From: a virus
Strand: one strand, 5' to 3'
IMG/VR virus record: IMGVR_UViG_3300003323_000820
Location: 1 to 54,467 of that record
Length of the DNA stretch: 54,467 nt
Part shown: piece after piece, positions 1 through 54,467 of the stretch
How the letters are laid out: each line of letters opens with the position of its first letter
Position numbering within the stretch: position 1 is the first letter of the stretch
The notes under the pieces: generated by a model
Databases searched by the model: none
Seen by the model: only the letters and a program-made list of their open reading frames with translations
Told to the model about the DNA's origin: nothing
Translations under genes and position numbers: made by a program

Positions 1-23
1 TTCAAATCCCGCCACCCCGACAG
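1..23. other. attL core (3' end of tRNA-Pro)
   Basis: These 23 bases are identical to 53901-53923. They match the T-loop, 3' T-stem, acceptor strand and discriminator of a tRNA; by comparison with the copy at the right end this is tRNA-Pro(CGG). The rest of the tRNA would lie left of the window. Integration into a tRNA 3' end is standard for tyrosine integrases and leaves an intact tRNA at this end. How far the identity extends leftward cannot be seen. Confidence 0.85.
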
Positions 24-33
24 CTAGGTAGGG

Positions 34-74
34 CCACTGAGGCCGTTTCCCCAGGTGGGAGACGGCCTCAGTGG
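34..74 (+). terminator. Rho-independent terminator after attL
   Basis: A perfect 13-bp stem (34-46 with 62-74, arms CCACTGAGGCCGT / ACGGCCTCAGTGG) and a 15-nt loop are followed by TTTTCT. It sits 11 nt after the att core and would end transcription of the restored tRNA-Pro, replacing the host terminator displaced to 53938-53969. Confidence 0.8.
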
Positions 75-116
75 TTTTCTCCTTCGGGAGCCCTCCTTGC
101 TATGCGTGGCTCTCCG

Positions 117-156
117 TGGGGCAGCGTGGGGCAGCGTGCCCCAGACTTGCCCCAGA
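117..156. repeat. Candidate left integrase arm-type sites
   Basis: Two head-to-tail copies of TGGGGCAGCG (117-126, 127-136) are followed by two copies of the inverse motif TGCCCCAGA (137-145, 148-156). The same TGCCCCAGA motif occurs at 53764-53772 and 53775-53783, and as CGCCCCAGA at 53788-53796, beside the other att site. Paired short repeats about 100 bp inside each end are the expected layout for integrase arm binding. Binding itself is inferred. Confidence 0.6.
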
Positions 157-193
157 TCCGCCCCGGGGCGCCCCAGCCTGATCGGCCGTCACG

Positions 194-550
194 TCACTCC
201 GGACCACCGATTCCTCCGGGCACGTAGCGGAGCCGACGCTTGATCATGCGCACCCGCCGGTCCTCTTCCTGGTCGAGGACGCAGCTTCCGCACATGGCCA
301 ACGGAACCAGCCCGGAATCCTCATCGCCTCGGCAGCCGATAACGGCGACGGAGCGATTCGCCCTCTGGCACATGAAGCACGTGCCCGCGCTCCACTCGTA
401 GCGACCAAGGATCGCCGGCGGAGCGATGGCGTAGCTCTCGTCCCAGGACATCTCCGCGTTGGAGAGCCAGCACGGCTCCGGCTCTCCAACGCGCTCCTCG
501 GACTCTCTGGACTGAGGCCGCGATTCCGTCTGGCCGGACGCGCTTCTCAT
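194..550 (-). CDS. Hypothetical protein with two CxxC pairs
   Basis: A 118-residue protein of unknown function. The start at 550 is supported by a GGAGG five bases upstream. The C-terminal half carries CFMC (about residues 58-61) and CGSC (about 87-90), spaced like a single zinc-ribbon or treble-clef knuckle, followed by a basic tail. It is the leftmost gene of the element and points towards attL. Similar CxxC-type small proteins recur elsewhere in the element (9563-10237, 40849-41577, 44040-44381), so a nucleic-acid or protein-binding role is plausible but unproven. Confidence 0.6.
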   Translation of the reverse strand: MRSASGQTESRPQSRESEERVGEPEPCWLSNAEMSWDESYAIAPPAILGRYEWSAGTCFMCQRANRSVAVIGCRGDEDSGLVPLAMCGSCVLDQEEDRRVRMIKRRLRYVPGGIGGPE

Positions 551-679
551 GGATCCTCCGAATCGTGGCCACGAGTCGCACCCGGCGCATCGGCCGTCGG
601 ACGTACACGTGCAACCGCCCTGTCTAACCCCATCCCGGATCGATCACGGCGGACACTCCTGTCGCGCCGAGCCCGCACG

Positions 680-868
680 TCACCAGTGCGTGTCTGCGAG
701 GGGCACAGACGCCGCTTCCTCGGTGCCGGCCGTATCGACGACCGCCCAGTGCGTGTCTTCAGCAACGGCCGTCGTAGCGGTGGAGTGGCCGAAACCGACC
801 AGGGTGAAGGCGGCTGCGATGCCGGCCAGGAGAGAGGCGACGACTTTCGACCTGACGTTCCTGCGCAT
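680..868 (-). CDS. Small secreted peptide with duplicated DTHW motif
   Basis: A 62-residue pre-peptide. MRRNVRSK is a basic n-region, residues 9-27 a hydrophobic core, and residues 34-36 (AVA) a signal peptidase I site, predicting a ~26-residue exported product. That product would begin with EDTHW and end with ADTHW, so DTHW occurs at 38-41 and again as the last four residues. GGGAGG lies seven bases before the ATG. The gene is divergent from the TrmB/LuxR-like regulator at 1025, with a large perfect palindrome in the gap. This arrangement suggests a signalling peptide read by the regulator. That is inference: no receptor or protease is identified, and the peptide could instead be a cell-envelope or toxin peptide. 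Confidence 0.6.
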   Translation of the reverse strand: MRRNVRSKVVASLLAGIAAAFTLVGFGHSTATTAVAEDTHWAVVDTAGTEEAASVPLADTHW

Positions 869-918
869 GTGGGACCTCCCGTCGTGGCCAGGGTGATCCT
901 GTTGCCCCTGGCCGCTTT

Positions 919-948
919 GCTCTACGGAACGTAAAGTTCACTGTGCAA
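919..948 (-). promoter_or_regulatory. Candidate promoter of the secreted-peptide gene
   Basis: On the minus strand, TTGCAC (943-948) and TAGAGC (919-924) are 18 bp apart. This is close to the streptomycete housekeeping-sigma pattern, and the start would be about 45 nt upstream of the ATG at 868. No experimental support. Confidence 0.4.
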
Positions 949-971
949 CTAGTGCGCATTCAAGCCATCGC

Positions 972-1008
972 CCGGTAGGCATTTGCTTCACAAGCAAATG
1001 CCTACCGG
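972..1008. promoter_or_regulatory. 37-bp perfect palindrome, candidate operator
   Basis: CCGGTAGGCATTTGCTT (972-988), CAC, then the exact inverse complement (992-1008): 17-bp arms with a 3-nt centre. It lies between the divergent peptide gene and regulator gene and ends 16 nt before the regulator ATG. No U-tract follows, so a terminator is unlikely. It is best read as an operator for the adjacent regulator, although a 5'UTR hairpin is possible because it lies so close to the start. Confidence 0.6.
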
Positions 1009-1024
1009 AGGATTGGGGGGAAAG

Positions 1025-2011
1025 ATGAGCGAACCGGACCGCGAGCATGGAGCTGAAGCGCTGTCAGACGCGGCGCTCCAGCTCTACGCTTCTCTCGCCG
1101 AGGCAGAACAGGAGATCCCTGAATCTCAGCGAGCCGCGCTCCAGGAGCTACTCAGTTACGGTCTCGCGCGTCCGGGGTATTTCCTCCCGAACACATGGGT
1201 GGCGGTTCCGCCGTGGGATGCAGAGGCCGACCTCCTCGCGGCCGAACAGGCTCGCATGGCGTCTTCCCTCGCACGCCTCAGGGAAGTGCCCCGGGCCATG
1301 GTGAAGGCCGCTCAGGCGTACGCAGCCAGCGGGCTGCACATCAGCGGGCGCAGCTACATCATCGAGAGTCGTGAGAAGGTCAACAGCGAGATCGATGCCG
1401 CCCTCAATAACGCCCAGTCGGAAATCACCACAGCCCAACCCGGCAGTCGCAGCCGTACCGCAATGTCGGTCGCCACACCGCGGGACCGCGAGTTGCTCCG
1501 CCGCGGCATCTCGCTGCGCACTCTGTACCACCCGAGCAGTCGCACAAATGCCTTCGTGCAGGAGTACGTGGAGGCAGTGACGGAACTCGGAGGCGAGGTT
1601 AGAACCCTGGGTCTTCAATTTCCCAGAATGATCCTGGTCGACAATTCAGCGGCTTTTATCACCTTGGAGTTGCCGGGAGCGCCGGAGCACGCAGCCTTGC
1701 ACACAACTGACCCAGCTCACATCGCGTGGATGCGCAACGCTGTCTTCGACGCCTTCTGGCCGCTCGGCGAAGTGTGGGATCCGGCAGCTCAAGCGCCCGC
1801 AGCGGCAGCCGACGAGATCAAAGCGACCGTCCTCAAGCTCCTGCTGGACGGGCACACGCAGCGAGCCATCGAGCCGAAGGTGGGGTTGAGCCGATCCGGT
1901 CTGGACCGGGTCATCTCCGACATTAAGGCGGACTACGGAGCAAAAAGTCTTTTCCAGCTCGGGGCACGCTACCGGGAATCAGAGCTATGCCGACCGGAAC
2001 CCGACGAGTAG
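1025..2011 (+). CDS. TrmB/LuxR-like HTH transcriptional regulator
   Basis: 328 residues. The ATG at 1025 is preferred over one at 983 because GGGGGGAAAG precedes it directly and because the 983 start would place the whole right arm of the palindrome inside the gene. Residues ~10-80 resemble the winged-helix N-terminus of TrmB-like regulators; the middle (about 100-240, with RGISLRTLYHPSS) resembles their phospholipase-D-like sensor domain. The last ~60 residues (LLLDGHTQRAI...SRSGLDRVISDI) form a LuxR-type helix-turn-helix. Such proteins are common orphan regulators in Streptomyces. Ligand unknown. The divergent secreted-peptide gene and intervening palindrome suggest autoregulation and possibly peptide sensing. 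Confidence 0.7.
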   Translation: MSEPDREHGAEALSDAALQLYASLAEAEQEIPESQRAALQELLSYGLARPGYFLPNTWVAVPPWDAEADLLAAEQARMASSLARLREVPRAMVKAAQAYAASGLHISGRSYIIESREKVNSEIDAALNNAQSEITTAQPGSRSRTAMSVATPRDRELLRRGISLRTLYHPSSRTNAFVQEYVEAVTELGGEVRTLGLQFPRMILVDNSAAFITLELPGAPEHAALHTTDPAHIAWMRNAVFDAFWPLGEVWDPAAQAPAAAADEIKATVLKLLLDGHTQRAIEPKVGLSRSGLDRVISDIKADYGAKSLFQLGARYRESELCRPEPDE

Positions 2012-2100
2012 CCCGCCGGGACTTCACTCACCCTTGAAGATCCAATAAGGCTGAATATTTTCAGCCGACACATAAGCGCTTCGTATCCAGGGTCGATCGG

Positions 2101-2433
2101 GTGCGTACCGTGCCTGATGACAACTCCTGGATCACCAACTACCTCACGGCCGTGGGCGACCGGGTGCGTACAGAGAGGCTTCGGCAGAATTTGACCCAGG
2201 AGCGCGTCTACCTCGCGGCAGGTATCGATCGCCGAACACTTCAGGCGATCGAAGCAGGGCAGGGCAACCCGACCGCAGTGACGCTCCTGCGGATCGCGTA
2301 CGTCCTGGATACTCCGCTTAGCGAGTTGGTCGCGGAACCACAGGGGCCCGCCGCCGAGGCCACGGAGGCTCTCGACGGCGGGCCTGCCGCCCTTGGAGCG
2401 GGGCATCGATCAGGGACTGCCGATCAGGAGTAG
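2101..2433 (+). CDS. XRE-family HTH regulator
   Basis: 110 residues. The N-terminal ~70 form a classic XRE/Cro-type helix-turn-helix (GDRVRTERLRQNLTQERVYLAAGIDRRTLQAIEAG); the tail is Ala/Gly-rich and probably disordered. The start is GTG; a second GTG three codons later is possible. A short inverted repeat (GGCTGA 2049-2054 / TCAGCC 2061-2066) lies in the 89-nt gap behind the preceding regulator and could be an operator or weak terminator. The gene is convergent with the lasso exporter, so it could control the element or the lasso genes. Confidence 0.75.
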   Translation: MRTVPDDNSWITNYLTAVGDRVRTERLRQNLTQERVYLAAGIDRRTLQAIEAGQGNPTAVTLLRIAYVLDTPLSELVAEPQGPAAEATEALDGGPAALGAGHRSGTADQE

Positions 2434-2494
2434 CGGTCTGAGGGCCGGCTGACCGATCTTCGGGGGTGCTCCACGGACGGCTTGGTCGGGCGGG

Positions 2495-4462
2495 TCACGG
2501 CTGGGGTTGGTCGCTGTAGGTGCGGGCCTGTGTTTTCCACATGGCCGCGTACTCGCCGTCGTTGGCCAGGAGTGAGTCGTGGGTGCCTTCTTCGAGGAGG
2601 CGTCCGCCGTCGAGGACGATGATGCGGTCGGCGGCGCGGGTGGAGCCGAGGCGGTGGGTGATCAGGATGACGGTGCGGTCGGTGCTGAGGGCTCGGATGC
2701 GGTCGTAGACGGCTTCTTCTGCGCGGGGGTCGAGGGCGGAGGTGGGTTCGTCGCAGATGAGGAGCGGGGCGTCGGCGCGGTAGAAGGCGCGGGCGCCGGC
2801 GATGCGCTGCCATTGGCCGCCGGAGAGGTCGCGGCCTCCCCAGTGGGAGGGGGCGAGGTTGGTGTCGAGGCCGTCGGGGAGGCGGGCGAGGACGTCGTCG
2901 GCGCCGGATGCTTTCGCGGCGGCGTGGACGGCCTGGTCGTCGCCGTCGTCCTGGCCGAGGGTGATGTTCTCGCGGGCGGTGACCTGCCAGCGGGCGATGT
3001 CCTGCGGGAGCATCGCGAGGCGTGACCACACCTGTTCGGGGTCGGCGGTGGCGAGGTCCGTCCCGTCCCAGGTGACGGTGCCGTTGGTGGGGGTGTAGAG
3101 GCCGGCGAGGAGTTTGGCGAGGGTCGACTTGCCCGAACCGTTCGCGCCGACGATCGCCAGCACTTCGCCGCGCCGGACGGTGACGCTGACGCCTTCCAGG
3201 GCGGGCAGTTCACTGCCGGGGTAGTGATAGGTGATGTTGTCGGCGCGGATGACGGACGGGTCGGCCGGGACCGGCACGGGTTCGGCGGGAGGAAGGGCGC
3301 GCTGCTCGGCGTCGGTGAGGAAGGTCTGCCAGTCACCGAGGTACAGGCCGGTCTTATAGGTGGTGTTGATGCCGGTGACCAGCCCGGTCAGCAGGATGCG
3401 GCTGGTCTGGACGGCGATGACGGCGGTCCCGGCGGCGGCCAGAGGGATGCGTCCGGCGGTCACCAGCCACAGCAGGGCCGCGTACACCAGGAGGGTCGCG
3501 ATGCCGGCGAGGGCGTCGCCGAGGAGCTGGTAGCGGGCGGTGGTGCGTCCGACCCTGGCGGCGTGGTCCTCCAGGCGCCGGGTGACGGTGGCGAACTGGT
3601 TCAGCAGCCAGGTGCGCATGGTGTTCGCGCGGACGTCGAGGGCGGTGGGGCGGCCGGAGGTGTTGTAGATCAGGGTGTGGCGCAGGCGGCGGTCGGCCAG
3701 GGTGTGCCGTTCGGCGAGGTGGGCGGCGCGGGCGGCGCGTACGGCGGCGGCGCCGCGCGGGAGGACGGCGAGGAGCAGCAGGGGCAGCAGCAGCGGGTCG
3801 AGGCCGGTGAGGATGCCGGCCGAGGCGAGGATGCCCAGCAGGGCGGCGGCGACCGAGGTGAGGGCGTCGATCATCAGGTGGGCGTCTTTGGAGGCGCGGT
3901 TTGCGGCCTCGCTGTGGTCGCACCAGGCGGGGTCGTCGTAGGAGGCGAGCGGGACGCGGGTGGCGGCGCCCAGGAACGCGAGTTCGGCACGGGAGTCGAC
4001 GCGCGGGCCGATCCGCGCGGTGGTCGCCACGGTGGCCGCGCTGATCAGTGAGCGGGCCATTGCGGCGCCGGTGATGACGGCGAGGGAGGGCAGGGCCTGC
4101 TGGAGCCGGTCGGCCGTGGCTCCGGGGGCGAACAGGGGGGTGAGGGCGCCCCGGGTGGCGTACAGGCCCACGGCGGTCAGCGCGCCGGCGGCGATCTGGA
4201 GGACGGCCAGACGGTACAGGGCGGTGCGGTCCGCAGCCCACGCGAGGCGCAGCGCGGTCGCGGCGAGGGAGGGCAGGCGGCGGGCGATGGTGAGGAAGGT
4301 GTCGTCGAGGGCTGCGTCGTGGCGTTCCGCGCTCACCGTGTACTGCGGGATCACCTCGTCCTGGCCGTCCGTCCGTCGGCGCGACCGGGGGAGGAGGCCG
4401 CGCCGACGGCTGGGCGTGGAGGACGGGGTGCGGGGGCCGCTGCGCGGCTGAGTGTCTGTCAC
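2495..4462 (-). CDS. larD: Lasso peptide ABC exporter
   Basis: 655 residues, a half-size ABC exporter with fused membrane and ATPase domains. Residues ~80-370 hold the membrane segments. The nucleotide-binding domain begins near 405, with Walker A GANGSGKST (439-447), signature LSGGQWQR (546-553) and Walker B LLICDEPTSALD (567-578). LSGGQWQR is the signature form common in lasso exporters. The GTG at 4462 has AGGAGG unusually close, but a stop codon just upstream leaves no alternative. It is last in the cluster, 56 nt after the leader-protease gene. The expected role is export of the mature lasso peptide and self-protection. Confidence 0.88.
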   Translation of the reverse strand: MTDTQPRSGPRTPSSTPSRRRGLLPRSRRRTDGQDEVIPQYTVSAERHDAALDDTFLTIARRLPSLAATALRLAWAADRTALYRLAVLQIAAGALTAVGLYATRGALTPLFAPGATADRLQQALPSLAVITGAAMARSLISAATVATTARIGPRVDSRAELAFLGAATRVPLASYDDPAWCDHSEAANRASKDAHLMIDALTSVAAALLGILASAGILTGLDPLLLPLLLLAVLPRGAAAVRAARAAHLAERHTLADRRLRHTLIYNTSGRPTALDVRANTMRTWLLNQFATVTRRLEDHAARVGRTTARYQLLGDALAGIATLLVYAALLWLVTAGRIPLAAAGTAVIAVQTSRILLTGLVTGINTTYKTGLYLGDWQTFLTDAEQRALPPAEPVPVPADPSVIRADNITYHYPGSELPALEGVSVTVRRGEVLAIVGANGSGKSTLAKLLAGLYTPTNGTVTWDGTDLATADPEQVWSRLAMLPQDIARWQVTARENITLGQDDGDDQAVHAAAKASGADDVLARLPDGLDTNLAPSHWGGRDLSGGQWQRIAGARAFYRADAPLLICDEPTSALDPRAEEAVYDRIRALSTDRTVILITHRLGSTRAADRIIVLDGGRLLEEGTHDSLLANDGEYAAMWKTQARTYSDQPQP

Positions 4463-4478
4463 ACCTCCTGCAACCGTT

Positions 4479-4492
4479 CACCCGTACGGGTG
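4479..4492. repeat. 14-bp palindrome between leader-protease and exporter genes
   Basis: CACCCGTACGGGTG lies in the 56-nt gap between the leader protease and the exporter. There is no U-tract. It may be a small RNA hairpin or protein site; no function is assigned. Confidence 0.35.
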
Positions 4493-4518
4493 GATACGGT
4501 GGCGAAGGGTGGCGAATA

Positions 4519-5232
4519 TCAGTGCGAGTGTTCCACCTCAAGAGCGGTCACGTACGGCCACACTCGGTCGGGTTCGTCCTGTCCGATGATGTGGCCTGCG
4601 GCTTCGATCCACGCGTGCGCGCCGTGCGGGTCGAACCGGGCCCCGACGACCCAGCGGACCCGGCGGCCGGTGAGGGCGGCGGTGAGGTGAGCGGCGAGGG
4701 ATTCCTCCAGGCAGGCGGCTCGGCCCGGCCACCAGCGGGCGGCCCGGCGGACGGCGGCCAGCGCCCGTTCGGCGTCCTCGGCGGACGCGGTCCGGCCGGG
4801 CAGGCGGGTGGCGGCGCGGGCGGCGGTGATCGCGAACCGGACGGGCAGGCACCGCAGCACGAGGAGCGCGCCGGCCAGTGCGAGGTGCCCGGCCGCCAGG
4901 TCGAGGAGGCTGACGGGTGCGGCCGTGGCGAAGCGCACGCCGGGAGCGGGCCGGGGGGCGGGGCGGGCGGCGGGGCGCAGGAGGCCGGTGCGGTCCAGGT
5001 CGGCGGCGAGGGCGGTGAGATCGGCGCGCACTTGCTGGGGGTCGGCGCCCTCGGCCTGCCAGCGGGCGGTGAGCTGGTCGACCGCGTCGGCCGGCGAGGC
5101 GCCGTCGGCGACGGCCACCCACAGCCGGGCGCCGACCGGGTCGAGGAATCGCCACTGGCCCCGTCCCCGGCGGGTGTCCATCAGGGCGATGCCCTGCGGG
5201 GCGAGCGCGGCGTACAGATCGGCGGAGGTCAT
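4519..5232 (-). CDS. larB: Fused lasso leader-binding (PqqD-like) and leader-protease protein
   Basis: 237 residues; the ATG at 5232 overlaps the cyclase stop as ATGA. Residues 1-90 form a PqqD-like RiPP recognition element that binds the precursor leader. Residues ~105-237 form the transglutaminase-like B2 protease, with Cys174 (RAACLEESLA), His206 (GAHAWIE) and Asp219, spaced as expected for the Cys-His-Asp triad. The protein removes the leader and hands the core to the cyclase. Most actinobacterial lasso clusters carry these as two separate small genes. A single fused protein is the form known from proteobacterial McjB-type clusters, so this arrangement is less usual here. Confidence 0.88.
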   Translation of the reverse strand: MTSADLYAALAPQGIALMDTRRGRGQWRFLDPVGARLWVAVADGASPADAVDQLTARWQAEGADPQQVRADLTALAADLDRTGLLRPAARPAPRPAPGVRFATAAPVSLLDLAAGHLALAGALLVLRCLPVRFAITAARAATRLPGRTASAEDAERALAAVRRAARWWPGRAACLEESLAAHLTAALTGRRVRWVVGARFDPHGAHAWIEAAGHIIGQDEPDRVWPYVTALEVEHSH

Positions 5233-7115
5233 CGTGCCGCCTCCTGCTCTGTCGCCGGGGCCGGGGTGTTCTGCCACCAGGTCTCGCGGGTGGTGGGCAG
5301 GGAGGCGAGCCACAGCTCGGTGACGATCAGCGCGTGCAGGCCGGCCAGCGGGGCGGGTTCCCCGCGCGCCGTGCCGTTCAGCGCGGCCAGTGCCTTTGCG
5401 GGGTCGAGGAATCCGGCGTGGGCGAGCTGCGACGTCTCCAGGATGCGGCGCAGGACGGGGGCGTTGGCCCGCAGTCCGGCGTAGACGGAGCCGGTGAACG
5501 GTGTTTTCGTCCGTCGCTCCAGCAGGTACGCCGGGACGGCCCCGGTGAAGGCGGCGCGGGCCAGTGGTTTGAGGTCGCCGGGCCGGTGGCGTTCCCAGCC
5601 GGGGACCGCGTGGCCGGCGTCGATGACGCCGTTGTCGAGGAACGGGGCGTGGAGGGGGACGCTCCACAGTTGGCGGGCGATGGCGTCGTACGTGGCGTGT
5701 CCGTCGCCCATCAGCTCCAGGGCGAGTCGTTCGTGCACCTGCCCGGGGGCGACGTCGGGGTCGGCCGTCTCGGCGCGGTCAGCGACCAAGTCCGCGACCG
5801 CCGCGCGCCCCGCCCGGGTGAGCCACGGCGCCGACGCCGTCGTCCCGCACCAGGTCAGCATCTCCCTCGCCTGCGGCGCCCCTGCCGGACGGTCCAAGGG
5901 CTGCGGTCCGTCCAGCGTGTCCGCGAGCATCCGCAGGGCCTGCGGATGGCTGGTGGCCTCGGTGCGCCGGGCCTGGCGCAGGAGGGGGTGGACGGCGGTG
6001 CGGCGGGCGCGGGCGAGCGCCAGGACGCGGCGGACGGCGTCGAGGCGGTGCCCGGCCCGGTACTGGTCGATGAGCATCGCCGGTACGGCGTCCAGGACGT
6101 CGTCGCCGCCGCGCCCGGTCAGGTGCGCGGACGTCCCGTACGCGGCGGCCGGAGCGAGCTGCAACGCCTTGACTGCGAGCAGCCCGAGGGTGAAGGAAGG
6201 GGTGTCGGTGAACGGGAGCCTGGCCGGGTTGTCGAGGCCGTCGAAGTGGCCGACGCCGTCGCGGGTGCCGTGCACCCACGTGTGCGTGACCGACGCATGG
6301 GCGGCGGCGATCCGCCCGGCGTACAGGACGTCGTCCTGCTCGCCCATGCGGTCGTCGGTGTAGGTCACGGCCAGCAGGGGCCCGTGTGCGGCGGTCAGGC
6401 TGGTGACGGTGGAACTGTCGATCCCCCCGGACAGATCCGAGGAGACCCGGCCCGCCCCCGCCGTACGCCGGCCGACCGCCACGGTCAGCGCCTCCCGCAC
6501 GGCGGCGGCTCCCTCCTCGAAGGACAGTTCCGCCACCGGGTGCGGCACCGGCACGGTCCGCACCGGGCGGCCGTCCTCCAGGACCAGGGCGTGTCCGGGC
6601 AGAACCCGCTGCACCCCGGTGAAGTGACTGGTGCTGCCGCGGACGTCGACACCGCGCACGGTGAACGCGGCCAGCAGGACCGCCGGGTCCGGGGCCGTCC
6701 CCGCGTACGCCGCGAGCGGCGCCGCCGCCGTCGCCCACCACACCCGCTCCCCCTCCTGGCACCAGTACACCGTCACCGTCCCGGCCCGGTCCCCGCAGAC
6801 CCGCACCGTACGGCCGGTACGGACCACACTCAGGTAGGAGCCCGCCAGCCGCGTCGCCCGCGCCCACTCACCCCGCCCCGCTGCCGCGACGGCGGCACCG
6901 AACTCGCCGTCGGTGCCCAGACAGCAGCCGACCGTCAGCAGCCCGGCCGTGCCGTCCGCCGCTCCGAGCACCCGGACCTCTTCCGTGCCGTATCCGGCCG
7001 TCCAGATCCGCGACGCGTCCTCGTCGTACACACATCGCCCCTCCCGGGGCCAACTGGCGGCCCCGGACCCAGCGCCGCCCGGCCCGGAACGGAACACCCC
7101 GGCCGTGAACCTCAT
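5229..7115 (-). CDS. larC: Lasso cyclase (asparagine synthetase homologue)
   Basis: 628 residues from the ATG at 7115; a GTG nine bases upstream is the alternative. The N-terminal ~190 residues have the glutaminase-like fold but no catalytic Cys2, as in lasso cyclases, which need no glutamine. The synthetase domain has the PP-loop SGGIDSS (229-235) and a TGRGGDD motif near 334-340. The enzyme adenylates the side-chain carboxylate of the ring Asp and joins it to the new N-terminal amine of the core. It follows the precursor by 128 nt and overlaps the next gene, indicating one operon. Confidence 0.9.
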   Translation of the reverse strand: MRFTAGVFRSGPGGAGSGAASWPREGRCVYDEDASRIWTAGYGTEEVRVLGAADGTAGLLTVGCCLGTDGEFGAAVAAAGRGEWARATRLAGSYLSVVRTGRTVRVCGDRAGTVTVYWCQEGERVWWATAAAPLAAYAGTAPDPAVLLAAFTVRGVDVRGSTSHFTGVQRVLPGHALVLEDGRPVRTVPVPHPVAELSFEEGAAAVREALTVAVGRRTAGAGRVSSDLSGGIDSSTVTSLTAAHGPLLAVTYTDDRMGEQDDVLYAGRIAAAHASVTHTWVHGTRDGVGHFDGLDNPARLPFTDTPSFTLGLLAVKALQLAPAAAYGTSAHLTGRGGDDVLDAVPAMLIDQYRAGHRLDAVRRVLALARARRTAVHPLLRQARRTEATSHPQALRMLADTLDGPQPLDRPAGAPQAREMLTWCGTTASAPWLTRAGRAAVADLVADRAETADPDVAPGQVHERLALELMGDGHATYDAIARQLWSVPLHAPFLDNGVIDAGHAVPGWERHRPGDLKPLARAAFTGAVPAYLLERRTKTPFTGSVYAGLRANAPVLRRILETSQLAHAGFLDPAKALAALNGTARGEPAPLAGLHALIVTELWLASLPTTRETWWQNTPAPATEQEAAR

Positions 7116-7162
7116 GGTCCCCACCTCGTTTCCCTCGTCGTGTAGCTCGGCTGTTCACACAC

Positions 7163-7209
7163 GAGCGCCCGGGACGAAGCGCGGCCATCGGCCGGAGTCC
7201 CGGGCGCTC
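7163..7209 (-). terminator. Hairpin between lasso precursor and cyclase
   Basis: A 13-bp perfect stem (7163-7175 GAGCGCCCGGGAC with 7197-7209), with an inner CGGCC/GGCCG hairpin in the loop, lies between the precursor stop and the cyclase start. No strong U-tract follows. It probably stabilises the precursor mRNA or partially terminates, giving more precursor than enzyme, as is usual in RiPP operons. Confidence 0.6.
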
Positions 7210-7243
7210 ATTCAGCGGTGCACGCCCCTGTCAGGGCACCCTG

Positions 7244-7375
7244 TTACGTCCAGTACTGGGTGTCGTCCGCCTTGTCGTTCCCGGCGGAGCCGAGGGTGGC
7301 GCCGGTGACCGTGCCCAGCTCGCTCACGGCCGGCGTGACGTAGGGGACGGTCTCGAACTCGATCTGCTTGTCCAT
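7244..7375 (-). CDS. larA: Lasso peptide precursor
   Basis: 43 residues, too short for routine gene callers. AGAGAGG lies six bases before the ATG. The leader carries the lasso recognition pattern Y12-x-x-P15...L20-G21 (PYVTPAVSELG) and Thr27 at the conserved leader -2 position. Cleavage after Leu28 gives the core GSAGNDKADDTQYWT. Gly1 and Asp9 would form a nine-residue macrolactam ring, leaving a six-residue tail DTQYWT. A hand sum gives a neutral monoisotopic mass near 1609.66 Da after ring closure. Cleavage site and ring are inferred from family rules. The gene is first in the order precursor, cyclase, fused leader protease, exporter. Confidence 0.88.
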   Translation of the reverse strand: MDKQIEFETVPYVTPAVSELGTVTGATLGSAGNDKADDTQYWT

Positions 7376-7671
7376 GACTACCTCTCTTTACGAGTCGGTC
7401 GGATGTCCCCCTGGGCGGGCGGGAGCGGCGCAAGATCTCCCTCCCGCCTGAAAGGGGAAGGACCGAGCCCGCCGGATTCACGAGGGCTCCGGCGCGCTCT
7501 GCCCCCAGGAAACGGCCGAACTGCCCTACAAGGAAGGGGGGTTGGTGTTGCCTCGGTGCTGCTTCTCTCCGCCGGGCAGGTCGCCGCGGCCTCAACTCCG
7601 CCTTGAGTCCGCTACGTTCGCTGAAAGCGACCGCGCACAGCGCCGTCCTACCCCGGGGGTGCAGCAGCCAC
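7376..7671. promoter_or_regulatory. Divergent promoter region of the lasso operon
   Basis: 296 bp with no credible gene, between the lasso precursor (minus) and the HTH/TPR-type regulator (plus). It must hold the promoters for both. I do not see a convincing -35/-10 pair or long palindrome, so positions are not assigned. The divergent layout suggests that the regulator controls the lasso operon from here. Confidence 0.5.
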
Positions 7672-9033
7672 ATGCCCGTGATCATCAAACCGCCGAGGCA
7701 CTTACTCGCCGCAGTGCGTGCGCATTACGGCTACACCCTGCGCACCTACGCCGTGGCCGTCGCCGAGCGAGCCGAGGCACTCGGCTACGTAGGCATGGCT
7801 TACCGGCGGGAAAAGGTTGCGCGGTGGGAAGCGGGAGTCGAGCCGGAGATGCCCGCACAGTTAGCCATGGCCGACCTGCACGGGGTCGACCCAGCCCAGG
7901 TGGCGGCGAGAGGATGGCCCAACTGGCTGCTCCTCGCATTGCCCGGACCCGACGTCCTGGCCCCGTTCACCCCGGAGGTCACGCTGTCCGCCCTCGATGA
8001 CCTGGCCGCCGACCCCGCCCGCGCGAACAGCGCCGGCATCCCGCTCCTGCCACCGCTGGTCCTGGAGGCCCTCACCACCCACTGGACCGACCACGTCAAG
8101 GACACCATCGCCCGCGGCATCAGCGGCGGCTACGTCGGCGTCGAGGTCTCCACCGCCATCCACGCCCGCCTCACCGCCCTGTGGCACCTGGACGACTCCC
8201 TCGGCGGCACCCCCTGCACCACCAGCGCCCGCACCGACCTGCGGATGGTCACCAAGCTCCTGCGCCATGCCCGCCATACCGGGCAGCTCACCACCGATCT
8301 CCACTACCTCGCCGCCGAATACGCGCGCTTCCTCGGCTGGGCCGAGTTCGACGCCGGCGACACCCCCGCCGCCCAACGCGCCTGGCACGCCGCCCTGCGC
8401 GCCTCCGCCGAGACCGCCGACCCGGCACACGGCGCCTACCTGCTCTCCAATCTCGCGCTGGCCTGCGTCTACGACGGACAGGCCGGCACGGGCAGCGGTT
8501 TACTCACCACTGCCCGGGACATCGCCGGAACACGTACGACACCGCTGGTCGCCGCGATGATCGACACCTGGCGGGTCCGCGCGACCGCCGCGACCGGCGA
8601 CGCCCGGCAAGCGGCTTTCCTCCTCGCCCAGGCGGAAACCGAGTACGAGCGCGCCCGCGCGGGGGACGACAACCCTGCCTGGGCGTACTGGATGTGCAGG
8701 CCCTCCCACATGGCCGAGACCGGGAAAGCCTTCCTCGACCTGAACGACCCCGCGACCGCCGAGGAACTGCTGACGGAAGGTCTGGCCGCGCTGGAGCCAG
8801 GCGCGATACGCGACCGCGTCCTCTACCTCACCTGGATCGCCACCGCACAGGCCCGCCGCCGCAACCTCGACGCCGCAGCCGAAACCGCGACCACAGCGAT
8901 CGACACCGCCGGTCTCGTCGAATCCGGCCGCTGCACCAGCTTGCTGTCTGACCTCGCTGCCGAACTCCGCCCCCACCGCGAGGCGCGTCCAGTCAGCATG
9001 GTGCTCGATCGTTTAGGCCACGAACAGCGCTGA
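7672..9033 (+). CDS. HTH/TPR-type transcriptional regulator with four TTA codons
   Basis: 453 residues from the ATG at 7672; an upstream in-frame start at 7603 lacks a good ribosome site. Residues ~5-80 resemble an atypical XRE-type HTH, and the remainder is helical with TPR-like repeats (for example AEYARFLGWAEFDAGDTPAAQRAW and YLSNLALACVYDG-like segments), an architecture common in Streptomyces pathway regulators. In-frame TTA leucine codons occur at 7702, 7861, 8500 and 9013, very rare in this GC range, and imply dependence on the bldA tRNA. Divergent from the lasso precursor, it is the obvious candidate regulator of that operon. Its ligand, if any, is unknown. Confidence 0.7.
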   Translation: MPVIIKPPRHLLAAVRAHYGYTLRTYAVAVAERAEALGYVGMAYRREKVARWEAGVEPEMPAQLAMADLHGVDPAQVAARGWPNWLLLALPGPDVLAPFTPEVTLSALDDLAADPARANSAGIPLLPPLVLEALTTHWTDHVKDTIARGISGGYVGVEVSTAIHARLTALWHLDDSLGGTPCTTSARTDLRMVTKLLRHARHTGQLTTDLHYLAAEYARFLGWAEFDAGDTPAAQRAWHAALRASAETADPAHGAYLLSNLALACVYDGQAGTGSGLLTTARDIAGTRTTPLVAAMIDTWRVRATAATGDARQAAFLLAQAETEYERARAGDDNPAWAYWMCRPSHMAETGKAFLDLNDPATAEELLTEGLAALEPGAIRDRVLYLTWIATAQARRRNLDAAAETATTAIDTAGLVESGRCTSLLSDLAAELRPHREARPVSMVLDRLGHEQR

Positions 9034-9065
9034 CAGGCTCCTCCATCCGCTCTGGAGAAGACGAG

Positions 9066-9107
9066 AGCCCGCCGCCGGCACTCGGGGGATGCGCTCGGCG
9101 GCGGGCT
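9066..9107 (+). terminator. Terminator after the HTH/TPR-type regulator
   Basis: A 12-bp stem (9066-9077 AGCCCGCCGCCG with 9096-9107) and an 18-nt loop lie 33 nt after the regulator stop. The U-tract is minimal, as is usual in Streptomyces. Confidence 0.65.
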
Positions 9108-9209
9108 TGGCCGCCCGTGGGGGATTCGGATGGGGCGGCCGTCGGAGTCCCGTTCGCAGCCCACCGGCCGAGAACAGGGGCTTACGGGGCGCGGGCCTGC
9201 CTTCGCGCG

Positions 9210-9329
9210 CTACATCATGCCGTGACGGTTGGGATCGATGCAGCCGCCTGTGGTCGTGCCACAGTGGAAGCACCCCTGGCCCTGGGGCTCGGACGGGGGC
9301 GGGGGCGGGGGCGGCGTTTCGTCGGCCAT
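9210..9329 (-). CDS. 39-residue Pro-rich CxxC peptide
   Basis: MADETP is followed by seven more prolines, then SEPQGQGCFHCGTTTGGC and a short HGMM end. GAAGGA precedes the ATG at 9329. There is no signal peptide, so it is probably cytoplasmic. The three cysteines and a histidine could bind metal. It lies 69 nt after the terminator ending the neighbouring operon and may be transcribed alone or by read-through. Function unknown; too short to rule out chance, but the ribosome site and composition favour a real gene. Confidence 0.5.
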   Translation of the reverse strand: MADETPPPPPPPSEPQGQGCFHCGTTTGGCIDPNRHGMM

Positions 9330-9397
9330 TGCGGTCCTTCGGTTGTAGGTGTGGTGGCCGCCCTCGTCGTGGAGATGACGCGGGCGGCCACCCTGGG

Positions 9398-9432
9398 CCG
9401 GTCCCGGCCTCATCAGGTCAGGCCGGGACCGG
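9398..9432 (-). terminator. Terminator of the small-protein operon
   Basis: A 13-bp perfect stem (9398-9410 CCGGTCCCGGCCT with 9420-9432) and a 9-nt loop lie 48 nt downstream of the last gene of the overlapping minus-strand operon 10817-9480. Confidence 0.7.
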
Positions 9433-9479
9433 GGGGTGCGGGGTGCGACCCTGACCCTGCGGTCGCCATGGGGGTGCTG

Positions 9480-9566
9480 TCAGGACGGCGTCCGCGCCAG
9501 CACCAGGGCGAGGACGGGGGCGGTCACGACCACCACGTACACGAGCACGCCGGTGATCGACTTCAT
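9480..9566 (-). CDS. 28-residue single-pass membrane peptide
   Basis: The sequence is MKSITGVLVYVVVVTAPVLA then LVLARTPS. The ATG at 9566 overlaps the stop of the preceding gene as ATGA, so translation is coupled. About 20 residues are continuously hydrophobic: a transmembrane helix with a short tail. It is last in the operon before the 9398-9432 terminator. Function unknown; the overlap is the main evidence that it is a gene. Confidence 0.55.
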   Translation of the reverse strand: MKSITGVLVYVVVVTAPVLALVLARTPS

Positions 9567-10237
9567 GCGGGGGCCCGTGCCGCTCGGGCCTCGATCTCCA
9601 GGCGGGCGAGGTCGATCGGCTCGACCTCGTGCAGCGAGATGACCGCGCGGGAGGCGTAGATCCAGCGCAGCCGTTTCTCGTCCTCGTACGACACCTCGAC
9701 CAGATCGCCCGGGTCACTGATCAGGTCGAGGGTGTCCGGGTGGACGACGGCCCCGGCGACGCCCCAGGACGGGGTCCAGCCCACGAGAGCCCCGGTCCAG
9801 CCCCGGCGCAGGTGGGGGCACCGCTCGACGGACTGGAGGGCGCAACTCTCGTGCACGGGCGGCACGGTGACCGTCTCGCCCTCCTGGACGGGAGAGCGGT
9901 TGCCGCGGTCGGCGAAGACGAACAGGTGCCGTTCGTCCGCACGGGTGCTGACGGTCGTCGTCCCGCACACCTGGCACAGCATGTGCTCCATCGCCGCCCG
10001 CTGGCGCAGCGGATGCAGGCCCGCGAAGTCCGGCCTGCCACGCCCCCGCGCCAGCGACATCCGCACCCACAGGACTCCGCTGTGCCGGTCCGCGGGGTGC
10101 TCGTTCGCGTAGGCGAGCCGCTCCTCGGCGTCCTCGTTGACCTGCCGTGCAAACCGGACGGGCAGTGTCTGCTCATGGCTCCAGGGGGTTACCCAAGGCA
10201 CTGGCATACCGCGCCAGGACAGCCGGGCGGGCTTCAC
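9563..10237 (-). CDS. Hypothetical zinc-ribbon protein
   Basis: 224 residues from a GTG at 10237, chosen because GGAGGT precedes it and because it overlaps the previous stop as GTGA. CQVC (about residues 90-93), a later Cys with a nearby His, and CPH could bind one zinc. The rest is soluble with no recognisable enzyme motif. The C-terminal part (VEVSYEDEKRLRWIYASRAVISLHEVEPIDLARLE) looks like a compact beta/alpha domain. It is the largest member of a four-gene operon. Function unknown. Confidence 0.65.
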   Translation of the reverse strand: MKPARLSWRGMPVPWVTPWSHEQTLPVRFARQVNEDAEERLAYANEHPADRHSGVLWVRMSLARGRGRPDFAGLHPLRQRAAMEHMLCQVCGTTTVSTRADERHLFVFADRGNRSPVQEGETVTVPPVHESCALQSVERCPHLRRGWTGALVGWTPSWGVAGAVVHPDTLDLISDPGDLVEVSYEDEKRLRWIYASRAVISLHEVEPIDLARLEIEARAARAPA

Positions 10238-10368
10238 GCGGGACCTCCAGAGGCGATCCACCAGACCAGGGCGACGACCAGGGTGGCCAGCACGATGACG
10301 TAGGCGGTACCGAGGGCCACGCGCTGGAAACGGGGCTCGCGGGGACGGGCATGTGTCGGCCTGGTCAC
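10234..10368 (-). CDS. 44-residue single-pass membrane protein
   Basis: It starts with a GTG at 10368 sharing GTGA with the preceding stop and ends with a TGA overlapping the next GTG. After a basic N-terminus (TRPTHARPREPRFQRVALG) comes one hydrophobic helix (TAYVIVLATLVVALVWWIA). The double overlap and membrane character support a real gene. It could anchor or modulate the neighbouring soluble proteins; no family is recognised. Confidence 0.6.
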   Translation of the reverse strand: MTRPTHARPREPRFQRVALGTAYVIVLATLVVALVWWIASGGPA

Positions 10369-10817
10369 CGTGCCTCCAGCGCGGCGGTGAGCTTCTCGCG
10401 GTGGTGGGCGAGCGCGCTGACCGAGAGCGCAAGGTCGCCGACCCGCTTCGACTCCCCCATCAGACCGGGAGCCTCGGGGCGGCCCATCCGCGTGCGGGCC
10501 GTCCTGACGGCGACGAGCGCGGTCTCCGCTTCGACATCGCCCGGCTCCAGGGCCCCGGCCATCCGCTCGACCTCCGGCACCAACTGGCCGAGGCAGGCGA
10601 TGAACTGCTCACCGAACTCGGCCACCTCGTCGTGCCGCAGCAGGGTGCTCTGCGTGCAGTACCAGGTCGCGGCCACACAGATCGAAGCCAGCGACGGAGG
10701 CTCAGTGCCCGTCTCCCTGGGCGACTTCGTGATCGTGCCGCGCGGGCTCACGGCGTATGCCTGCGCGCTTGAGCCAGCGGGCGGGGGCGCTCCCTTAGGG
10801 GCGGTACTGTTCGCCAT
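10365..10817 (-). CDS. Hypothetical helical protein (DUF6415-like)
   Basis: 150 residues from the ATG at 10817, preceded by AAGGAG. The N-terminal ~45 residues are low-complexity. The rest is alpha-helical, with a Trp/Tyr-containing helix (CVAATWYCTQSTLLRHDEVAEFGEQF) and a C-terminal HHREKL helix, reminiscent of DUF6415 proteins frequent near Streptomyces regulators and accessory clusters. That family match is from memory only. It is first in the overlapping operon running to 9480. Confidence 0.6.
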   Translation of the reverse strand: MANSTAPKGAPPPAGSSAQAYAVSPRGTITKSPRETGTEPPSLASICVAATWYCTQSTLLRHDEVAEFGEQFIACLGQLVPEVERMAGALEPGDVEAETALVAVRTARTRMGRPEAPGLMGESKRVGDLALSVSALAHHREKLTAALEAR

Positions 10818-10891
10818 GTTGACGCTCCTTAATAGCGTTGGCCATGCCCCGGGGCCCTGCCAGGCCGCCGGGGTCTGTTGCCGGAGGTGGA

Positions 10892-11320
10892 TCACAACGC
10901 GGCAGACGTCTGACGCCGATCCCGATCCCAGACGGTCACGACGAAGGCGTTGTGGGAGGCCAGCCAAGTGTCGAAGCGGGTCTGTTCAGGGTCACGCAAC
11001 CCGCACATGCGACGCATCGGGGTGACGATTCCCTGAGCCGTCCCCCCTTCGATCTCGGTCTGGAGGCGCAGCCACGCGGGACGTGTGTCGGGAGTCGTGT
11101 TGATGCTCTGTCGGTCGATCAGCTCGCACGCGACAACCCAGTCCCGGGCATCCGCGTACTGCCGCAAGACGGAGAGCACTTTCTCTTCACTGCCGAATTG
11201 AGACACGGGCTCGTCGGCCGGGAGACAGGCGTACAGGACGACTTTGGTCCGCTCAATGTGCCCGCTCGCGGCATCTATGAGCCGCCGGCGGCGGATGAGG
11301 TCTCCGTGTGTCCTCTGCAT
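10892..11320 (-). CDS. Resolvase-fold protein lacking the catalytic serine
   Basis: 142 residues. KVVLYACLPADEP (strand 1 and loop), LRQYADARDWVV (helix), IDRQS and GIVTPMRRMCG follow the secondary-structure order of the serine-recombinase N-terminal domain. The loop that should read Y-x-R-x-S has no Ser and lacks its Arg, and no DNA-binding domain follows, so it should not cut DNA. Such remnant proteins are common in Streptomyces accessory regions. The start is uncertain: ATG at 11320 has only a weak site, and a TTG at 11383 is the alternative. Confidence 0.5.
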   Translation of the reverse strand: MQRTHGDLIRRRRLIDAASGHIERTKVVLYACLPADEPVSQFGSEEKVLSVLRQYADARDWVVACELIDRQSINTTPDTRPAWLRLQTEIEGGTAQGIVTPMRRMCGLRDPEQTRFDTWLASHNAFVVTVWDRDRRQTSAAL

Positions 11321-11499
11321 ACTGTGACTGTCCCGCCACAGAGAGCTGAGATGAAGAAACGCCCCGTACGACTCCGCGACCAAAAGGCTTGCGTAGTCGT
11401 ACGGGGCGTAGAGCTGTGACCTGGTGATCTAGGCCAACTCGCACACGACATGGGAGCGGTTCAGCCCGGTGGGGCCAACACTCGTATGTCGCATACGAG

Positions 11500-12744
11500 T
11501 TAGAGAGCAGTCTTGGCGGTTGCGGGGAGGAAGTTGCCGGCCCCGGTCGCGCCGACGCCGACCAGCTCCGACACCCTCCGCAACCGCGCGGTGGACGCCT
11601 TGCCCACCTTCTGCAAGATCACACTGGGCAGGGCCTGGTGACGGCCCCATCCAGGCGCGTCCGTCAGCGTCTCCTCCAGCACATCCAGCGCCGAGTCCCA
11701 CATCTTCGCGTCCGCGTAGGCCATGGCCTGGTCCATCGCGTACCGATGACGAGCTGCGCCCGAGAGAGCGTCGAGGTCCTCTTCGTGGACATCGCGCATC
11801 AGGGTCAGCGCCTTGCCCGTGTTGCCGAGCGCAACGTTGATGCCGATCGCCTGGGTCGTCGCGGATACCGGACCGAAGAGCGTTCCATGCGCCCGATGCT
11901 CCGAACCCAGCCGCGCTCCGGCAGCGTGCGACTGGCTCAAGTAGTCGGCGGCCCGCTCCTTGTCGCCCATCCGGCTCGCCACGACCGCGGCGAAGTTCAC
12001 GTGCGACCCGTACGCGACCAGAGTAGAAGGGGCAGCCGTCGAGAATCGCGGCTCGATGTCGACGGCCGCCTTCTCCGCCAGGTGCAGCGCCTCCGCCAGC
12101 CTGGCATCACGCAGATACACCCACGCGCGCCCGGACGTCACCAACGCCTGCCGCAAGTCGTCCGCCCCTGCCTGCGCCGCGGCTTGAGCCTGGCCGATCG
12201 CCGCGTAAGCGAGATCCCGGTAGCTCATCAGGTTGGCCACATACCCAGCCACCCGGTAGGCGTCCGACAGCACACCCCATGCCTCGGCCTGTTCTCCGAC
12301 GGGCTGTTCCCGCAGCCGCGCCCCTGCGGCTGTGATGAACTCGGTCGCGACGGCACCGGCCTCCACGTAGTTGCCCGCCCAGTAGATCTCCCAGCACCGA
12401 GTGCTGACTTCGGCGAGTTCCTGGAGGGAAGGAGCTTCCACGGTGTCCGGCAGGATTCCCGCTGCCGTGTCGTGGACTGCGCGTGAGAGCGTGATCATCA
12501 CGTTCCGGTCCGCGTGCTCCATGGCGCGGCGAGGTGCCTGCTGGCCGAGGATCACGGAGGTGTCGACCTTCAGCGCGTCGGCGATCTTCAAGAGGGTCGG
12601 AAGGGTGAGTCGCTTGTCCTGCTCAGCCTGCTGGATGGTGGGCATCGAGAGCCCGGTCATCTCGGAGAGGTCGGACTGTCGGATCTCCCGGCCTCGCAAG
12701 ATCTTGATGCGCTCGCCGGTCGTGTAGTCGCTCCATCGGGGCAT
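11500..12744 (-). CDS. XRE-TPR transcriptional regulator
   Basis: 414 residues; AGGAGG lies seven bases before the ATG. Residues ~8-68 are a canonical XRE HTH (GERIKILRGREIRQSDLSEMTGLSMPTIQQAEQDKRLTLPTLLKIADAL), and residues ~105-390 are TPR-like helical repeats. This architecture places it with Streptomyces regulators of secondary metabolism and accessory elements, many of which sense small ligands. An interrupted inverted repeat directly upstream (12756-12782) is a likely autoregulatory operator. It borders the phage lysis module and may separate cargo from phage expression. Confidence 0.8.
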   Translation of the reverse strand: MPRWSDYTTGERIKILRGREIRQSDLSEMTGLSMPTIQQAEQDKRLTLPTLLKIADALKVDTSVILGQQAPRRAMEHADRNVMITLSRAVHDTAAGILPDTVEAPSLQELAEVSTRCWEIYWAGNYVEAGAVATEFITAAGARLREQPVGEQAEAWGVLSDAYRVAGYVANLMSYRDLAYAAIGQAQAAAQAGADDLRQALVTSGRAWVYLRDARLAEALHLAEKAAVDIEPRFSTAAPSTLVAYGSHVNFAAVVASRMGDKERAADYLSQSHAAGARLGSEHRAHGTLFGPVSATTQAIGINVALGNTGKALTLMRDVHEEDLDALSGAARHRYAMDQAMAYADAKMWDSALDVLEETLTDAPGWGRHQALPSVILQKVGKASTARLRRVSELVGVGATGAGNFLPATAKTAL

Positions 12745-12755
12745 ACTCTGGCCTC

Positions 12756-12782
12756 CTGTTCCTAAGCGTCCACTTGGAACAG
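12756..12782. promoter_or_regulatory. Inverted repeat upstream of the XRE-TPR gene
   Basis: CTGTTCC (12756-12762) and GGAACAG (12776-12782) are separated by 13 bp. Including the inner AAG/CTT, the arms pair over 10 bp with one bulged base. It overlaps the region where the promoter should be, 12-38 bp before the ATG. Likely operator. Confidence 0.5.
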
Positions 12783-12918
12783 TACGCCCGCGAGATGTCG
12801 GCGTACGGGGTAAGGCCCTTACGGATCAATTTCGTGAGGGCCTTCGCCGTTGAACGACTTCCTGTGACCAGTGCCATGCGGTCTTTAAGCCAGCATCGCT
12901 GTGTAGGGACGCAGAAGT

Positions 12919-12957
12919 GCCCCCAGGTTCAGCCCATCATGGACTGAACCTGGGGGC
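12919..12957. terminator. Strong bidirectional terminator between cargo and lysis genes
   Basis: A 14-bp perfect stem (12919-12932 GCCCCCAGGTTCAG with 12944-12957) with an 11-nt loop lies immediately after the last phage late gene (stop at 12965). It would end late transcription before it reads into the cargo region. Confidence 0.8.
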
Positions 12958-12964
12958 TCAACGG

Positions 12965-13249
12965 TCAGCGTGTGAGTAGGGACAGAGCGCCGGTGGCTGC
13001 GCCGGCGACGCCAGTGAGCATGCCGACGGCGGCTGGAGGCCACTGACGTCGCTTCAACGCCTCGACTTCGGCGCGTAGTTCGGAGATCTCCTGGCCGGTG
13101 TCCTCGCGTAGCTGTTCCACGTCACGCTCGGTTCGGGTAGACCGCTCGACGATGACGGCGAGTTGCCCTTTCATCTCGGCGAACCCCGTTTCCACCGTGC
13201 CGAGGAGGCGTGCCAGTTCGACTGCGACGGACGACTCTGCGGGCGTCAC
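12965..13249 (-). CDS. Holin-like protein with coiled coil and C-terminal membrane helix
   Basis: 94 residues from a GTG at 13249 that overlaps the previous stop. Residues ~15-68 are a charged amphipathic helix or coiled coil (DVEQLREDTGQEISELRAEVEALKR), followed by one hydrophobic helix (AAVGMLTGVAGAATGALSLL) at the very C-terminus. This is the layout of XhlA-like lysis accessory proteins. It is the last gene of the late operon and partner of the upstream holin. Confidence 0.65.
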   Translation of the reverse strand: MTPAESSVAVELARLLGTVETGFAEMKGQLAVIVERSTRTERDVEQLREDTGQEISELRAEVEALKRRQWPPAAVGMLTGVAGAATGALSLLTR

Positions 13250-13575
13250 TCACGGCTCCTGACGCTGGCCGAGCCGCTGCTCAGGTACCGCGCACCGTCG
13301 ACAGGCTCCAGTGCCTCGACCTTGGGGTAGGACGGCGGTCTCGCCCATCCGAGGAACACACCCGCGAGGTTCTGTATGAAGCCTCCGGGCAACCGCTTGC
13401 CAAGCAGTTCGAGCAGTCGGAACGTGAGGTAGTAGATGAACGCGAGGATGATCGTCACGACACTAACGACGGTTGTCGAGTCGATGTCGATACGCGTTCG
13501 TACAGCGAGGGTGAGCACCCATCCGGCGACGAGCGGGACGCCCGTCCGCATGGTGGAGACGAACAGACCGGTCAT
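13246..13575 (-). CDS. Putative holin
   Basis: 109 residues with GGGGGA before the ATG. Two hydrophobic segments lie at ~12-25 (VPLVAGWVLTLAV) and ~34-55 (TTVVSVVTIILAFIYYLTF), followed by a soluble tail. This is the typical size and topology of actinophage holins, and the gene directly follows the endolysin. It would form membrane lesions that release the lysin. Confidence 0.7.
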   Translation of the reverse strand: MTGLFVSTMRTGVPLVAGWVLTLAVRTRIDIDSTTVVSVVTIILAFIYYLTFRLLELLGKRLPGGFIQNLAGVFLGWARPPSYPKVEALEPVDGARYLSSGSASVRSRE

Positions 13576-13635
13576 GGCCGGTCCCCCTTTCGGTAGTGAG
13601 AGAGGATCGGCCGCCCGGCGGCGGCCGGGCGCCGG

Positions 13636-14451
13636 TCAGGCGACGACGTCGAACCCGTACTTCTGGCCGAGGCGCTTGAGCGTCGTCATACCGGGCGTGC
13701 CGTCGGCGTCGCCGCCCGGCTCGGTACCTTGGAACCCGCACCGCTCCTGCCACAGGCTGTAGGCGCTGCGGGTGGCTGTGCCGGCGTGCCCGTCGGCGTA
13801 CTGCCGCGCGAGCAGCTTCTCGGCCACGAGTGCGTTCTCGACGTAGATCGTCGGCTTGTACGAGACCGGCGTGCCCTTCTTCGGCGGGTCGACCTTGAAC
13901 GCCTTCACGAGCGCCTTGAGCGACACCTGCGGCCGAGTCGAGGGCGCGTTGCCGCTCGGGCTGGTGGGCTTCGGCGGCACCTTGTACGCGGGGCGCCCGA
14001 ACCCGGCGATATCGCGCACGACCCTTGCGCGCCTTGCGCACACGTTCGCGGTGTTGCCCTCGATCGTGAACACGTACTGATGGTCGTCCGAGACGCCTGT
14101 GACGATGCCGACGTGATCGATCTTGCCGATCTCGCTCGACCCGCCCCAGTCGAAAAAGATGACGTCGCCGGGCCGGATGCCGCTCGCCTTGATCCCGTTC
14201 GTCATGGCGTGCCACTGGCCGTGTTCCTTGAATGCCTGCGCGTGCGCCACGGTGTACGCGAAGTCGGTGCCGAAACACACCGCCTCGTACTCGTCCGCGT
14301 CGACCGCAGCGCGGGTGATCGTGGCGTTGCACCACGCGAAGTTCCCGTTGTACGCAGCCCCGTTGCGGCCCCTGTACCACGACTGGATCTCGTTCGGTTC
14401 GCCGGTCCCGATCCAGCGTTCCATTTGCGTGATCATCGCGTCGACGCTCAT
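13636..14451 (-). CDS. Endolysin (CHAP-type hydrolase with C-terminal binding domain)
   Basis: 271 residues. Catalytic Cys41 (NFAWC), His113 (GKIDHVGIV) and the following EGNT segment match a CHAP/NlpC-P60 amidase or endopeptidase core spanning about 15-145. A Pro/Ser-rich linker follows, then a C-terminal segment ending ADGTPGMTTLKRLGQKYGF, typical of a peptidoglycan-binding repeat. The start overlaps the preceding stop as ATGA. It lies beside the holin and is the likely lysis enzyme. Confidence 0.82.
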   Translation of the reverse strand: MSVDAMITQMERWIGTGEPNEIQSWYRGRNGAAYNGNFAWCNATITRAAVDADEYEAVCFGTDFAYTVAHAQAFKEHGQWHAMTNGIKASGIRPGDVIFFDWGGSSEIGKIDHVGIVTGVSDDHQYVFTIEGNTANVCARRARVVRDIAGFGRPAYKVPPKPTSPSGNAPSTRPQVSLKALVKAFKVDPPKKGTPVSYKPTIYVENALVAEKLLARQYADGHAGTATRSAYSLWQERCGFQGTEPGGDADGTPGMTTLKRLGQKYGFDVVA

Positions 14452-14705
14452 GCGGACTCGCCCCCCTTCGCGGTGTCCTCGGCCGCGGCGACGGCCTCGT
14501 CGACAGCCGCCTCGGGCTCGGCGTCCTGGTCGACGGCGGTCTCGGGGCCGGTGAAGAACCCGGCCATGTCCGCAGCACCGAACTGCTCGGCGAGCAGCCG
14601 CTGCTCGTCGTCGACCGTCGGCCCGTTGCCGGTGCGCACGAGGTGCGCCGCCTGTTCTTCCTGATCGCCGAGCCGCTCGGGCGTCGGCCGTGCTGTGTCA
14701 CCCAT
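14448..14705 (-). CDS. Small acidic hypothetical protein
   Basis: 85 residues rich in Glu, Asp and Ala (C-terminus EAAVDEAVAAAEDTAKGGESA), with AAGGGG before the ATG at 14705. No membrane segment. It sits between the two hydrolases and overlaps the endolysin start by ATGA. Function unknown; possibly a lysis or tail accessory protein. Confidence 0.6.
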   Translation of the reverse strand: MGDTARPTPERLGDQEEQAAHLVRTGNGPTVDDEQRLLAEQFGAADMAGFFTGPETAVDQDAEPEAAVDEAVAAAEDTAKGGESA

Positions 14706-14791
14706 GGGTGAGCCCCTTCTGTTCGGGCATGAAAAACGCCCCGGCCGGATCGGCTCGGAGCGGGGGGGAGCGCGGCGGTCGTGCCGCCGAA

Positions 14792-15589
14792 TCAGTGGCT
14801 GTGGGGCACCTGCAGCGCACGCCAGATCGCCTCGTTGGGGTATCCGGCGTACGCGCCGCCCGGCGACCCGCACGTCACGTGCCAGTTGCCCCATGCGGTC
14901 AGGTCACCCGTCCCGAGGTCGGCGGTCGGGGTGAACGAACCGGCGCCGACGGCGACGAGACGTTTCGCCGCGGCGAGGACCATCGGGGAGGTGCGGCCGA
15001 CCTTGAACCAGTCCTGCCCCGGATACGGGGAGTACGCCGCGGCGGTGCCCGACGAGGTCTTGATCAGCGACGCGTCGTCCACCCAGTTGGGATCGGAAGT
15101 GACCATGGGCGCGGCGTACTTGGGGTACCCGTAGCCGTACACGTTGGCGTCGGCCCGGTTGCGTACGCGCAGATACACACCGTCGCCCTCGCTGCTGCCG
15201 GTGACGTTGGTGTTGAACTCGATCGTCCAGATCCGGATGTTGTCGAACTGGTAGACCAACCCGGTGTGATCTTGTCCGAACTGCCCCATCATGACCTGCG
15301 CTCCTACAGCGGGGTACCACGACCAGCGGCCCCACGACTGGTATGTCGTGATGGCGGTGGCGCAGGCCGGGGTCTGCGGCAGGATCGTGATGTCACCCGC
15401 CCGGTACGCGAGCCACAGCAGCCCGATCACGCACCACGACTGCCCGTCGTAGCTCGCCATGCCGGGCGTTTCCTTGGCGTACTTGTTGAGGTTCGTCCAT
15501 GTGCCGCCCGAGGAATCCTCTTGATACTTGATCGCGGCCTCTTGCTGGGCAAGTTCGATCAGGGTCTGCGGCGCGATCGCGGCGACCAT
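14792..15589 (-). CDS. Second CHAP-type peptidoglycan hydrolase
   Basis: 265 residues. The N-terminal CHAP-like domain has Cys53 (DGQSWCVIGLLWLAYRAG) and His108 (GQFGQDHTGLVYQF). The C-terminal ~130 residues are Gly/Tyr/Trp-rich and probably bind the wall. GGGGGA precedes the ATG. It follows the tail-spike gene directly and is separated from the other lysin by a small gene. It could be the main endolysin, with its neighbour as partner, or a virion-associated lysin; position alone cannot decide. Confidence 0.72.
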   Translation of the reverse strand: MVAAIAPQTLIELAQQEAAIKYQEDSSGGTWTNLNKYAKETPGMASYDGQSWCVIGLLWLAYRAGDITILPQTPACATAITTYQSWGRWSWYPAVGAQVMMGQFGQDHTGLVYQFDNIRIWTIEFNTNVTGSSEGDGVYLRVRNRADANVYGYGYPKYAAPMVTSDPNWVDDASLIKTSSGTAAAYSPYPGQDWFKVGRTSPMVLAAAKRLVAVGAGSFTPTADLGTGDLTAWGNWHVTCGSPGGAYAGYPNEAIWRALQVPHSH

Positions 15590-15598
15590 GAAATCCCC

Positions 15599-17116
15599 CT
15601 AGGACGGGTCGAGGATGCGCCAACCGACCGTCGACGTATCGGTCGACGAGGTCGACTTGATGACGAATGAGGTGCCCGCCGTCCGGGCGTTGACGTAGAC
15701 CGAGCCGACCGTGCCGCCGGGGGTCTGGATCGTGAGCTGCACGACGCTCGCCGCGGTGATCGCCGATGTGGTGACGGTGACCGTGCCGGCCGCGAGCGTG
15801 GCCGTGCCCATGCGGGCGGCAGCGCCGCCGCTCGGCACGATCGTCTTGCCGGTCACGACGAGAGAGCCGTCGCCGGGGTCGAGCCGGTTGACCGTGCCGT
15901 TCAGCGTGTTCGCCTTCACGGCGGTCAGGCCGAGGACGGTTGCGATCGTGCCGGCGTCCGTGCGCAGGCAGGTGCTCGCGTTCGAGCCCGGCGACACTTC
16001 GGCGACGCCGACCAGGACGACGCCGGTCGCGCTGTTCGTGAGCCACACGGACGCGCCGTCGGATGCTTTCGTCACGAACCCGTTCACGGTGGCGCCCTTG
16101 CCCCCGTACACGGTGAGCCCGGTCGTGCACTGTTCGGCGCCGCAGCCCGTGAGGACGACGCCCGTGCAGGAGTCGAGCCGGAACCCGGTCGGGGATCCCA
16201 TCGCCGCGCAGGCGGTCAGGCTGGTGTACGCCATGCCGTCGAGCCAGTACGCGCCCCCGACGTTGCCCTCGGCCGAGCAGCCGATCAGGGACGTCGACGC
16301 GCCGCCGAGGACGGTGTCCTGGGGGGCCTGCAGGTGGAACCCGACACCCCCGCAGGTGCGCACCCGCACGCGGTGCAGGATGCTCGACGACAGCTCGTGG
16401 CAGAACACCCCGTCGCCGCCCATGCTCTGGATCAGCACGTCTCGCAGCGTGATGTTCGCCGTCGACGGCGACGAGAACCTCGTGAACCGCACGCCGCTGC
16501 CGAACCCTCGCCCCGGACCGGACAACTGCAGGCCCTGCAGCGTCACGCCGCTGATGTCCGTACCGGTGATCAGGTCAAGGTTCTGGTTCGTCGCCTGCAG
16601 GATCGACACGCGGTCGCCGGCGCCGAGGGCGTTGACGCCGCTGGCCCAGGTGAGTGCCGAGTTCAGGATGTAGCGGCCGGCCGGGATGTAGAGGGTGCCG
16701 CCGCCCGCTGCGCTCGCCGCGGTGATCACTGCCTGAATCGCGGGTGCGTCGTCGGTGACGCCGTCGCCCACCGCGCCGTAGTCGCGGATGTTCAGCCAGT
16801 CCAGCGGCGGTTCGGGGGCGGGGCCCCCGGCGGAGACGAGGTTGTGCGCCTCGATCCATGCACGGGAGGAACCGCCGGCGTCCGCCCACATCCCGGTCAC
16901 GCCGTCCGGGCCGAGGAACCTCGGCAGCGCGCCGTACTCGTCGGACCGGACCGAGGTCATGGGCGTGCCGCCCGCGTCGGTCAGGTCGGTGTACTGGTTG
17001 CCGTCGGCCGGGGCGTCCCAGAACCTGACCGTGGCACCGCCGGCCACTCCCCACAGCCCGTCGACCGGCCGGACCACATAGTCGGCGAGGCCCCCGCCGT
17101 ACTGCTGCCGGGCCAT
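15599..17116 (-). CDS. Tail spike with right-handed beta-helix (pectate-lyase-like)
   Basis: 505 residues. Residues 1-105 form a tail-attachment domain. At ~107 the hallmark WLNIRDYGAVGDGVTDDAPAI begins, followed by GGGTLYIPAGRYIL and a long series of short beta repeats up to ~400, then a C-terminal beta domain. This is the pectate-lyase-3 fold of phage tail spikes and depolymerases. The likely role is receptor binding or cleavage of surface polysaccharide. The start shares one base with the upstream stop. Confidence 0.85.
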   Translation of the reverse strand: MARQQYGGGLADYVVRPVDGLWGVAGGATVRFWDAPADGNQYTDLTDAGGTPMTSVRSDEYGALPRFLGPDGVTGMWADAGGSSRAWIEAHNLVSAGGPAPEPPLDWLNIRDYGAVGDGVTDDAPAIQAVITAASAAGGGTLYIPAGRYILNSALTWASGVNALGAGDRVSILQATNQNLDLITGTDISGVTLQGLQLSGPGRGFGSGVRFTRFSSPSTANITLRDVLIQSMGGDGVFCHELSSSILHRVRVRTCGGVGFHLQAPQDTVLGGASTSLIGCSAEGNVGGAYWLDGMAYTSLTACAAMGSPTGFRLDSCTGVVLTGCGAEQCTTGLTVYGGKGATVNGFVTKASDGASVWLTNSATGVVLVGVAEVSPGSNASTCLRTDAGTIATVLGLTAVKANTLNGTVNRLDPGDGSLVVTGKTIVPSGGAAARMGTATLAAGTVTVTTSAITAASVVQLTIQTPGGTVGSVYVNARTAGTSFVIKSTSSTDTSTVGWRILDPS

Positions 17117-18054
17117 CAGTCCACCACCCAGCTCGTCGTGGCGGGCATCACGTAGTTGCCGGTCGACAGGGTCGGATGGTTGAGCAGCCAGACCTGACCG
17201 GCGCGGTCCGAGGCGGACGAGAACACGACCAGACGGCTGATGATGGCGCCGGTCGTGTAGGCCATGACGTACTGGTCACGGGTGGGGTGCCGGTAGGCGG
17301 CGGGGATCAGCGCAGGCAGGCGGGATTCGCTGGCGCTGGAGAGAGCGCCGCCGGTCCGCTGGAACGCGCCGAGGCGCAGGTGGACGTTGCCGTTGCGTTT
17401 TTGCAGCACGCTGTCGTAGGTCGCGTTCCACCCGGCCACGGTCGCGTTGACGGCCACGACACCGGAGTCGTCGAACAGCCCGGTCCAACTGTTGCCGGTC
17501 CACACCCGGACGCGCCGGGTGTCGGTCTCGAAGCACATCTCGCCTCGGGCCGGGGTGGGGTTGCGGGTGGTGGAGGTGGACGGCCGGATACGGACACCGA
17601 CGTACAGCTCGCCGCGGGTGACCGCGACTGTCGTCGCCCCCGGCGCGACGGTGACCGTGGCGAGCGGCACCTCGTACACCCCGGTGTCGCCGGAATCCTG
17701 GGTGAGGGCGGGGGCGCCGCCGCCGGGAGTACCCGGCTTGACGACAGCCCGGACGGTCCACGCGGCACGGTCCAACTGCAGGACGACCCGGTCGGTGCGT
17801 ACTGAGCTGCCGCTGTTGACGGGGACCGGGAGATTCACGGCTGTGGTGCCGGACGTCCAGGCATGTCCGCGCACCGAGGCGTACACGTTCGCCCGGAGGT
17901 CGACCGACAGGCCGATGCCCACGGTCACGACGGCAAGGTCGCTGGGGTCGCCGTACACCCCGTCGCCGCTGAATCGCGCGGCGATCTTCTCGTACTCGGT
18001 GTCGGTGACGGCGCGACCGTTGTGAGCCGGGGACGGCCAACTGTCTTGAGCCAC
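17116..18054 (-). CDS. Minor tail / baseplate protein
   Basis: 312 residues from a GTG at 18054 with GGAGGT upstream. The opening (WPSPAHNGRAVTDTEYEKIAARFSGDGVYG) and the beta-rich middle, with a change of character near residue 180 (GEMCFETDTRRVRVW), match minor tail proteins that sit between the tail tube and spike in actinophages. No enzyme motif. Neighbours on both sides are tail genes. Confidence 0.7.
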   Translation of the reverse strand: MAQDSWPSPAHNGRAVTDTEYEKIAARFSGDGVYGDPSDLAVVTVGIGLSVDLRANVYASVRGHAWTSGTTAVNLPVPVNSGSSVRTDRVVLQLDRAAWTVRAVVKPGTPGGGAPALTQDSGDTGVYEVPLATVTVAPGATTVAVTRGELYVGVRIRPSTSTTRNPTPARGEMCFETDTRRVRVWTGNSWTGLFDDSGVVAVNATVAGWNATYDSVLQKRNGNVHLRLGAFQRTGGALSSASESRLPALIPAAYRHPTRDQYVMAYTTGAIISRLVVFSSASDRAGQVWLLNHPTLSTGNYVMPATTSWVVD

Positions 18055-18070
18055 GCGTGCACCTCCTTCG

Positions 18071-19228
18071 CTATCGGGATTCGAGCCGGCCGAGTCGGCG
18101 GCTGAGTGTGCGAATGGCTCTGACCAAGGCGGGATCCGTGCTCGCATCCGGAGAACCGACCAGGGTCGTCACGTACTCGCCCGCCTCGGGCGTCGCCCGC
18201 AGCTGGATCGAGCGGACGAGGTCGGCGACCTCGACGCCGTGCGGAAGCGCCACGGTGACCTTGTCGCCGAGGTCGAAGTCGCGGCCGGCCTTGAGGTCGG
18301 GGGTGTCGACGGTGACCGTCGCCAGCTCGACCGGGGCGGCACCGGCAGCGATCTCCCCCTTGCCTGCCTGCGTCAGTTCGCCGTCGCTGTCGGTCTGAGC
18401 CGACCCGTCGACGTACTTCTCGACCCGCCACCACGAGGCGGCGGCCGACGCGTCGGCGACCTGCACGTACGTGCGGCCCGTCGTGCCGATGTCCGGCTCG
18501 GTGCCGGCGATGAGCGCGTGCGTGACGGTCGGCGCCGACCGTTTCCACTGGATCGAGCGGAGGTTGCCCAGACCGGTACTGAACCGCGCCGTCGCGGTCA
18601 GATCACGGGGCCGGTAGCAGCCGAACAGGATCTTCCCGTCGGCCTGCCGGGTACGGAATCCGAACGCCCCGCCGTCGAGGGCGATACGCCTGCAGACGTC
18701 GAGCAACGGCTCGAACCGGGTGCTCAAGGTCGTCGAGGTGCCGACCCCCGCAACGACGTCGAGCGCGAGGCGAGGCACGCGGCGCTCGGAGCGTGCACCG
18801 GGCCCGCACGACTCATTGACCAGGGTCCGGACGATCGTTTCCGCGTTGGTGGCGGTCATGGTCCGGTACGTGTTGGCGAGCTGCGCTGTCCACGCGTTCG
18901 CCGGGGTCGGCCATGTGATGTACCCGGCGATCGTCGCGAGGTCGTCGGAGAAACTGACGCTGACCCGGCCGGCGGGCTCGTCGGTGACCGACCACGAGTA
19001 ATCCGTCGGGATCTCCAGCGGGCCCGCCATCCACACAGCGCCGTCGCGGATGACGACCAGCCGGTTCCCTGGCTGCAGTTGGGCCATGATCTCGGGCAGC
19101 GCAGGCATGTCGACGCTGCCCGAGCCGGGCTCGCAGTACCGTTTCGTAGCGTCGAGATTCGTCCACCCGCCGATCGGGTCACCCTGCACGACGAGGTCCT
19201 TGTCGGTGATGAGCAGTTGCACAGTCAC
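18071..19228 (-). CDS. Minor tail protein (Gp37-like, tail-associated)
   Basis: 385 residues from a GTG. It follows the distal tail gene and has the look of siphovirus tail-tip proteins described as ReqiPepy6 Gp37-like: PIGGWTNLDATKRY near the start, NRLVVIRDGAVWMAGPLE, and a late VALPHGVEVADLVRSIQL segment. It probably forms the tail-tip hub. Assignment rests on these features and on gene order. Confidence 0.75.
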   Translation of the reverse strand: MTVQLLITDKDLVVQGDPIGGWTNLDATKRYCEPGSGSVDMPALPEIMAQLQPGNRLVVIRDGAVWMAGPLEIPTDYSWSVTDEPAGRVSVSFSDDLATIAGYITWPTPANAWTAQLANTYRTMTATNAETIVRTLVNESCGPGARSERRVPRLALDVVAGVGTSTTLSTRFEPLLDVCRRIALDGGAFGFRTRQADGKILFGCYRPRDLTATARFSTGLGNLRSIQWKRSAPTVTHALIAGTEPDIGTTGRTYVQVADASAAASWWRVEKYVDGSAQTDSDGELTQAGKGEIAAGAAPVELATVTVDTPDLKAGRDFDLGDKVTVALPHGVEVADLVRSIQLRATPEAGEYVTTLVGSPDASTDPALVRAIRTLSRRLGRLESR

Positions 19229-19245
19229 GCGCGCGCCCCCTCTGA

Positions 19246-20211
19246 TCAGGCTGTCTCGTACCGGGCGTTGAAGACGAGGTCGACGGCGCTACCGGGTCCG
19301 GACCCGTCCAACTGGAACGTCACCGGGTTGTCGCCGGGGGACAGCCCCCACAGCACGGCGCCCGGCCAGTTCAACGCGCCGACCCAGTTCGCGCCGTTCT
19401 GGTAGCGGACGGCCGGCGGGTCGGTGGAGACCGTCACCCGCTCGCCGGCAAGCAGGTTGCCGTGCCCGACGGCGGCCGGGTTGAGCGAGAATCCCTCGCC
19501 CGTGCCCTCGTGCGTGAACGTGATCAGCGACGCGGGGCCCGTGACCGTCCACGCCGGCCACACGACCACATCCCCCGGATTGCGCAGGGTGGTCGACCCG
19601 AGCACCTGTGACGACGAGACCGTCGGGTAAGGAGCGAAGAAGCTTGACGCCGCGTCTGTCTCCCGGTGCACCGAGACCTCGACGGGGTCGATCCAGTACG
19701 GGTCTTCGCACCACAGAGTGATCGCCGCACTGTCGGAGACGACCCCGGATCCTCTCGTGCCGCGCCCCTCGAACCCCTCTTGGTAGTGCACGGCGATCCG
19801 GCGGCGGGTGCCATCCGGCCGGGCGATCTCCAGCCAGCCGGGCCCTTCCCGCAGGGTGCGCGTGAACGCTGTCGCGAGCGCCCGCCACCTGCCGACGAAC
19901 TCGACGTGATCCTCGCCGTAGACGTACAGCGGCCACACGATCGCCCGCGGCTGCGCCTGCGCGTGACGCAGGCGAGCGCCGCCACGAGGATGGGCGTCGG
20001 TCGTGAGCGAGTACGAGGTCGCGCCGAGCCCGGACACGCCGTCGGCGAGCGTGAACCATCCCGCGTCGTCGTCGGTGAGCGGCCAGACCGTACCCGTCGG
20101 ATCGGTGTAGGTGGCCACGGCATACCCGACCTCGGGGAGCGGCACCGGAGGAGTACCGGTGCCGCCCCCGGTGTCGGGCGGGGTGATGACCGGCACGGTG
20201 ATCAGCGGCAT
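19246..20211 (-). CDS. Distal tail protein (Dit-like)
   Basis: 321 residues beginning immediately after the tape-measure stop (TAA then ATG). Its position directly downstream of the tape measure, its beta-rich content and the GARLRHAQAQPRAIVWPLYVYG and FHWE-like segments agree with a distal tail (Dit) protein of siphoviruses, which links the tube to the tip. The extended N-terminus (VPVITPPDTGGGTGTPPVP) is low-complexity. Confidence 0.75.
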   Translation of the reverse strand: MPLITVPVITPPDTGGGTGTPPVPLPEVGYAVATYTDPTGTVWPLTDDDAGWFTLADGVSGLGATSYSLTTDAHPRGGARLRHAQAQPRAIVWPLYVYGEDHVEFVGRWRALATAFTRTLREGPGWLEIARPDGTRRRIAVHYQEGFEGRGTRGSGVVSDSAAITLWCEDPYWIDPVEVSVHRETDAASSFFAPYPTVSSSQVLGSTTLRNPGDVVVWPAWTVTGPASLITFTHEGTGEGFSLNPAAVGHGNLLAGERVTVSTDPPAVRYQNGANWVGALNWPGAVLWGLSPGDNPVTFQLDGSGPGSAVDLVFNARYETA

Positions 20212-23200
20212 TTAGTGCGGCCTCCCTACCCGAGCGAGCGCATCCTGCCTGCGCTGCAGCAGCTCCAGGTCGCGCACCGTCATGTCGAGCGTGCGCGGAT
20301 AGAAGTTGTACGTATGGCCGGACTGTCCGCCGGGCGCCTGCCCGGCCGCGCGCACCGCCTCGGCGGTCGGCACGACGGGCGGGATCGCCGCCCGGCCGAG
20401 CCGTTTCGCACCCGCCCGCACCGCGTTGAGCGACTTGTCGGTGCCGACGACGACGCCGGCGCCGACCATGCGCCCCACGTACTCGGTTTCCTTGGCAGGC
20501 GAGCGGATCCTGAGCCGCTTCTCGATCGAGTCGACCAGGACGCCGCCGAGCTTCGTCATCTGCTGCTGCAGCGCTTTCTCCTGCGACTGCAGACCGGCCA
20601 GGAACCCCCTGCCGGAGTTGACGCCGCTGTCGTACATCGCGTCGGCCATGGTGTTGCCGTACGACGTCGACAGCTTCGCCCCGCTCTTGGCAAGAGAGTT
20701 GATCTTCTTGATGTCCCCGGCGGACGCCCCCGAGATCAGCCGGGCGAGCCCGCTGTCGGCTCCGGCGGCGATCATCTGCTGAATGACGGACTGGTCGACT
20801 CCCTTCTTCTGCGCCGTCGTGATCAGCGATTGGAAGTTGGCGAGCGTCGACTGACGGGTCTGCATGCCCGAGATCAGGTCGCCGACCGTGGCGATCTTCC
20901 CGCCATTGATGTTGGTGAGCCCGAGGTAATCCTGCGCGGCCCCCTTCTGGTCGGCCGCCGCCTGCCTCGCCGTGGCGATCTTCGAGGCGACCGCGTCGCG
21001 CTGCTTCGCGAGCGACTGCAGCTTGCTCGACGTCGCGAGTGCCTGAGTGGCGAGCGACCGGCCGGTCTTGCCCGTCTGCCGCAGGTCGGCGACGAGGTTC
21101 TTCGCCGCCGCAGCGATGTCGTTCGCCGAGCCCGTCAGGCTCTTGGTGAACGCGCCGAGGTCGCCGGGCACTTCCTTGCGAGCTTTCACGGCTGCCGAGG
21201 TCGTGCCCTTCGCGAACCCGCGCGCACCAAGCCCGGCCGCCATCCCGAGCGACGTGCGGTGGTCGTACACCGTGGAGTTGCCCGAGCCGAACCGCACGAG
21301 TTCGGGCCCCTGTTCGCCCACCCACGCGAGTTCGCCGGCCTTCGGGCGACCGCCCGAGGCGTACCCGCCGACCCGGTTGTACGCCGAGGCGAGCGAGCCG
21401 TACCTCGCGAGCGCGTACCGCATGCTCGCGTACAGGTTGGCGAGCGGGTCGTAGATGCCGCGCGAGGCGAGCTTGCCCGCGTACGCGTTGAACGTCGCCC
21501 CGATCACCTGCATGAGCCCGCGACTCGGGTCGCCGTTCTTCGCGTTGATGTCCCAATTGTTGATCGCCTTGGGGTTGCCGCCCGACTCCTGGTTCATCCG
21601 GCGCAGCACCGTCGGCAGCAGACTCGCCGGCTGTCCGACGAGCTTGAGTGCCTGCAGCACGACCGACGACCACCGCGTGACTCCGGACCCGCCGACGTCG
21701 CCCCCGCCGAACGCGCTCTTCGCCGCGTTGACGACCTTGTCCCTCAGGCCGGACAACATCTTGGCCGGCACCTTGCCGACCATCTGCGCGACGCCGCTCG
21801 ACCCGATCGACGCGATCTTGCTGCGGATGCCCGAGGTCGCCTTGTCCCACAGCTTGCCGGGGTTGGCGAGGAAGTCGACGCCGTCCATCACGGCCGAGCC
21901 GATCGACTTCGCCTTGCTGCCGACCCAGTCGACGGCGTCGCCGATCACGCCGCCGCCGGCCAGTAGCTGAGTACCTGCGGCGGCGTGCAGCGCAAGCGCC
22001 CGCTTGCGGTACTGCGGGTCGGTCGGGATGACGAACTCGGGGTACTTGGGGTTGCCCTCGCCGACGATCGCGGTCGGCTTGTTCACCATCATCGGCGCGG
22101 CTGCGCCCCACGGCCCGACCGTGCCGCCGGCCGCGAGCAGCTTCGGCGCGGCGGGCAGCTTGCCGAGCCCGACGAACCCGGCCACCTTGTCCCACACGGC
22201 CTTGATCCCGTGCGTGTACACGGAGTTGATCACGAAGTTGACTGGCTTCTTGGTGACCGACTCGATCTTGCCGAACGCCTTGCCGATCGTTTGCTGCGCC
22301 GCGTCGAACGCCGAGCCGACCAGGTGCACGCCGGTCTTGGCAGCGTCAAAGGTGGGCTTGAGCGACCTCGACCACAGCCACGCGGCGGCCGAGCCGATCC
22401 CGTCGAACGCCGGTTTGATCGCCGTCCGGTACAGCCACGTACCGGCCGAACCGACCGTCGAGATACCGGTCTTGGCGAGCCCGAAGTACAGCTTCACCCC
22501 GGACCACCACCACGCCGCGAGCGTCACGATCCCGCGGAACGTGGGCTGCAGAGCGTTGCGGTACAGCCACACCCCGGCCGAACCGACCGCGGACAGACCG
22601 CCCTTGATGAGCCCGAAGTACAGTTTCGCGCCCGTCCACCACCACGAGAACAGGAAGACGATCCCGCGGACAGCCGGGCCGATCGCGTTGTTCCACAGCC
22701 ACATCGCGCCTGCGGCGATGCCGTTGAACGCCGGCTGCAGGGCGTTGGTCCACAGCCACCCGCCGGCCGCGCCGAGCGCCTTGAACGCGAGCACCCATGG
22801 CCCGATCACGACGACCGCGACGACCGCGAACAGCACCTTCGCGCCGAGGGCGATCGCCGAGAACACGGGCGACAGCACGCTCGACCACAGCCACGAGGCG
22901 GCCGAACCGATCGCCCGCAGGCCGGTCATGAAGTAGGCGAACCCGACCTGCAGGGCGCCCCACAGGTAATCCCACCCGGTCTTGATGCCGGCCCACGTCG
23001 CCTGAACGATTCCGCGGAACGTGTCCGACTTCTTGTACGCGACGACCACCGCGGCGGCGAGCGCGAGTATGCCGACGATGACCAACCCGACGGGGTTCGC
23101 CGACATGACCGCGTTGAACAGCGCCTGCACGCCGGTCGCGATCCGGGTCGCGTTCGACCACAGCAGGATCGCGCCCCGGTAGACCGAGAGTGCCCCGGTG

Positions 23201-24555
23201 ACGATTCCGGTCGTGATCGCCTGCGCGGACAGAACCGCGGTCAGACCGAGCACCGCCACGCCGACCGGGATGAGCCAGGCACCGTACTTCCGCAGCCATC
23301 CGCTTGTTGCCGAGAACGCGGTGCCGACGCTTCGCGCCGCGGGCGCGAGGCGGTCGACCAGGGCGCCACCGACCGTCATCGCCGGCGGCAGTACGTACGT
23401 GTTCAGAAACTTGCCGGTGTCGCGCAGTGCGGGCAGCGTGTACTTGCTCGCGAAGGTGGCGAGCCCCTGCAGCGCCTTCCGCTTGAACACCTCGATGTCG
23501 TTCGAGGCGGTGTTGTGGAGCTGCTTGCCCATACGGCCTGCGGCGCCGCCGACCTTGCCGAGCCCGGCCGCCGCCTTGCTCGGGTCGAGGGCGAACAGCG
23601 CCTTACCGAGATCCTCGGCCTGCGTGCCGAACAGGCTGACCGCAGCCTGCGACTGCTTGACCGGGTCCTTGATTCCGCGCAGCCGGTCGAGGGTGAGCTG
23701 CAGGACACCGTTCGCGGACTTCCCGCCCCTGGCGAACTTGCCCGCCATGTCGTCGGCCGACAGCCCGAGCATCTTGAACCCGGCGGCGGTCGTCGTCGAC
23801 CCGTCGACCGCACGGATCGAGAATTCCTTGATCGCGTCCGCGACGAGATCGCCGTCGCGGGCACCGTTCCTGAGCCCCTGATTGATCAGCCCGATCGCGG
23901 TCGCGCCCGACAGCCCGGCCTTACGCCATTGCGTCGAGTACTCGTTGACCGTGTCGATCAGGTCGCCCGCCTGGTCGGCGCCCGACTGGAACCCGGCCGT
24001 GAGCAGATCGAACCCCTGCTTCGCGTCCTTGACGAGGCCGGTACTCATGAGCTTGCCGACGGCCTTGGTCGAGCCGGCGACGTCGGCGTCGAACACCTCG
24101 GCGAGGTTCAGCGCGTCCTTGCTGAGCCCGACGAGTTCCTTCCGCGGAGCACTGATCGCCGCGACGCCGTTGCGCTGCAGGCTCTTGAGCGACTCGTCGA
24201 CCTGGTCGATCGACTCGCCGTAACCGTCGGCGTAGACCTTGCCCGCGATCTTCCCGGCGCGCGCCGTGTCCTTCTCGCTGAGCCCGAGCGACGCGCCGAG
24301 CTTGGCCGTGGCCTTGTCCTGCTCCACAGCCTTGGCGAACCCGACCGCGAACAACCCGCCCGCGCCCGCGGCCACGCCGACGATGCCCGCTTTCAGCTTG
24401 CCGCCGATGCCGCCGAGGAAACCGTCGCCGGCATCCTCGCCCGCCGACGTGCCCGCGCGCGCCGATTCGCCGCTGATCTGCTGATTGAGCAGCCGGCCGA
24501 ACCCGCGCGCCTCGGGCACGACGGACACGTACCCGACGCCGACCTCGACCGGCAT
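20212..24555 (-). CDS. Tape measure protein with lytic transglycosylase domain
   Basis: 1447 residues, the longest gene. N-terminal helical region; hydrophobic segments about 420-520 and Trp-rich repeats about 520-735 (repeating WLWxNxxxPxFxGI and WWWxGxKLYFGLxKxG). At ~955-1040 lies a soluble lytic transglycosylase domain with the catalytic Glu in NQESGGNP and GDPSRGLMQVI, which would cut peptidoglycan during DNA entry. A C-terminal coiled region follows. At ~0.15 nm per residue the predicted tail is about 215 nm. Confidence 0.93.
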   Translation of the reverse strand: MPVEVGVGYVSVVPEARGFGRLLNQQISGESARAGTSAGEDAGDGFLGGIGGKLKAGIVGVAAGAGGLFAVGFAKAVEQDKATAKLGASLGLSEKDTARAGKIAGKVYADGYGESIDQVDESLKSLQRNGVAAISAPRKELVGLSKDALNLAEVFDADVAGSTKAVGKLMSTGLVKDAKQGFDLLTAGFQSGADQAGDLIDTVNEYSTQWRKAGLSGATAIGLINQGLRNGARDGDLVADAIKEFSIRAVDGSTTTAAGFKMLGLSADDMAGKFARGGKSANGVLQLTLDRLRGIKDPVKQSQAAVSLFGTQAEDLGKALFALDPSKAAAGLGKVGGAAGRMGKQLHNTASNDIEVFKRKALQGLATFASKYTLPALRDTGKFLNTYVLPPAMTVGGALVDRLAPAARSVGTAFSATSGWLRKYGAWLIPVGVAVLGLTAVLSAQAITTGIVTGALSVYRGAILLWSNATRIATGVQALFNAVMSANPVGLVIVGILALAAAVVVAYKKSDTFRGIVQATWAGIKTGWDYLWGALQVGFAYFMTGLRAIGSAASWLWSSVLSPVFSAIALGAKVLFAVVAVVVIGPWVLAFKALGAAGGWLWTNALQPAFNGIAAGAMWLWNNAIGPAVRGIVFLFSWWWTGAKLYFGLIKGGLSAVGSAGVWLYRNALQPTFRGIVTLAAWWWSGVKLYFGLAKTGISTVGSAGTWLYRTAIKPAFDGIGSAAAWLWSRSLKPTFDAAKTGVHLVGSAFDAAQQTIGKAFGKIESVTKKPVNFVINSVYTHGIKAVWDKVAGFVGLGKLPAAPKLLAAGGTVGPWGAAAPMMVNKPTAIVGEGNPKYPEFVIPTDPQYRKRALALHAAAGTQLLAGGGVIGDAVDWVGSKAKSIGSAVMDGVDFLANPGKLWDKATSGIRSKIASIGSSGVAQMVGKVPAKMLSGLRDKVVNAAKSAFGGGDVGGSGVTRWSSVVLQALKLVGQPASLLPTVLRRMNQESGGNPKAINNWDINAKNGDPSRGLMQVIGATFNAYAGKLASRGIYDPLANLYASMRYALARYGSLASAYNRVGGYASGGRPKAGELAWVGEQGPELVRFGSGNSTVYDHRTSLGMAAGLGARGFAKGTTSAAVKARKEVPGDLGAFTKSLTGSANDIAAAAKNLVADLRQTGKTGRSLATQALATSSKLQSLAKQRDAVASKIATARQAAADQKGAAQDYLGLTNINGGKIATVGDLISGMQTRQSTLANFQSLITTAQKKGVDQSVIQQMIAAGADSGLARLISGASAGDIKKINSLAKSGAKLSTSYGNTMADAMYDSGVNSGRGFLAGLQSQEKALQQQMTKLGGVLVDSIEKRLRIRSPAKETEYVGRMVGAGVVVGTDKSLNAVRAGAKRLGRAAIPPVVPTAEAVRAAGQAPGGQSGHTYNFYPRTLDMTVRDLELLQRRQDALARVGRPH

Positions 24556-24561
24556 GCCGAA

Positions 24562-25361
24562 TCACCCCGTTCCGGGCAGCACTTGAGCGGTGATGTGCGC
24601 ATACGCGGCCCGCGCCTTCGCCTGGTTCCGCTCGGCCTCGGCCGCGGACTCCTCGGGCGTCGGGTCTCCCGGCCGCCACCCCGGCTCGGGCCACGGCATC
24701 GCGGGATTCTTCGGGTCGCGGTTGGCGTTCACGAACGCCGTGAAGAGCAGCGCGAGCAGATCGCGCGTGTCGGCGGCGGCGTAGTCGAGTGCCTGCCACG
24801 CATGCCCGTTGTGGCCGCGGGCGGTGGCACTGTCGGGCGGCAGCCCCTCGACCAGGACGCGCAGCAGCCGCAGCGTGATCTCGCCTCGCCAGTAGGCGGC
24901 GAGCGGCCCGCCCTTGCCGACGCTGCTGCCGTAGTACCGGATCAGGTCCGCCTCGACGGCCTCGGGATGTTCGCCGAGGACGTCGACGGCGGTGTACGTG
25001 TAGACCTCGACGACGTCGTCGCCGTCGCCTACCCCTTCGTAGGGCGCACCCGCTGCACCTTGTCCTGCGCCTCGTTGCGAATCCCGACGTACAGCAGCAT
25101 GACCGAGTTGACGTCCCCGCCGGCCGCGAGGAACTCGGGGTACTGGTCGCCGAGGAGGATGCGGGCGCCGGCCTCGTCGCCCTTCGCCTCGTTGAGTTCC
25201 TGCTGCATGTCGTCGGGCGTGAAGACCGGATGCGGGAACGAGAACACGGTCGGGTCGTCCTCGGGACCGACCTCGAACTCGACCGCTTCGCCGCCGACGG
25301 CCTCGGCGTACGACCGCCGTACGGTCTCCAGCCGGTACCGCTTGCCGTTGGGCTTGCTCAT
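24562..25361 (-). CDS. Tail assembly chaperone, long form via -1 frameshift
   Basis: The short chaperone frame ends at a TAG (25029-25031) directly after AAG GGG. Slipping back one base on G-GGG, with the stop codon in the A site, continues reading as VGDGDDVVEVYTYTAVDVLGEHP to a stop at 24562, just before the tape measure. The second frame has no good start of its own and holds a conserved-looking helical domain with HAWQALDYAAADTRDLLALLF. Two chaperone forms made by a programmed frameshift upstream of the tape measure are nearly universal in siphoviruses. The slip position (about 25032-25036) is inferred. Confidence 0.82.
25029..25361 (-). CDS. Tail assembly chaperone, short form
   Basis: 110 residues (starts MSKPNGKRYRLETVRRSY) between the major tail protein and the tape measure. 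The acidic middle (GEAVEFEVGPEDDPTVFSFPHPVF) and helical C-terminus fit G-type chaperones that hold the tape measure during tail assembly. It is the unshifted product of the pair described at 24562-25361. Confidence 0.82.
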   Translation of the reverse strand: MSKPNGKRYRLETVRRSYAEAVGGEAVEFEVGPEDDPTVFSFPHPVFTPDDMQQELNEAKGDEAGARILLGDQYPEFLAAGGDVNSVMLLYVGIRNEAQDKVQRVRPTKG

Positions 25362-25463
25362 GGTGGTGCCTCTCTCTCGGGTGAGCTGGGGGTGAGCGTT
25401 CGAGAGCGAGGGACGGTCGGGGCTCACCCAGAACCGCCGTCCCTCGCCCGTTCAGGGGAGGTG

Positions 25464-26120
25464 TCAGCCGCCGGACGGGGCGAGCGCCCGCCAGCCGGGG
25501 CCGTCGATCCAGTTGCGGCACGAGGTGCCGACCGTGCTGTCGCGGTACGCGGTGAGGGTGACCGGCCGGGTCGTCGGATCCGACCGCGACCACGTCTCGT
25601 CGTCCTTGTCCGTGAGCCGAGCCCGCGGCATGAACTTGACGACGTAGATCTCTCCGCCGCTGTCGCCGTAGTCCAGCCCGATGAACAGCAGCCGGCGGAA
25701 GGGGTTGCGCGGCGACTTGGCCCGGTCCCACGTCCACGCGGTACCGAGAGCGGGCAGCGCGCCCGCGCCGGAGAGCGGCAGCCCCTCGTACAGGGCGACC
25801 GTCGCGGCGTTCGTCTCCTGCGGCGAGAACGACACGGTGAGCACGTCGGACTCGACGTCGCTGCGGGTCGGCTCGGCGGACTGCGACGAGGTGACGTCGG
25901 ACATCGAGACGTCGCTCGGGAAGCTGATCCCGTCATCGGTGGTGTAGCCGATCGGCATGTACCCGGCCGGGATCGTGGCGAGGGTGCCGTCGGCCGAGTT
26001 GAACGGGTTCGAGATCACGGCGGTCGAGATGTCCGCCGCGAACACGGCCTGCACGAGCTGCTTGCGGATGTACTCGGTGTGCAGCCCGGTTTCGAGCGAC
26101 ACCGGGGTCGGTGTGGTCAT
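25464..26120 (-). CDS. Major tail protein
   Basis: 218 residues from the ATG at 26120, with GGAGGG upstream. A predominantly beta protein (VSMSDVTSSQSAEPTRSDVESDVLTVSFSPQET, LLFIGLDYGDSGGEIYVVKFMPRARL), located between the tail terminator and the chaperones, exactly where the tube-forming subunit is expected. Confidence 0.85.
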   Translation of the reverse strand: MTTPTPVSLETGLHTEYIRKQLVQAVFAADISTAVISNPFNSADGTLATIPAGYMPIGYTTDDGISFPSDVSMSDVTSSQSAEPTRSDVESDVLTVSFSPQETNAATVALYEGLPLSGAGALPALGTAWTWDRAKSPRNPFRRLLFIGLDYGDSGGEIYVVKFMPRARLTDKDDETWSRSDPTTRPVTLTAYRDSTVGTSCRNWIDGPGWRALAPSGG

Positions 26121-26194
26121 GCTGTGTCCCTCCATGGGAAACCCCGGCCGGCGAGCGGCTCGGGGGCGAGTGGTCAGGGTGGCGGGTGAGCCGG

Positions 26195-26602
26195 TCAGGG
26201 GGCGGCGAGCGCCTTGCCGCGCAGGGACACCTCGACGGCGAACGAGGCGCGTTCCTGCCCGCTCTCCGGGTCGGGGGAGGTGTTCGGCCCGCCCACGTCG
26301 ACGACGTCGTACGCGACCACACCCCGCCACCCTGGGATCGCGAACACGAGCGCCCGCACGACCTTGACGAGGTCCGCGACGGCGCCCTCGTCCGGCCCCC
26401 AGCACGTGAAGTCGAGCCGCGGCCGGTCCGTGATCCTGTCGATCCGGCTGCCGCCGACGCGCTCGATCCGCACGAACGAGGGCGGGCGCGAGGACGGCAC
26501 GCGGGTGACGACCCGGACGCCGAGACCGGCGGCGTCGAGCGCCGCCTGCAAGTACGTGCGCACGACGTCGACGGCGTCGGGGAACGCGACCGGCGCCGCC
26601 AT
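26195..26602 (-). CDS. Tail terminator / tail completion protein
   Basis: 135 residues from the ATG at 26602, which shares a base with the upstream stop. It starts FPDAVDVVRTYLQAALDAAG...VVTRVPSSRPPSFVRIERVGG, the typical opening of actinophage tail terminator proteins that cap the tube and join it to the head. It lies just before the major tail gene. Confidence 0.75.
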   Translation of the reverse strand: MAAPVAFPDAVDVVRTYLQAALDAAGLGVRVVTRVPSSRPPSFVRIERVGGSRIDRITDRPRLDFTCWGPDEGAVADLVKVVRALVFAIPGWRGVVAYDVVDVGGPNTSPDPESGQERASFAVEVSLRGKALAAP

Positions 26603-26880
26603 CACTCGACCGCCCGCGCGGCGTCGAGGGCACGCAGCAGCGCCCGCCGCGACACCTCGGGGTACGGGGTCGAATAGTCGCCGATGACGGCGCCGCGCAC
26701 GCGCTGACCACCGGTCCCGACGTCGACCCGGAACTCGCCGCGCCACCCCTCGGCCCGCGCCGTCGCGCTCGCGTCCGCCTCGATCGCCCGCACCTTGCGC
26801 TCGATCAGCGCCCGCGTCTCCGGGGAACGCAGGAAACTCGCGATACCGCGCCGGTTGGGAACGAACCTCGTCCGGCCCAT
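26602..26880 (-). CDS. Neck / minor head-tail protein
   Basis: 92 residues; starts MGRTRFVPNRRGIASFLRSPETRALIERKVRAIEADA. This basic helical opening is typical of small HK97-gp10-like proteins between the head-closure and tail-terminator genes of actinophages. GAGGGG lies upstream. It probably acts in head-tail joining. Confidence 0.7.
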   Translation of the reverse strand: MGRTRFVPNRRGIASFLRSPETRALIERKVRAIEADASATARAEGWRGEFRVDVGTGGQRVRGAVIGDYSTPYPEVSRRALLRALDAARAVE

Positions 26881-26884
26881 GTGA

Positions 26885-27277
26885 TCACCCCTCGACCGTC
26901 TTGAGCCTGATCTCGTAGTGGTGCAACTCGACCGGGGTGAACGCCGGTCCGGGCGGGCCGATCACCTCGAAGTCGATCCCCTGCCAGTGCACGCGGTCGT
27001 TGCCGTACACCGTGAGCGCGTTGCCCGAGGTGTCGACCGGGTTGCAGACCATGAGCCATTCGCCGATCTGCGCCGCCCGCTGGTCGTTGGCCTCGGCCCC
27101 CGTGTTCTGCTGCAGCCACGCGGCGACCTCGGTGTGCGTCGACACCGACCAGTCGTCGACGTCGTTGTCGTACCGGTCCCGTTTCGTGCCGGGGTGCTCG
27201 ACGTCGACGAGGTGCGGCAGCACGTCGTCGGGGATCACAGCCGGCCCCGTGTCCACCCGAGTGGCTGCCAGTCGCAC
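26885..27277 (-). CDS. Head closure (stopper) protein
   Basis: 130 residues, overlapping the previous gene by 43 nt if the GTG at 27277 is used; a GTG at 27256 would shorten the overlap. The beta-rich sequence with HPGTKRDRYDNDVDDW and DRVHWQGIDFEVIGPPGPAFTP is typical of the head-closure family that plugs the filled head. Position supports this. Confidence 0.7.
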   Translation of the reverse strand: MRLAATRVDTGPAVIPDDVLPHLVDVEHPGTKRDRYDNDVDDWSVSTHTEVAAWLQQNTGAEANDQRAAQIGEWLMVCNPVDTSGNALTVYGNDRVHWQGIDFEVIGPPGPAFTPVELHHYEIRLKTVEG

Positions 27278-27669
27278 GGATCCGGCCGCCAGCCCGGCAG
27301 TCCCTCGTCGCGCAGCCCGACCGAGTACGCGGCGTCGGCGTCCGGGTCGCTCGCGTCCTCGGGCTGCAACTGGGCGATCTCGTCGTCGGTGACGTACAGC
27401 CCGCCGTCCTCGCCGAGCGACTCGGAGTACTGGCCGATCGTGCGCTGCCGGTAGCCGCCGGGATTGGCCATGACCCGCCGGACGACCGCGACGCAGATCG
27501 CGCGCAACGTCGCCTCGTCCGGCGTGTGTCCGGCCGGGATGTGCCGCCGCATGATCGCCGACGCGTCGTCGAGGTACACCTCGACCTGGCGGCGTTTCGG
27601 GCTGCCCTCGGCGAGGGTGACGGCGGCGCGGTCGGTGTAGTCCTTGACCGTCGCGAACGCGTCCGCCAC
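27235..27669 (-). CDS. Head-tail connector (adaptor) protein
   Basis: 144 residues from a GTG. The helical N-terminus (ATVKDYTDRAAVTLAEGSPKRRQVEVYLDDASAIMRRHIP) followed by RAICVAVVRRVMANPGGYRQRTIGQYSES is the usual pattern of phage gp15/gp6-type adaptors sitting under the portal. It lies directly after the capsid genes. Confidence 0.8.
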   Translation of the reverse strand: MADAFATVKDYTDRAAVTLAEGSPKRRQVEVYLDDASAIMRRHIPAGHTPDEATLRAICVAVVRRVMANPGGYRQRTIGQYSESLGEDGGLYVTDDEIAQLQPEDASDPDADAAYSVGLRDEGLPGWRPDPCDWQPLGWTRGRL

Positions 27670-27673
27670 CGCC

Positions 27674-28000
27674 CTACACCTTCGGCTGCTCGGGCTCGAC
27701 GACGCCGGCCGCCTCGCACGCGGCGATGACGTCGTCGCGGCTCATGTCCGAGTCGGTGTCGACGTCGTGCTGCTCGGCGAACGCGAGCCATGCCTCGACG
27801 CCCGAGCCGCGGCCCGAGCGCGGGGGCGCCTCGTCCTTGGAACCGCCGTCGCCCTCGCCCGTGGGCATCTCGGCCGGCTCGGCGGTGTCCGTCCACGCGT
27901 GGTCGCCGATCTGCCGCGCGGCCTGCGGCGGCACCGTGTCGTCGGGCCCGTACACCGCCCCGTCGACGTGCACGTATCCGATCAGTCGTCGCCCGTTCAT
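27674..28000 (-). CDS. Small capsid-associated hypothetical protein
   Basis: 108 residues beginning with ATGA overlap at the end of the capsid gene. RLIGYVHVDGAVYGPDDTVPPQAARQIGDHAW is a small beta domain; the tail is acidic. Proteins of this type commonly follow the capsid gene in actinophages and may act as head fibre or assembly factor. Exact role unknown. Confidence 0.6.
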   Translation of the reverse strand: MNGRRLIGYVHVDGAVYGPDDTVPPQAARQIGDHAWTDTAEPAEMPTGEGDGGSKDEAPPRSGRGSGVEAWLAFAEQHDVDTDSDMSRDDVIAACEAAGVVEPEQPKV

Positions 28001-29055
28001 GCCGCGAGCACCTGTGCCCTCATGGTGAGGTTCGGCTCACGGACGATCGGGGCGCCGATGGCTGCCGCGTGCGTCCACAGCCGGATCGGGTCGCGCGTCT
28101 TGAACTGCGCGGCGACGACGCCCGGCTGATCGCCGGGGGCGATGGCGTAGTCGTCTTCGAGTGCTTCGGCGGTGGTGCCGAGCAGGGTCGCGCCGAGTTC
28201 ACCGGGGGTGCCCGCCGAGGTCGCGCCGGGCTCGGGCAGCAGCGCGAGCATGTTGGCCGGCGTGATGCGGGTGACGACGCCGTCGACCTTCGTGCGCGCG
28301 TCGTAGATCTCGATCGACGGCAGGTTCTGCGACGCGAGGACGGCGTTCAGCTGGTCGTCGTTGATCATCGGAGCGGTGCCCGCCGGGGCGAGCGGGAACA
28401 CCTGCCGGATCACCTGCTCGCACTGCTTCAGGTGCGAGCGGACCGCCTTGCTCATGAGGATCACGGCGGGCGTCGCGCCGTTCAGGTCCTCGTACGCCTC
28501 GATCCACTGCTCCAGGTCGGTGAGCGGCTTGGCGTTCGTGTGGTCCGACCACAGGACGGCGGCGACCACCGCCATGGAGGCGCTGCGGCCGAAGCTGACC
28601 GTCGTGCGCAGTTCCGGGATGGGGAGCTGCGCGTCGAACAGGGCCGGGCCCCGGCCGAGTTCGAGGCGGGCGGCGATGTTACGCGCGATGCGCTGCACGT
28701 CGCGGGCGATCAGCCGCAGTACCCGGTCGTCGGACTCGTTCAGCTTCCGCAGCCGCAGCCGGTCGTACTCGTTGAGCGGGATTTTCTCGGAGATCGGGGG
28801 CAGTTCGCCCATGATTTTGCCGATGCCCTCGCGGCGGCCGATCTTCGACTCGGTGTCCCATGAGCGGTAGCTCGACGCCTCGGACAGCCCGCCGCCGCCC
28901 TTGACGAACTCGAACACGATGTCGTCGATCTCAACGTTCGGCAGCCACCGCGCCAGCGTGAACCGGTTCAGGGTCTGGTCGGCGAGCGCGGCCCGGATCA
29001 GGCCCGTGAGTTCGGTCGGTTCGATGTACTCGGTGCTGAGAATCCAGTCAGCCAT
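27997..29055 (-). CDS. Major capsid protein (gpE-type)
   Basis: 352 residues with AAGGGGG upstream. The sequence, including NRFTLARWLPNVEIDDIVFEF, RSWDTESKIGRREGIGKIMGELPPISEKIPLNEYDRLRLR and a late ITPANMLALLPEPG, matches the major capsid protein E family with the HK97 fold. It lies between decoration and connector genes. Confidence 0.88.
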   Translation of the reverse strand: MADWILSTEYIEPTELTGLIRAALADQTLNRFTLARWLPNVEIDDIVFEFVKGGGGLSEASSYRSWDTESKIGRREGIGKIMGELPPISEKIPLNEYDRLRLRKLNESDDRVLRLIARDVQRIARNIAARLELGRGPALFDAQLPIPELRTTVSFGRSASMAVVAAVLWSDHTNAKPLTDLEQWIEAYEDLNGATPAVILMSKAVRSHLKQCEQVIRQVFPLAPAGTAPMINDDQLNAVLASQNLPSIEIYDARTKVDGVVTRITPANMLALLPEPGATSAGTPGELGATLLGTTAEALEDDYAIAPGDQPGVVAAQFKTRDPIRLWTHAAAIGAPIVREPNLTMRAQVLAA

Positions 29056-29069
29056 GGCTCAGCCCCCTT

Positions 29070-29471
29070 TCAGTCCGCGTACCGGATACGGCCGGCGACA
29101 TCGGCGACGCCGGCGGCGTCGACCGAGCCCGCTCCGCCCGGCAGGCGCGAGGGGCGCACCTTGCCGTGCCACAGCAGCGCGCCGGACGGGTCGATCGTGT
29201 TGTCAGCGGGCGCCTTCACGGCGGCGTACAGGTGCCCGTCGAGGGTCTGCCGACCGTCCGCCGCGGCGTTGTCGTAGGGCCCGTACTTGCCCGTCGCGGT
29301 GATCTTCCCGAGCGGGATGCCGCTCTTGAAGTAGCCCGCCGGGTAGTGCGTGGCCGGGGTGAACGTCGACGTGTCAAGCGTGATCGTCTCGGTGCAGTCC
29401 GTGCCGTGCGCGGACCCGAGCCACGACTGATCATCGCTTGCGAACGTCTCACTCCTGAGAGTGAGGTCCAT
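29070..29471 (-). CDS. Head decoration protein
   Basis: 133 residues from the ATG at 29471. It begins MDLTLRSETFASDDQSWLGSAHGTD and contains HYPAGYFKSGIPLGKITATGKYGPYD, the typical pattern of lambda gpD-like decoration proteins that stabilise the capsid. It lies between scaffold and capsid genes. Confidence 0.82.
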   Translation of the reverse strand: MDLTLRSETFASDDQSWLGSAHGTDCTETITLDTSTFTPATHYPAGYFKSGIPLGKITATGKYGPYDNAAADGRQTLDGHLYAAVKAPADNTIDPSGALLWHGKVRPSRLPGGAGSVDAAGVADVAGRIRYAD

Positions 29472-29487
29472 GTGATGCTCCTCGGTG

Positions 29488-30171
29488 TCAGTTCTTCTCG
29501 GCGCCGCCGCCCAGGAGCGTGCGGTACAGCTCGCGTCCGGACTCCACCGAACCGCCGCTCTTACCGCCGCCCCGCCGGCGCGCACCCTGGTCGAATCCGC
29601 CGCCGCGACGGCGACGGCGCGTGTCGCGCCCGCCCTCGCGGTCGTCGTCCTCGTCGTTCTCGTCCGTGCCGGACTTCTTCGGCGCGAGGCGCTTGACGAG
29701 TTCGGCCAGCCCGTCCTCGTCGACGTCGCCGTCGTCCTTGACGTACCGGCCGAGGTTCACGTCGTCGGCCACCTCGGCGGCGTTGTCGATCGAGCCCTTC
29801 GCCGCGGCAAGGAACGCCTGCCGCGCCAACTTGACGCCGCCCTTCGCCCGTTCCTCCGCGAGTGCCTTCGCGACCGCTTCCTCGACCTTGCGTTCCTGGT
29901 CGGGCAGCCCTTCGCGGCGCAGCCGGTCACGCTCCTTGGCAGCCGACGCGTTGTCCTTGGCGCGCTGCTCGTGCTTGCGGCTCTGCGCCTTCCACTTCTC
30001 CGCCTCGGCCTTCCAGTCGGTGCCGTCGTCGTCCTCCTGGTCGTCCTCGTCGACTTCGTCGTCCTGGTCGTCGCCGCCGTCCTTGTAGAAGAACGGCGAG
30101 AACGGCCCGGTCGGGTAGGGGTGCGACCAGCCGGGGTCCGACTCGATGCCGGGCAGAGTGCGTGTGCGCAT
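29488..30171 (-). CDS. Scaffolding protein
   Basis: 227 residues. A very acidic stretch (about 32-50), then a long charged coiled coil (KAEAEKWKAQSRKHEQRAKDNASAAKERDRLRREG) and a basic Gly/Arg-rich tail: the composition of siphovirus scaffolds that guide capsid assembly and are then removed. Located directly upstream of the decoration and capsid genes. Confidence 0.85.
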   Translation of the reverse strand: MRTRTLPGIESDPGWSHPYPTGPFSPFFYKDGGDDQDDEVDEDDQEDDDGTDWKAEAEKWKAQSRKHEQRAKDNASAAKERDRLRREGLPDQERKVEEAVAKALAEERAKGGVKLARQAFLAAAKGSIDNAAEVADDVNLGRYVKDDGDVDEDGLAELVKRLAPKKSGTDENDEDDDREGGRDTRRRRRGGGFDQGARRRGGGKSGGSVESGRELYRTLLGGGAEKN

Positions 30172-30229
30172 GGTGATGTCTCCCGTGTCGGGGTGGGGTG
30201 AACGTGGGTGCGCCGTGTCGGCGCGGGAA

Positions 30230-31036
30230 TCACGGGCTCGGTACGTCGTCCGGCCCGGTGAACTCGTGACGGCGGACCGCGAGCAGCGGCCCGTACTCGC
30301 CGTGCTGGCGGGTGACGATCACGTCGCGGTAGTCCGGGGAACGGCCGCCCGCGTCCGAGGCGCCGGTGCCTTTCGCGACGGCGTCGTGCGCCTCGCGCAG
30401 CAGCGCCTCGTCGATGACCTGCCCCGGGTCTTTGCTGCCGACGAGCGGCTCGACCTTGCAGTCGCAACCGGGGTGGATCGGCATCAGGTTCTCGACGCGG
30501 TATCGCTGCGTCGAGGCGATCGTGCAGAGCGCGCAGTTCGCCGTGCCGGTCAGACGGCGCCGGAAGAACCGCACCCCGCCGTGCCGCATGGACTGCTGAG
30601 CGGCGTGCGTGCGGGCGAGCTGCAAGTCGGTCTCCGTGATCGACAGCAGCCGCGTGCGGCCCTCGGCGACGGCCTGCGTGTACGCCTTGCCCTTGCTGAG
30701 CGCCGTCCACGTGGTGACGAACGGGCGGGTGTAGACGTCTTCGGGCGGCACCCCGCGCAGGGCCTCGCCGAGTTGCACGCCGACCGGCGCCGCCGCGCCG
30801 CCCATCATGTCGGCGATCATCGTGGACAGGTACGCGTCGGTGATCTGCCCCATCTGTGCTTGAGCCGCGAGGACGGTCGGCAGCACCTGCTCGATGAACG
30901 CCGCCGCGTCCGCGTCGCGGTAACTGCCGAGGCTGTCGAACGCGTCGAGGACGAACGACACGACCCGTGAGCGCAGCGACGTCGACAGGGCGTCGTACCG
31001 CTCGGTGAGCGCTGCCTGGAGCGCTTCGTCAGCCAC
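30230..31036 (-). CDS. MuF-like head morphogenesis / capsid maturation protein
   Basis: 268 residues from a GTG, overlapping the portal stop. The helical N-terminus, then LTGTANCALCTIASTQRYRVENLMPIHPGCDCKVEPL with paired cysteines and PIHPGCDC, is the conserved signature of the MuF/VG15 minor head proteins that follow the portal gene in actinophages and help package or mature the head. Confidence 0.82.
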   Translation of the reverse strand: MADEALQAALTERYDALSTSLRSRVVSFVLDAFDSLGSYRDADAAAFIEQVLPTVLAAQAQMGQITDAYLSTMIADMMGGAAAPVGVQLGEALRGVPPEDVYTRPFVTTWTALSKGKAYTQAVAEGRTRLLSITETDLQLARTHAAQQSMRHGGVRFFRRRLTGTANCALCTIASTQRYRVENLMPIHPGCDCKVEPLVGSKDPGQVIDEALLREAHDAVAKGTGASDAGGRSPDYRDVIVTRQHGEYGPLLAVRRHEFTGPDDVPSP

Positions 31037-32459
31037 CGGACGACCCTCCGTCGTCGGGGAGGTTGCCCGCCGTCGGGACCGGGTTCGCCGGCAGCAGCGA
31101 GGCGGCGAGGAGCTTCGCCGCCGCCGCGCCGGCCGTGATCCGGCGCACCCGCTGCGGGGTCTCCCCGAGATCCTCGGCGATCACGTCGAGCGGGTAGCCG
31201 ATGCTCGACAGCTTGGTCGCGGCGTCCGCCTTCACGGCGGGAGAGAGGTACTGCGGGTCGGTCCACCGCACCACGGCCTCGCTGTAGTCGCTGGGCACAC
31301 CGGCCTGGGCCGCGGCTAGCGTCATCACGTCTTCGAGGCCCTCGCCGAAGGCGCTAATGTGCTCGCGGACCTTTGCCACATGAAGGATGTCGAGCGCGGC
31401 GATCGTGTCTGCCGAGATGTTCACCAGGTCGCCGTAGTAGTACGCGGGGGTCTGGCTGATGATCAGCATGTCCCGCACGTCCGACTGGTGTTCCCGCAGG
31501 AACCCGGTCAGGTCGGTCGCTTCGAGCTGCCCGAACTGCGCGTTCTCACCCTCGGACACCCAGATGTTCGCCGGGCCAGGGACGAACGGCTGCTCGACCG
31601 TCGTGATCCCGCTCTCGGGGTCCTTGCGCTTCGCGAACTTATGCCCCTTGATCCACGTCTGCCGGAACCCGGAGTACCGCGAGGCGGCCATACGGTTGAG
31701 CACGCCGAGGTTCACCCGGTCCTGCGTGTCGGTGACGCACGCGAACTCGGGCTCGGGGTCCTCGCCGAGGTCGGGCATGCGGGCGAACTCGACGAGCGGC
31801 TCGGCGCCGAGGTCGTGCGGTTCCCCCTCGTCACTCCTGCCGGCGTACACCCACGACTCCGGCCCCCACGGCAGCCGGGCGCCGGTGCGCTCCCGCGTGC
31901 GGTACGGGAACGACCGGTCGTCGTAGTACACCCGCGCGTACCCGTAGCCGTCGATGTCGTTGTGGAACGCCTTCAAGCCGACGAGCCGCTCACCCGTTTC
32001 GGGGTCGTACTCCACGATGCACTCGCTCGGGTGCTCAGGCGTGATGAGCGGGCTGGGACGGCCGTTGTCCTCGGTCCTGACCGGATGCGCGCCGACGAGC
32101 ATGTACCCCGTCGCCTGCGCCATGGCCGAACGCCACACGAGTTTTTGCCGAGATTCCAGCCGGTTGCGCTGCCACCACCCGGCCGCCGCCAGATCCGGCG
32201 TACCGTCCTTGGCCGTCACCCCGAGCGCGAACAGCCGGTGCACCGACGCGTTGGCGATCAGCCCGCAGAAGTTGCTGCGCGCCTTGCGCTGGAAGTCGAG
32301 GAACGCCGCCTGCGCGTTCCTCGGAAGCTGAGGCAGGGGCGGCCGGCCGCGGTAGTACCGCTGCCACTCGTCGAGCTGCCCCTGCCGCTTGCGCAGCCGC
32401 CGCCCCAGACGCAGCAGCATGAAGTCCGGGTTGTCGAGTTCCGGTGTCTCGTCGAGCAC
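31029..32459 (-). CDS. Portal protein
   Basis: 476 residues from a GTG with GAAGGGGG upstream. It belongs to the SPP1 Gp6-like portal type: an early QLDEWQRYYRGRPPLPQLPRNAQAAF, NFCGLIANASVHRLFALGV, and a late helical SISADTIAALD-like stem region (TPAYYYGDLVNISADTIAALDILHVAKVREHI). It forms the dodecameric DNA entry ring. Located between terminase and MuF genes. Confidence 0.9.
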   Translation of the reverse strand: MLDETPELDNPDFMLLRLGRRLRKRQGQLDEWQRYYRGRPPLPQLPRNAQAAFLDFQRKARSNFCGLIANASVHRLFALGVTAKDGTPDLAAAGWWQRNRLESRQKLVWRSAMAQATGYMLVGAHPVRTEDNGRPSPLITPEHPSECIVEYDPETGERLVGLKAFHNDIDGYGYARVYYDDRSFPYRTRERTGARLPWGPESWVYAGRSDEGEPHDLGAEPLVEFARMPDLGEDPEPEFACVTDTQDRVNLGVLNRMAASRYSGFRQTWIKGHKFAKRKDPESGITTVEQPFVPGPANIWVSEGENAQFGQLEATDLTGFLREHQSDVRDMLIISQTPAYYYGDLVNISADTIAALDILHVAKVREHISAFGEGLEDVMTLAAAQAGVPSDYSEAVVRWTDPQYLSPAVKADAATKLSSIGYPLDVIAEDLGETPQRVRRITAGAAAAKLLAASLLPANPVPTAGNLPDDGGSSGG

Positions 32460-32483
32460 GGCACCCCCTTCTCTCTGAACCGG

Positions 32484-34160
32484 TCAGAAGGTGCCGCCGA
32501 ACATCTCTTCTTCCTCGGCCGCGACGCCCTTCGCGATCGCGTCGAGACGGCACTGCCACGCGAGGACGGCGGCGACGGCCGCGTCGATCTTGTGCGGTGA
32601 GTCCGGGTGCGCCTTGGCGATCTGGAGACCCGAACGGGACGGCCGACGCCGGGCGTTGACCAGATGCCGCACGAGCGCCGACGACCCGTCATGCGTCAAC
32701 TCGCCCTCGGTGAGCGCGGTGTGGAACTTCTCCAGCGCCCGCACGATCAGCGTCGACCGGCCACCGGTCATCCACCACTCGATCGGGTGCTGCCTGGTCG
32801 CCTGCACCTTCAGACGCGGCCCGTACGCCGCTTCCCAGTCCGCGACGTGCGACTCCCACTTGGCGGGGTCGGCGTAGAACCCGACGACGTCGTATGTCGC
32901 GAACGCCTCGGCGATCGCGGCGAGCACCTCGACGACCGGCACCTGCCACTCGACCGGCTTGCCGTCCGGCCCGATAGGCAGCCGGTCGGGTTGCTCCCAC
33001 ACGCCGATCGTGAACAGGTGTCCGTCCGACAGACGGCAGCCGATCAGCGCGGTTGCGTCGGTCACCCCACGCGCGCGTTTCCGCGAACCGTCGAACCCGA
33101 GGACGACCCGCTCGCCCGGCTCGACGACCTTGCCGAGGTCGGACGACGCCCGCACCTCGGGTTCGGTCAGCCACGCGTCGGCCGCATGCGTGATCTGGTT
33201 CAACAGGTCGGCGCGCAGATCCTGAGGCTCGTTCGACGTGTCGTAGAACTCGGACGTCAGCCGCTCGATCGGCGACCATCCCGGAGCACACGGCGGGTCG
33301 TGCAGCACACACCCGTCGGGGTGGTCGCTGCTGTCGCCGTACGCGTACCGCAGACCGGCGACGAGCGACGCCTCGTCGGTCATGTCCGTGTCCGGCGGCG
33401 CCTCGCGGTGGTCGACGAGGATGCCGCGCGCCCGTGACCGGCCGTCGATGATCGCCTGATAATCGGACGCCGACTGCTCGGCGACCGACCCGCTGCCCGG
33501 GGTGAACGCGTTCGGCGTCTCGATCAACGATCCGCCAAGCTTGGCGGCGTTGAACCGCATGACCTTCGCGAGCCGGACGCCGCCGTTCGACGCCGTCCAC
33601 TCCTCGGTCTGGTCTAGCGAGGCGAAACAGGCTGGGTCGCCCTTGGTGCTCGTCGCCGACGAGGTGATCGGAGAGATCTCGCCGCGCGGCAGATGGATCA
33701 CGGTGTCGAGGACGTCGAGCCCGTAGTCGGCCGCGAGGAACCGGCCGCGCGCCATCTCCAGCAGCGGGATCCACGTGTTGTCGGTCTGCTGCTCGGTCAC
33801 GGCCGCAATGCGCACGAGCGGCGTACGGACCGAGTCCCACGGCCTGCCGACCGGCTCGCCGTCGGCGTCGAACCCGTCGCCGACGACATCGGCGCACGCC
33901 TCGGCGAGCGCGATCGCCCCGACGAACGGCGACTTCCCCCACCCGCGCGGCCTCGACAACAGCCCGCGGTGGATGATCCGTTTGCCGGTGACCGGGTGCA
34001 CCTCGTAGTACCGCAGCAGGAACTCGGCCTGCTCGGCGGTCGGGATGTACGGCTTCCCGTCGTCACGGCCGGGCTGCGCGAGATTCTGGATCATCCAGTC
34101 GAGGACGTAGTACCCGAGTGTCGGGAACTCGCCTTCGTACTCGGGTCCCCGCCACGGCAC
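32484..34160 (-). CDS. terL: Terminase large subunit
   Basis: 558 residues from a GTG with AAGGGGG upstream. ATPase domain: Walker A-like SRPRGWGKSP (69-78), with FASLDQTEEW as the Walker B/catalytic-Glu region. Nuclease domain: acidic residues in VVLGFDGSRKR, FYADPAKWE and SPHKIDAAVAAVLA. It powers DNA packaging and cuts the concatemer. The small subunit lies just upstream. Confidence 0.93.
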   Translation of the reverse strand: MPWRGPEYEGEFPTLGYYVLDWMIQNLAQPGRDDGKPYIPTAEQAEFLLRYYEVHPVTGKRIIHRGLLSRPRGWGKSPFVGAIALAEACADVVGDGFDADGEPVGRPWDSVRTPLVRIAAVTEQQTDNTWIPLLEMARGRFLAADYGLDVLDTVIHLPRGEISPITSSATSTKGDPACFASLDQTEEWTASNGGVRLAKVMRFNAAKLGGSLIETPNAFTPGSGSVAEQSASDYQAIIDGRSRARGILVDHREAPPDTDMTDEASLVAGLRYAYGDSSDHPDGCVLHDPPCAPGWSPIERLTSEFYDTSNEPQDLRADLLNQITHAADAWLTEPEVRASSDLGKVVEPGERVVLGFDGSRKRARGVTDATALIGCRLSDGHLFTIGVWEQPDRLPIGPDGKPVEWQVPVVEVLAAIAEAFATYDVVGFYADPAKWESHVADWEAAYGPRLKVQATRQHPIEWWMTGGRSTLIVRALEKFHTALTEGELTHDGSSALVRHLVNARRRPSRSGLQIAKAHPDSPHKIDAAVAAVLAWQCRLDAIAKGVAAEEEEMFGGTF

Positions 34161-34174
34161 GACGCCCCCTTCAG

Positions 34175-34657
34175 CTACCCGCCCTTGCCCTGCTCCATCC
34201 GCCCGCCAGGCAACGGCCGCAAGTTGCCGTACCGCTCACGTGCCGACGGCCCGCCCGAACTGCCGCGCCCCCGGTCGGCACCGTCCGCCTCGGCGAACAC
34301 CATCCGCAGCCGCGCCCGGTCCGCCGGCGTCGCCCCGAACGCGGCCACGCGCAGGCGGAGTTCGCTCGCCGCCGACAACTCGCCGCCCCACAGCCGGGCA
34401 TGGATCAGCGCGGTGTCGAGGAGGTACTGCCAGTCGGAGGACCCGAAGTGCTCGGCCTGCGGCGAGTCGATCCACATCTGCCACCACTCGCGGGTGCGTT
34501 CGGGCCATACGAACTCCACGAGTTCGCCGTCCCGCTCGATCCGGAAGTCCGGCAGGTCGGGCGCTTCGGCGTGCTCCCACCGGAGCACGGTCTGCGCCAC
34601 AGGGTCGGCGTTGCGCCGTACCTTGCGCGCTTTCGGGGGCGGCCCGTTGCCTGCCAT
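34175..34657 (-). CDS. terS: Terminase small subunit
   Basis: 160 residues; ATG at 34657 with GGGGG seven bases upstream. MAGNGPPPKARKVRRNADPV, REWWQMWIDSPQAEHFGSSDWQYLLDTALIHARLWGG and ELRLRVAAFGATPADRARLRM are hallmarks of the actinophage terminase small subunit. It recognises the packaging site. It follows a hypothetical gene by a one-base overlap. Confidence 0.88.
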   Translation of the reverse strand: MAGNGPPPKARKVRRNADPVAQTVLRWEHAEAPDLPDFRIERDGELVEFVWPERTREWWQMWIDSPQAEHFGSSDWQYLLDTALIHARLWGGELSAASELRLRVAAFGATPADRARLRMVFAEADGADRGRGSSGGPSARERYGNLRPLPGGRMEQGKGG

Positions 34658-34962
34658 CACAGACCCCCGTCCGCCAACTCGTTGACCGGGTCACCGGTAC
34701 CGGAGCCGGTGACCGGCTCATACATCGCGTCGAACAGGTCCGGCCCGCACCGGTAGAAAACGCCCGGGAGCCCGCAGACGATCCAGTCGCCGTACTCGAA
34801 CGGCATCCACTCGTCGAGCAGCCGGTCGTACACGCGGAACACCCGGTCGACGTCGTTGATCTGCACGAGCCCGTTCGTGAAGGCGATCAGCTCACTCGCC
34901 GGCATGTCCTCGGTCCACCGGACCGCCGAGATCGTGATGAGCCGCGAACGGAATGACGGCAT
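34657..34962 (-). CDS. Hypothetical protein upstream of the small terminase
   Basis: 101 residues with GGGAGG upstream. Neutral, soluble, with no recognised motif (NDVDRVFRVYDRLLDEWMPFEYGDWIVCGLPG). It is coupled to the terminase small subunit. Similar small genes are common at this position in actinophages; role unknown. Confidence 0.65.
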   Translation of the reverse strand: MPSFRSRLITISAVRWTEDMPASELIAFTNGLVQINDVDRVFRVYDRLLDEWMPFEYGDWIVCGLPGVFYRCGPDLFDAMYEPVTGSGTGDPVNELADGGL

Positions 34963-35012
34963 GGCTGTACCTCCCTATGGCGGGCGAGCCGCAGCCCACC
35001 CGTGCCGGGGCG

Positions 35013-35594
35013 CTACAGCAGCGAGTCGATGACGTGTTGCAGGTCGCCGAGGCGCCGGGGCGCGTCGCCGAACGTCCGCCCCGTGACTGCGATGTACCGG
35101 CCGGTGCCGTACAACTCGACCGATCCGGACTCGACCGCCAGGCGGCGGCCGTGTGGCAGCGATCCGTACCCCCACACGTGCAGCCCGGTCCCGGACACCG
35201 ACACCTCGGCCCAGGTCGCGCCGGCCGCATCGACGATGTTCCGTGCCCACGGCAACAACTCGTCGTCGACCAGGGCGTGATCGAGATCGAGGCACACGAT
35301 CCCGTCACCGTCGAGGACGAACCCGAGCCCGGCGCCCGCCGTCGACCGGGACGCGTCGCGGTAACGCGACCAGGTCGACGGGTCGGTGCTGCTCGCGACG
35401 TCTCCGCCGGCGGTGACCGGAACCTTCCGGGAGGTACGGCGTACCCAGCGCGGACGGCGGGTCAGCTCGGCCGGGATCGTGCGCTTCCTGCGGTGAGCAG
35501 CCGCGCGGCAGACGGGTGCGCAGAACCGCGCGTGCCGCCGCGACATGAGCGGCATCGGCTTGTCGCAGTGCTCGCACTCACGCCTCGTTGTCAT
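35013..35594 (-). CDS. Small primase-polymerase (AEP) domain protein with zinc finger
   Basis: 193 residues. Residues 7-29 hold a likely zinc finger (CEHC...C...C). Residues ~85-185 carry AEP prim-pol hallmarks: D103-x-D105 (IVCLDLDHA), the SxxGLH-type motif ending at His139 (SVSGTGLHVWG), and a third acidic site near Glu160 (VELYGTGRYIAVTG). It lacks a helicase domain. The gene stands in the late operon next to the terminase genes rather than beside the replication gene. The ATG has no Shine-Dalgarno; TATCAT eight bases upstream suggests a leaderless mRNA. Confidence 0.72.
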   Translation of the reverse strand: MTTRRECEHCDKPMPLMSRRHARFCAPVCRAAAHRRKRTIPAELTRRPRWVRRTSRKVPVTAGGDVASSTDPSTWSRYRDASRSTAGAGLGFVLDGDGIVCLDLDHALVDDELLPWARNIVDAAGATWAEVSVSGTGLHVWGYGSLPHGRRLAVESGSVELYGTGRYIAVTGRTFGDAPRRLGDLQHVIDSLL

Positions 35595-35891
35595 GGGTCT
35601 ATGATAGCGAGGCGTACGCTTTTAGTGTTCTGACCTGCATGTATCAGGTTTGCATCGAGAGTTCGGGAGGCTGAGAGGCTGTCTGTGGCCCTCGTCCTGC
35701 ACACCACCGAATCACCCTCCCGAACCCCTGGGCGCCCGCCAGAGAGCCACCTGCCTCCCGTGGCGGGGTCGTTTTCCCCAGACCCGTACAGATCCTCAGC
35801 CGCAGCACCTCCCGGGCCTCCGATCGGGCGGGGAGGGGAGCCACCCCCCAGGGGGCAGGGACCGAGGAATCCGGGCGGGACCGGTCGGCGC
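35595..35891. other. Intergenic region beside HNH, candidate cos region
   Basis: 297 bp without a credible gene, between the HNH and prim-pol genes. It contains an inverted repeat GTTCGGGAGG (35661-35670) / CCTCCCGAAC (35716-35725), G/C-rich runs (CCCCCCAGGGGGCA near 35844-35857), and an AT-richer start near 35600-35630. HNH-terminase phages usually have cos near here. No sticky end can be read from an integrated copy, so the assignment is speculative. Confidence 0.35.
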
Positions 35892-36194
35892 TCACGTCAG
35901 GCCGGGGTGGCGCTCCTTCGGGCGCTGCCTGCGCACGGCCCACCGCGCCTCGTTGCCCTGTCGGCTGGTCTTGGCGGCGTGGCAGTCGGCGCACAGTGCC
36001 TGGAGCATCTCCGGCCGGTGGTCGTGGCGGTCGCCGACGTGGTCGACCTGATTCGCAACCCGCCCGCAGACCGCACCGTCGATGCGGTTGCGGCACCGGT
36101 GTTCGTCGCGGGCGAGGACGTACGGGCGGATGCGGGTGTACCAGTCGGGCGGCAGTTCGGCCCGCCGGTTGCTGCCTTCCCAACCGCCGCTCAT
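35892..36194 (-). CDS. HNH endonuclease
   Basis: 100 residues; start overlaps the preceding stop as ATGA. The HNH fold is clear: YVLARDEHRCRNRIDGAVCG, VANQVDHVGDRHDHRPEMLQALCADCHAAK with the catalytic DH and CxxCH zinc knuckle. Small HNH proteins beside terminase genes assist terminase cleavage at cos in HK97-like phages; the same role is inferred here. Confidence 0.88.
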   Translation of the reverse strand: MSGGWEGSNRRAELPPDWYTRIRPYVLARDEHRCRNRIDGAVCGRVANQVDHVGDRHDHRPEMLQALCADCHAAKTSRQGNEARWAVRRQRPKERHPGLT

Positions 36195-36454
36195 CCACCC
36201 TCGTCCTCGTCGTCCTGGTCGCGGCCGTCGTCGTGCAGCTCGGCGCGCTCGGTACTGCTGTCGAGGCTGATGCCGTCGAGGTCGCGTCTAAACCCGAACC
36301 TGGACGGCTCGTGCTCGATCGGATCGCCTGGCGTGCCGCGCACTCTGTCGAGCAACCGCCCCGCTGTCTCCTCGACGTCGAACAGCGAAGGGGCGTCAGC
36401 TCCACGTGTCTCGATCTCTACTGCGCACGTGCCGTCCGGCAGGCGTACGCGCAT
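36191..36454 (-). CDS. Hypothetical acidic protein
   Basis: 87 residues with GGAGGA upstream and an ATGA overlap with the HNH gene. MRVRLPDGTCAVEIETRG is a short beta segment; the C-terminus is very acidic (DDGRDQDDEDEGG). No family recognised. Confidence 0.6.
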   Translation of the reverse strand: MRVRLPDGTCAVEIETRGADAPSLFDVEETAGRLLDRVRGTPGDPIEHEPSRFGFRRDLDGISLDSSTERAELHDDGRDQDDEDEGG

Positions 36455-36507
36455 GGGCGGTGTCCTCCTGTCCAGGGGGGGTGGGGGTGCAGGGCCGGGG
36501 AGGAGAA

Positions 36508-36533
36508 AGTCGGGGGTTGCTTGGCCCCCGACT
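36508..36533 (-). terminator. Terminator after the 36542-36913 gene
   Basis: A 9-bp stem (AGTCGGGGG 36508-36516 with 36525-36533) lies nine bases downstream of the stop and is followed on the minus strand by TTTCTCC. Confidence 0.65.
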
Positions 36534-36541
36534 CAAACCGT

Positions 36542-36913
36542 CTAGCTCAGGCCGGTTGCTTCACCGTTGACGAGTGTGGCGAACACCCGGGCCTGCGGTT
36601 CCTTCTTGGCGGGCACGGGGCACAGGATCACGCCCTCGGGGTGCTCGACGGTGATGTAGAGCTTCTGCTCGTCCTTCTTCAGCCACAGGGCAAAGATGCC
36701 GGTGAGCGCGACTCGTGTCGCGGTGATGCGCTTGCGCGCGTTCTCGCCCAACTCGATGGTCACCGTTGAGCCTTCAACGGGAATGGACGCTTGCCCGGCC
36801 TGGTGGAACTTCCCCCCGATCACGGTCACGCCGGCTGCTGCCGCAGCGACACGTATGCGGCTGAGGCGCTTCTCGGTTGCCTTCTCCGCGTCGGTCTTCT
36901 TCTTGCCGAACAT
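36542..36913 (-). CDS. Hypothetical protein (FGKKK type)
   Basis: 123 residues from the ATG at 36913. It has a highly basic start (MFGKKKTDAEKATEKRLSR), then a beta-rich domain (VEGSTVTIELGENARKRITATRVALTGIFALWLKKDEQKLYITVEHPEG) resembling small pleckstrin-like folds. Followed by a terminator, so transcribed separately from HNH. Function unknown. Confidence 0.6.
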   Translation of the reverse strand: MFGKKKTDAEKATEKRLSRIRVAAAAAGVTVIGGKFHQAGQASIPVEGSTVTIELGENARKRITATRVALTGIFALWLKKDEQKLYITVEHPEGVILCPVPAKKEPQARVFATLVNGEATGLS

Positions 36914-36957
36914 GCTGTGAGCCCCCCTCACGATGGTTCTGAGTGGCTCCATGGTGC

Positions 36958-37365
36958 CTATGTGACAGGCGAGTTGGTAACCCCGTCCGTCGGCCTCGTG
37001 ATCGGCGCATTGCTGATGCTCGTGCACAGCCAGGGCGCGAGCGCGTTGAGAACGGCATGGACGCGTCCTTCCGTACGGTCCGCTGTGCACCGGCAGATAG
37101 CGGTGCGCTGGCATTGGGGGCAGGCCACGGGACGCCGTAGCGCGTGCTCCACCACGCGTTGCAGAACGAGCGGGTGAGCCGAGGCGGTTGCGTTCTCGCC
37201 GGGGGCGGTGGACTCAGCGGGGTGGTCGGCGTCTGAGTCAGTCCGGCCCGTGAGTTCGAGGGTGGCCTCCTCGATGAGCGCCTGTGCGGCCTCGGCATCA
37301 ACAGAGCGGGTCACCAGGGCGTACAGCGCCTCGACAGCGGTCACCGACTGATCAGCGTTGGCCAT
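36958..37365 (-). CDS. Hypothetical protein with Cys-rich motif
   Basis: 135 residues with CAGGAG upstream. Helical N-terminus; ACPQCQRTAICRC near residue 86 is a potential zinc-binding cluster. It is part of the early accessory region. No family recognised. Confidence 0.55.
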   Translation of the reverse strand: MANADQSVTAVEALYALVTRSVDAEAAQALIEEATLELTGRTDSDADHPAESTAPGENATASAHPLVLQRVVEHALRRPVACPQCQRTAICRCTADRTEGRVHAVLNALAPWLCTSISNAPITRPTDGVTNSPVT

Positions 37366-37377
37366 GGCACTCCTGTC

Positions 37378-37626
37378 TCAGGTGGGTGGCCCACCTACCT
37401 TGACGAGACGCAAGGCGCGGGCGCGCGTTGCCTGTTCGGCGCGGGCGAGGTCGGGGAGGGCGTAGAGGGGGCGGCCTTGGGGGTCGAGGCCGGTGGGCTT
37501 GAGGTGGCCGCGTCGTTTCCACTGGCTGATGGCGGAGGGGGTGATGGCGGCGGTGTCGGCGCTGATGGTGCGGCGCCAGCCGGTTGCGAGGGCGGCGGCC
37601 TGGGTGCCGGTGTAGAGGTCGGTCAC
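37378..37626 (-). CDS. Small DNA-binding protein (MerR/AlpA-like HTH)
   Basis: 82 residues from a GTG with GGGAGG upstream. YTGTQAAALATGWRR...ITPSAISQWKRRGHLKPTGLDPQGRPLYALPDLARAE is a winged-HTH of the MerR/excisionase type with the typical wing ending in a short helix. It follows the methyltransferase terminator. It may regulate early genes or act in excision. Confidence 0.7.
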   Translation of the reverse strand: MTDLYTGTQAAALATGWRRTISADTAAITPSAISQWKRRGHLKPTGLDPQGRPLYALPDLARAEQATRARALRLVKVGGPPT

Positions 37627-37651
37627 GGTGGTCGCCTCCCCGGGGAACGCG

Positions 37652-37683
37652 CCGCAGCCCCGGACAGGGGGCCGGGGCTGCGG
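37652..37683 (-). terminator. Terminator after the methyltransferase
   Basis: A 12-bp stem (CCGCAGCCCCGG 37652-37663 with 37672-37683) and 8-nt loop, located 31 nt downstream of the methyltransferase stop. Confidence 0.7.
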
Positions 37684-37714
37684 GCATACGTGTGGTGTTG
37701 GCTCTAGGTTGACG

Positions 37715-38479
37715 CTAAGTGGCGATCTTGTCCAGCGGGATCGTTTCGGCGTGTTGCTGGAGGGCGGTTTCGGTGAGGCGTGCGCGGGCGGTGGCGGCGA
37801 TGCGGGGGGACTGTTCGATGCCGACGAAGGAGCGGCCGGAGGTGAGGGCGGCGATGCCGGTTGCGCCGGAGCCGGTGAACGGGTCGAGGACGGTGCCGTC
37901 GGGGACGCAGATCTTGATCAGCTCGTCCATGAGGGCGGCGGGTTTCTGCGTGATGTGGACGCGGTTCTTGCCGCGGGGCTGGCTCGCGGAGTAGAGGCCG
38001 GGGAGGTGGACGGGGTTGCGGGCGGCGTCGACCGGGCCCTTGGTGGCCCACAGGACGTATTCGCAGGCGCGGTTGAAGCCGCCGCGCATGGGGCGGGAGA
38101 TGGGTTTGTGCCAGGGGACGATGCCACGCCAGGTCCAGCCGGCCGCCTGGAGCGCGTCGGAGGTCGCGGGGAGCTGGCGGAAGTCGGTGAAGACGAGGAG
38201 AGGGCCGGCGGGGGCGGTGATGCGGTAGCACTCGGCGAGGATCAGGGCGAGCCAGGAGGTGTAGGAGCGCTGGTCGCGGTTGTCCCCGTCGAAGTCGGGC
38301 AGGTCGTGCTGGGCGTTGCCGCTGACGTACTTGCCGCGTGCGGTGTCGTTGGTGCGGGCCGTGTTGGTGGTACCGCCGGAGTTGTAGGGCGGGTCGGTGA
38401 TGGTCGCGGTGACCGAGGCGGTTGGGAGGCTGGGCAGGGTGGTGAGGGCGTCTCCTTGGTGCAGCGTCCATGTGGCCAT
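37715..38479 (-). CDS. DNA methyltransferase (N4-cytosine/N6-adenine, beta class)
   Basis: 254 residues; GAAGGAGA lies before the ATG at 38479. Motif IV DPPY is at 29-32 and the SAM-binding motif DPFTGSGATG near 200, so the order is that of beta-class enzymes. Methylates an unidentified target. No restriction endonuclease is adjacent, so it is an orphan, probably protecting phage DNA from host restriction or affecting gene expression. Confidence 0.9.
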   Translation of the reverse strand: MATWTLHQGDALTTLPSLPTASVTATITDPPYNSGGTTNTARTNDTARGKYVSGNAQHDLPDFDGDNRDQRSYTSWLALILAECYRITAPAGPLLVFTDFRQLPATSDALQAAGWTWRGIVPWHKPISRPMRGGFNRACEYVLWATKGPVDAARNPVHLPGLYSASQPRGKNRVHITQKPAALMDELIKICVPDGTVLDPFTGSGATGIAALTSGRSFVGIEQSPRIAATARARLTETALQQHAETIPLDKIAT

Positions 38480-39719
38480 GGGGTATCTCCTTCGGCTGGG
38501 TCGCGTGCGCCTGGGTGGCGAGCGAGTCGAGGCACGAAGTCCCGATGGGAACACATGTTCGTGTAGGTGCCAACTGGTATCTGCGGTGCGTGAGATGGCC
38601 GCGAGCCGGATGCGTGCGCGTTCCGGCGCGCGGAGGCGCGCCGTGATGCCCTCGGCGTTTGGTTAGCCCTGCCATGACGGCTTGGGTGCGGGCTTGGAAC
38701 GGCAGGAGAACCGTTTTTCGGGGGGTTCGCTTTTTAGCGAAGGAACCGCCACCTGGCTACCTCGGATGGCCTCAGATGCGCCGCGGAGCCGAAAGCAAGC
38801 ACGACCATCACTCGCAGTCAACGCCCCTGAGCGTGATTAGTCGAACGCTAGTGCTAGCGACACCTTGCGAGTGCGGGTGAAGTTCTACAGGAGGCAGGAA
38901 AAGGTTGGTGAGTGGCGTCGCCTCGATGAGGGTCCGGTCAGACTTTTCTCAAACATAGGACGACGCCACTCACCGAGTTAGGAGTGGCAAATTGCTATCC
39001 ACCCCTTGCGGTCGCCCAGATGGTGCCGACCGCAGCTTGTGCAACCCTGTCCGATGTGTCCACGTTCGGGCGCTTGAGGATCGAGACCCTTCACCCTTCA
39101 TCGCCGCCGCATTCAAAGCGGGCATGGCGGGGGCGAAGCAGTTTCTGATCTTCTCCATCGGGAACGGTCATCCGGGCATTCGGCAGGCGTTCATGACGTC
39201 CGCTGTTGCTGGTCTGATGTCGCTTGGCGTTACTGTGCTGCGCACGGCAAGGAGTCGACGTTGCCTGATTGCACGTCGTTGCCGACGGCGGTGATTCCCA
39301 GCCCACGCTAACCCCTTCCGTAACTCGCCCAGGTCGGAGGCGCCTTTATCTGGCCTGGGCTTCTTTACGAACCTTTTCATTCTCGGATCAGTGCAGCGTT
39401 TGAATTGACCGCGCTAGAGCCGTCTCGCTGCACAACATCTAAACGGTCGAAGTGCGCTCGAGTGCTGAGTCACACGAAAAAATACCTCGTTCGAGGTAAA
39501 ATTGATGATTTCGGTTGATTGTTAAATGCGACTGTGGTATTGGAGTGCGGACGATTCGCGCGCGAATTTAATTGCTTGTGGAGGTGGGCGGTCAATTCAT
39601 TCCTTGCTCATCATTTGTGAGAAGTTCAGGGGAGGAATCGGTCAGGTCTGCGGTTGGCGTGGTGCGAGCGCTCCGGACCAGGGGCGATACAAGGGCTGCG
39701 GTGGGCAGTCCGTTGTGGG
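38480..39719. other. 1.24-kb region with little coding and several inverted repeats
   Basis: No convincing gene. Contents: hairpin TTCGCT/AGCGAA (38726-38741); palindrome CGCTAGTGCTAGCG (38846-38859); inverted repeat GGTGAGTGGCGTCG (38907-38920) with 38961-38974; a terminator-like hairpin GCCCAGG/CCTGGGC plus TTCTTT (39327-39366); palindrome TACCTCG-TT-CGAGGTA (39483-39498) in an AT-rich tract. A TTG-started frame at 38992-39294 has GGAG eight bases upstream and ends before the terminator, but its product is unrecognised. Candidate for replication origin, non-coding RNA or promoter control. Confidence 0.5.
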
Positions 39720-40202
39720 TTACCTGCCAAAGACGTGCTCGCGAGCGGCGTTGCGCAGAGCGGTGTGAGCGTCACGCACGGCCTCTCTGCGGGCGGTGAG
39801 GGCTGCTTCAACGTCGTCGGCGAAACGGCCGTTCGCTGGCATGCCCAGGGCGGTTTCACTCATCTCGATCGCTTCCCACACCACGGGGTACGCAAGGGCG
39901 ACGAGGTGGTGGTCGTCGACAGTGAGCGCTACTCGGTCCAGGGCGTTGGTGAGGGTGGAACGAGCGGTGTGGAGGGCGTCGTCGTCGGCGTCGGTGAGGT
40001 CTAGGCCCTGGCGGAGCAGACTGAACCGTCTGAGGGTCTCCCGCCGGTAGGCGATGCTCGCCGTCAGCAGTTCGGCGATCACGGTGGTGATGCGCTGGCG
40101 ATACTGCTCGGCGCGGGCCCGCCGGTCGGCGAGGTGCTGGAAAGCGGTAGCGAGGGCGGCGCCGGCGAGGGTGCCGACCACCGCGACGATGCTGGACCAC
40201 AT
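39720..40202 (-). CDS. Membrane-anchored hypothetical protein
   Basis: 160 residues with GAAGGAG upstream. One N-terminal membrane helix (WSSIVAVVGTLAGAALATAFQ) is followed by long helical soluble domain (RRARAEQYRQRITTVIAELLTASIAYRRETLRRF...). Proteins of this shape occur in Streptomyces prophages and integrative plasmids. Function unknown. Confidence 0.68.
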   Translation of the reverse strand: MWSSIVAVVGTLAGAALATAFQHLADRRARAEQYRQRITTVIAELLTASIAYRRETLRRFSLLRQGLDLTDADDDALHTARSTLTNALDRVALTVDDHHLVALAYPVVWEAIEMSETALGMPANGRFADDVEAALTARREAVRDAHTALRNAAREHVFGR

Positions 40203-40402
40203 GGCTGGCTCCTTCGGAGCGTGGTGTGTGTGGGCGGGGTGCGGGAGGCCGGAAAGTCCGACGACAGCAGATCGTCGTCCTGGACATGCCGGGGAGCGAA
40301 GGGGCGGCCGAGTAGCGGGGCTGGCAATCAGGCTCGTGAGAGCGTCCACTGCGCTCATGCCGACGGTCCGTCTGGCGGTGTTGGTGGCGATTGCGGTGTA
40401 GC

Positions 40403-40432
40403 GGGAGGTCGCCGGGGCGCCGGCGACCTCCC
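40403..40432 (-). terminator. Terminator after the 40530-40796 gene
   Basis: A 13-bp perfect stem (GGGAGGTCGCCGG 40403-40415 with 40420-40432) closed by a GGCG tetraloop. It is the only clear element in the 327-bp gap 40203-40529. Confidence 0.75.
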
Positions 40433-40529
40433 GTCGAGAGACATGATCTCGGGGCTCTTGGGGGTGTAGGCGGGAGTGATGCGTCCGCTGCACCTCAGGA
40501 GGGTGCCGGGGACGAGACGCTCGGTGGCG

Positions 40530-40796
40530 TCATTTCGTTCCTTCGCTGGAGACAGGGACGACGATGTCGAAGTACGCGAGAACACCAGCGCCGTAGCGGG
40601 AGGGCTTGTAGTCGGCGGGGCCACAGGCGGTGCTCTGTTGCAGCGCGTCGACGAGCTGACGCACAGCGGCGTCGTCGCCCGAGAGACGGACTTTCACCGG
40701 GGACATCCCTCTGACGGTGGTGGAGGGTTCAGGGACGACGGGGTTGCGGGAGTGCCGGACGGGTCGGCCAGAGCTGCGGCGCGAGGACTGCGTCAT
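40530..40796 (-). CDS. Small hypothetical protein
   Basis: 88 residues. The N-terminal ~30 are basic and disordered. The remainder (VKVRLSGDDAAVRQLVDALQQSTACGPADYKPSRYGAGVLAYFDIVV) forms a compact alpha/beta domain seen in Streptomyces integrative elements. An internal ATG gives a shorter 58-residue version starting MSPVKVRLSG. Function unknown. Confidence 0.6.
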   Translation of the reverse strand: MTQSSRRSSGRPVRHSRNPVVPEPSTTVRGMSPVKVRLSGDDAAVRQLVDALQQSTACGPADYKPSRYGAGVLAYFDIVVPVSSEGTK

Positions 40797-40848
40797 GACT
40801 CAAGTCTCCTGGTTCGTTTACTGGTTGGAACACGCTTCTGAGTAGGTG

Positions 40849-41577
40849 TCAGGCTTCTGTCACCTTGTCCGGGGCTGGGTCGGCGCTGTAGGCGGCGTAG
40901 ACGTCGGCGGCGTGGGCGTCGTACGCGTCGGGGGTGAGGTGGTGGCCGCAGAGGGTGCAACGGATGTGCCAGTGGCCGTCGGTGCGGACCAGGCCGAACC
41001 CGTCGCAGTCGGGGCAGGGGGCGGCGTAGGTGTGGGTGTGGGGGGTGGTGTGGGTGAGGTCGCGGACGCGGCGCAGGAGCGCGTCGAGTTGGCGGTGGAG
41101 GTCGGCGATCCAGGTGTGTTGGGCGGCCCAGGGGAGGTAGGCGGTGATCCAGGCGCACCAGCCGGTGAGGTCGGGGGCGGTGGGCCAGGGCTGGTCGCAG
41201 GGCTGGATGCGGGTGGTGCCGTGGCGGTCGCGGTGGACGGCGGGGTAGGTGGTGGCGAGGTAGCGGGCCCAGCCGATGACGAAGGCGGGGATCGGGACGG
41301 TGGAGTCGGTGTCGTCTTCGGGGGCGCCGGTGGGGACGACGTGGCCGGCGCCGAGGAGGACCAGGACGCGGAGATCGACCGGCACGGGTGAGTGCGCGCG
41401 GCCGGTTCCGCCGATCCTTCCCTGGGCGGGGGAGGCGCCGGGGACCAGGAACTCGTCGGCCAGGAGCTGGGCTTGCTGGGGGAGTTCGGCGAGCCACCCG
41501 CGTATCTCGTCGAGGCAGCCGGGGCAGGCGTACGTGTCCTCGGGGGCGGGCTGGGGGCAGAGGGCGCAGGTGTTCAT
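40849..41577 (-). CDS. Hypothetical protein with two zinc-ribbon segments
   Basis: 242 residues; starts by ATGA overlap. CALCPQPAPEDTYACPGC (residues 4-21) and CPDCDGFGLV...IRCTLCG near 185-210 are two zinc-ribbon-like motifs flanking a helical core (CDQPWPTAPDLTGWCAWITAYLPWAAQHTWIADLHRQLDALLRRV). Probably a DNA- or protein-binding adaptor of early phage functions; no assigned role. Confidence 0.65.
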   Translation of the reverse strand: MNTCALCPQPAPEDTYACPGCLDEIRGWLAELPQQAQLLADEFLVPGASPAQGRIGGTGRAHSPVPVDLRVLVLLGAGHVVPTGAPEDDTDSTVPIPAFVIGWARYLATTYPAVHRDRHGTTRIQPCDQPWPTAPDLTGWCAWITAYLPWAAQHTWIADLHRQLDALLRRVRDLTHTTPHTHTYAAPCPDCDGFGLVRTDGHWHIRCTLCGHHLTPDAYDAHAADVYAAYSADPAPDKVTEA

Positions 41578-42098
41578 CGCTGGAGTCCTCGTACGGCGGC
41601 GAAGATGTTCTCGATGTCGTTGGGGCCGAGCTGGGGGTGGTCGCCGAGGACGTAGCGGAGGCGGACGTCGATCTGCGCGGCGAGGGCGGCCTGGGTCCAG
41701 TGCTGGGCCATCGTGCGGGCGTCGTCGGGGTCGAGTTCGCTTTGCATGCTGCCGCGGGCGATGTGGACGAGGGCTTTGGGGGTGCCGGTGCGGATGCCGG
41801 CGAGGGCCTGGATGCGCAGCGCGGGTCTGCCGGCGGGCGCGGGGCGCAGGGCTCGGATGTCGCGGAGCATGAATCCGGCCGTGCGGTCGTCGACCTTCAG
41901 GGAGGTGCGGCAGTAGGTGACGAATGCGGTGTCGGTCTCGGCGTGGTCGGCTGCGGCTGTGAGGTCGCGGGCGGTGGTAAAGACGGTGTCCGGGGTGAGC
42001 AGGGCGGTGATGGTGCCCCAGCTCAGGAGGCAGGCGGCCTTGCCGTCGTCGGGGTTGACGGTGGAGCGGATGTAGGCGGTATGGCCGTCGGTGCTCAT
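41574..42098 (-). CDS. Hypothetical early protein
   Basis: 174 residues coupled to the next gene by ATGA. Soluble alpha/beta protein; ARGSMQSELDPDDARTMAQHWTQAALAAQIDVRLRYVLGDHPQLGPNDI is the most distinctive stretch. No family recognised; found within the early operon. Confidence 0.6.
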   Translation of the reverse strand: MSTDGHTAYIRSTVNPDDGKAACLLSWGTITALLTPDTVFTTARDLTAAADHAETDTAFVTYCRTSLKVDDRTAGFMLRDIRALRPAPAGRPALRIQALAGIRTGTPKALVHIARGSMQSELDPDDARTMAQHWTQAALAAQIDVRLRYVLGDHPQLGPNDIENIFAAVRGLQR

Positions 42099-42163
42099 GG
42101 CGGGTCTCCGGGTGACGGTGCGGGGGTATGTGTACTGGCGGGTAGGGGTGGCGGTGTCTCGCG

Positions 42164-42199
42164 CGCGCCTGCGATGGCGCGCGCACGATCGCAGGCGCG
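42164..42199 (-). terminator. Hairpin after the 42216-42644 gene
   Basis: A 12-bp stem (CGCGCCTGCGAT 42164-42175 with 42188-42199) lies 17 nt downstream of the stop, without a clear U-tract. Confidence 0.5.
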
Positions 42200-42215
42200 T
42201 ACGCGCGCGTGAGGG

Positions 42216-42644
42216 TCAGCGCCTGCGGCGGTTGCTCGTGTGGCCTCGTGCGTAGGCGCCGAGGGCGCGGCTGCGGAGCTGGTCGCGGAGGGTGGCGATG
42301 TCCTCGACGGTGTGCTGGAGGTCGTCGGTGCGGTGGTGGGGGTGGCCGGTGGCCGCCTCGTAGTCGGCGAGGACGCCGGCGACGAGGCGGGTGAGGGCCG
42401 CGATGAGGGGTTCGTGCCAGGGGTCTGCGGACACTCGGGTGTAGCCGGCCTGCGGGAGCTGGGTGGGGATGGTGATGGGGGTGGCGTCGGGGTCGGGGGT
42501 CCAGCGTCCGGTGTCGGGGTCCTGGAGGGCGGGGGTGATGTCGTACAGCCATCGGCGGCCGTTCTGCGGGGTGTCCTGGCGGCTGTCGGTGTGGGCCCAG
42601 TGGCGTCCGTCGGGGCCGCGCCAGATCGTCGGGTTGCTGCTCAT
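42216..42644 (-). CDS. Hypothetical early protein
   Basis: 142 residues from the ATG at 42644, with GAGGAGGA upstream. TIWRGPDGRHWAHTDSRQDTPQNGRRWLYDITPALQDPDTGRW is a Trp-rich beta domain; the C-terminal half is helical with a basic end (SNRRRR). No family recognised. Confidence 0.58.
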   Translation of the reverse strand: MSSNPTIWRGPDGRHWAHTDSRQDTPQNGRRWLYDITPALQDPDTGRWTPDPDATPITIPTQLPQAGYTRVSADPWHEPLIAALTRLVAGVLADYEAATGHPHHRTDDLQHTVEDIATLRDQLRSRALGAYARGHTSNRRRR

Positions 42645-42706
42645 GGTGTGGTCCTCCTCGTCGGGGGTGGTCGCACGCCTGTGTGGTGGCAGGCGCGCGA
42701 CCGGGG

Positions 42707-43042
42707 TCAGGAGTTGCGGAAGGTGCTGAGGCTGCGGGGGTTGCGGAGGTGGTGGAGGCCGTCGGATTCGGCGCGGCGGATCTCGCTGCGGAAGCGTTCG
42801 GCGACGGTCGGGCCCTCGTGGTGGTGTATCTGGGCGAGGAGGGAGCCGATCATGTGGGCGAAGCCACAGCGGGGGATGAGGGTGTCGATGGTGTCGGGGA
42901 GGGCGCCGGGCCGGCAGGGTCTGCCGTGGAGCTCGGCGGTGACGGCGGGGTCTCCGTGGCCGCAGAGCACGTCGGAGAGGCCGATGGCGGCGCGGCTGAC
43001 GGCGTAGTGGAGTTCGTCGTGGTCGTGGCGCGGGGTGGTCAT
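42707..43042 (-). CDS. Hypothetical early protein
   Basis: 111 residues, His-rich (MTTPRHDHDELHYAVSRAAIGL; AQIHHHEGPTVAERFRSEI). Mainly helical, soluble. The ribosome site is weak, so the start is less sure. No known function. Confidence 0.52.
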   Translation of the reverse strand: MTTPRHDHDELHYAVSRAAIGLSDVLCGHGDPAVTAELHGRPCRPGALPDTIDTLIPRCGFAHMIGSLLAQIHHHEGPTVAERFRSEIRRAESDGLHHLRNPRSLSTFRNS

Positions 43043-43066
43043 GGCTGTTGCTTTCTGGTGGTGGGG

Positions 43067-43420
43067 TCAGGGGGCGGGTTGGGGGACGACGTGGTAGCCG
43101 CTGCTGATGAGGTACATCTCGATGCGCTTGGCGGCGGAGTGGCTGTCGAACGGCTCGGCGGGGTCGGTGACGATCCACCAGTCGTCCAGGGCGGCAGCGA
43201 CGACCGTGAGGTGGGGGACGTCGGCGATCGTGATCGGGGGCTCGGTGACCCGGGCCGGTGTCGGGGTGCGGGTGCGGCGGCGCGCGGCGGTGCGTATTCC
43301 GGTGGCGAGGGCCAGGGCGAGGCAGACGGCGGCGCCCGCGATCAGGGTGAGACCGGTGAGGGTGAGGAGGCCGGGGAGTTCGGGGTGGGTGGGGCACCAG
43401 GTGCCGGTGGGGCAGGTCAT
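43067..43420 (-). CDS. Membrane hypothetical protein
   Basis: 117 residues starting by ATGA overlap. One membrane helix (LLTLTGLTLIAGAAVCLALALATGI), then a soluble ~70-residue domain with ALDDWWIVTDPAEPFDSHSAAKRIEMYLISSGYHVV. It might place an early protein at the membrane. No family recognised. Confidence 0.58.
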   Translation of the reverse strand: MTCPTGTWCPTHPELPGLLTLTGLTLIAGAAVCLALALATGIRTAARRRTRTPTPARVTEPPITIADVPHLTVVAAALDDWWIVTDPAEPFDSHSAAKRIEMYLISSGYHVVPQPAP

Positions 43421-44043
43421 GATGGGGTCTCCGTGCCGAAGATGGCGGTGTAGAGGTGGTTGAGGCGGGTGTTGCGGTGTCGGCGGATGTGGCGGTCGGT
43501 GAGGTGGGGTCCAGCGAGGCAGCCGGGTTCGGTGCAGGAGCGCAGGACGTTGCCGTCGGGGATGCGGCCGTAGTGGGCGGCGAAGATCTGACGGCGGGCG
43601 TTGTAGCGGCGGCCGTTGGCCCAGAGTTCGGGTTGGGGGCCTGCGTGGGGGCCGGTCCAGCGGGCGTGTCCGTGGGTGCCGTAGGGCTGGAGGTAGCCGT
43701 CGAGGGCGTCGGAGATGGTGCGGGCGGTGCGGGTGCGGGGGACGGAGGGGATGTTGAGGACGCGGCGGACGCGGGCGATGGTGGGGTGGGTGATGCCGGT
43801 GGCAGCGCTGATCTGCCGGTAGGTCGCGCCGCCTCGGAGCATCTCGGCGACGTGGGGGTAGCGCTGGGCAACCACGGCGCGAACCTCGTCGGCGGTCGCG
43901 GGACGGCGCCGGGTGGTGGGGATGTTGTGGACCTGCCGGATCTGGCTGATCCTGCTGTGGGAGGCGCCGGTGGCGGCGCTGATCTGCCGGTAGGTCGCGC
44001 CGGCGCGCAGCATGGCGGCGACCTTGGTGCGGGTGGTGGTCAT
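43417..44043 (-). CDS. Tandem-HTH protein with HNH-like C-terminus
   Basis: 208 residues. Two near-identical helix-turn-helix units (LRAGATYRQISAATGASHSRI and LRGGATYRQISAATGITHPTI) are about 45 residues apart, each followed by a similar linker (HNIPTTRR / LNIPSVPR). The C-terminus (RQIFAAHYGRIPDGNVLRSCTEPGCLAGPHLTDRH) resembles HNH-3 homing-type nucleases, but the usual central His is replaced by an Arg-Ser-Cys context, so activity is uncertain. It overlaps neighbours on both sides. Could be a homing nuclease or a repurposed DNA-binding regulator. Confidence 0.65.
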   Translation of the reverse strand: MTTTRTKVAAMLRAGATYRQISAATGASHSRISQIRQVHNIPTTRRRPATADEVRAVVAQRYPHVAEMLRGGATYRQISAATGITHPTIARVRRVLNIPSVPRTRTARTISDALDGYLQPYGTHGHARWTGPHAGPQPELWANGRRYNARRQIFAAHYGRIPDGNVLRSCTEPGCLAGPHLTDRHIRRHRNTRLNHLYTAIFGTETPS

Positions 44044-44381
44044 CGCTGCCACCTGACGGGGCGTACGCCGGTGCGGGCGCGGCCGGTGGTGCGACGGCCG
44101 TTGGCGGCGCGTCGGCGGGCGGCGGGGCAGTCGGCGAGGTGGGGGCGGCGCAGGGTCTCCCCGACCTCGATGTGGGGGCGGTCCTTGGTGAGCTGGCGGG
44201 TCCAGTGGGTGCCGTCGGAGCCGATGCGGGTGGCCTGGTTGCCGGTGGGGTCGGCGTCGGGGTTGACGGGGATGCGGCGGCGGTTGGCGGTGGTGAGGCA
44301 CCACAGGACGCGGGCGTTGCAGTCGGGGCAGCGGCCGGGGCCGGTGGGGTCCGGGGCGATGGCGGGAGCGGGGTAGGGCAT
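44040..44381 (-). CDS. Small zinc-ribbon protein
   Basis: 113 residues with CPDC and a later WCLTTANRRRIPVNPD that together resemble one zinc ribbon; the C-terminus is Arg-rich (RRRAANGRRTTGRARTG). It overlaps the tandem-HTH gene by ATGA and follows the replication gene. Such ribbons commonly accompany phage replication proteins. Function inferred only loosely. Confidence 0.58.
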   Translation of the reverse strand: MPYPAPAIAPDPTGPGRCPDCNARVLWCLTTANRRRIPVNPDADPTGNQATRIGSDGTHWTRQLTKDRPHIEVGETLRRPHLADCPAARRRAANGRRTTGRARTGVRPVRWQR

Positions 44382-44396
44382 CGGGGTCTCTCTCGG

Positions 44397-45854
44397 TCAG
44401 GTGCCGGTCGGGGTGTCGGGTGGCAGAAGGTGCTGGTGGTTGGACCAGCGGTGGCGGTAGATGTCGAGGTCGTGGGGGCGTTCGCGGGCGACGCGGGCCC
44501 GCCAGCCGCCGGGGCCGGATGGCGGTCCGATCCGGGTGTCGGGTGGGAGCGGGGGCGGTGCGGGGAGCGGTGCCGGGGCGGGCCGGGGCCGAGCCTGAGG
44601 CCGTCGTTGGGGCGGGGCGGGAGGCTCGGGCGGGGGTTCGTGGCGCAGCGTGCAGGTGGGGCAGTCGTCGCTGGTCGGCCAGATCACGCCGGTCTCGCAG
44701 TCGGGGCGTTCGCAGCCGTGACGTCGGAGGGCGGGGCCGATCAGCCAGCGGGCGATCGACCGGATGCCGGGACCGTCGGCGGTGCCGTCCGGGGTGCCGC
44801 TGGGGGCCGTCCACATGACGGCGTAGCGGCGCTGGAGGCGGTGGTGGAGCCGGTCGGCGTCCTGGCCGTCGTTGAGCTGGGCGAGGACGTCGCCGACGAG
44901 GCGCTCCCACTCCCAGGCGGTGAGTTCGGGCAGCCGCTCGCGGACGGGGTCGAGGACGTGGTGGACGGTGCGCCAGGCGGCGGGGGTGAGGTCGAGGCCC
45001 GCACGGCGCCCGAACGTGTCCACCACTGCGTCGCGTTCGCGCGCGCTGGTTGCTGTAGGTCGCCTACGGCGGATACCCAAGACGGGGGTGGGCGGGTTGT
45101 TCTCAACGTCTGTCAGTCCAGCGTCTTCCATAGACGCGAGGGAACCGCCGCCTGCGCTCGCTCCCGATCCGCCATCTGACGACATGGTCTCGGGGGCGCC
45201 GGGGACGGGGCGGAGGGGGTGGTCGTGGACCTCGTACTCGTGGCGGCCGTGGGCGCCGGCGCGGCGGTCGACGGTGATCCAGCCGAGGCGCTCCAGCTCG
45301 GTCGTCATGCGGCGCGCGGTCATCTCGACGACGCCCAGGACCCCGGCCAGTTCGGCGGCCGTCACCGGCGTACGGGTCGCCGTCGCGTACGTCAGCGCGC
45401 AGTACAGGACGAACAGCGGATGCCGCAGCCCCTTCGCCGCGGCGACCGGGACCAGGGCGAAGTGTTCGCCGCGCTCCAGGGCGCGGGTGAAGCGTTCGGC
45501 GGTCTCGCCGTCCCCGGCGGCGGACGTGTGCCGGACGACCATCAGTTCCGCGACCCCGTCCGGGCCGGGCGCGGCCAGCTCGGCGAGGTAGCGCTCGCCG
45601 GTGCGCTTGCTGTCGCCGAGGTACCCGGCGAGCGTCGCAACCGACGCGCGGCAGCGCTCGGGACGGGCCTGGAGCGCGGTGATCTGGGCGTGCCAGGCCA
45701 CCGCCCCGGGGCTGTACCGGGAGCGGTCGCCCCACACCTTCTTGGGCACGCGAACCTTCTGGGCGTGCCAGCGCGGGAGGCCGGTGTCTGCCTGGGCAGC
45801 ACAACCAGCCCCGCCACGAGGGCGGAGCTCGGCCGAGCGCGCGGGCACAGACAC
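44397..45854 (-). CDS. Candidate replication initiator (winged-HTH)
   Basis: 485 residues from a GTG with AAGGAAG upstream. Residues ~30-125 hold a winged HTH in which VATLAGYLGDSKRTGERYLAEL is typical of phage and plasmid initiators. A second HTH-like unit lies at ~165-205 (TAAELAGVLGVVEMTARRMTTELERLGWI). Later comes a helical domain (AAWRTVHHVLDPVRERLPELTAWEWERLVGDVLAQL), then zinc-ribbon-like CERPDCETGVIWPTSDDCPTC and a Pro-rich tail. Architecture and location make it the best replication-initiation candidate. No helicase motifs. Confidence 0.65.
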   Translation of the reverse strand: MSVPARSAELRPRGGAGCAAQADTGLPRWHAQKVRVPKKVWGDRSRYSPGAVAWHAQITALQARPERCRASVATLAGYLGDSKRTGERYLAELAAPGPDGVAELMVVRHTSAAGDGETAERFTRALERGEHFALVPVAAAKGLRHPLFVLYCALTYATATRTPVTAAELAGVLGVVEMTARRMTTELERLGWITVDRRAGAHGRHEYEVHDHPLRPVPGAPETMSSDGGSGASAGGGSLASMEDAGLTDVENNPPTPVLGIRRRRPTATSARERDAVVDTFGRRAGLDLTPAAWRTVHHVLDPVRERLPELTAWEWERLVGDVLAQLNDGQDADRLHHRLQRRYAVMWTAPSGTPDGTADGPGIRSIARWLIGPALRRHGCERPDCETGVIWPTSDDCPTCTLRHEPPPEPPAPPQRRPQARPRPAPAPLPAPPPLPPDTRIGPPSGPGGWRARVARERPHDLDIYRHRWSNHQHLLPPDTPTGT

Positions 45855-45866
45855 GGAGGGACTTCC

Positions 45867-46085
45867 TTACGGGGTGGTGGGGCCGGGGCAGCGCTCGGCG
45901 TGGGTGGCGGTGATGTCGGCGGTGAACGCGGCGACGTCGTAGGCGCCGACGGCGGTGTGGTGGCAGCCGTGGCGGCAGGTGAAGGTCGCGACGGGCAGCC
46001 GCAGCCACACCCGGCGGTAGTGGTGGTAGTCGCCGAGGTCGACGTGCAGGCCCGGGAGGGTCGCGGGCAGCCAGGGTCCGGCCAT
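45867..46085 (-). CDS. Small hypothetical protein
   Basis: 72 residues, His-rich (DLGDYHHYRRVWLRLPVATFTCRHGCHHTAVGAYDVAAFTADI). CRHGCHH with upstream His may bind metal. Directly upstream of the replication candidate; weak ribosome site. Function unknown. Confidence 0.55.
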   Translation of the reverse strand: MAGPWLPATLPGLHVDLGDYHHYRRVWLRLPVATFTCRHGCHHTAVGAYDVAAFTADITATHAERCPGPTTP

Positions 46086-46091
46086 GGCCGT

Positions 46092-46235
46092 CTACCGGCC
46101 GACCGGAGTGGCCGGAGTGGCTGGGGTGGCCGAGGGTGGCTGGAGGGGGTGGCCGGTCGCCGGACGGCCGTCGTCGGCCAGGGCCAGGACGGCGGCAAGG
46201 AGCGTGGCCGACAGCAGCAGCCATATCCGGTACAT
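46092..46235 (-). CDS. 47-residue membrane peptide with Pro-Ala-Thr tail
   Basis: MYRIWLLLSATLLAAVLALA is one hydrophobic helix, followed by DDGRPATGHPLQPPSATPAT and a further PATP repeat to a stop at 46092. GAGG lies shortly before the ATG. It could be an exported or membrane-anchored peptide; the repeat is encoded by GGAGTGGCC/T units. Function unknown. Confidence 0.45.
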   Translation of the reverse strand: MYRIWLLLSATLLAAVLALADDGRPATGHPLQPPSATPATPATPVGR

Positions 46236-46273
46236 CTCGACCTCGCTCGCTTGTTCGAATCAAGGGGTGGGGT

Positions 46274-46320
46274 GGTCCGGCCGTCCCTTCGGAGGGGGTG
46301 AGCGGCCGGGCGGCCGGACC
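46274..46320 (-). terminator. Hairpin after the 46327-46788 gene
   Basis: A 10-bp stem (GGTCCGGCCG 46274-46283 with 46311-46320) and long GC-rich loop, seven bases after the stop. A terminator is possible but lacks U-rich tail. Confidence 0.45.
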
Positions 46321-46326
46321 GGTCTG

Positions 46327-46788
46327 TCAGGCCGCCGACCGGCGGGGCGGTCGGCGGCCGGGGTTCAGCCACATGCGGGGCACGTCGAAGGACTGGCCGG
46401 GCTGGAGCAGCCCCCGCTCCAACGCCCCCTGGTAGGCGATCGCCAGCTTGTCGACCGCGAAGTTCACGACGGCCGCCGCCGACGGCGCCCCGGTGCGCTG
46501 GAGCAGCGCGAGCTGCTCGGCCAGCCCCGGGTACAGGTCGAGGTCGATCACGAGGAGCCGTGCACCGGCCGCACCGTCAGCCGCTTCGGCCGGGGCCTCG
46601 GCCACCGGGTCGGCCACCTCATCGGCCACCGGCCGGTCGGGCTCGGCCACCGGCTGAGGCAGCGGCCGGCCCAGGAGGACGCTGGCCGCGTACCGGCTGA
46701 TGCCCAGCTCCATGGCGATCCGGCGCGCACCCCACCCGCGCTCGGCGCGCAGCCGGTGCGCCTCCGCATGCGGGTCGGGGGCACTCAC
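46327..46788 (-). CDS. HTH-containing hypothetical protein
   Basis: 153 residues from a GTG sharing GTGA with the upstream stop. The N-terminal ~40 residues form an HTH (EAHRLRAERGWGARRIAMELGISRYAASVLLG). A Pro/Val/Ala-rich linker is followed by a helical domain (LDLYPGLAEQLALLQRTGAPSAAAVVNFAVDKLAIAYQGALERGLL). Possibly a small regulator. No family recognised. Confidence 0.6.
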   Translation of the reverse strand: MSAPDPHAEAHRLRAERGWGARRIAMELGISRYAASVLLGRPLPQPVAEPDRPVADEVADPVAEAPAEAADGAAGARLLVIDLDLYPGLAEQLALLQRTGAPSAAAVVNFAVDKLAIAYQGALERGLLQPGQSFDVPRMWLNPGRRPPRRSAA

Positions 46789-47321
46789 TCGTGGTCCCGG
46801 TAGTCGTCGCCGAAGTCGCGGACGTCGTCGGCGCCGAGGTCCCAGCCGTCGGGCTCGCGCGGGTCCGGGCGCAGCCGCACCGGGACCACGACCGTGGCCG
46901 CGCCGGACGGGAGCGCGACCGTGGCGTGGCCGCGACGCGTCACCATGACCAACTCGGCGGAGCACGCGGGCCTGTAGGAGGCGAATTCTTCGGCCGCCGT
47001 GTCCGCCGCGCCCTGCGCCGCGTACGCGCCGATGACGCGGACATGGCCCGGGGTGAGGCGGGCGACGGCGTACAGCGTCTCGGGCAGGGCGGGGCAGGTG
47101 TGGGGCGGGTCGGGGAGGCCGGCGCCGGGGGTGTGGGCGCCGCCGTGCCCGGCCCACCGCCCGCACGGCTCGTGCTCGGGCAACGGCCCCGGCGCGTCGC
47201 AGGGCGGGAGCGGGGCGCCGGCGGTGATCCGGGCCAGGGCCGCGGCGGGCTCGCCGCGCTCCAGGTACCGGCGGACGTCCGCGAGGGTCTCCGCCAGGTC
47301 GAGGGCGGTCGGCTCGCTCAT
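46785..47321 (-). CDS. Hypothetical early protein
   Basis: 178 residues joined to its neighbours by ATGA/GTGA overlaps. Helical start (ALDLAETLADVRRYLERGEPAAALARITAGA), then a Cys/His-containing middle (HEPCGRWAGHGGAHTPGAGLPDPPHTCP), and an alpha/beta C-terminus. Role unknown. Confidence 0.58.
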   Translation of the reverse strand: MSEPTALDLAETLADVRRYLERGEPAAALARITAGAPLPPCDAPGPLPEHEPCGRWAGHGGAHTPGAGLPDPPHTCPALPETLYAVARLTPGHVRVIGAYAAQGAADTAAEEFASYRPACSAELVMVTRRGHATVALPSGAATVVVPVRLRPDPREPDGWDLGADDVRDFGDDYRDHE

Positions 47322-47977
47322 GCGGCACCACCGGCGTGCACGACCAGGCCGTCACGCACGATCGTCAACGCGTGCGGCCCGGCCTCCATCCAGATCTCGA
47401 CGAGCGGATCGGGGTCGTCCTCGACGGTGAGGTCACCGGTGAGCGCGTCGGCGTTCTCGACGGTGTCGGGCAGGGTGTGCGCGAGGAGTTCCAGGCCCAT
47501 CAAGCCGCCCGCCTCGCCGCTCACGATGTACGTCTCGCCGAACGCGGGCATCTCCCCGCCGGCCGGGTAGTGGATGTGGACCAGGTCGCCGGGGCGGGCC
47601 GGGTACCAGGGCGCCTCGGTGAGCGCGCGCATCCCCCGGCCCAGCGCCTCCAACTCGCCGCCCAGGTCGCGGCGCCGCTTGGCGTCCTCGGCCTGGGCCA
47701 GCGGGGAGCGCGGCCCACACGCGGCCAGCCACTCCGGCAGGGGCGCCGCGTACCAGCGGTGCTCCGTGAAGTCGGCGAATCCGAAGCCGGTCGGCTTCCA
47801 CTCCGCCCCGCCGAGCTGGACGAATCCGAACGCGATCGACCGCCCGGACGGGGTGACCGTCACACCGGCGCAGGCGAAGTTCCAGACACTGTCCGGCGCC
47901 TGGTAGCCGTTCTGGGTGGTGTAGGCGTGACCGGCCTCGAAGAAACCAAAGACGGGCTGGTCGTTGTCGGTGCTCAT
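47318..47977 (-). CDS. Hypothetical early protein
   Basis: 219 residues with GAAGGG upstream. A beta-rich N-terminal half (FGFFEAGHAYTTQNGYQAPDSVWNFACAGVTVTPSGRSIAFGF) suggests a small barrel. The C-terminal region contains ETYIVSGEAGGLMGLELLAHTLPDTVENAD. No motif of known function. Confidence 0.58.
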   Translation of the reverse strand: MSTDNDQPVFGFFEAGHAYTTQNGYQAPDSVWNFACAGVTVTPSGRSIAFGFVQLGGAEWKPTGFGFADFTEHRWYAAPLPEWLAACGPRSPLAQAEDAKRRRDLGGELEALGRGMRALTEAPWYPARPGDLVHIHYPAGGEMPAFGETYIVSGEAGGLMGLELLAHTLPDTVENADALTGDLTVEDDPDPLVEIWMEAGPHALTIVRDGLVVHAGGAA

Positions 47978-48003
47978 GTGCGATGCCCTTCAGGGGGTGA
48001 GGC

Positions 48004-48047
48004 CCGGGTGGGCGGGACGGGACGAGGAACACGTCCCGCCCACCCGG
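48004..48047 (-). terminator. Strong hairpin within the early region
   Basis: A 16-bp perfect stem (CCGGGTGGGCGGGACG 48004-48019 with 48032-48047) and 12-nt loop, 14 nt downstream of the 48061 stop. It probably separates two early transcription units. Confidence 0.75.
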
Positions 48048-48060
48048 AGATGAGGGAGGG

Positions 48061-48315
48061 TCAGCGGCGGCGCGGGCGCGGGACCGGGGGCGCCTGCGGG
48101 GAGCGGCGCAGGGCCCTGGCGCGGCGTACCCGGCGGCCCCGATGCATGAGGAACTCGGGATGCCACGGCTGCGCCGTGCGGGTCTCCGGGAGGTACGGCA
48201 CCCGCCGCGGGTCCTGGACCACCGGGGGCAGCGTGTTCCGGGCCCGGGTGTCGTCCGCATCGAGGACGAGGAGAGCGACCAGGACGACGGCCAGGACGAG
48301 GATCAGCCAAGCCAT
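48061..48315 (-). CDS. Small membrane protein
   Basis: 84 residues. N-terminal membrane helix (MAWLILVLAVVLVALLVL), then a basic soluble tail ending in RRVRRARALRRSPQAPPVPRPRRR. Its start shares a base with the previous stop (TGATG). It could anchor DNA or proteins at the membrane. Unknown function. Confidence 0.58.
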   Translation of the reverse strand: MAWLILVLAVVLVALLVLDADDTRARNTLPPVVQDPRRVPYLPETRTAQPWHPEFLMHRGRRVRRARALRRSPQAPPVPRPRRR

Positions 48316-48815
48316 CACCGCACCCCCTGCCGCTCGTCGTAGGCGGCAAGCGCGATGTCCAGGTACACGGCGTGCTCCCACCGCACCCCGCCGTCCGACC
48401 GCTCGCAGCCGCACTGCGGACCGCACAGTGCGGAGTGCATCGCGGCGTCGGCCACGACCGCCGGGTCGGCGATCTCATTGAGGTCGAGGACGGTGAGGTC
48501 GTCGCCGACCCTGGCGGACCAGCCGCCCGGGTGCGCCCACTCCACCACCAGACCGCCGGCCTGCGCGGCGTACGGGACCAGGTCGTCGTGCCCCGGCAGC
48601 CACTCCAGCCGCAGGAACAGCAGCCTCCGAGGAGACCCGGTCTCGACACGCACACCGGTCTCCAGGACGTCGGGGACCATGCCCAGGGCGACGAGCGCCG
48701 TGTGGATCGCGTCGGCGTAGGGCAGGTGCGGCAGCGTGGCCCGGGTGGCACCGTCCACACTCAGGTGGATGCTCTTCCCGGTCACGGCCGCCAGCCGTTC
48801 CTCGACGGCGCTCAT
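48315..48815 (-). CDS. Hypothetical early protein
   Basis: 166 residues, translationally coupled by ATGA. Alpha/beta protein (MVPDVLETGVRVETGSPRRLLFLRLEWLPGH; CGPQCGCERSDGGVRWEHAVYLDIALAAYDE). CGPQCGC may bind metal. No family recognised. Confidence 0.58.
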   Translation of the reverse strand: MSAVEERLAAVTGKSIHLSVDGATRATLPHLPYADAIHTALVALGMVPDVLETGVRVETGSPRRLLFLRLEWLPGHDDLVPYAAQAGGLVVEWAHPGGWSARVGDDLTVLDLNEIADPAVVADAAMHSALCGPQCGCERSDGGVRWEHAVYLDIALAAYDERQGVR

Positions 48816-49444
48816 CCGGCGCCCCCGTCCTGCTCAGCGAGGCGGGCGGCGATCCACCGGACCGCCGCCGGGACCGTGCGCAGCGCGCTGTCCCCGCTGA
48901 CGGCCGACCAGCGCAGGCGCCCGTTGCCGTACCTGCCGTTCTCACGGGGCAGGGCGGTCGCCGTCCAGACGACGCCCCGCCGCTTGCCGACGGTCTGCAT
49001 GATCTGCCCGACGACGTCCTCCTCCGTGACCCGCTTCACGCCGGTCCGGGTGACGACGAAGTCGTGCGCCTCCCCGCTGGAGAGCCTGCCGTAAGGCAGG
49101 TGCGGCCTGCCCGGCCACAGCAGCAGACCCCCGACCTTGCGCGGCGCCAGACCGTAGCCGTCCGCCGTCGTCGCGGCGCCGCCCCAGTGGCTGTCGCCCT
49201 CGCCCCGGAAGACGAACGCGGCCTCGCACGAGGGACACACCAGCCGGACGGTCGTACGGGTGTAGCTGCTGCCGTGCCCACAGGTGTCGTACTGCTGCGG
49301 GCACTCGTGCGCGGGCCCACCGTGCCTCTCACGGGACACATCGGTGTCCGTACGGACGTCCGCCGTCCACTGCGGGCGGCGGCAGCCGTCGAAGTGCCGC
49401 AGCTCCTGCCACCCCAGGTACGTCTCGACCGGCCCGCTCACCAC
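48812..49444 (-). CDS. Hypothetical zinc-ribbon protein
   Basis: 210 residues from a GTG overlapping the upstream gene. CPQQYDTCGHGSSYTRTTVRLVCPSC (about residues 48-73) is a good zinc-ribbon; a beta-rich middle and an Arg-rich helix follow. Role unknown but a nucleic-acid-binding function is plausible. Confidence 0.6.
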   Translation of the reverse strand: MVSGPVETYLGWQELRHFDGCRRPQWTADVRTDTDVSRERHGGPAHECPQQYDTCGHGSSYTRTTVRLVCPSCEAAFVFRGEGDSHWGGAATTADGYGLAPRKVGGLLLWPGRPHLPYGRLSSGEAHDFVVTRTGVKRVTEEDVVGQIMQTVGKRRGVVWTATALPRENGRYGNGRLRWSAVSGDSALRTVPAAVRWIAARLAEQDGGAG

Positions 49445-50310
49445 ACGCCCCCGTCCACCACGTCACCGGCAGCCGGGCCGTGCCCGCCAGACGGGAGCGG
49501 GTCCTGCCGGGCGGGGGCCACGGCCGCGGCCCGGTCGGCGTCCGCCAGCGCGGCGCCCGCCCGCACCAACGCCTCGGACACGCACCCGGGGGTGCAGTAC
49601 CAGCGCGGCCCCGCGTCCTCGACGCCGGCGACCTCGACCCGCGCCCACCCGATCAGCGCCGGGTCCGACGCGTCGTAGTCGTCGACCGTCCCGCACCCGT
49701 CCGTCGCGCACGGCACGGCCGCGTCGCGGACGCCCGCGAGGAGGAGGGAGGCGAGGGCCTGGCGGTCGTCGCCGCGCACCACCACGTCGGCACGGCCGCC
49801 ATAGGACGACGTGCAGCGCACCACCGCCTGGCTGCCGTCGAGGTGCACGCCACCGCTCCACGCGAGCGTCATCGGTACGGACCCGTACGGGGTCAGCGCG
49901 CGCTCGGCAGCCTTCATTACTTGCGCGACCGTCAGAAGATCCGTCGCGGGGCGGCCCTCACACAGGCGCATGACCGCGTCGAGCTGCCGCTGCACCCCGG
50001 CCAGCGCCGCGAGTTGACGGCCCCGCTCGGTAATCGCCTGATGGGCTTCGGTGTGCGCCTGTTCGGCCGCCGCCTCAGCGATGGCCTCGGCAACCTGCGG
50101 GTCAAAGAGAATGCCGGCGTCCTGCTCAGCCTGCGCGATCTCCCGCGCCGTCGACGACCCGGACGCCATCGCCGCAGCGATCACGCCCTCCGCCGCCCGC
50201 ACCGACGACGCCGGGACGGAGGCGAGGGCCTCACTCACCGGCAACACCCGCACGGGCAACGAGGTCTCGGGGGGCAGGGCCCCCGGGGGGTTCTGGGATG
50301 CTGTAGTCAC
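49438..50310 (-). CDS. Hypothetical early protein
   Basis: 290 residues from a GTG with GGAG upstream. Long helical N-terminal half (SVRAAEGVIAAAMASGSSTAREIAQAEQDAG, EAIAEAAAEQAHTEAHQAITERGRQLAAL), then a beta-rich domain (MTLAWSGGVHLDGSQAVVRCTSSYGGRADVVV) and Cys pairs (CATDGCG, CTPGC). First of the cluster of coupled unknown genes downstream of the two HTH genes. Confidence 0.58.
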   Translation of the reverse strand: MTTASQNPPGALPPETSLPVRVLPVSEALASVPASSVRAAEGVIAAAMASGSSTAREIAQAEQDAGILFDPQVAEAIAEAAAEQAHTEAHQAITERGRQLAALAGVQRQLDAVMRLCEGRPATDLLTVAQVMKAAERALTPYGSVPMTLAWSGGVHLDGSQAVVRCTSSYGGRADVVVRGDDRQALASLLLAGVRDAAVPCATDGCGTVDDYDASDPALIGWARVEVAGVEDAGPRWYCTPGCVSEALVRAGAALADADRAAAVAPARQDPLPSGGHGPAAGDVVDGGVW

Positions 50311-50389
50311 GGTCTCCTCATTTCGACAGTGGTGAGGTGGTCCGAGGGGTCGCGCCTGGGTGGAGCCGGGCTCGGCCCCGAACTGGGGG

Positions 50390-50692
50390 TTATCGGGATC
50401 GGGAGCGGCGGGGAGGCTTCGAGATCAGCCGTACCGGCGCGGTTTCTGCGCGTACGGTCGCCGTCGCCCGGGACCGCCGAGGGCCAGAGGCAGGCCGTGG
50501 TGCCGTGGAGTTTCCAGCGGTTTCCAACTGGCCGACCAGCCAGTCCACTTGTGCGCGGGTGAACTTCCACGTGCCGGCGACTTTCTGCGCCCTGACCTGT
50601 CCGGTTCGTGCCTGCTCGCGCAACCAATAGGCCGACACGCCGAGCGCGTTGGCGACCTCCTCGGCCGGGTAGAGCAGTCGAGGCAGCGTCAC
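50390..50692 (-). CDS. Excisionase/AlpA-like HTH protein
   Basis: 100 residues from a GTG that shares GTGA with the preceding gene. LLYPAEEVANALGVSAYWLREQARTGQVRAQKVAGTWKFTRAQVDWLV is the standard HTH_17 fold of phage excisionases. The C-terminal tail is basic and disordered. Together with its neighbour, a candidate recombination-directionality factor for the integrase. Confidence 0.72.
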   Translation of the reverse strand: MTLPRLLYPAEEVANALGVSAYWLREQARTGQVRAQKVAGTWKFTRAQVDWLVGQLETAGNSTAPRPASGPRRSRATATVRAETAPVRLISKPPRRSRSR

Positions 50693-50919
50693 GCCGAGCC
50701 CTTGACCGTGGCGGTGGCCTGGGCCCGCAGGTACGCCTCAATGGCCTCGACGCTGGAGACAATCCGGCCGTTCAAGCGCCAGGTGCGTGGCCCACGGCCC
50801 TTCGTGCGCCAGGTCCGAATCGTGTTCGGGCGGACGCCGAGCCGAGTAGCGATCCCCGGTCCAGCCACGGTGTCGTGGATGTAGATCAGGCCGGGTGGGG
50901 GACTCTGTCGTGACGGCAT
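50689..50919 (-). CDS. Small HTH protein (excisionase-like)
   Basis: 76 residues with GGAGG before the ATG; overlaps the preceding gene by 34 nt. IHDTVAGPGIATRLGVRPNTIRTWRTKGRGPRTWRLNGRIVSSVEAIEAYL is an HTH_17/MerR-like winged fold. Either this or the next gene could be the excisionase; both are expressed from the early promoter, the usual place for xis. Confidence 0.7.
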   Translation of the reverse strand: MPSRQSPPPGLIYIHDTVAGPGIATRLGVRPNTIRTWRTKGRGPRTWRLNGRIVSSVEAIEAYLRAQATATVKGSA

Positions 50920-51200
50920 TCTTCCTCCATCGTGATTCCCGTCTGGAGCGAATCGAGCGGATCTGGAGACGTGGGGGGCAAAAAAAGAACCAGCACGGCA
51001 ACGCCCAGGGCGTCAGCAATCCGGTGAGCCGCCTCCATGTCACAGGAGCCGTTGCGCCCGGTGAGCAAGTGCCCGACAAGGCCAGGTCCAAGGCCGGTCG
51101 CAGCAGCAAGAGTGCGCACCGTGTACGGGACACCACGTCCGGGCGTCACCATGATTCGGCGGAGCATTTCGGGGTCTCGCAGGGCGTAGCGCACTCTCAC
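50886..51200 (-). CDS. XRE-type regulator (Cro-like)
   Basis: 104 residues from the GTG at 51200, chosen because GGAGAG precedes it and because a longer frame begins with sequence unlike a regulator. VPYTVRTLAAATGLGPGLVGHLLTGRNGSCDMEAAHRIADALGVAV is an XRE-like HTH. It is divergent from the 51441 repressor-like gene with palindromes between, and leads the early operon, as Cro-like proteins do. Confidence 0.7.
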   Translation of the reverse strand: MRVRYALRDPEMLRRIMVTPGRGVPYTVRTLAAATGLGPGLVGHLLTGRNGSCDMEAAHRIADALGVAVLVLFLPPTSPDPLDSLQTGITMEEECRHDRVPHPA

Positions 51201-51223
51201 GACATCTCTCCAGCGGCGCGGTT

Positions 51224-51346
51224 CGTCTATCGCTGTAGATAGTAGAACACAGAAGTGGATGGTGCGTCTACAGATCCGCACGAATGCGTGCTTGCACCGG
51301 TCCGCCACCAGGATCGATACTGATTTTCGTAGACGACTCGTCTACG
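51224..51346. promoter_or_regulatory. Operator region between the divergent XRE genes
   Basis: Contains CTATC-GCTGTA-GATAG (51227-51242) and a perfect 19-bp palindrome CGTAGACGACTCGTCTACG (51328-51346). The hexamer CGTCTA recurs at 51224, 51265 and 51339, with its inverse at 51330. Repeated half-sites between two divergent XRE genes are typical of a phage immunity switch. Confidence 0.68.
51292..51321 (+). promoter_or_regulatory. Candidate promoter of the repressor gene
   Basis: TTGCAC (51292-51297) and GATACT (51316-51321) are 18 bp apart. The 19-bp palindrome begins seven bases after the -10, so a protein bound there would block the start: a sign of autoregulation. Confidence 0.55.
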
Positions 51347-51440
51347 ACTGGAGATGCAGGGGGGCACCGGATAGCCACAACGGCGCGCGGTTCGCTCGCC
51401 AGCACGAGACACCGGTACGCACGTCGCAGAGAGAGGCCCG

Positions 51441-51908
51441 ATGAAGGCACAGGACCGCAGCACCAGCCCAGGCGATGAGGCGGCTGTACCTGAGCACCTC
51501 ACGCGCGACCTGGATCGAGACGACCTGTCACGCCTAGTCCGCGACGCCAACGCCGCCGGCACATCGTTCGCAGTGATGGAGAAGCGAGCCCGAAACGCTG
51601 GCTACCTGCTGAGCAAATCCCAGTTCAACAAGTTCGCACTGAACACCGTGAAGTCCGCTCCCAGCGAGGCCGAGCTCATGGCCATCTCAGCCGGGATCGA
51701 GAAACCATCGCGATTGGTGAAACGCGCCGCTGCGCGACAGTATCTCAATTTCGAAGGCAGCGAACTATCAGGATTCAGTGACGAGATCCGCTTGATCGTT
51801 GCGCACCTGGCGGGAATGCAGCCGGAAGATCAGCGGCGCTGGCGCGCAATGATCGAGGCGGATGAACGCGCCCGCCTCGAAAAACAGCATCAAGCCGAAA
51901 CAGAGTAA
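51441..51908 (+). CDS. Putative phage immunity repressor (XRE-like)
   Basis: 155 residues with AGAGAGG upstream. SFAVMEKRARNAGYLLSKSQFNKFALNTVKSAPSEAELMAISAGIEKPSRLVKRAAARQYL matches the actinobacterial XRE-like HTH layout, followed by a helical domain (SGFSDEIRLIVAHLAGMQPEDQRRWRAMIEADERARLEK). Divergence from the early operon, palindromic operators and proximity to the integrase support it as the lysogeny repressor. Direct repressor activity is inferred. Confidence 0.65.
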   Translation: MKAQDRSTSPGDEAAVPEHLTRDLDRDDLSRLVRDANAAGTSFAVMEKRARNAGYLLSKSQFNKFALNTVKSAPSEAELMAISAGIEKPSRLVKRAAARQYLNFEGSELSGFSDEIRLIVAHLAGMQPEDQRRWRAMIEADERARLEKQHQAETE

Positions 51909-51936
51909 AGCTGACTCCATGGCAGCTGGGGGGCGC

Positions 51937-52182
51937 ATGATCAAATTTAGACTTGGGCGCACCGAAGACGACGCTCCAATCGTCGTCAAGGCACACCGCA
52001 AGGGCGCCCACTTCATTCTCCACGAGGGTTTGTTCAGCGAAGAGCAAGTAGCAGCACTGAACACCGGGACGGCTTCATGGCTTTCTATAGTTGACGCTTG
52101 GCAGCTATGGAAAGGAGAAATCGTAGACCTTAGCGAGGTCGGCCCTGAACCCGAATTGAGAAAAAGAGAGTCCGTACAGTAA
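51937..52182 (+). CDS. Small hypothetical protein before the integrase
   Basis: 81 residues; ATG at 51937 with GGGGGG nearby (an ATG 18 bases upstream lacks a good site). Alpha/beta protein (IVVKAHRKGAHFILHEGLFSEEQVAALNTGTASWLSIVDAWQLWKGE). It lies between the repressor and integrase with small gaps, so is probably co-transcribed. Function unknown. Confidence 0.6.
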   Translation: MIKFRLGRTEDDAPIVVKAHRKGAHFILHEGLFSEEQVAALNTGTASWLSIVDAWQLWKGEIVDLSEVGPEPELRKRESVQ

Positions 52183-52203
52183 TAGCCATTTGGGGGGAAC
52201 CAT

Positions 52204-53754
52204 ATGGCATGGACCGAAGAGTTGGTGAAAGGAATTAGGGGAAGGTATCGCGACGCATCGGGAAACAAATGTTCGGTGCTTGACGAATACGGAAATCCCC
52301 GCCTGTTCCGCACCAAGACAGAGGCGCTCAAGGCTGCTCGCGACATTGAGTCCGACATCCGTAAGGGACGACATCGTGACCCTAAGAGCGGCCTGGAAAC
52401 CTTCGCCGACTACGTGAACCGTTGGTATGAGGCGCTGGAACTCGCTCCATCTACAATGCAGAACTACAAGAATCACATCGAGCATCACCTCCTGCCGTAC
52501 TTCGGCGACATGATGCTCAAGGAGATCACAAAGACCCACGTACAGATGTGGGAAGCCGCCGAAAAAGCTGCGGGCTATACCACCAGCATCAGTACCTGGC
52601 GAGGAACTCTCCACGTCATCCTGGGCGACGCCGCAGATGAGGGTTTGATACCTACAAACCCTGCGGCCAGACGTCGGAACCGCGGTCGTCGATCGGGCTC
52701 GTCGCGTAAGCGGGCGCCGGAGAAAGCGATCACCACTGCGCTCGGAGCGCTCCTCGTCGCCGAACGCGCGTCCTTGCTGTCGGGCCGGGACGATGAGTTC
52801 GTCCTGATCGTCACAGACACGTACACCGGGAACCGGTGGGGCGAACTCGTCGGCCTGGAGGCGAAGTACGTCCGAACGAGCACCATCCGCGTCGAGCACC
52901 AGTTGTACGAGCTGGACAGCGGCGAGTTCGTAGAGGGGCCGCCCAAGGAAGACTCCTTCCGCACCCTGGACACACCCCCCTGGCACTCACGACTGCTGAA
53001 ACAGTTCATACGCGAGAATCCGAAGCCCCCCTGCCTATGCCACGGCAAGGTGTATGTCTTCTCTGGCTATGGAGCGGCCAACGGCAAGGGCGGCAAGCCC
53101 GGAGTGACACTCAAGGAGGTGGCTGCCCGCGCCGGCGTTTCGACGGGCACGGTGTCCAACGTCCTCAACCGCCCCGAGCGGGTCTCGGAAACCACCCGTG
53201 AGCGGGTGCTGGCAGCCATCACGGACTTGGACTACACACGCAACGTCCCATCGTCGGAACACGCCCCTCACTACCGACGCAGCGGATTCGCCCAGTGGCT
53301 CTTCCAACCGGCGGCCACGGGTTGGTATCCGGAAAAGGCGCCGGCCCCCAGGCACCTGGTGCCCGTGCTGGCGGACCCCTGGCCTGGAGTACCCGCACGG
53401 GGCCGCGGAGCCGCCGAGCGCGCGGACGCGTGCTGGACGCCCATCGCCCCGGGTTTGACGCCACATGGCCTACGCCATCTCGACAAGGCGATCATGGAGG
53501 ACCTCGGGACCCCTTCGAAGCTAATGGATGAACGCATGGGGCATTTCGACGGCTCCGTACAAGCCCGGTACTCACACGTCACGCCCGGGATGCGGAAGCG
53601 GCTGATGGAAGGGTTCACCCAGGTGTGGGAAGCCTCGCTGGATGCCCGCTTGGCCATGGCCCCGAGGTCACCGGTCAAGATCCTGGACCGGCTGCTGCTG
53701 GAGCGCGCCGCCAACGTCACGGTCCTGCCCCAGCCCGTCAAGATCGGAGCATGA
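52204..53754 (+). CDS. int: Tyrosine integrase with inserted LacI-type HTH
   Basis: 516 residues with GGGGGGAA before the ATG. N-terminal arm-binding (1-60) and core-binding (65-170) domains. Catalytic residues: Arg211 (TYTGNRWGEL), Lys248 (PPKEDSFRTLDTP), His421-x-x-Arg424 (TPHGLRH), His447 (MGHFD) and nucleophile Tyr456 (RYSHV). Between Lys248 and His421, residues 301-346 (VTLKEVAARAGVSTGTVSNV, then LNRPERVSE...) are a complete LacI-family DNA-binding motif, followed by a ~65-residue Pro/Arg-rich stretch. The catalytic residues all remain. It catalyses att recombination at tRNA-Pro. Confidence 0.92.
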   Translation: MAWTEELVKGIRGRYRDASGNKCSVLDEYGNPRLFRTKTEALKAARDIESDIRKGRHRDPKSGLETFADYVNRWYEALELAPSTMQNYKNHIEHHLLPYFGDMMLKEITKTHVQMWEAAEKAAGYTTSISTWRGTLHVILGDAADEGLIPTNPAARRRNRGRRSGSSRKRAPEKAITTALGALLVAERASLLSGRDDEFVLIVTDTYTGNRWGELVGLEAKYVRTSTIRVEHQLYELDSGEFVEGPPKEDSFRTLDTPPWHSRLLKQFIRENPKPPCLCHGKVYVFSGYGAANGKGGKPGVTLKEVAARAGVSTGTVSNVLNRPERVSETTRERVLAAITDLDYTRNVPSSEHAPHYRRSGFAQWLFQPAATGWYPEKAPAPRHLVPVLADPWPGVPARGRGAAERADACWTPIAPGLTPHGLRHLDKAIMEDLGTPSKLMDERMGHFDGSVQARYSHVTPGMRKRLMEGFTQVWEASLDARLAMAPRSPVKILDRLLLERAANVTVLPQPVKIGA

Positions 53755-53763
53755 TCATGAACC

Positions 53764-53796
53764 TGCCCCAGATCTGCCCCAGATTCACGCCCCAGA
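53764..53796. repeat. Candidate right integrase arm-type sites
   Basis: TGCCCCAGA at 53764-53772 and 53775-53783 and CGCCCCAGA at 53788-53796 directly follow the integrase stop, about 105 bp from the attR core. The same motif lies at 137-156 beside attL. Confidence 0.6.
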
Positions 53797-53861
53797 TCTC
53801 GAACTATCTGCCAGAAAGGGCCTGTGACCTGTATGGTAAGCGTCGCGAACGCAGAATCCCT

Positions 53862-53921
53862 CCTGGTAGCTCTCTTCCTTCGGGACGAAGAGGTCGTGGG
53901 TTCAAATCCCGCCACCCCGAC
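53862..53921 (+). other. Partial tRNA-Pro(CGG)-like sequence at attR
   Basis: CCTGGTAGC resembles the D-loop region. The anticodon arm CTTCC-TTCGGGA-CGAAG (53874-53890) has anticodon CGG (53881-53883) but a C-C mismatch closing the stem. The T-arm and acceptor 3' strand follow. There is no 5' acceptor strand or normal D-stem, so it is not a functional tRNA: it is phage-carried similarity that extends the att region. Confidence 0.75.
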
Positions 53922-53923
53922 AG
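53901..53923. other. attR core
   Basis: Identical to bases 1-23 of the window; identity stops after CAG (attL continues CTAGG, attR TGTTT). Marks the right boundary of the element. Confidence 0.85.
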
Positions 53924-53937
53924 TGTTTGACCAGGTC

Positions 53938-53969
53938 AGGCCTGGTGCTGAGAGATCAGCACCAGGCCT
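53938..53969 (+). terminator. Host terminator of tRNA-Pro
   Basis: A 14-bp perfect stem (AGGCCTGGTGCTGA 53938-53951 with 53956-53969) and a GAGA tetraloop, followed by GGTTTGTTTT. Before integration this would have ended the tRNA-Pro transcript. Confidence 0.85.
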
Positions 53970-54398
53970 GGTTTGTTTTGCGGGGGGGGGTGTGTTCTGG
54001 GTGTGGTTTCGACAGCGGGATGTGGGTGGTCCGCTCTGTCGGGGAGCACGTGCGGCCTCGGGAGCGTCGTCGCTGAGCGGGGTTGGGTGGGGGGCTGGGG
54101 TCGAGGTTGCTCCGCCGGTTCTGGCCGTCTTCGGTTGCGGTGTCGCGGGAGGCGCTGCCGAGGTGTATTCGCAGCGGGTGCGTGACGTTCTGTCGGCGGT
54201 GCTTCGGTTGGTCTGCGCAGTGGAGTTCGGTGACGGGGATCCGCGGTGGCTTCCGTATACGGCGAGTGCTTCACATGTGGGCCGGAGGTCTACGGGGGGC
54301 GTGTGGGGATCGTAGGCCCGTGGCGGGTGACGAGGCGTGCGTCTACTCCACGGTCGCGGTGTATTACGCGTAACTGCGGATGCCGCCGATTGGGAGGT

Positions 54399-54444
54399 GT
54401 GGAGGGCCCGGGTCCCGTCCCCACACGGTGTCCGGGCCCTCCAC
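54399..54444. terminator. Terminator near the window end
   Basis: A 13-bp perfect stem (GTGGAGGGCCCGG 54399-54411 with 54432-54444) and 20-nt loop, in host sequence; probably ends a gene located outside the window. Confidence 0.65.
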
Positions 54445-54467
54445 GATCAGGGGGTTATGCAGGTGGC

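What the first reader, a model, noticed from the sequence alone, without database searches (positions are those of the whole stretch)
2495..7375. Complete lasso peptide cluster carried inside a prophage
The precursor, cyclase, fused recognition/protease protein and exporter form an uninterrupted operon. They lie between attL and the lysis genes of an intact-looking siphovirus, with integrase arm-type repeats outside them at both ends. This makes the cluster part of the phage genome rather than a neighbour. RiPP carriage by a temperate phage has a precedent (sublancin on SPbeta), but I know of no well-described lasso cluster carried this way. A lysogen would gain a secreted knotted peptide plus self-protecting exporter, that is, lysogenic conversion with an antimicrobial or signalling product.
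Basis: partly seen in the sequence, partly recalled or inferred. Interest (0 to 1): 0.9.

Follow-up and report, generated by a model that had tools for sequence, protein, structure and literature searches.

The report
Lasso peptide cassette inside Streptomyces prophage
A virus integrated in a Streptomyces chromosome carries, between its own genes, a complete set of genes for making and exporting a knotted peptide, and related viruses carry other modified-peptide genes in the same place.

Summary
Confirmed. A complete lasso peptide operon (precursor, cyclase, fused RRE/protease, ABC exporter; 7375 to 2495, minus strand) lies inside a VWB/SF3-type Streptomyces prophage integrated in tRNA-Pro(CGG). 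Only two att copies exist (1-23, 53901-53923), and four integrase arm-type repeats occur only at the two ends. The decisive evidence is a sister prophage in IMG/VR (L160). It matches the window on both sides of the cluster: 1-2354 at 86.5%, including the att arm, and 9431-12851 at 82.8%. In place of the 7.1 kb between them (lasso operon plus divergent NsdA-family regulator) it has 1.5 kb of other cargo. In phage VWB the homologues of the two flanking genes are neighbours. So the cluster is a cassette in a phage cargo slot. In four other related prophages the same slot holds an ATP-grasp RiPP cassette (tgmABC), which is more often than chance for three of them. I found no lasso cluster of this family in another viral record, and none described in the papers I could search. 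Packaging, expression, the peptide itself and its activity are inferred, not shown. The most likely role is lysogenic conversion by a secreted peptide acting against rival streptomycetes.

The parts
1..23 (+). attL, truncated by the window edge: last 23 bp of the 45-bp att core (3' end of tRNA-Pro CGG)
   Evidence: exact copy at 53901-53923; same sequence ends bacterial tRNA-Pro genes in L111-L130; sister prophage L160 shows the full core followed by the same arm
32..76 (+). strong rho-independent terminator in the attL arm; would end the restored tRNA-Pro transcript
   Evidence: 20-bp stem, terminator scan; hairpin conserved in L160
137..156 (+). two integrase arm-type repeats TGCCCCAGA (137, 148)
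   Evidence: four copies in the window, only at the two ends; TCTGGGGCA copies also seen in the L160 arm
983..2011 (+). phage arm gene, unknown function
   Evidence: 89% identical homologue in sister prophage L160
2101..2433 (+). small Cro/C1-type HTH gene; phage marker gene on the attL side of the cargo
   Evidence: HTH_3 3e-11; 80% in L160; VWB gp58 34% next to attP; also in L069, L073, L075, L134, L135 and L154
2355..9430 (.). cargo block: part absent from sister prophage L160, where 1.5 kb of other cargo stands
   Evidence: blastn breakpoints
2495..4462 (-). lasso ABC exporter (D)
   Evidence: ABC_tran 2e-29; 77-78% to three lasso clusters; Walker A GANGSGKST and LSGGQ intact
4519..5232 (-). 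fused lasso B protein: PqqD-like RRE + transglutaminase-like leader peptidase
   Evidence: NF033537 6e-20 above cut-off, PqqD 2.5e-7; Cys174 and His206 invariant in 7 homologues
5229..7124 (-). lasso cyclase (C), asparagine-synthetase-like; start codon uncertain
   Evidence: NF033561 2e-80; SDLSGGIDS ATP-pyrophosphatase loop; 61-63% to homologues
7244..7375 (-). lasso precursor (A): leader with YxxP...LG and Thr(-2); predicted core GSAGNDKADDTQYWT, Gly1-Asp9 macrolactam
   Evidence: 9 homologous precursors with Thr-2, Gly1, Ala3, Asp9, Asp10, Thr11, Tyr13 invariant
7714..9033 (+). divergent NsdA-family regulator, part of the cassette
   Evidence: NF053720 1e-83; 84% next to the lasso cluster of Streptomyces sp. 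YIM 121038 plasmid
9563..10237 (-). phage gene (phrog_30088), marker on the lysis side of the cargo
   Evidence: phrog_30088 6e-23; VWB gp57 is phrog_30088 1e-123; 78% in L160
11500..12744 (-). XRE/TPR regulator (phrog_5823) following the lysis genes
   Evidence: phrog_5823 5e-60; VWB gp56 and SF3 gp26 in same family; 92.5% in L160. The family also occurs outside prophages
12965..14451 (-). lysis region: endolysin 13636-14451, holin-like 13246-13575, small protein 12965-13249
   Evidence: PHROGs
20212..24555 (-). tape measure protein
   Evidence: PHROGs
25464..34160 (-). head/tail and packaging genes: major tail protein, capsid 27997-29055, portal 31029-32459, large terminase 32484-34160
   Evidence: PHROGs; homologous to SF3 and VWB
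50689..50919 (-). excisionase-like gene
   Evidence: phrog_66 7e-6
52204..53754 (+). tyrosine integrase
   Evidence: phrog_1 1.5e-39; same family next to tRNA-Pro in several of the 99 of 393 Streptomyces genomes with a hit
53764..53783 (+). two integrase arm-type repeats TGCCCCAGA (53764, 53775)
53879..53923 (+). attR, full 45-bp core, followed by the host tRNA-Pro terminator
   Evidence: identity to bacterial tRNA-Pro loci and their downstream terminator

Best explanation
The window is a nearly complete temperate Streptomyces phage (VWB/SF3-like structural genes) integrated in the 3' end of tRNA-Pro(CGG). Between two phage genes of its attL-side arm, the phrog_30088 gene at 9563 and the small HTH gene at 2101, it carries a discrete, exchangeable cassette: a complete lasso operon plus its divergent NsdA-family regulator. 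Shown by sequence: the cassette is inside the att- and arm-bounded unit, with homologous phage DNA on both sides, and the slot holds other RiPP-type cargo in related prophages. Inferred: the cassette is packaged and transferred with the phage, is expressed in the lysogen under its own regulator, and yields a 15-residue lasso peptide (Gly1-Asp9 ring; predicted [M+H]+ about 1610.67) cut by B, closed by C and exported by D. The most likely benefit (about 0.5) is lysogenic conversion: the peptide inhibits related non-lysogenic streptomycetes while the exporter protects the producer.
For: Sister prophage L160: window 1-2354 at 86.5% and 9431-12851 at 82.8%, with 7,076 bp in the window against 1,487 bp in L160 between them. 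VWB gp57 and gp58, homologues of the two flanking genes, are neighbours beside attP. The G380 prophage has the same two genes with only a DUF6082 gene and a short ORF between. Two att copies only; arm repeats only at the ends. Host tRNA-Pro and terminator beyond attR. Complete cluster with intact motifs and purifying selection (dN/dS about 0.2-0.5 for D, B, C and regulator). tgmABC in the same slot of G088 (between tRNA-His direct repeats about 53.7 kb apart), G091 (serine integrase outside), G400/UViG_2868075656_000002 (tyrosine integrase outside) and UViG_3300049172_000079. tgmB near the capsid in 3 of 24 prophage-bearing genomes, 0.08-0.2 expected, P 9e-5 to 1e-3.
Against: No read data, induction or transcript data; no peptide seen. 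No second lasso-carrying phage was found, so carriage rests on one record. Lasso relatives otherwise sit on Streptomyces plasmids and genome contigs, so this may be one recent acquisition. The host genome of the window is unknown and the window edge truncates attL. The cassette is GC-rich (74.4% against 70.0% for the structural genes), which fits recent entry.
Confidence: 0.85

Rival explanations
1. The lasso cluster belongs to a neighbouring island or a second integrative element stacked at tRNA-Pro, not to the phage.
For: The tRNA-Pro site is used by many elements (integrase family in 99 of 393 Streptomyces), and lasso relatives occur on plasmids near integrases.
Against: No internal att copy at up to 3 mismatches; no second integrase found between 1 and 13 kb; phage-type genes on both sides of the cluster, with the same order in a sister prophage and VWB.
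Confidence: 0.03
2. Carriage is real but the peptide acts against other phages (superinfection exclusion) or on host signalling, not against competitor bacteria.
For: RiPPs with anti-phage roles have been proposed (PMC11118758; discussed in PMC12715929). The cassette carries an NsdA-family regulator, a family linked to development and antibiotic control in Streptomyces (my own knowledge). The core is strongly conserved.
Against: No data either way; no defence library was searched, and no known defence gene was recognised beside the cassette in the family searches made.
Confidence: 0.25
3. The cassette is a neutral passenger, recently acquired and silent.
For: Only one phage with it was found; GC differs from the phage backbone; phage arms are mosaic.
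Against: All genes intact; purifying selection between relatives (which cannot speak for the time inside the phage); the slot repeatedly holds RiPP-type cassettes in different prophages.
Confidence: 0.17
4. Assembly chimera joining a lasso contig to a phage contig.
For: The window is an IMG/VR record; its reads could not be seen.
Against: Both junctions sit in the slot where other phages carry other cargo; two unrelated joins at such points would be needed.
Confidence: 0.02

Closest known systems
Lasso peptide biosynthetic clusters of the albusnodin/ikarugamycin-cyclase family (NF033561)
   Same: Precursor, asparagine-synthetase-like cyclase, RRE, B2 protease and ABC exporter; leader with YxxP and Thr(-2)
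   Different: Core GSAGNDKADDTQYWT and a fused RRE-protease; cyclase scores below the curated cut-off of NF033561; no acetyltransferase gene seen; carried by a phage
Lasso cluster of Streptomyces sp. YIM 121038 plasmid pSSP121038 (L006)
   Same: Same four genes and the same divergent NsdA-family regulator (59-84% protein identity)
   Different: On a 968-kb linear plasmid; one extra small ORF between B and D; core GSASANNADDTEYWQ
Streptomyces temperate phages VWB and SF3
   Same: Structural genes mostly 47-86% identical; same order lysis - phrog_5823 regulator - accessory genes - att/integrase
   Different: VWB has no cargo between gp57 and gp58; SF3 has a B12-radical SAM protein, thymidylate kinase and NUDIX gene; other integrases
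Sublancin cluster on Bacillus phage SPbeta and other phage-borne BGCs (Dragos et al. 2021, not readable here)
   Same: A RiPP cluster carried by a temperate phage as lysogenic-conversion cargo (from my own knowledge)
   Different: Sublancin is a glycocin in Bacillus; here a lasso cluster, in a slot that swaps RiPP types
tgmABC ATP-grasp RiPP cassettes (TIGR04186/04187/04188)
   Same: Found in the same cargo slot of four related prophages
   Different: Different RiPP class and enzymes

Membership tests
Lasso peptide biosynthetic cluster | Precursor with leader motif, Thr at -2 and acceptor Asp/Glu at core 7-9 | tested here: met
   Thr-2, Gly1, Asp9 invariant in 9 precursors (start residues of four were set by me)
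Lasso peptide biosynthetic cluster | RRE (PqqD-like) and B2 transglutaminase-like protease | tested here: met
   PqqD 2.5e-7, NF033537 6e-20 above cut-off; Cys174/His206 conserved
Lasso peptide biosynthetic cluster | Asparagine-synthetase-like cyclase | tested here: met
   PF00733 6e-32; ATP-binding SGGIDS loop
Lasso peptide biosynthetic cluster | Threaded macrolactam product | not testable with these tools
   Needs LC-MS/NMR
NF033561 albusnodin/ikarugamycin cyclase subfamily | Score above the curated cut-off of 300 bits | tested here: not met
   270.9 bits: related, not filed as a member
VWB/SF3-like temperate Streptomyces phage | Homologous terminase, portal, capsid, tail genes in the same order | tested here: met
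VWB/SF3-like temperate Streptomyces phage | Integrase, att sites and arm sites bounding the genome | tested here: met
VWB/SF3-like temperate Streptomyces phage | Packages and transfers this genome | not testable with these tools
   Size 53.9 kb lies between VWB 49.2 kb and SF3 60.9 kb
Phage-carried BGC (lysogenic conversion) | Cluster inside the att-bounded unit with phage DNA on both sides | tested here: met
Phage-carried BGC (lysogenic conversion) | Lysogen gains the product and a phenotype | not tested
   No strain

The most novel reading that the evidence does not exclude
VWB/SF3-like Streptomyces phages have a dedicated RiPP cargo slot between their lysis-side accessory genes and att, where whole modified-peptide cassettes of different classes (lasso, ATP-grasp tgmABC, others) are swapped as units, making these phages vehicles that spread and select RiPPs among streptomycetes.
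Probability: 0.55. Interest if true: 0.82.

Novelty: new variant of a known kind. Interest (0 to 1): 0.7.

Why it matters
Lasso clusters are patchily distributed in Streptomyces and their route of spread is unclear; an att-bounded phage carrying one, with a sister phage carrying other cargo at the same breakpoints, makes phage transfer directly testable. If the slot is selected for RiPPs, temperate phages are both carriers and beneficiaries of modified peptides, and prophage arms become a place to look for new ones.

Tried and rejected
Searches for the lasso B protein, cyclase and exporter in IMG/VR and for the cyclase in INPHARED found no second phage. The capsid is absent or remote (32% at best) in the 14 genomes holding lasso relatives, so those clusters are not in this phage type. 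The idea of a second stacked element was rejected. The idea that the XRE regulator 11500-12744 is a phage-only marker was rejected: it also occurs in chromosomal loci, so the slot argument rests on 9563, 2101, integrases and att instead. L160's cargo was first taken for an FxLD system; its methyltransferase scores best to TIGR04188 but below cut-off, and its 44-aa ORF matches nothing, so it is left unclassified. The promoter scan was uninformative. Dragos et al. 2021 is not held. No structure prediction was run: it would not bear on carriage.
Full report
WHAT IS THERE. The window is an IMG/VR virus record of 54,467 bp. On the minus strand from 7375 to 2495 lie a 43-aa precursor, an asparagine-synthetase-like cyclase, a fused PqqD/B2 protein and an ABC exporter. 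Three Streptomyces plasmids carry the same genes in the same order, with protein identities of 59-78% for the enzymes and exporter and 63-65% for the precursor. Comparison of nine precursors gives invariant Thr(-2), Gly1, Ala3, Asp9, Asp10, Thr11 and Tyr13 (the start residues of four were set by me), which fits a Gly1-Asp9 macrolactam; the predicted core is GSAGNDKADDTQYWT. Cys174 and His206 of the protease are invariant in seven homologues. dN/dS between relatives is about 0.2-0.5 for exporter, protease, cyclase and regulator. The cyclase is related to, but below the cut-off of, the albusnodin/ikarugamycin subfamily (270.9 against 300 bits).

THE PROPHAGE. PHROGs identify large terminase, portal, capsid, major tail protein, tape measure, endolysin, excisionase and integrase. 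The structural genes are mostly 53-85% identical to phage SF3 and 47-86% to VWB (DNA match). The right end holds 45 bp identical to the 3' end of tRNA-Pro(CGG), from the anticodon loop on, followed by the terminator that follows this tRNA in other Streptomyces genomes. The left end starts inside the same sequence and runs into a phage arm with a strong terminator. Only these two att copies exist. The 9-mer TGCCCCAGA occurs four times, in two 11-bp-spaced pairs, only at the ends. So the unit this integrase would excise is 53.9 kb and contains the cluster. That size lies between VWB (49.2 kb) and SF3 (60.9 kb).

THE DECISIVE COMPARISON. A scan of IMG/VR with the XRE regulator brought in L160 (UViG_2866151290_000001). 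It matches window 1-2354 at 86.5%, including the att arm, and window 9431-12851 at 82.8%; the window has 7,076 bp between these stretches and L160 has 1,487 bp. L160 ends in the full 45-bp att core. Its tail genes differ from those of the window, so phages with different structural genes share this arm. The 7,076 bp hold the lasso operon, the divergent NsdA-family regulator and a 39-aa ORF. In VWB, gp57 (phrog_30088, as window 9563-10237) and gp58 (HTH, as window 2101-2433) are neighbours next to attP. Among the loci held at that point, matches to these two flanking genes came only from the window itself and phage loci. The regulator travels with the lasso genes: it is 84% identical beside the cluster of the YIM 121038 plasmid, and more distant relatives stand beside four other lasso loci.

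A CARGO SLOT FOR RiPPs. Capsid relatives were found in 24 of 393 Streptomyces genomes. In three of these prophages the same slot holds tgmABC, an ATP-grasp RiPP cassette: G088, with an NsdA-family regulator in the same divergent arrangement and lying between direct repeats of a tRNA-His end about 53.7 kb apart; G091, with a serine integrase outside the cassette; and G400, with a tyrosine integrase outside it. G400's prophage is also UViG_2868075656_000002, and UViG_3300049172_000079 is a fourth case. Three of 38 tgmB genes in the 24 genomes lie 19-22 kb from the capsid gene; 0.08-0.2 are expected, P 9e-5 to 1e-3. The distance windows were chosen after seeing the data, so treat this as suggestive. 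Slots without recognised RiPP genes: VWB, G380 and G177; SF3 has a B12-radical SAM protein with thymidylate kinase and NUDIX genes. L160 has a methyltransferase of TIGR04188 type, below cut-off.

MECHANISM. Shown: location, completeness, exchangeability. Inferred from family knowledge: the RRE binds the leader, B2 cuts after Leu(-1), the cyclase activates Asp9 and closes the ring around the tail, the exporter secretes the peptide. Inferred: expression from the lysogen and benefit by inhibiting related bacteria (about 0.5); anti-phage or signalling roles (about 0.25) and a neutral passenger (about 0.17) remain open.

NOVELTY. Phage-carried RiPP clusters are known (sublancin on SPbeta, from my own knowledge). 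An antiSMASH survey of 2,112 actinobacterial prophages found small BGCs in 13 and names class I lanthipeptides; the main text does not mention lasso (PMC10023795). Paper searches for lasso or graspetide with prophage or temperate phage gave no description of such carriage in the titles, abstracts and passages I read. Supplementary tables and subscription papers were not readable, so priority is not certain. I rate it a new variant of a known kind.

Noticed in passing
52204-53754: The integrase has a LacI-type HTH stretch (about residues 301-347, phrog_11145) inside the catalytic half; full-length relatives are common in Streptomyces.
   Followed up: partly
9210-9329: 39-aa ORF MADETPPPPPPPSEPQGQGCFHCGTTTGGCIDPNRHGMM inside the cargo block; no family hit and no relative in the loci held.
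   Followed up: partly
L132 (phage SF1): The SF1 record has two head/tail modules in 43 kb (1-17 kb and 17-37 kb), and the second matches SF3's; it may be a mixed assembly.
   Followed up: no
L131 25382-28755 (phage SF3): SF3 carries a B12-binding radical SAM protein, thymidylate kinase and NUDIX gene at the cargo position.
   Followed up: partly
L006, L007: Lasso clusters on linear Streptomyces plasmids lie near a site-specific integrase and an HTH gene; the plasmids of L007 and L008 also carry ligA nearby.
   Followed up: no
L179, L177, L178: The XRE/TPR regulator family of 11500-12744 also stands near tgmBC genes outside recognisable prophages, so the regulator and ATP-grasp RiPPs may be linked more widely.
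   Followed up: no
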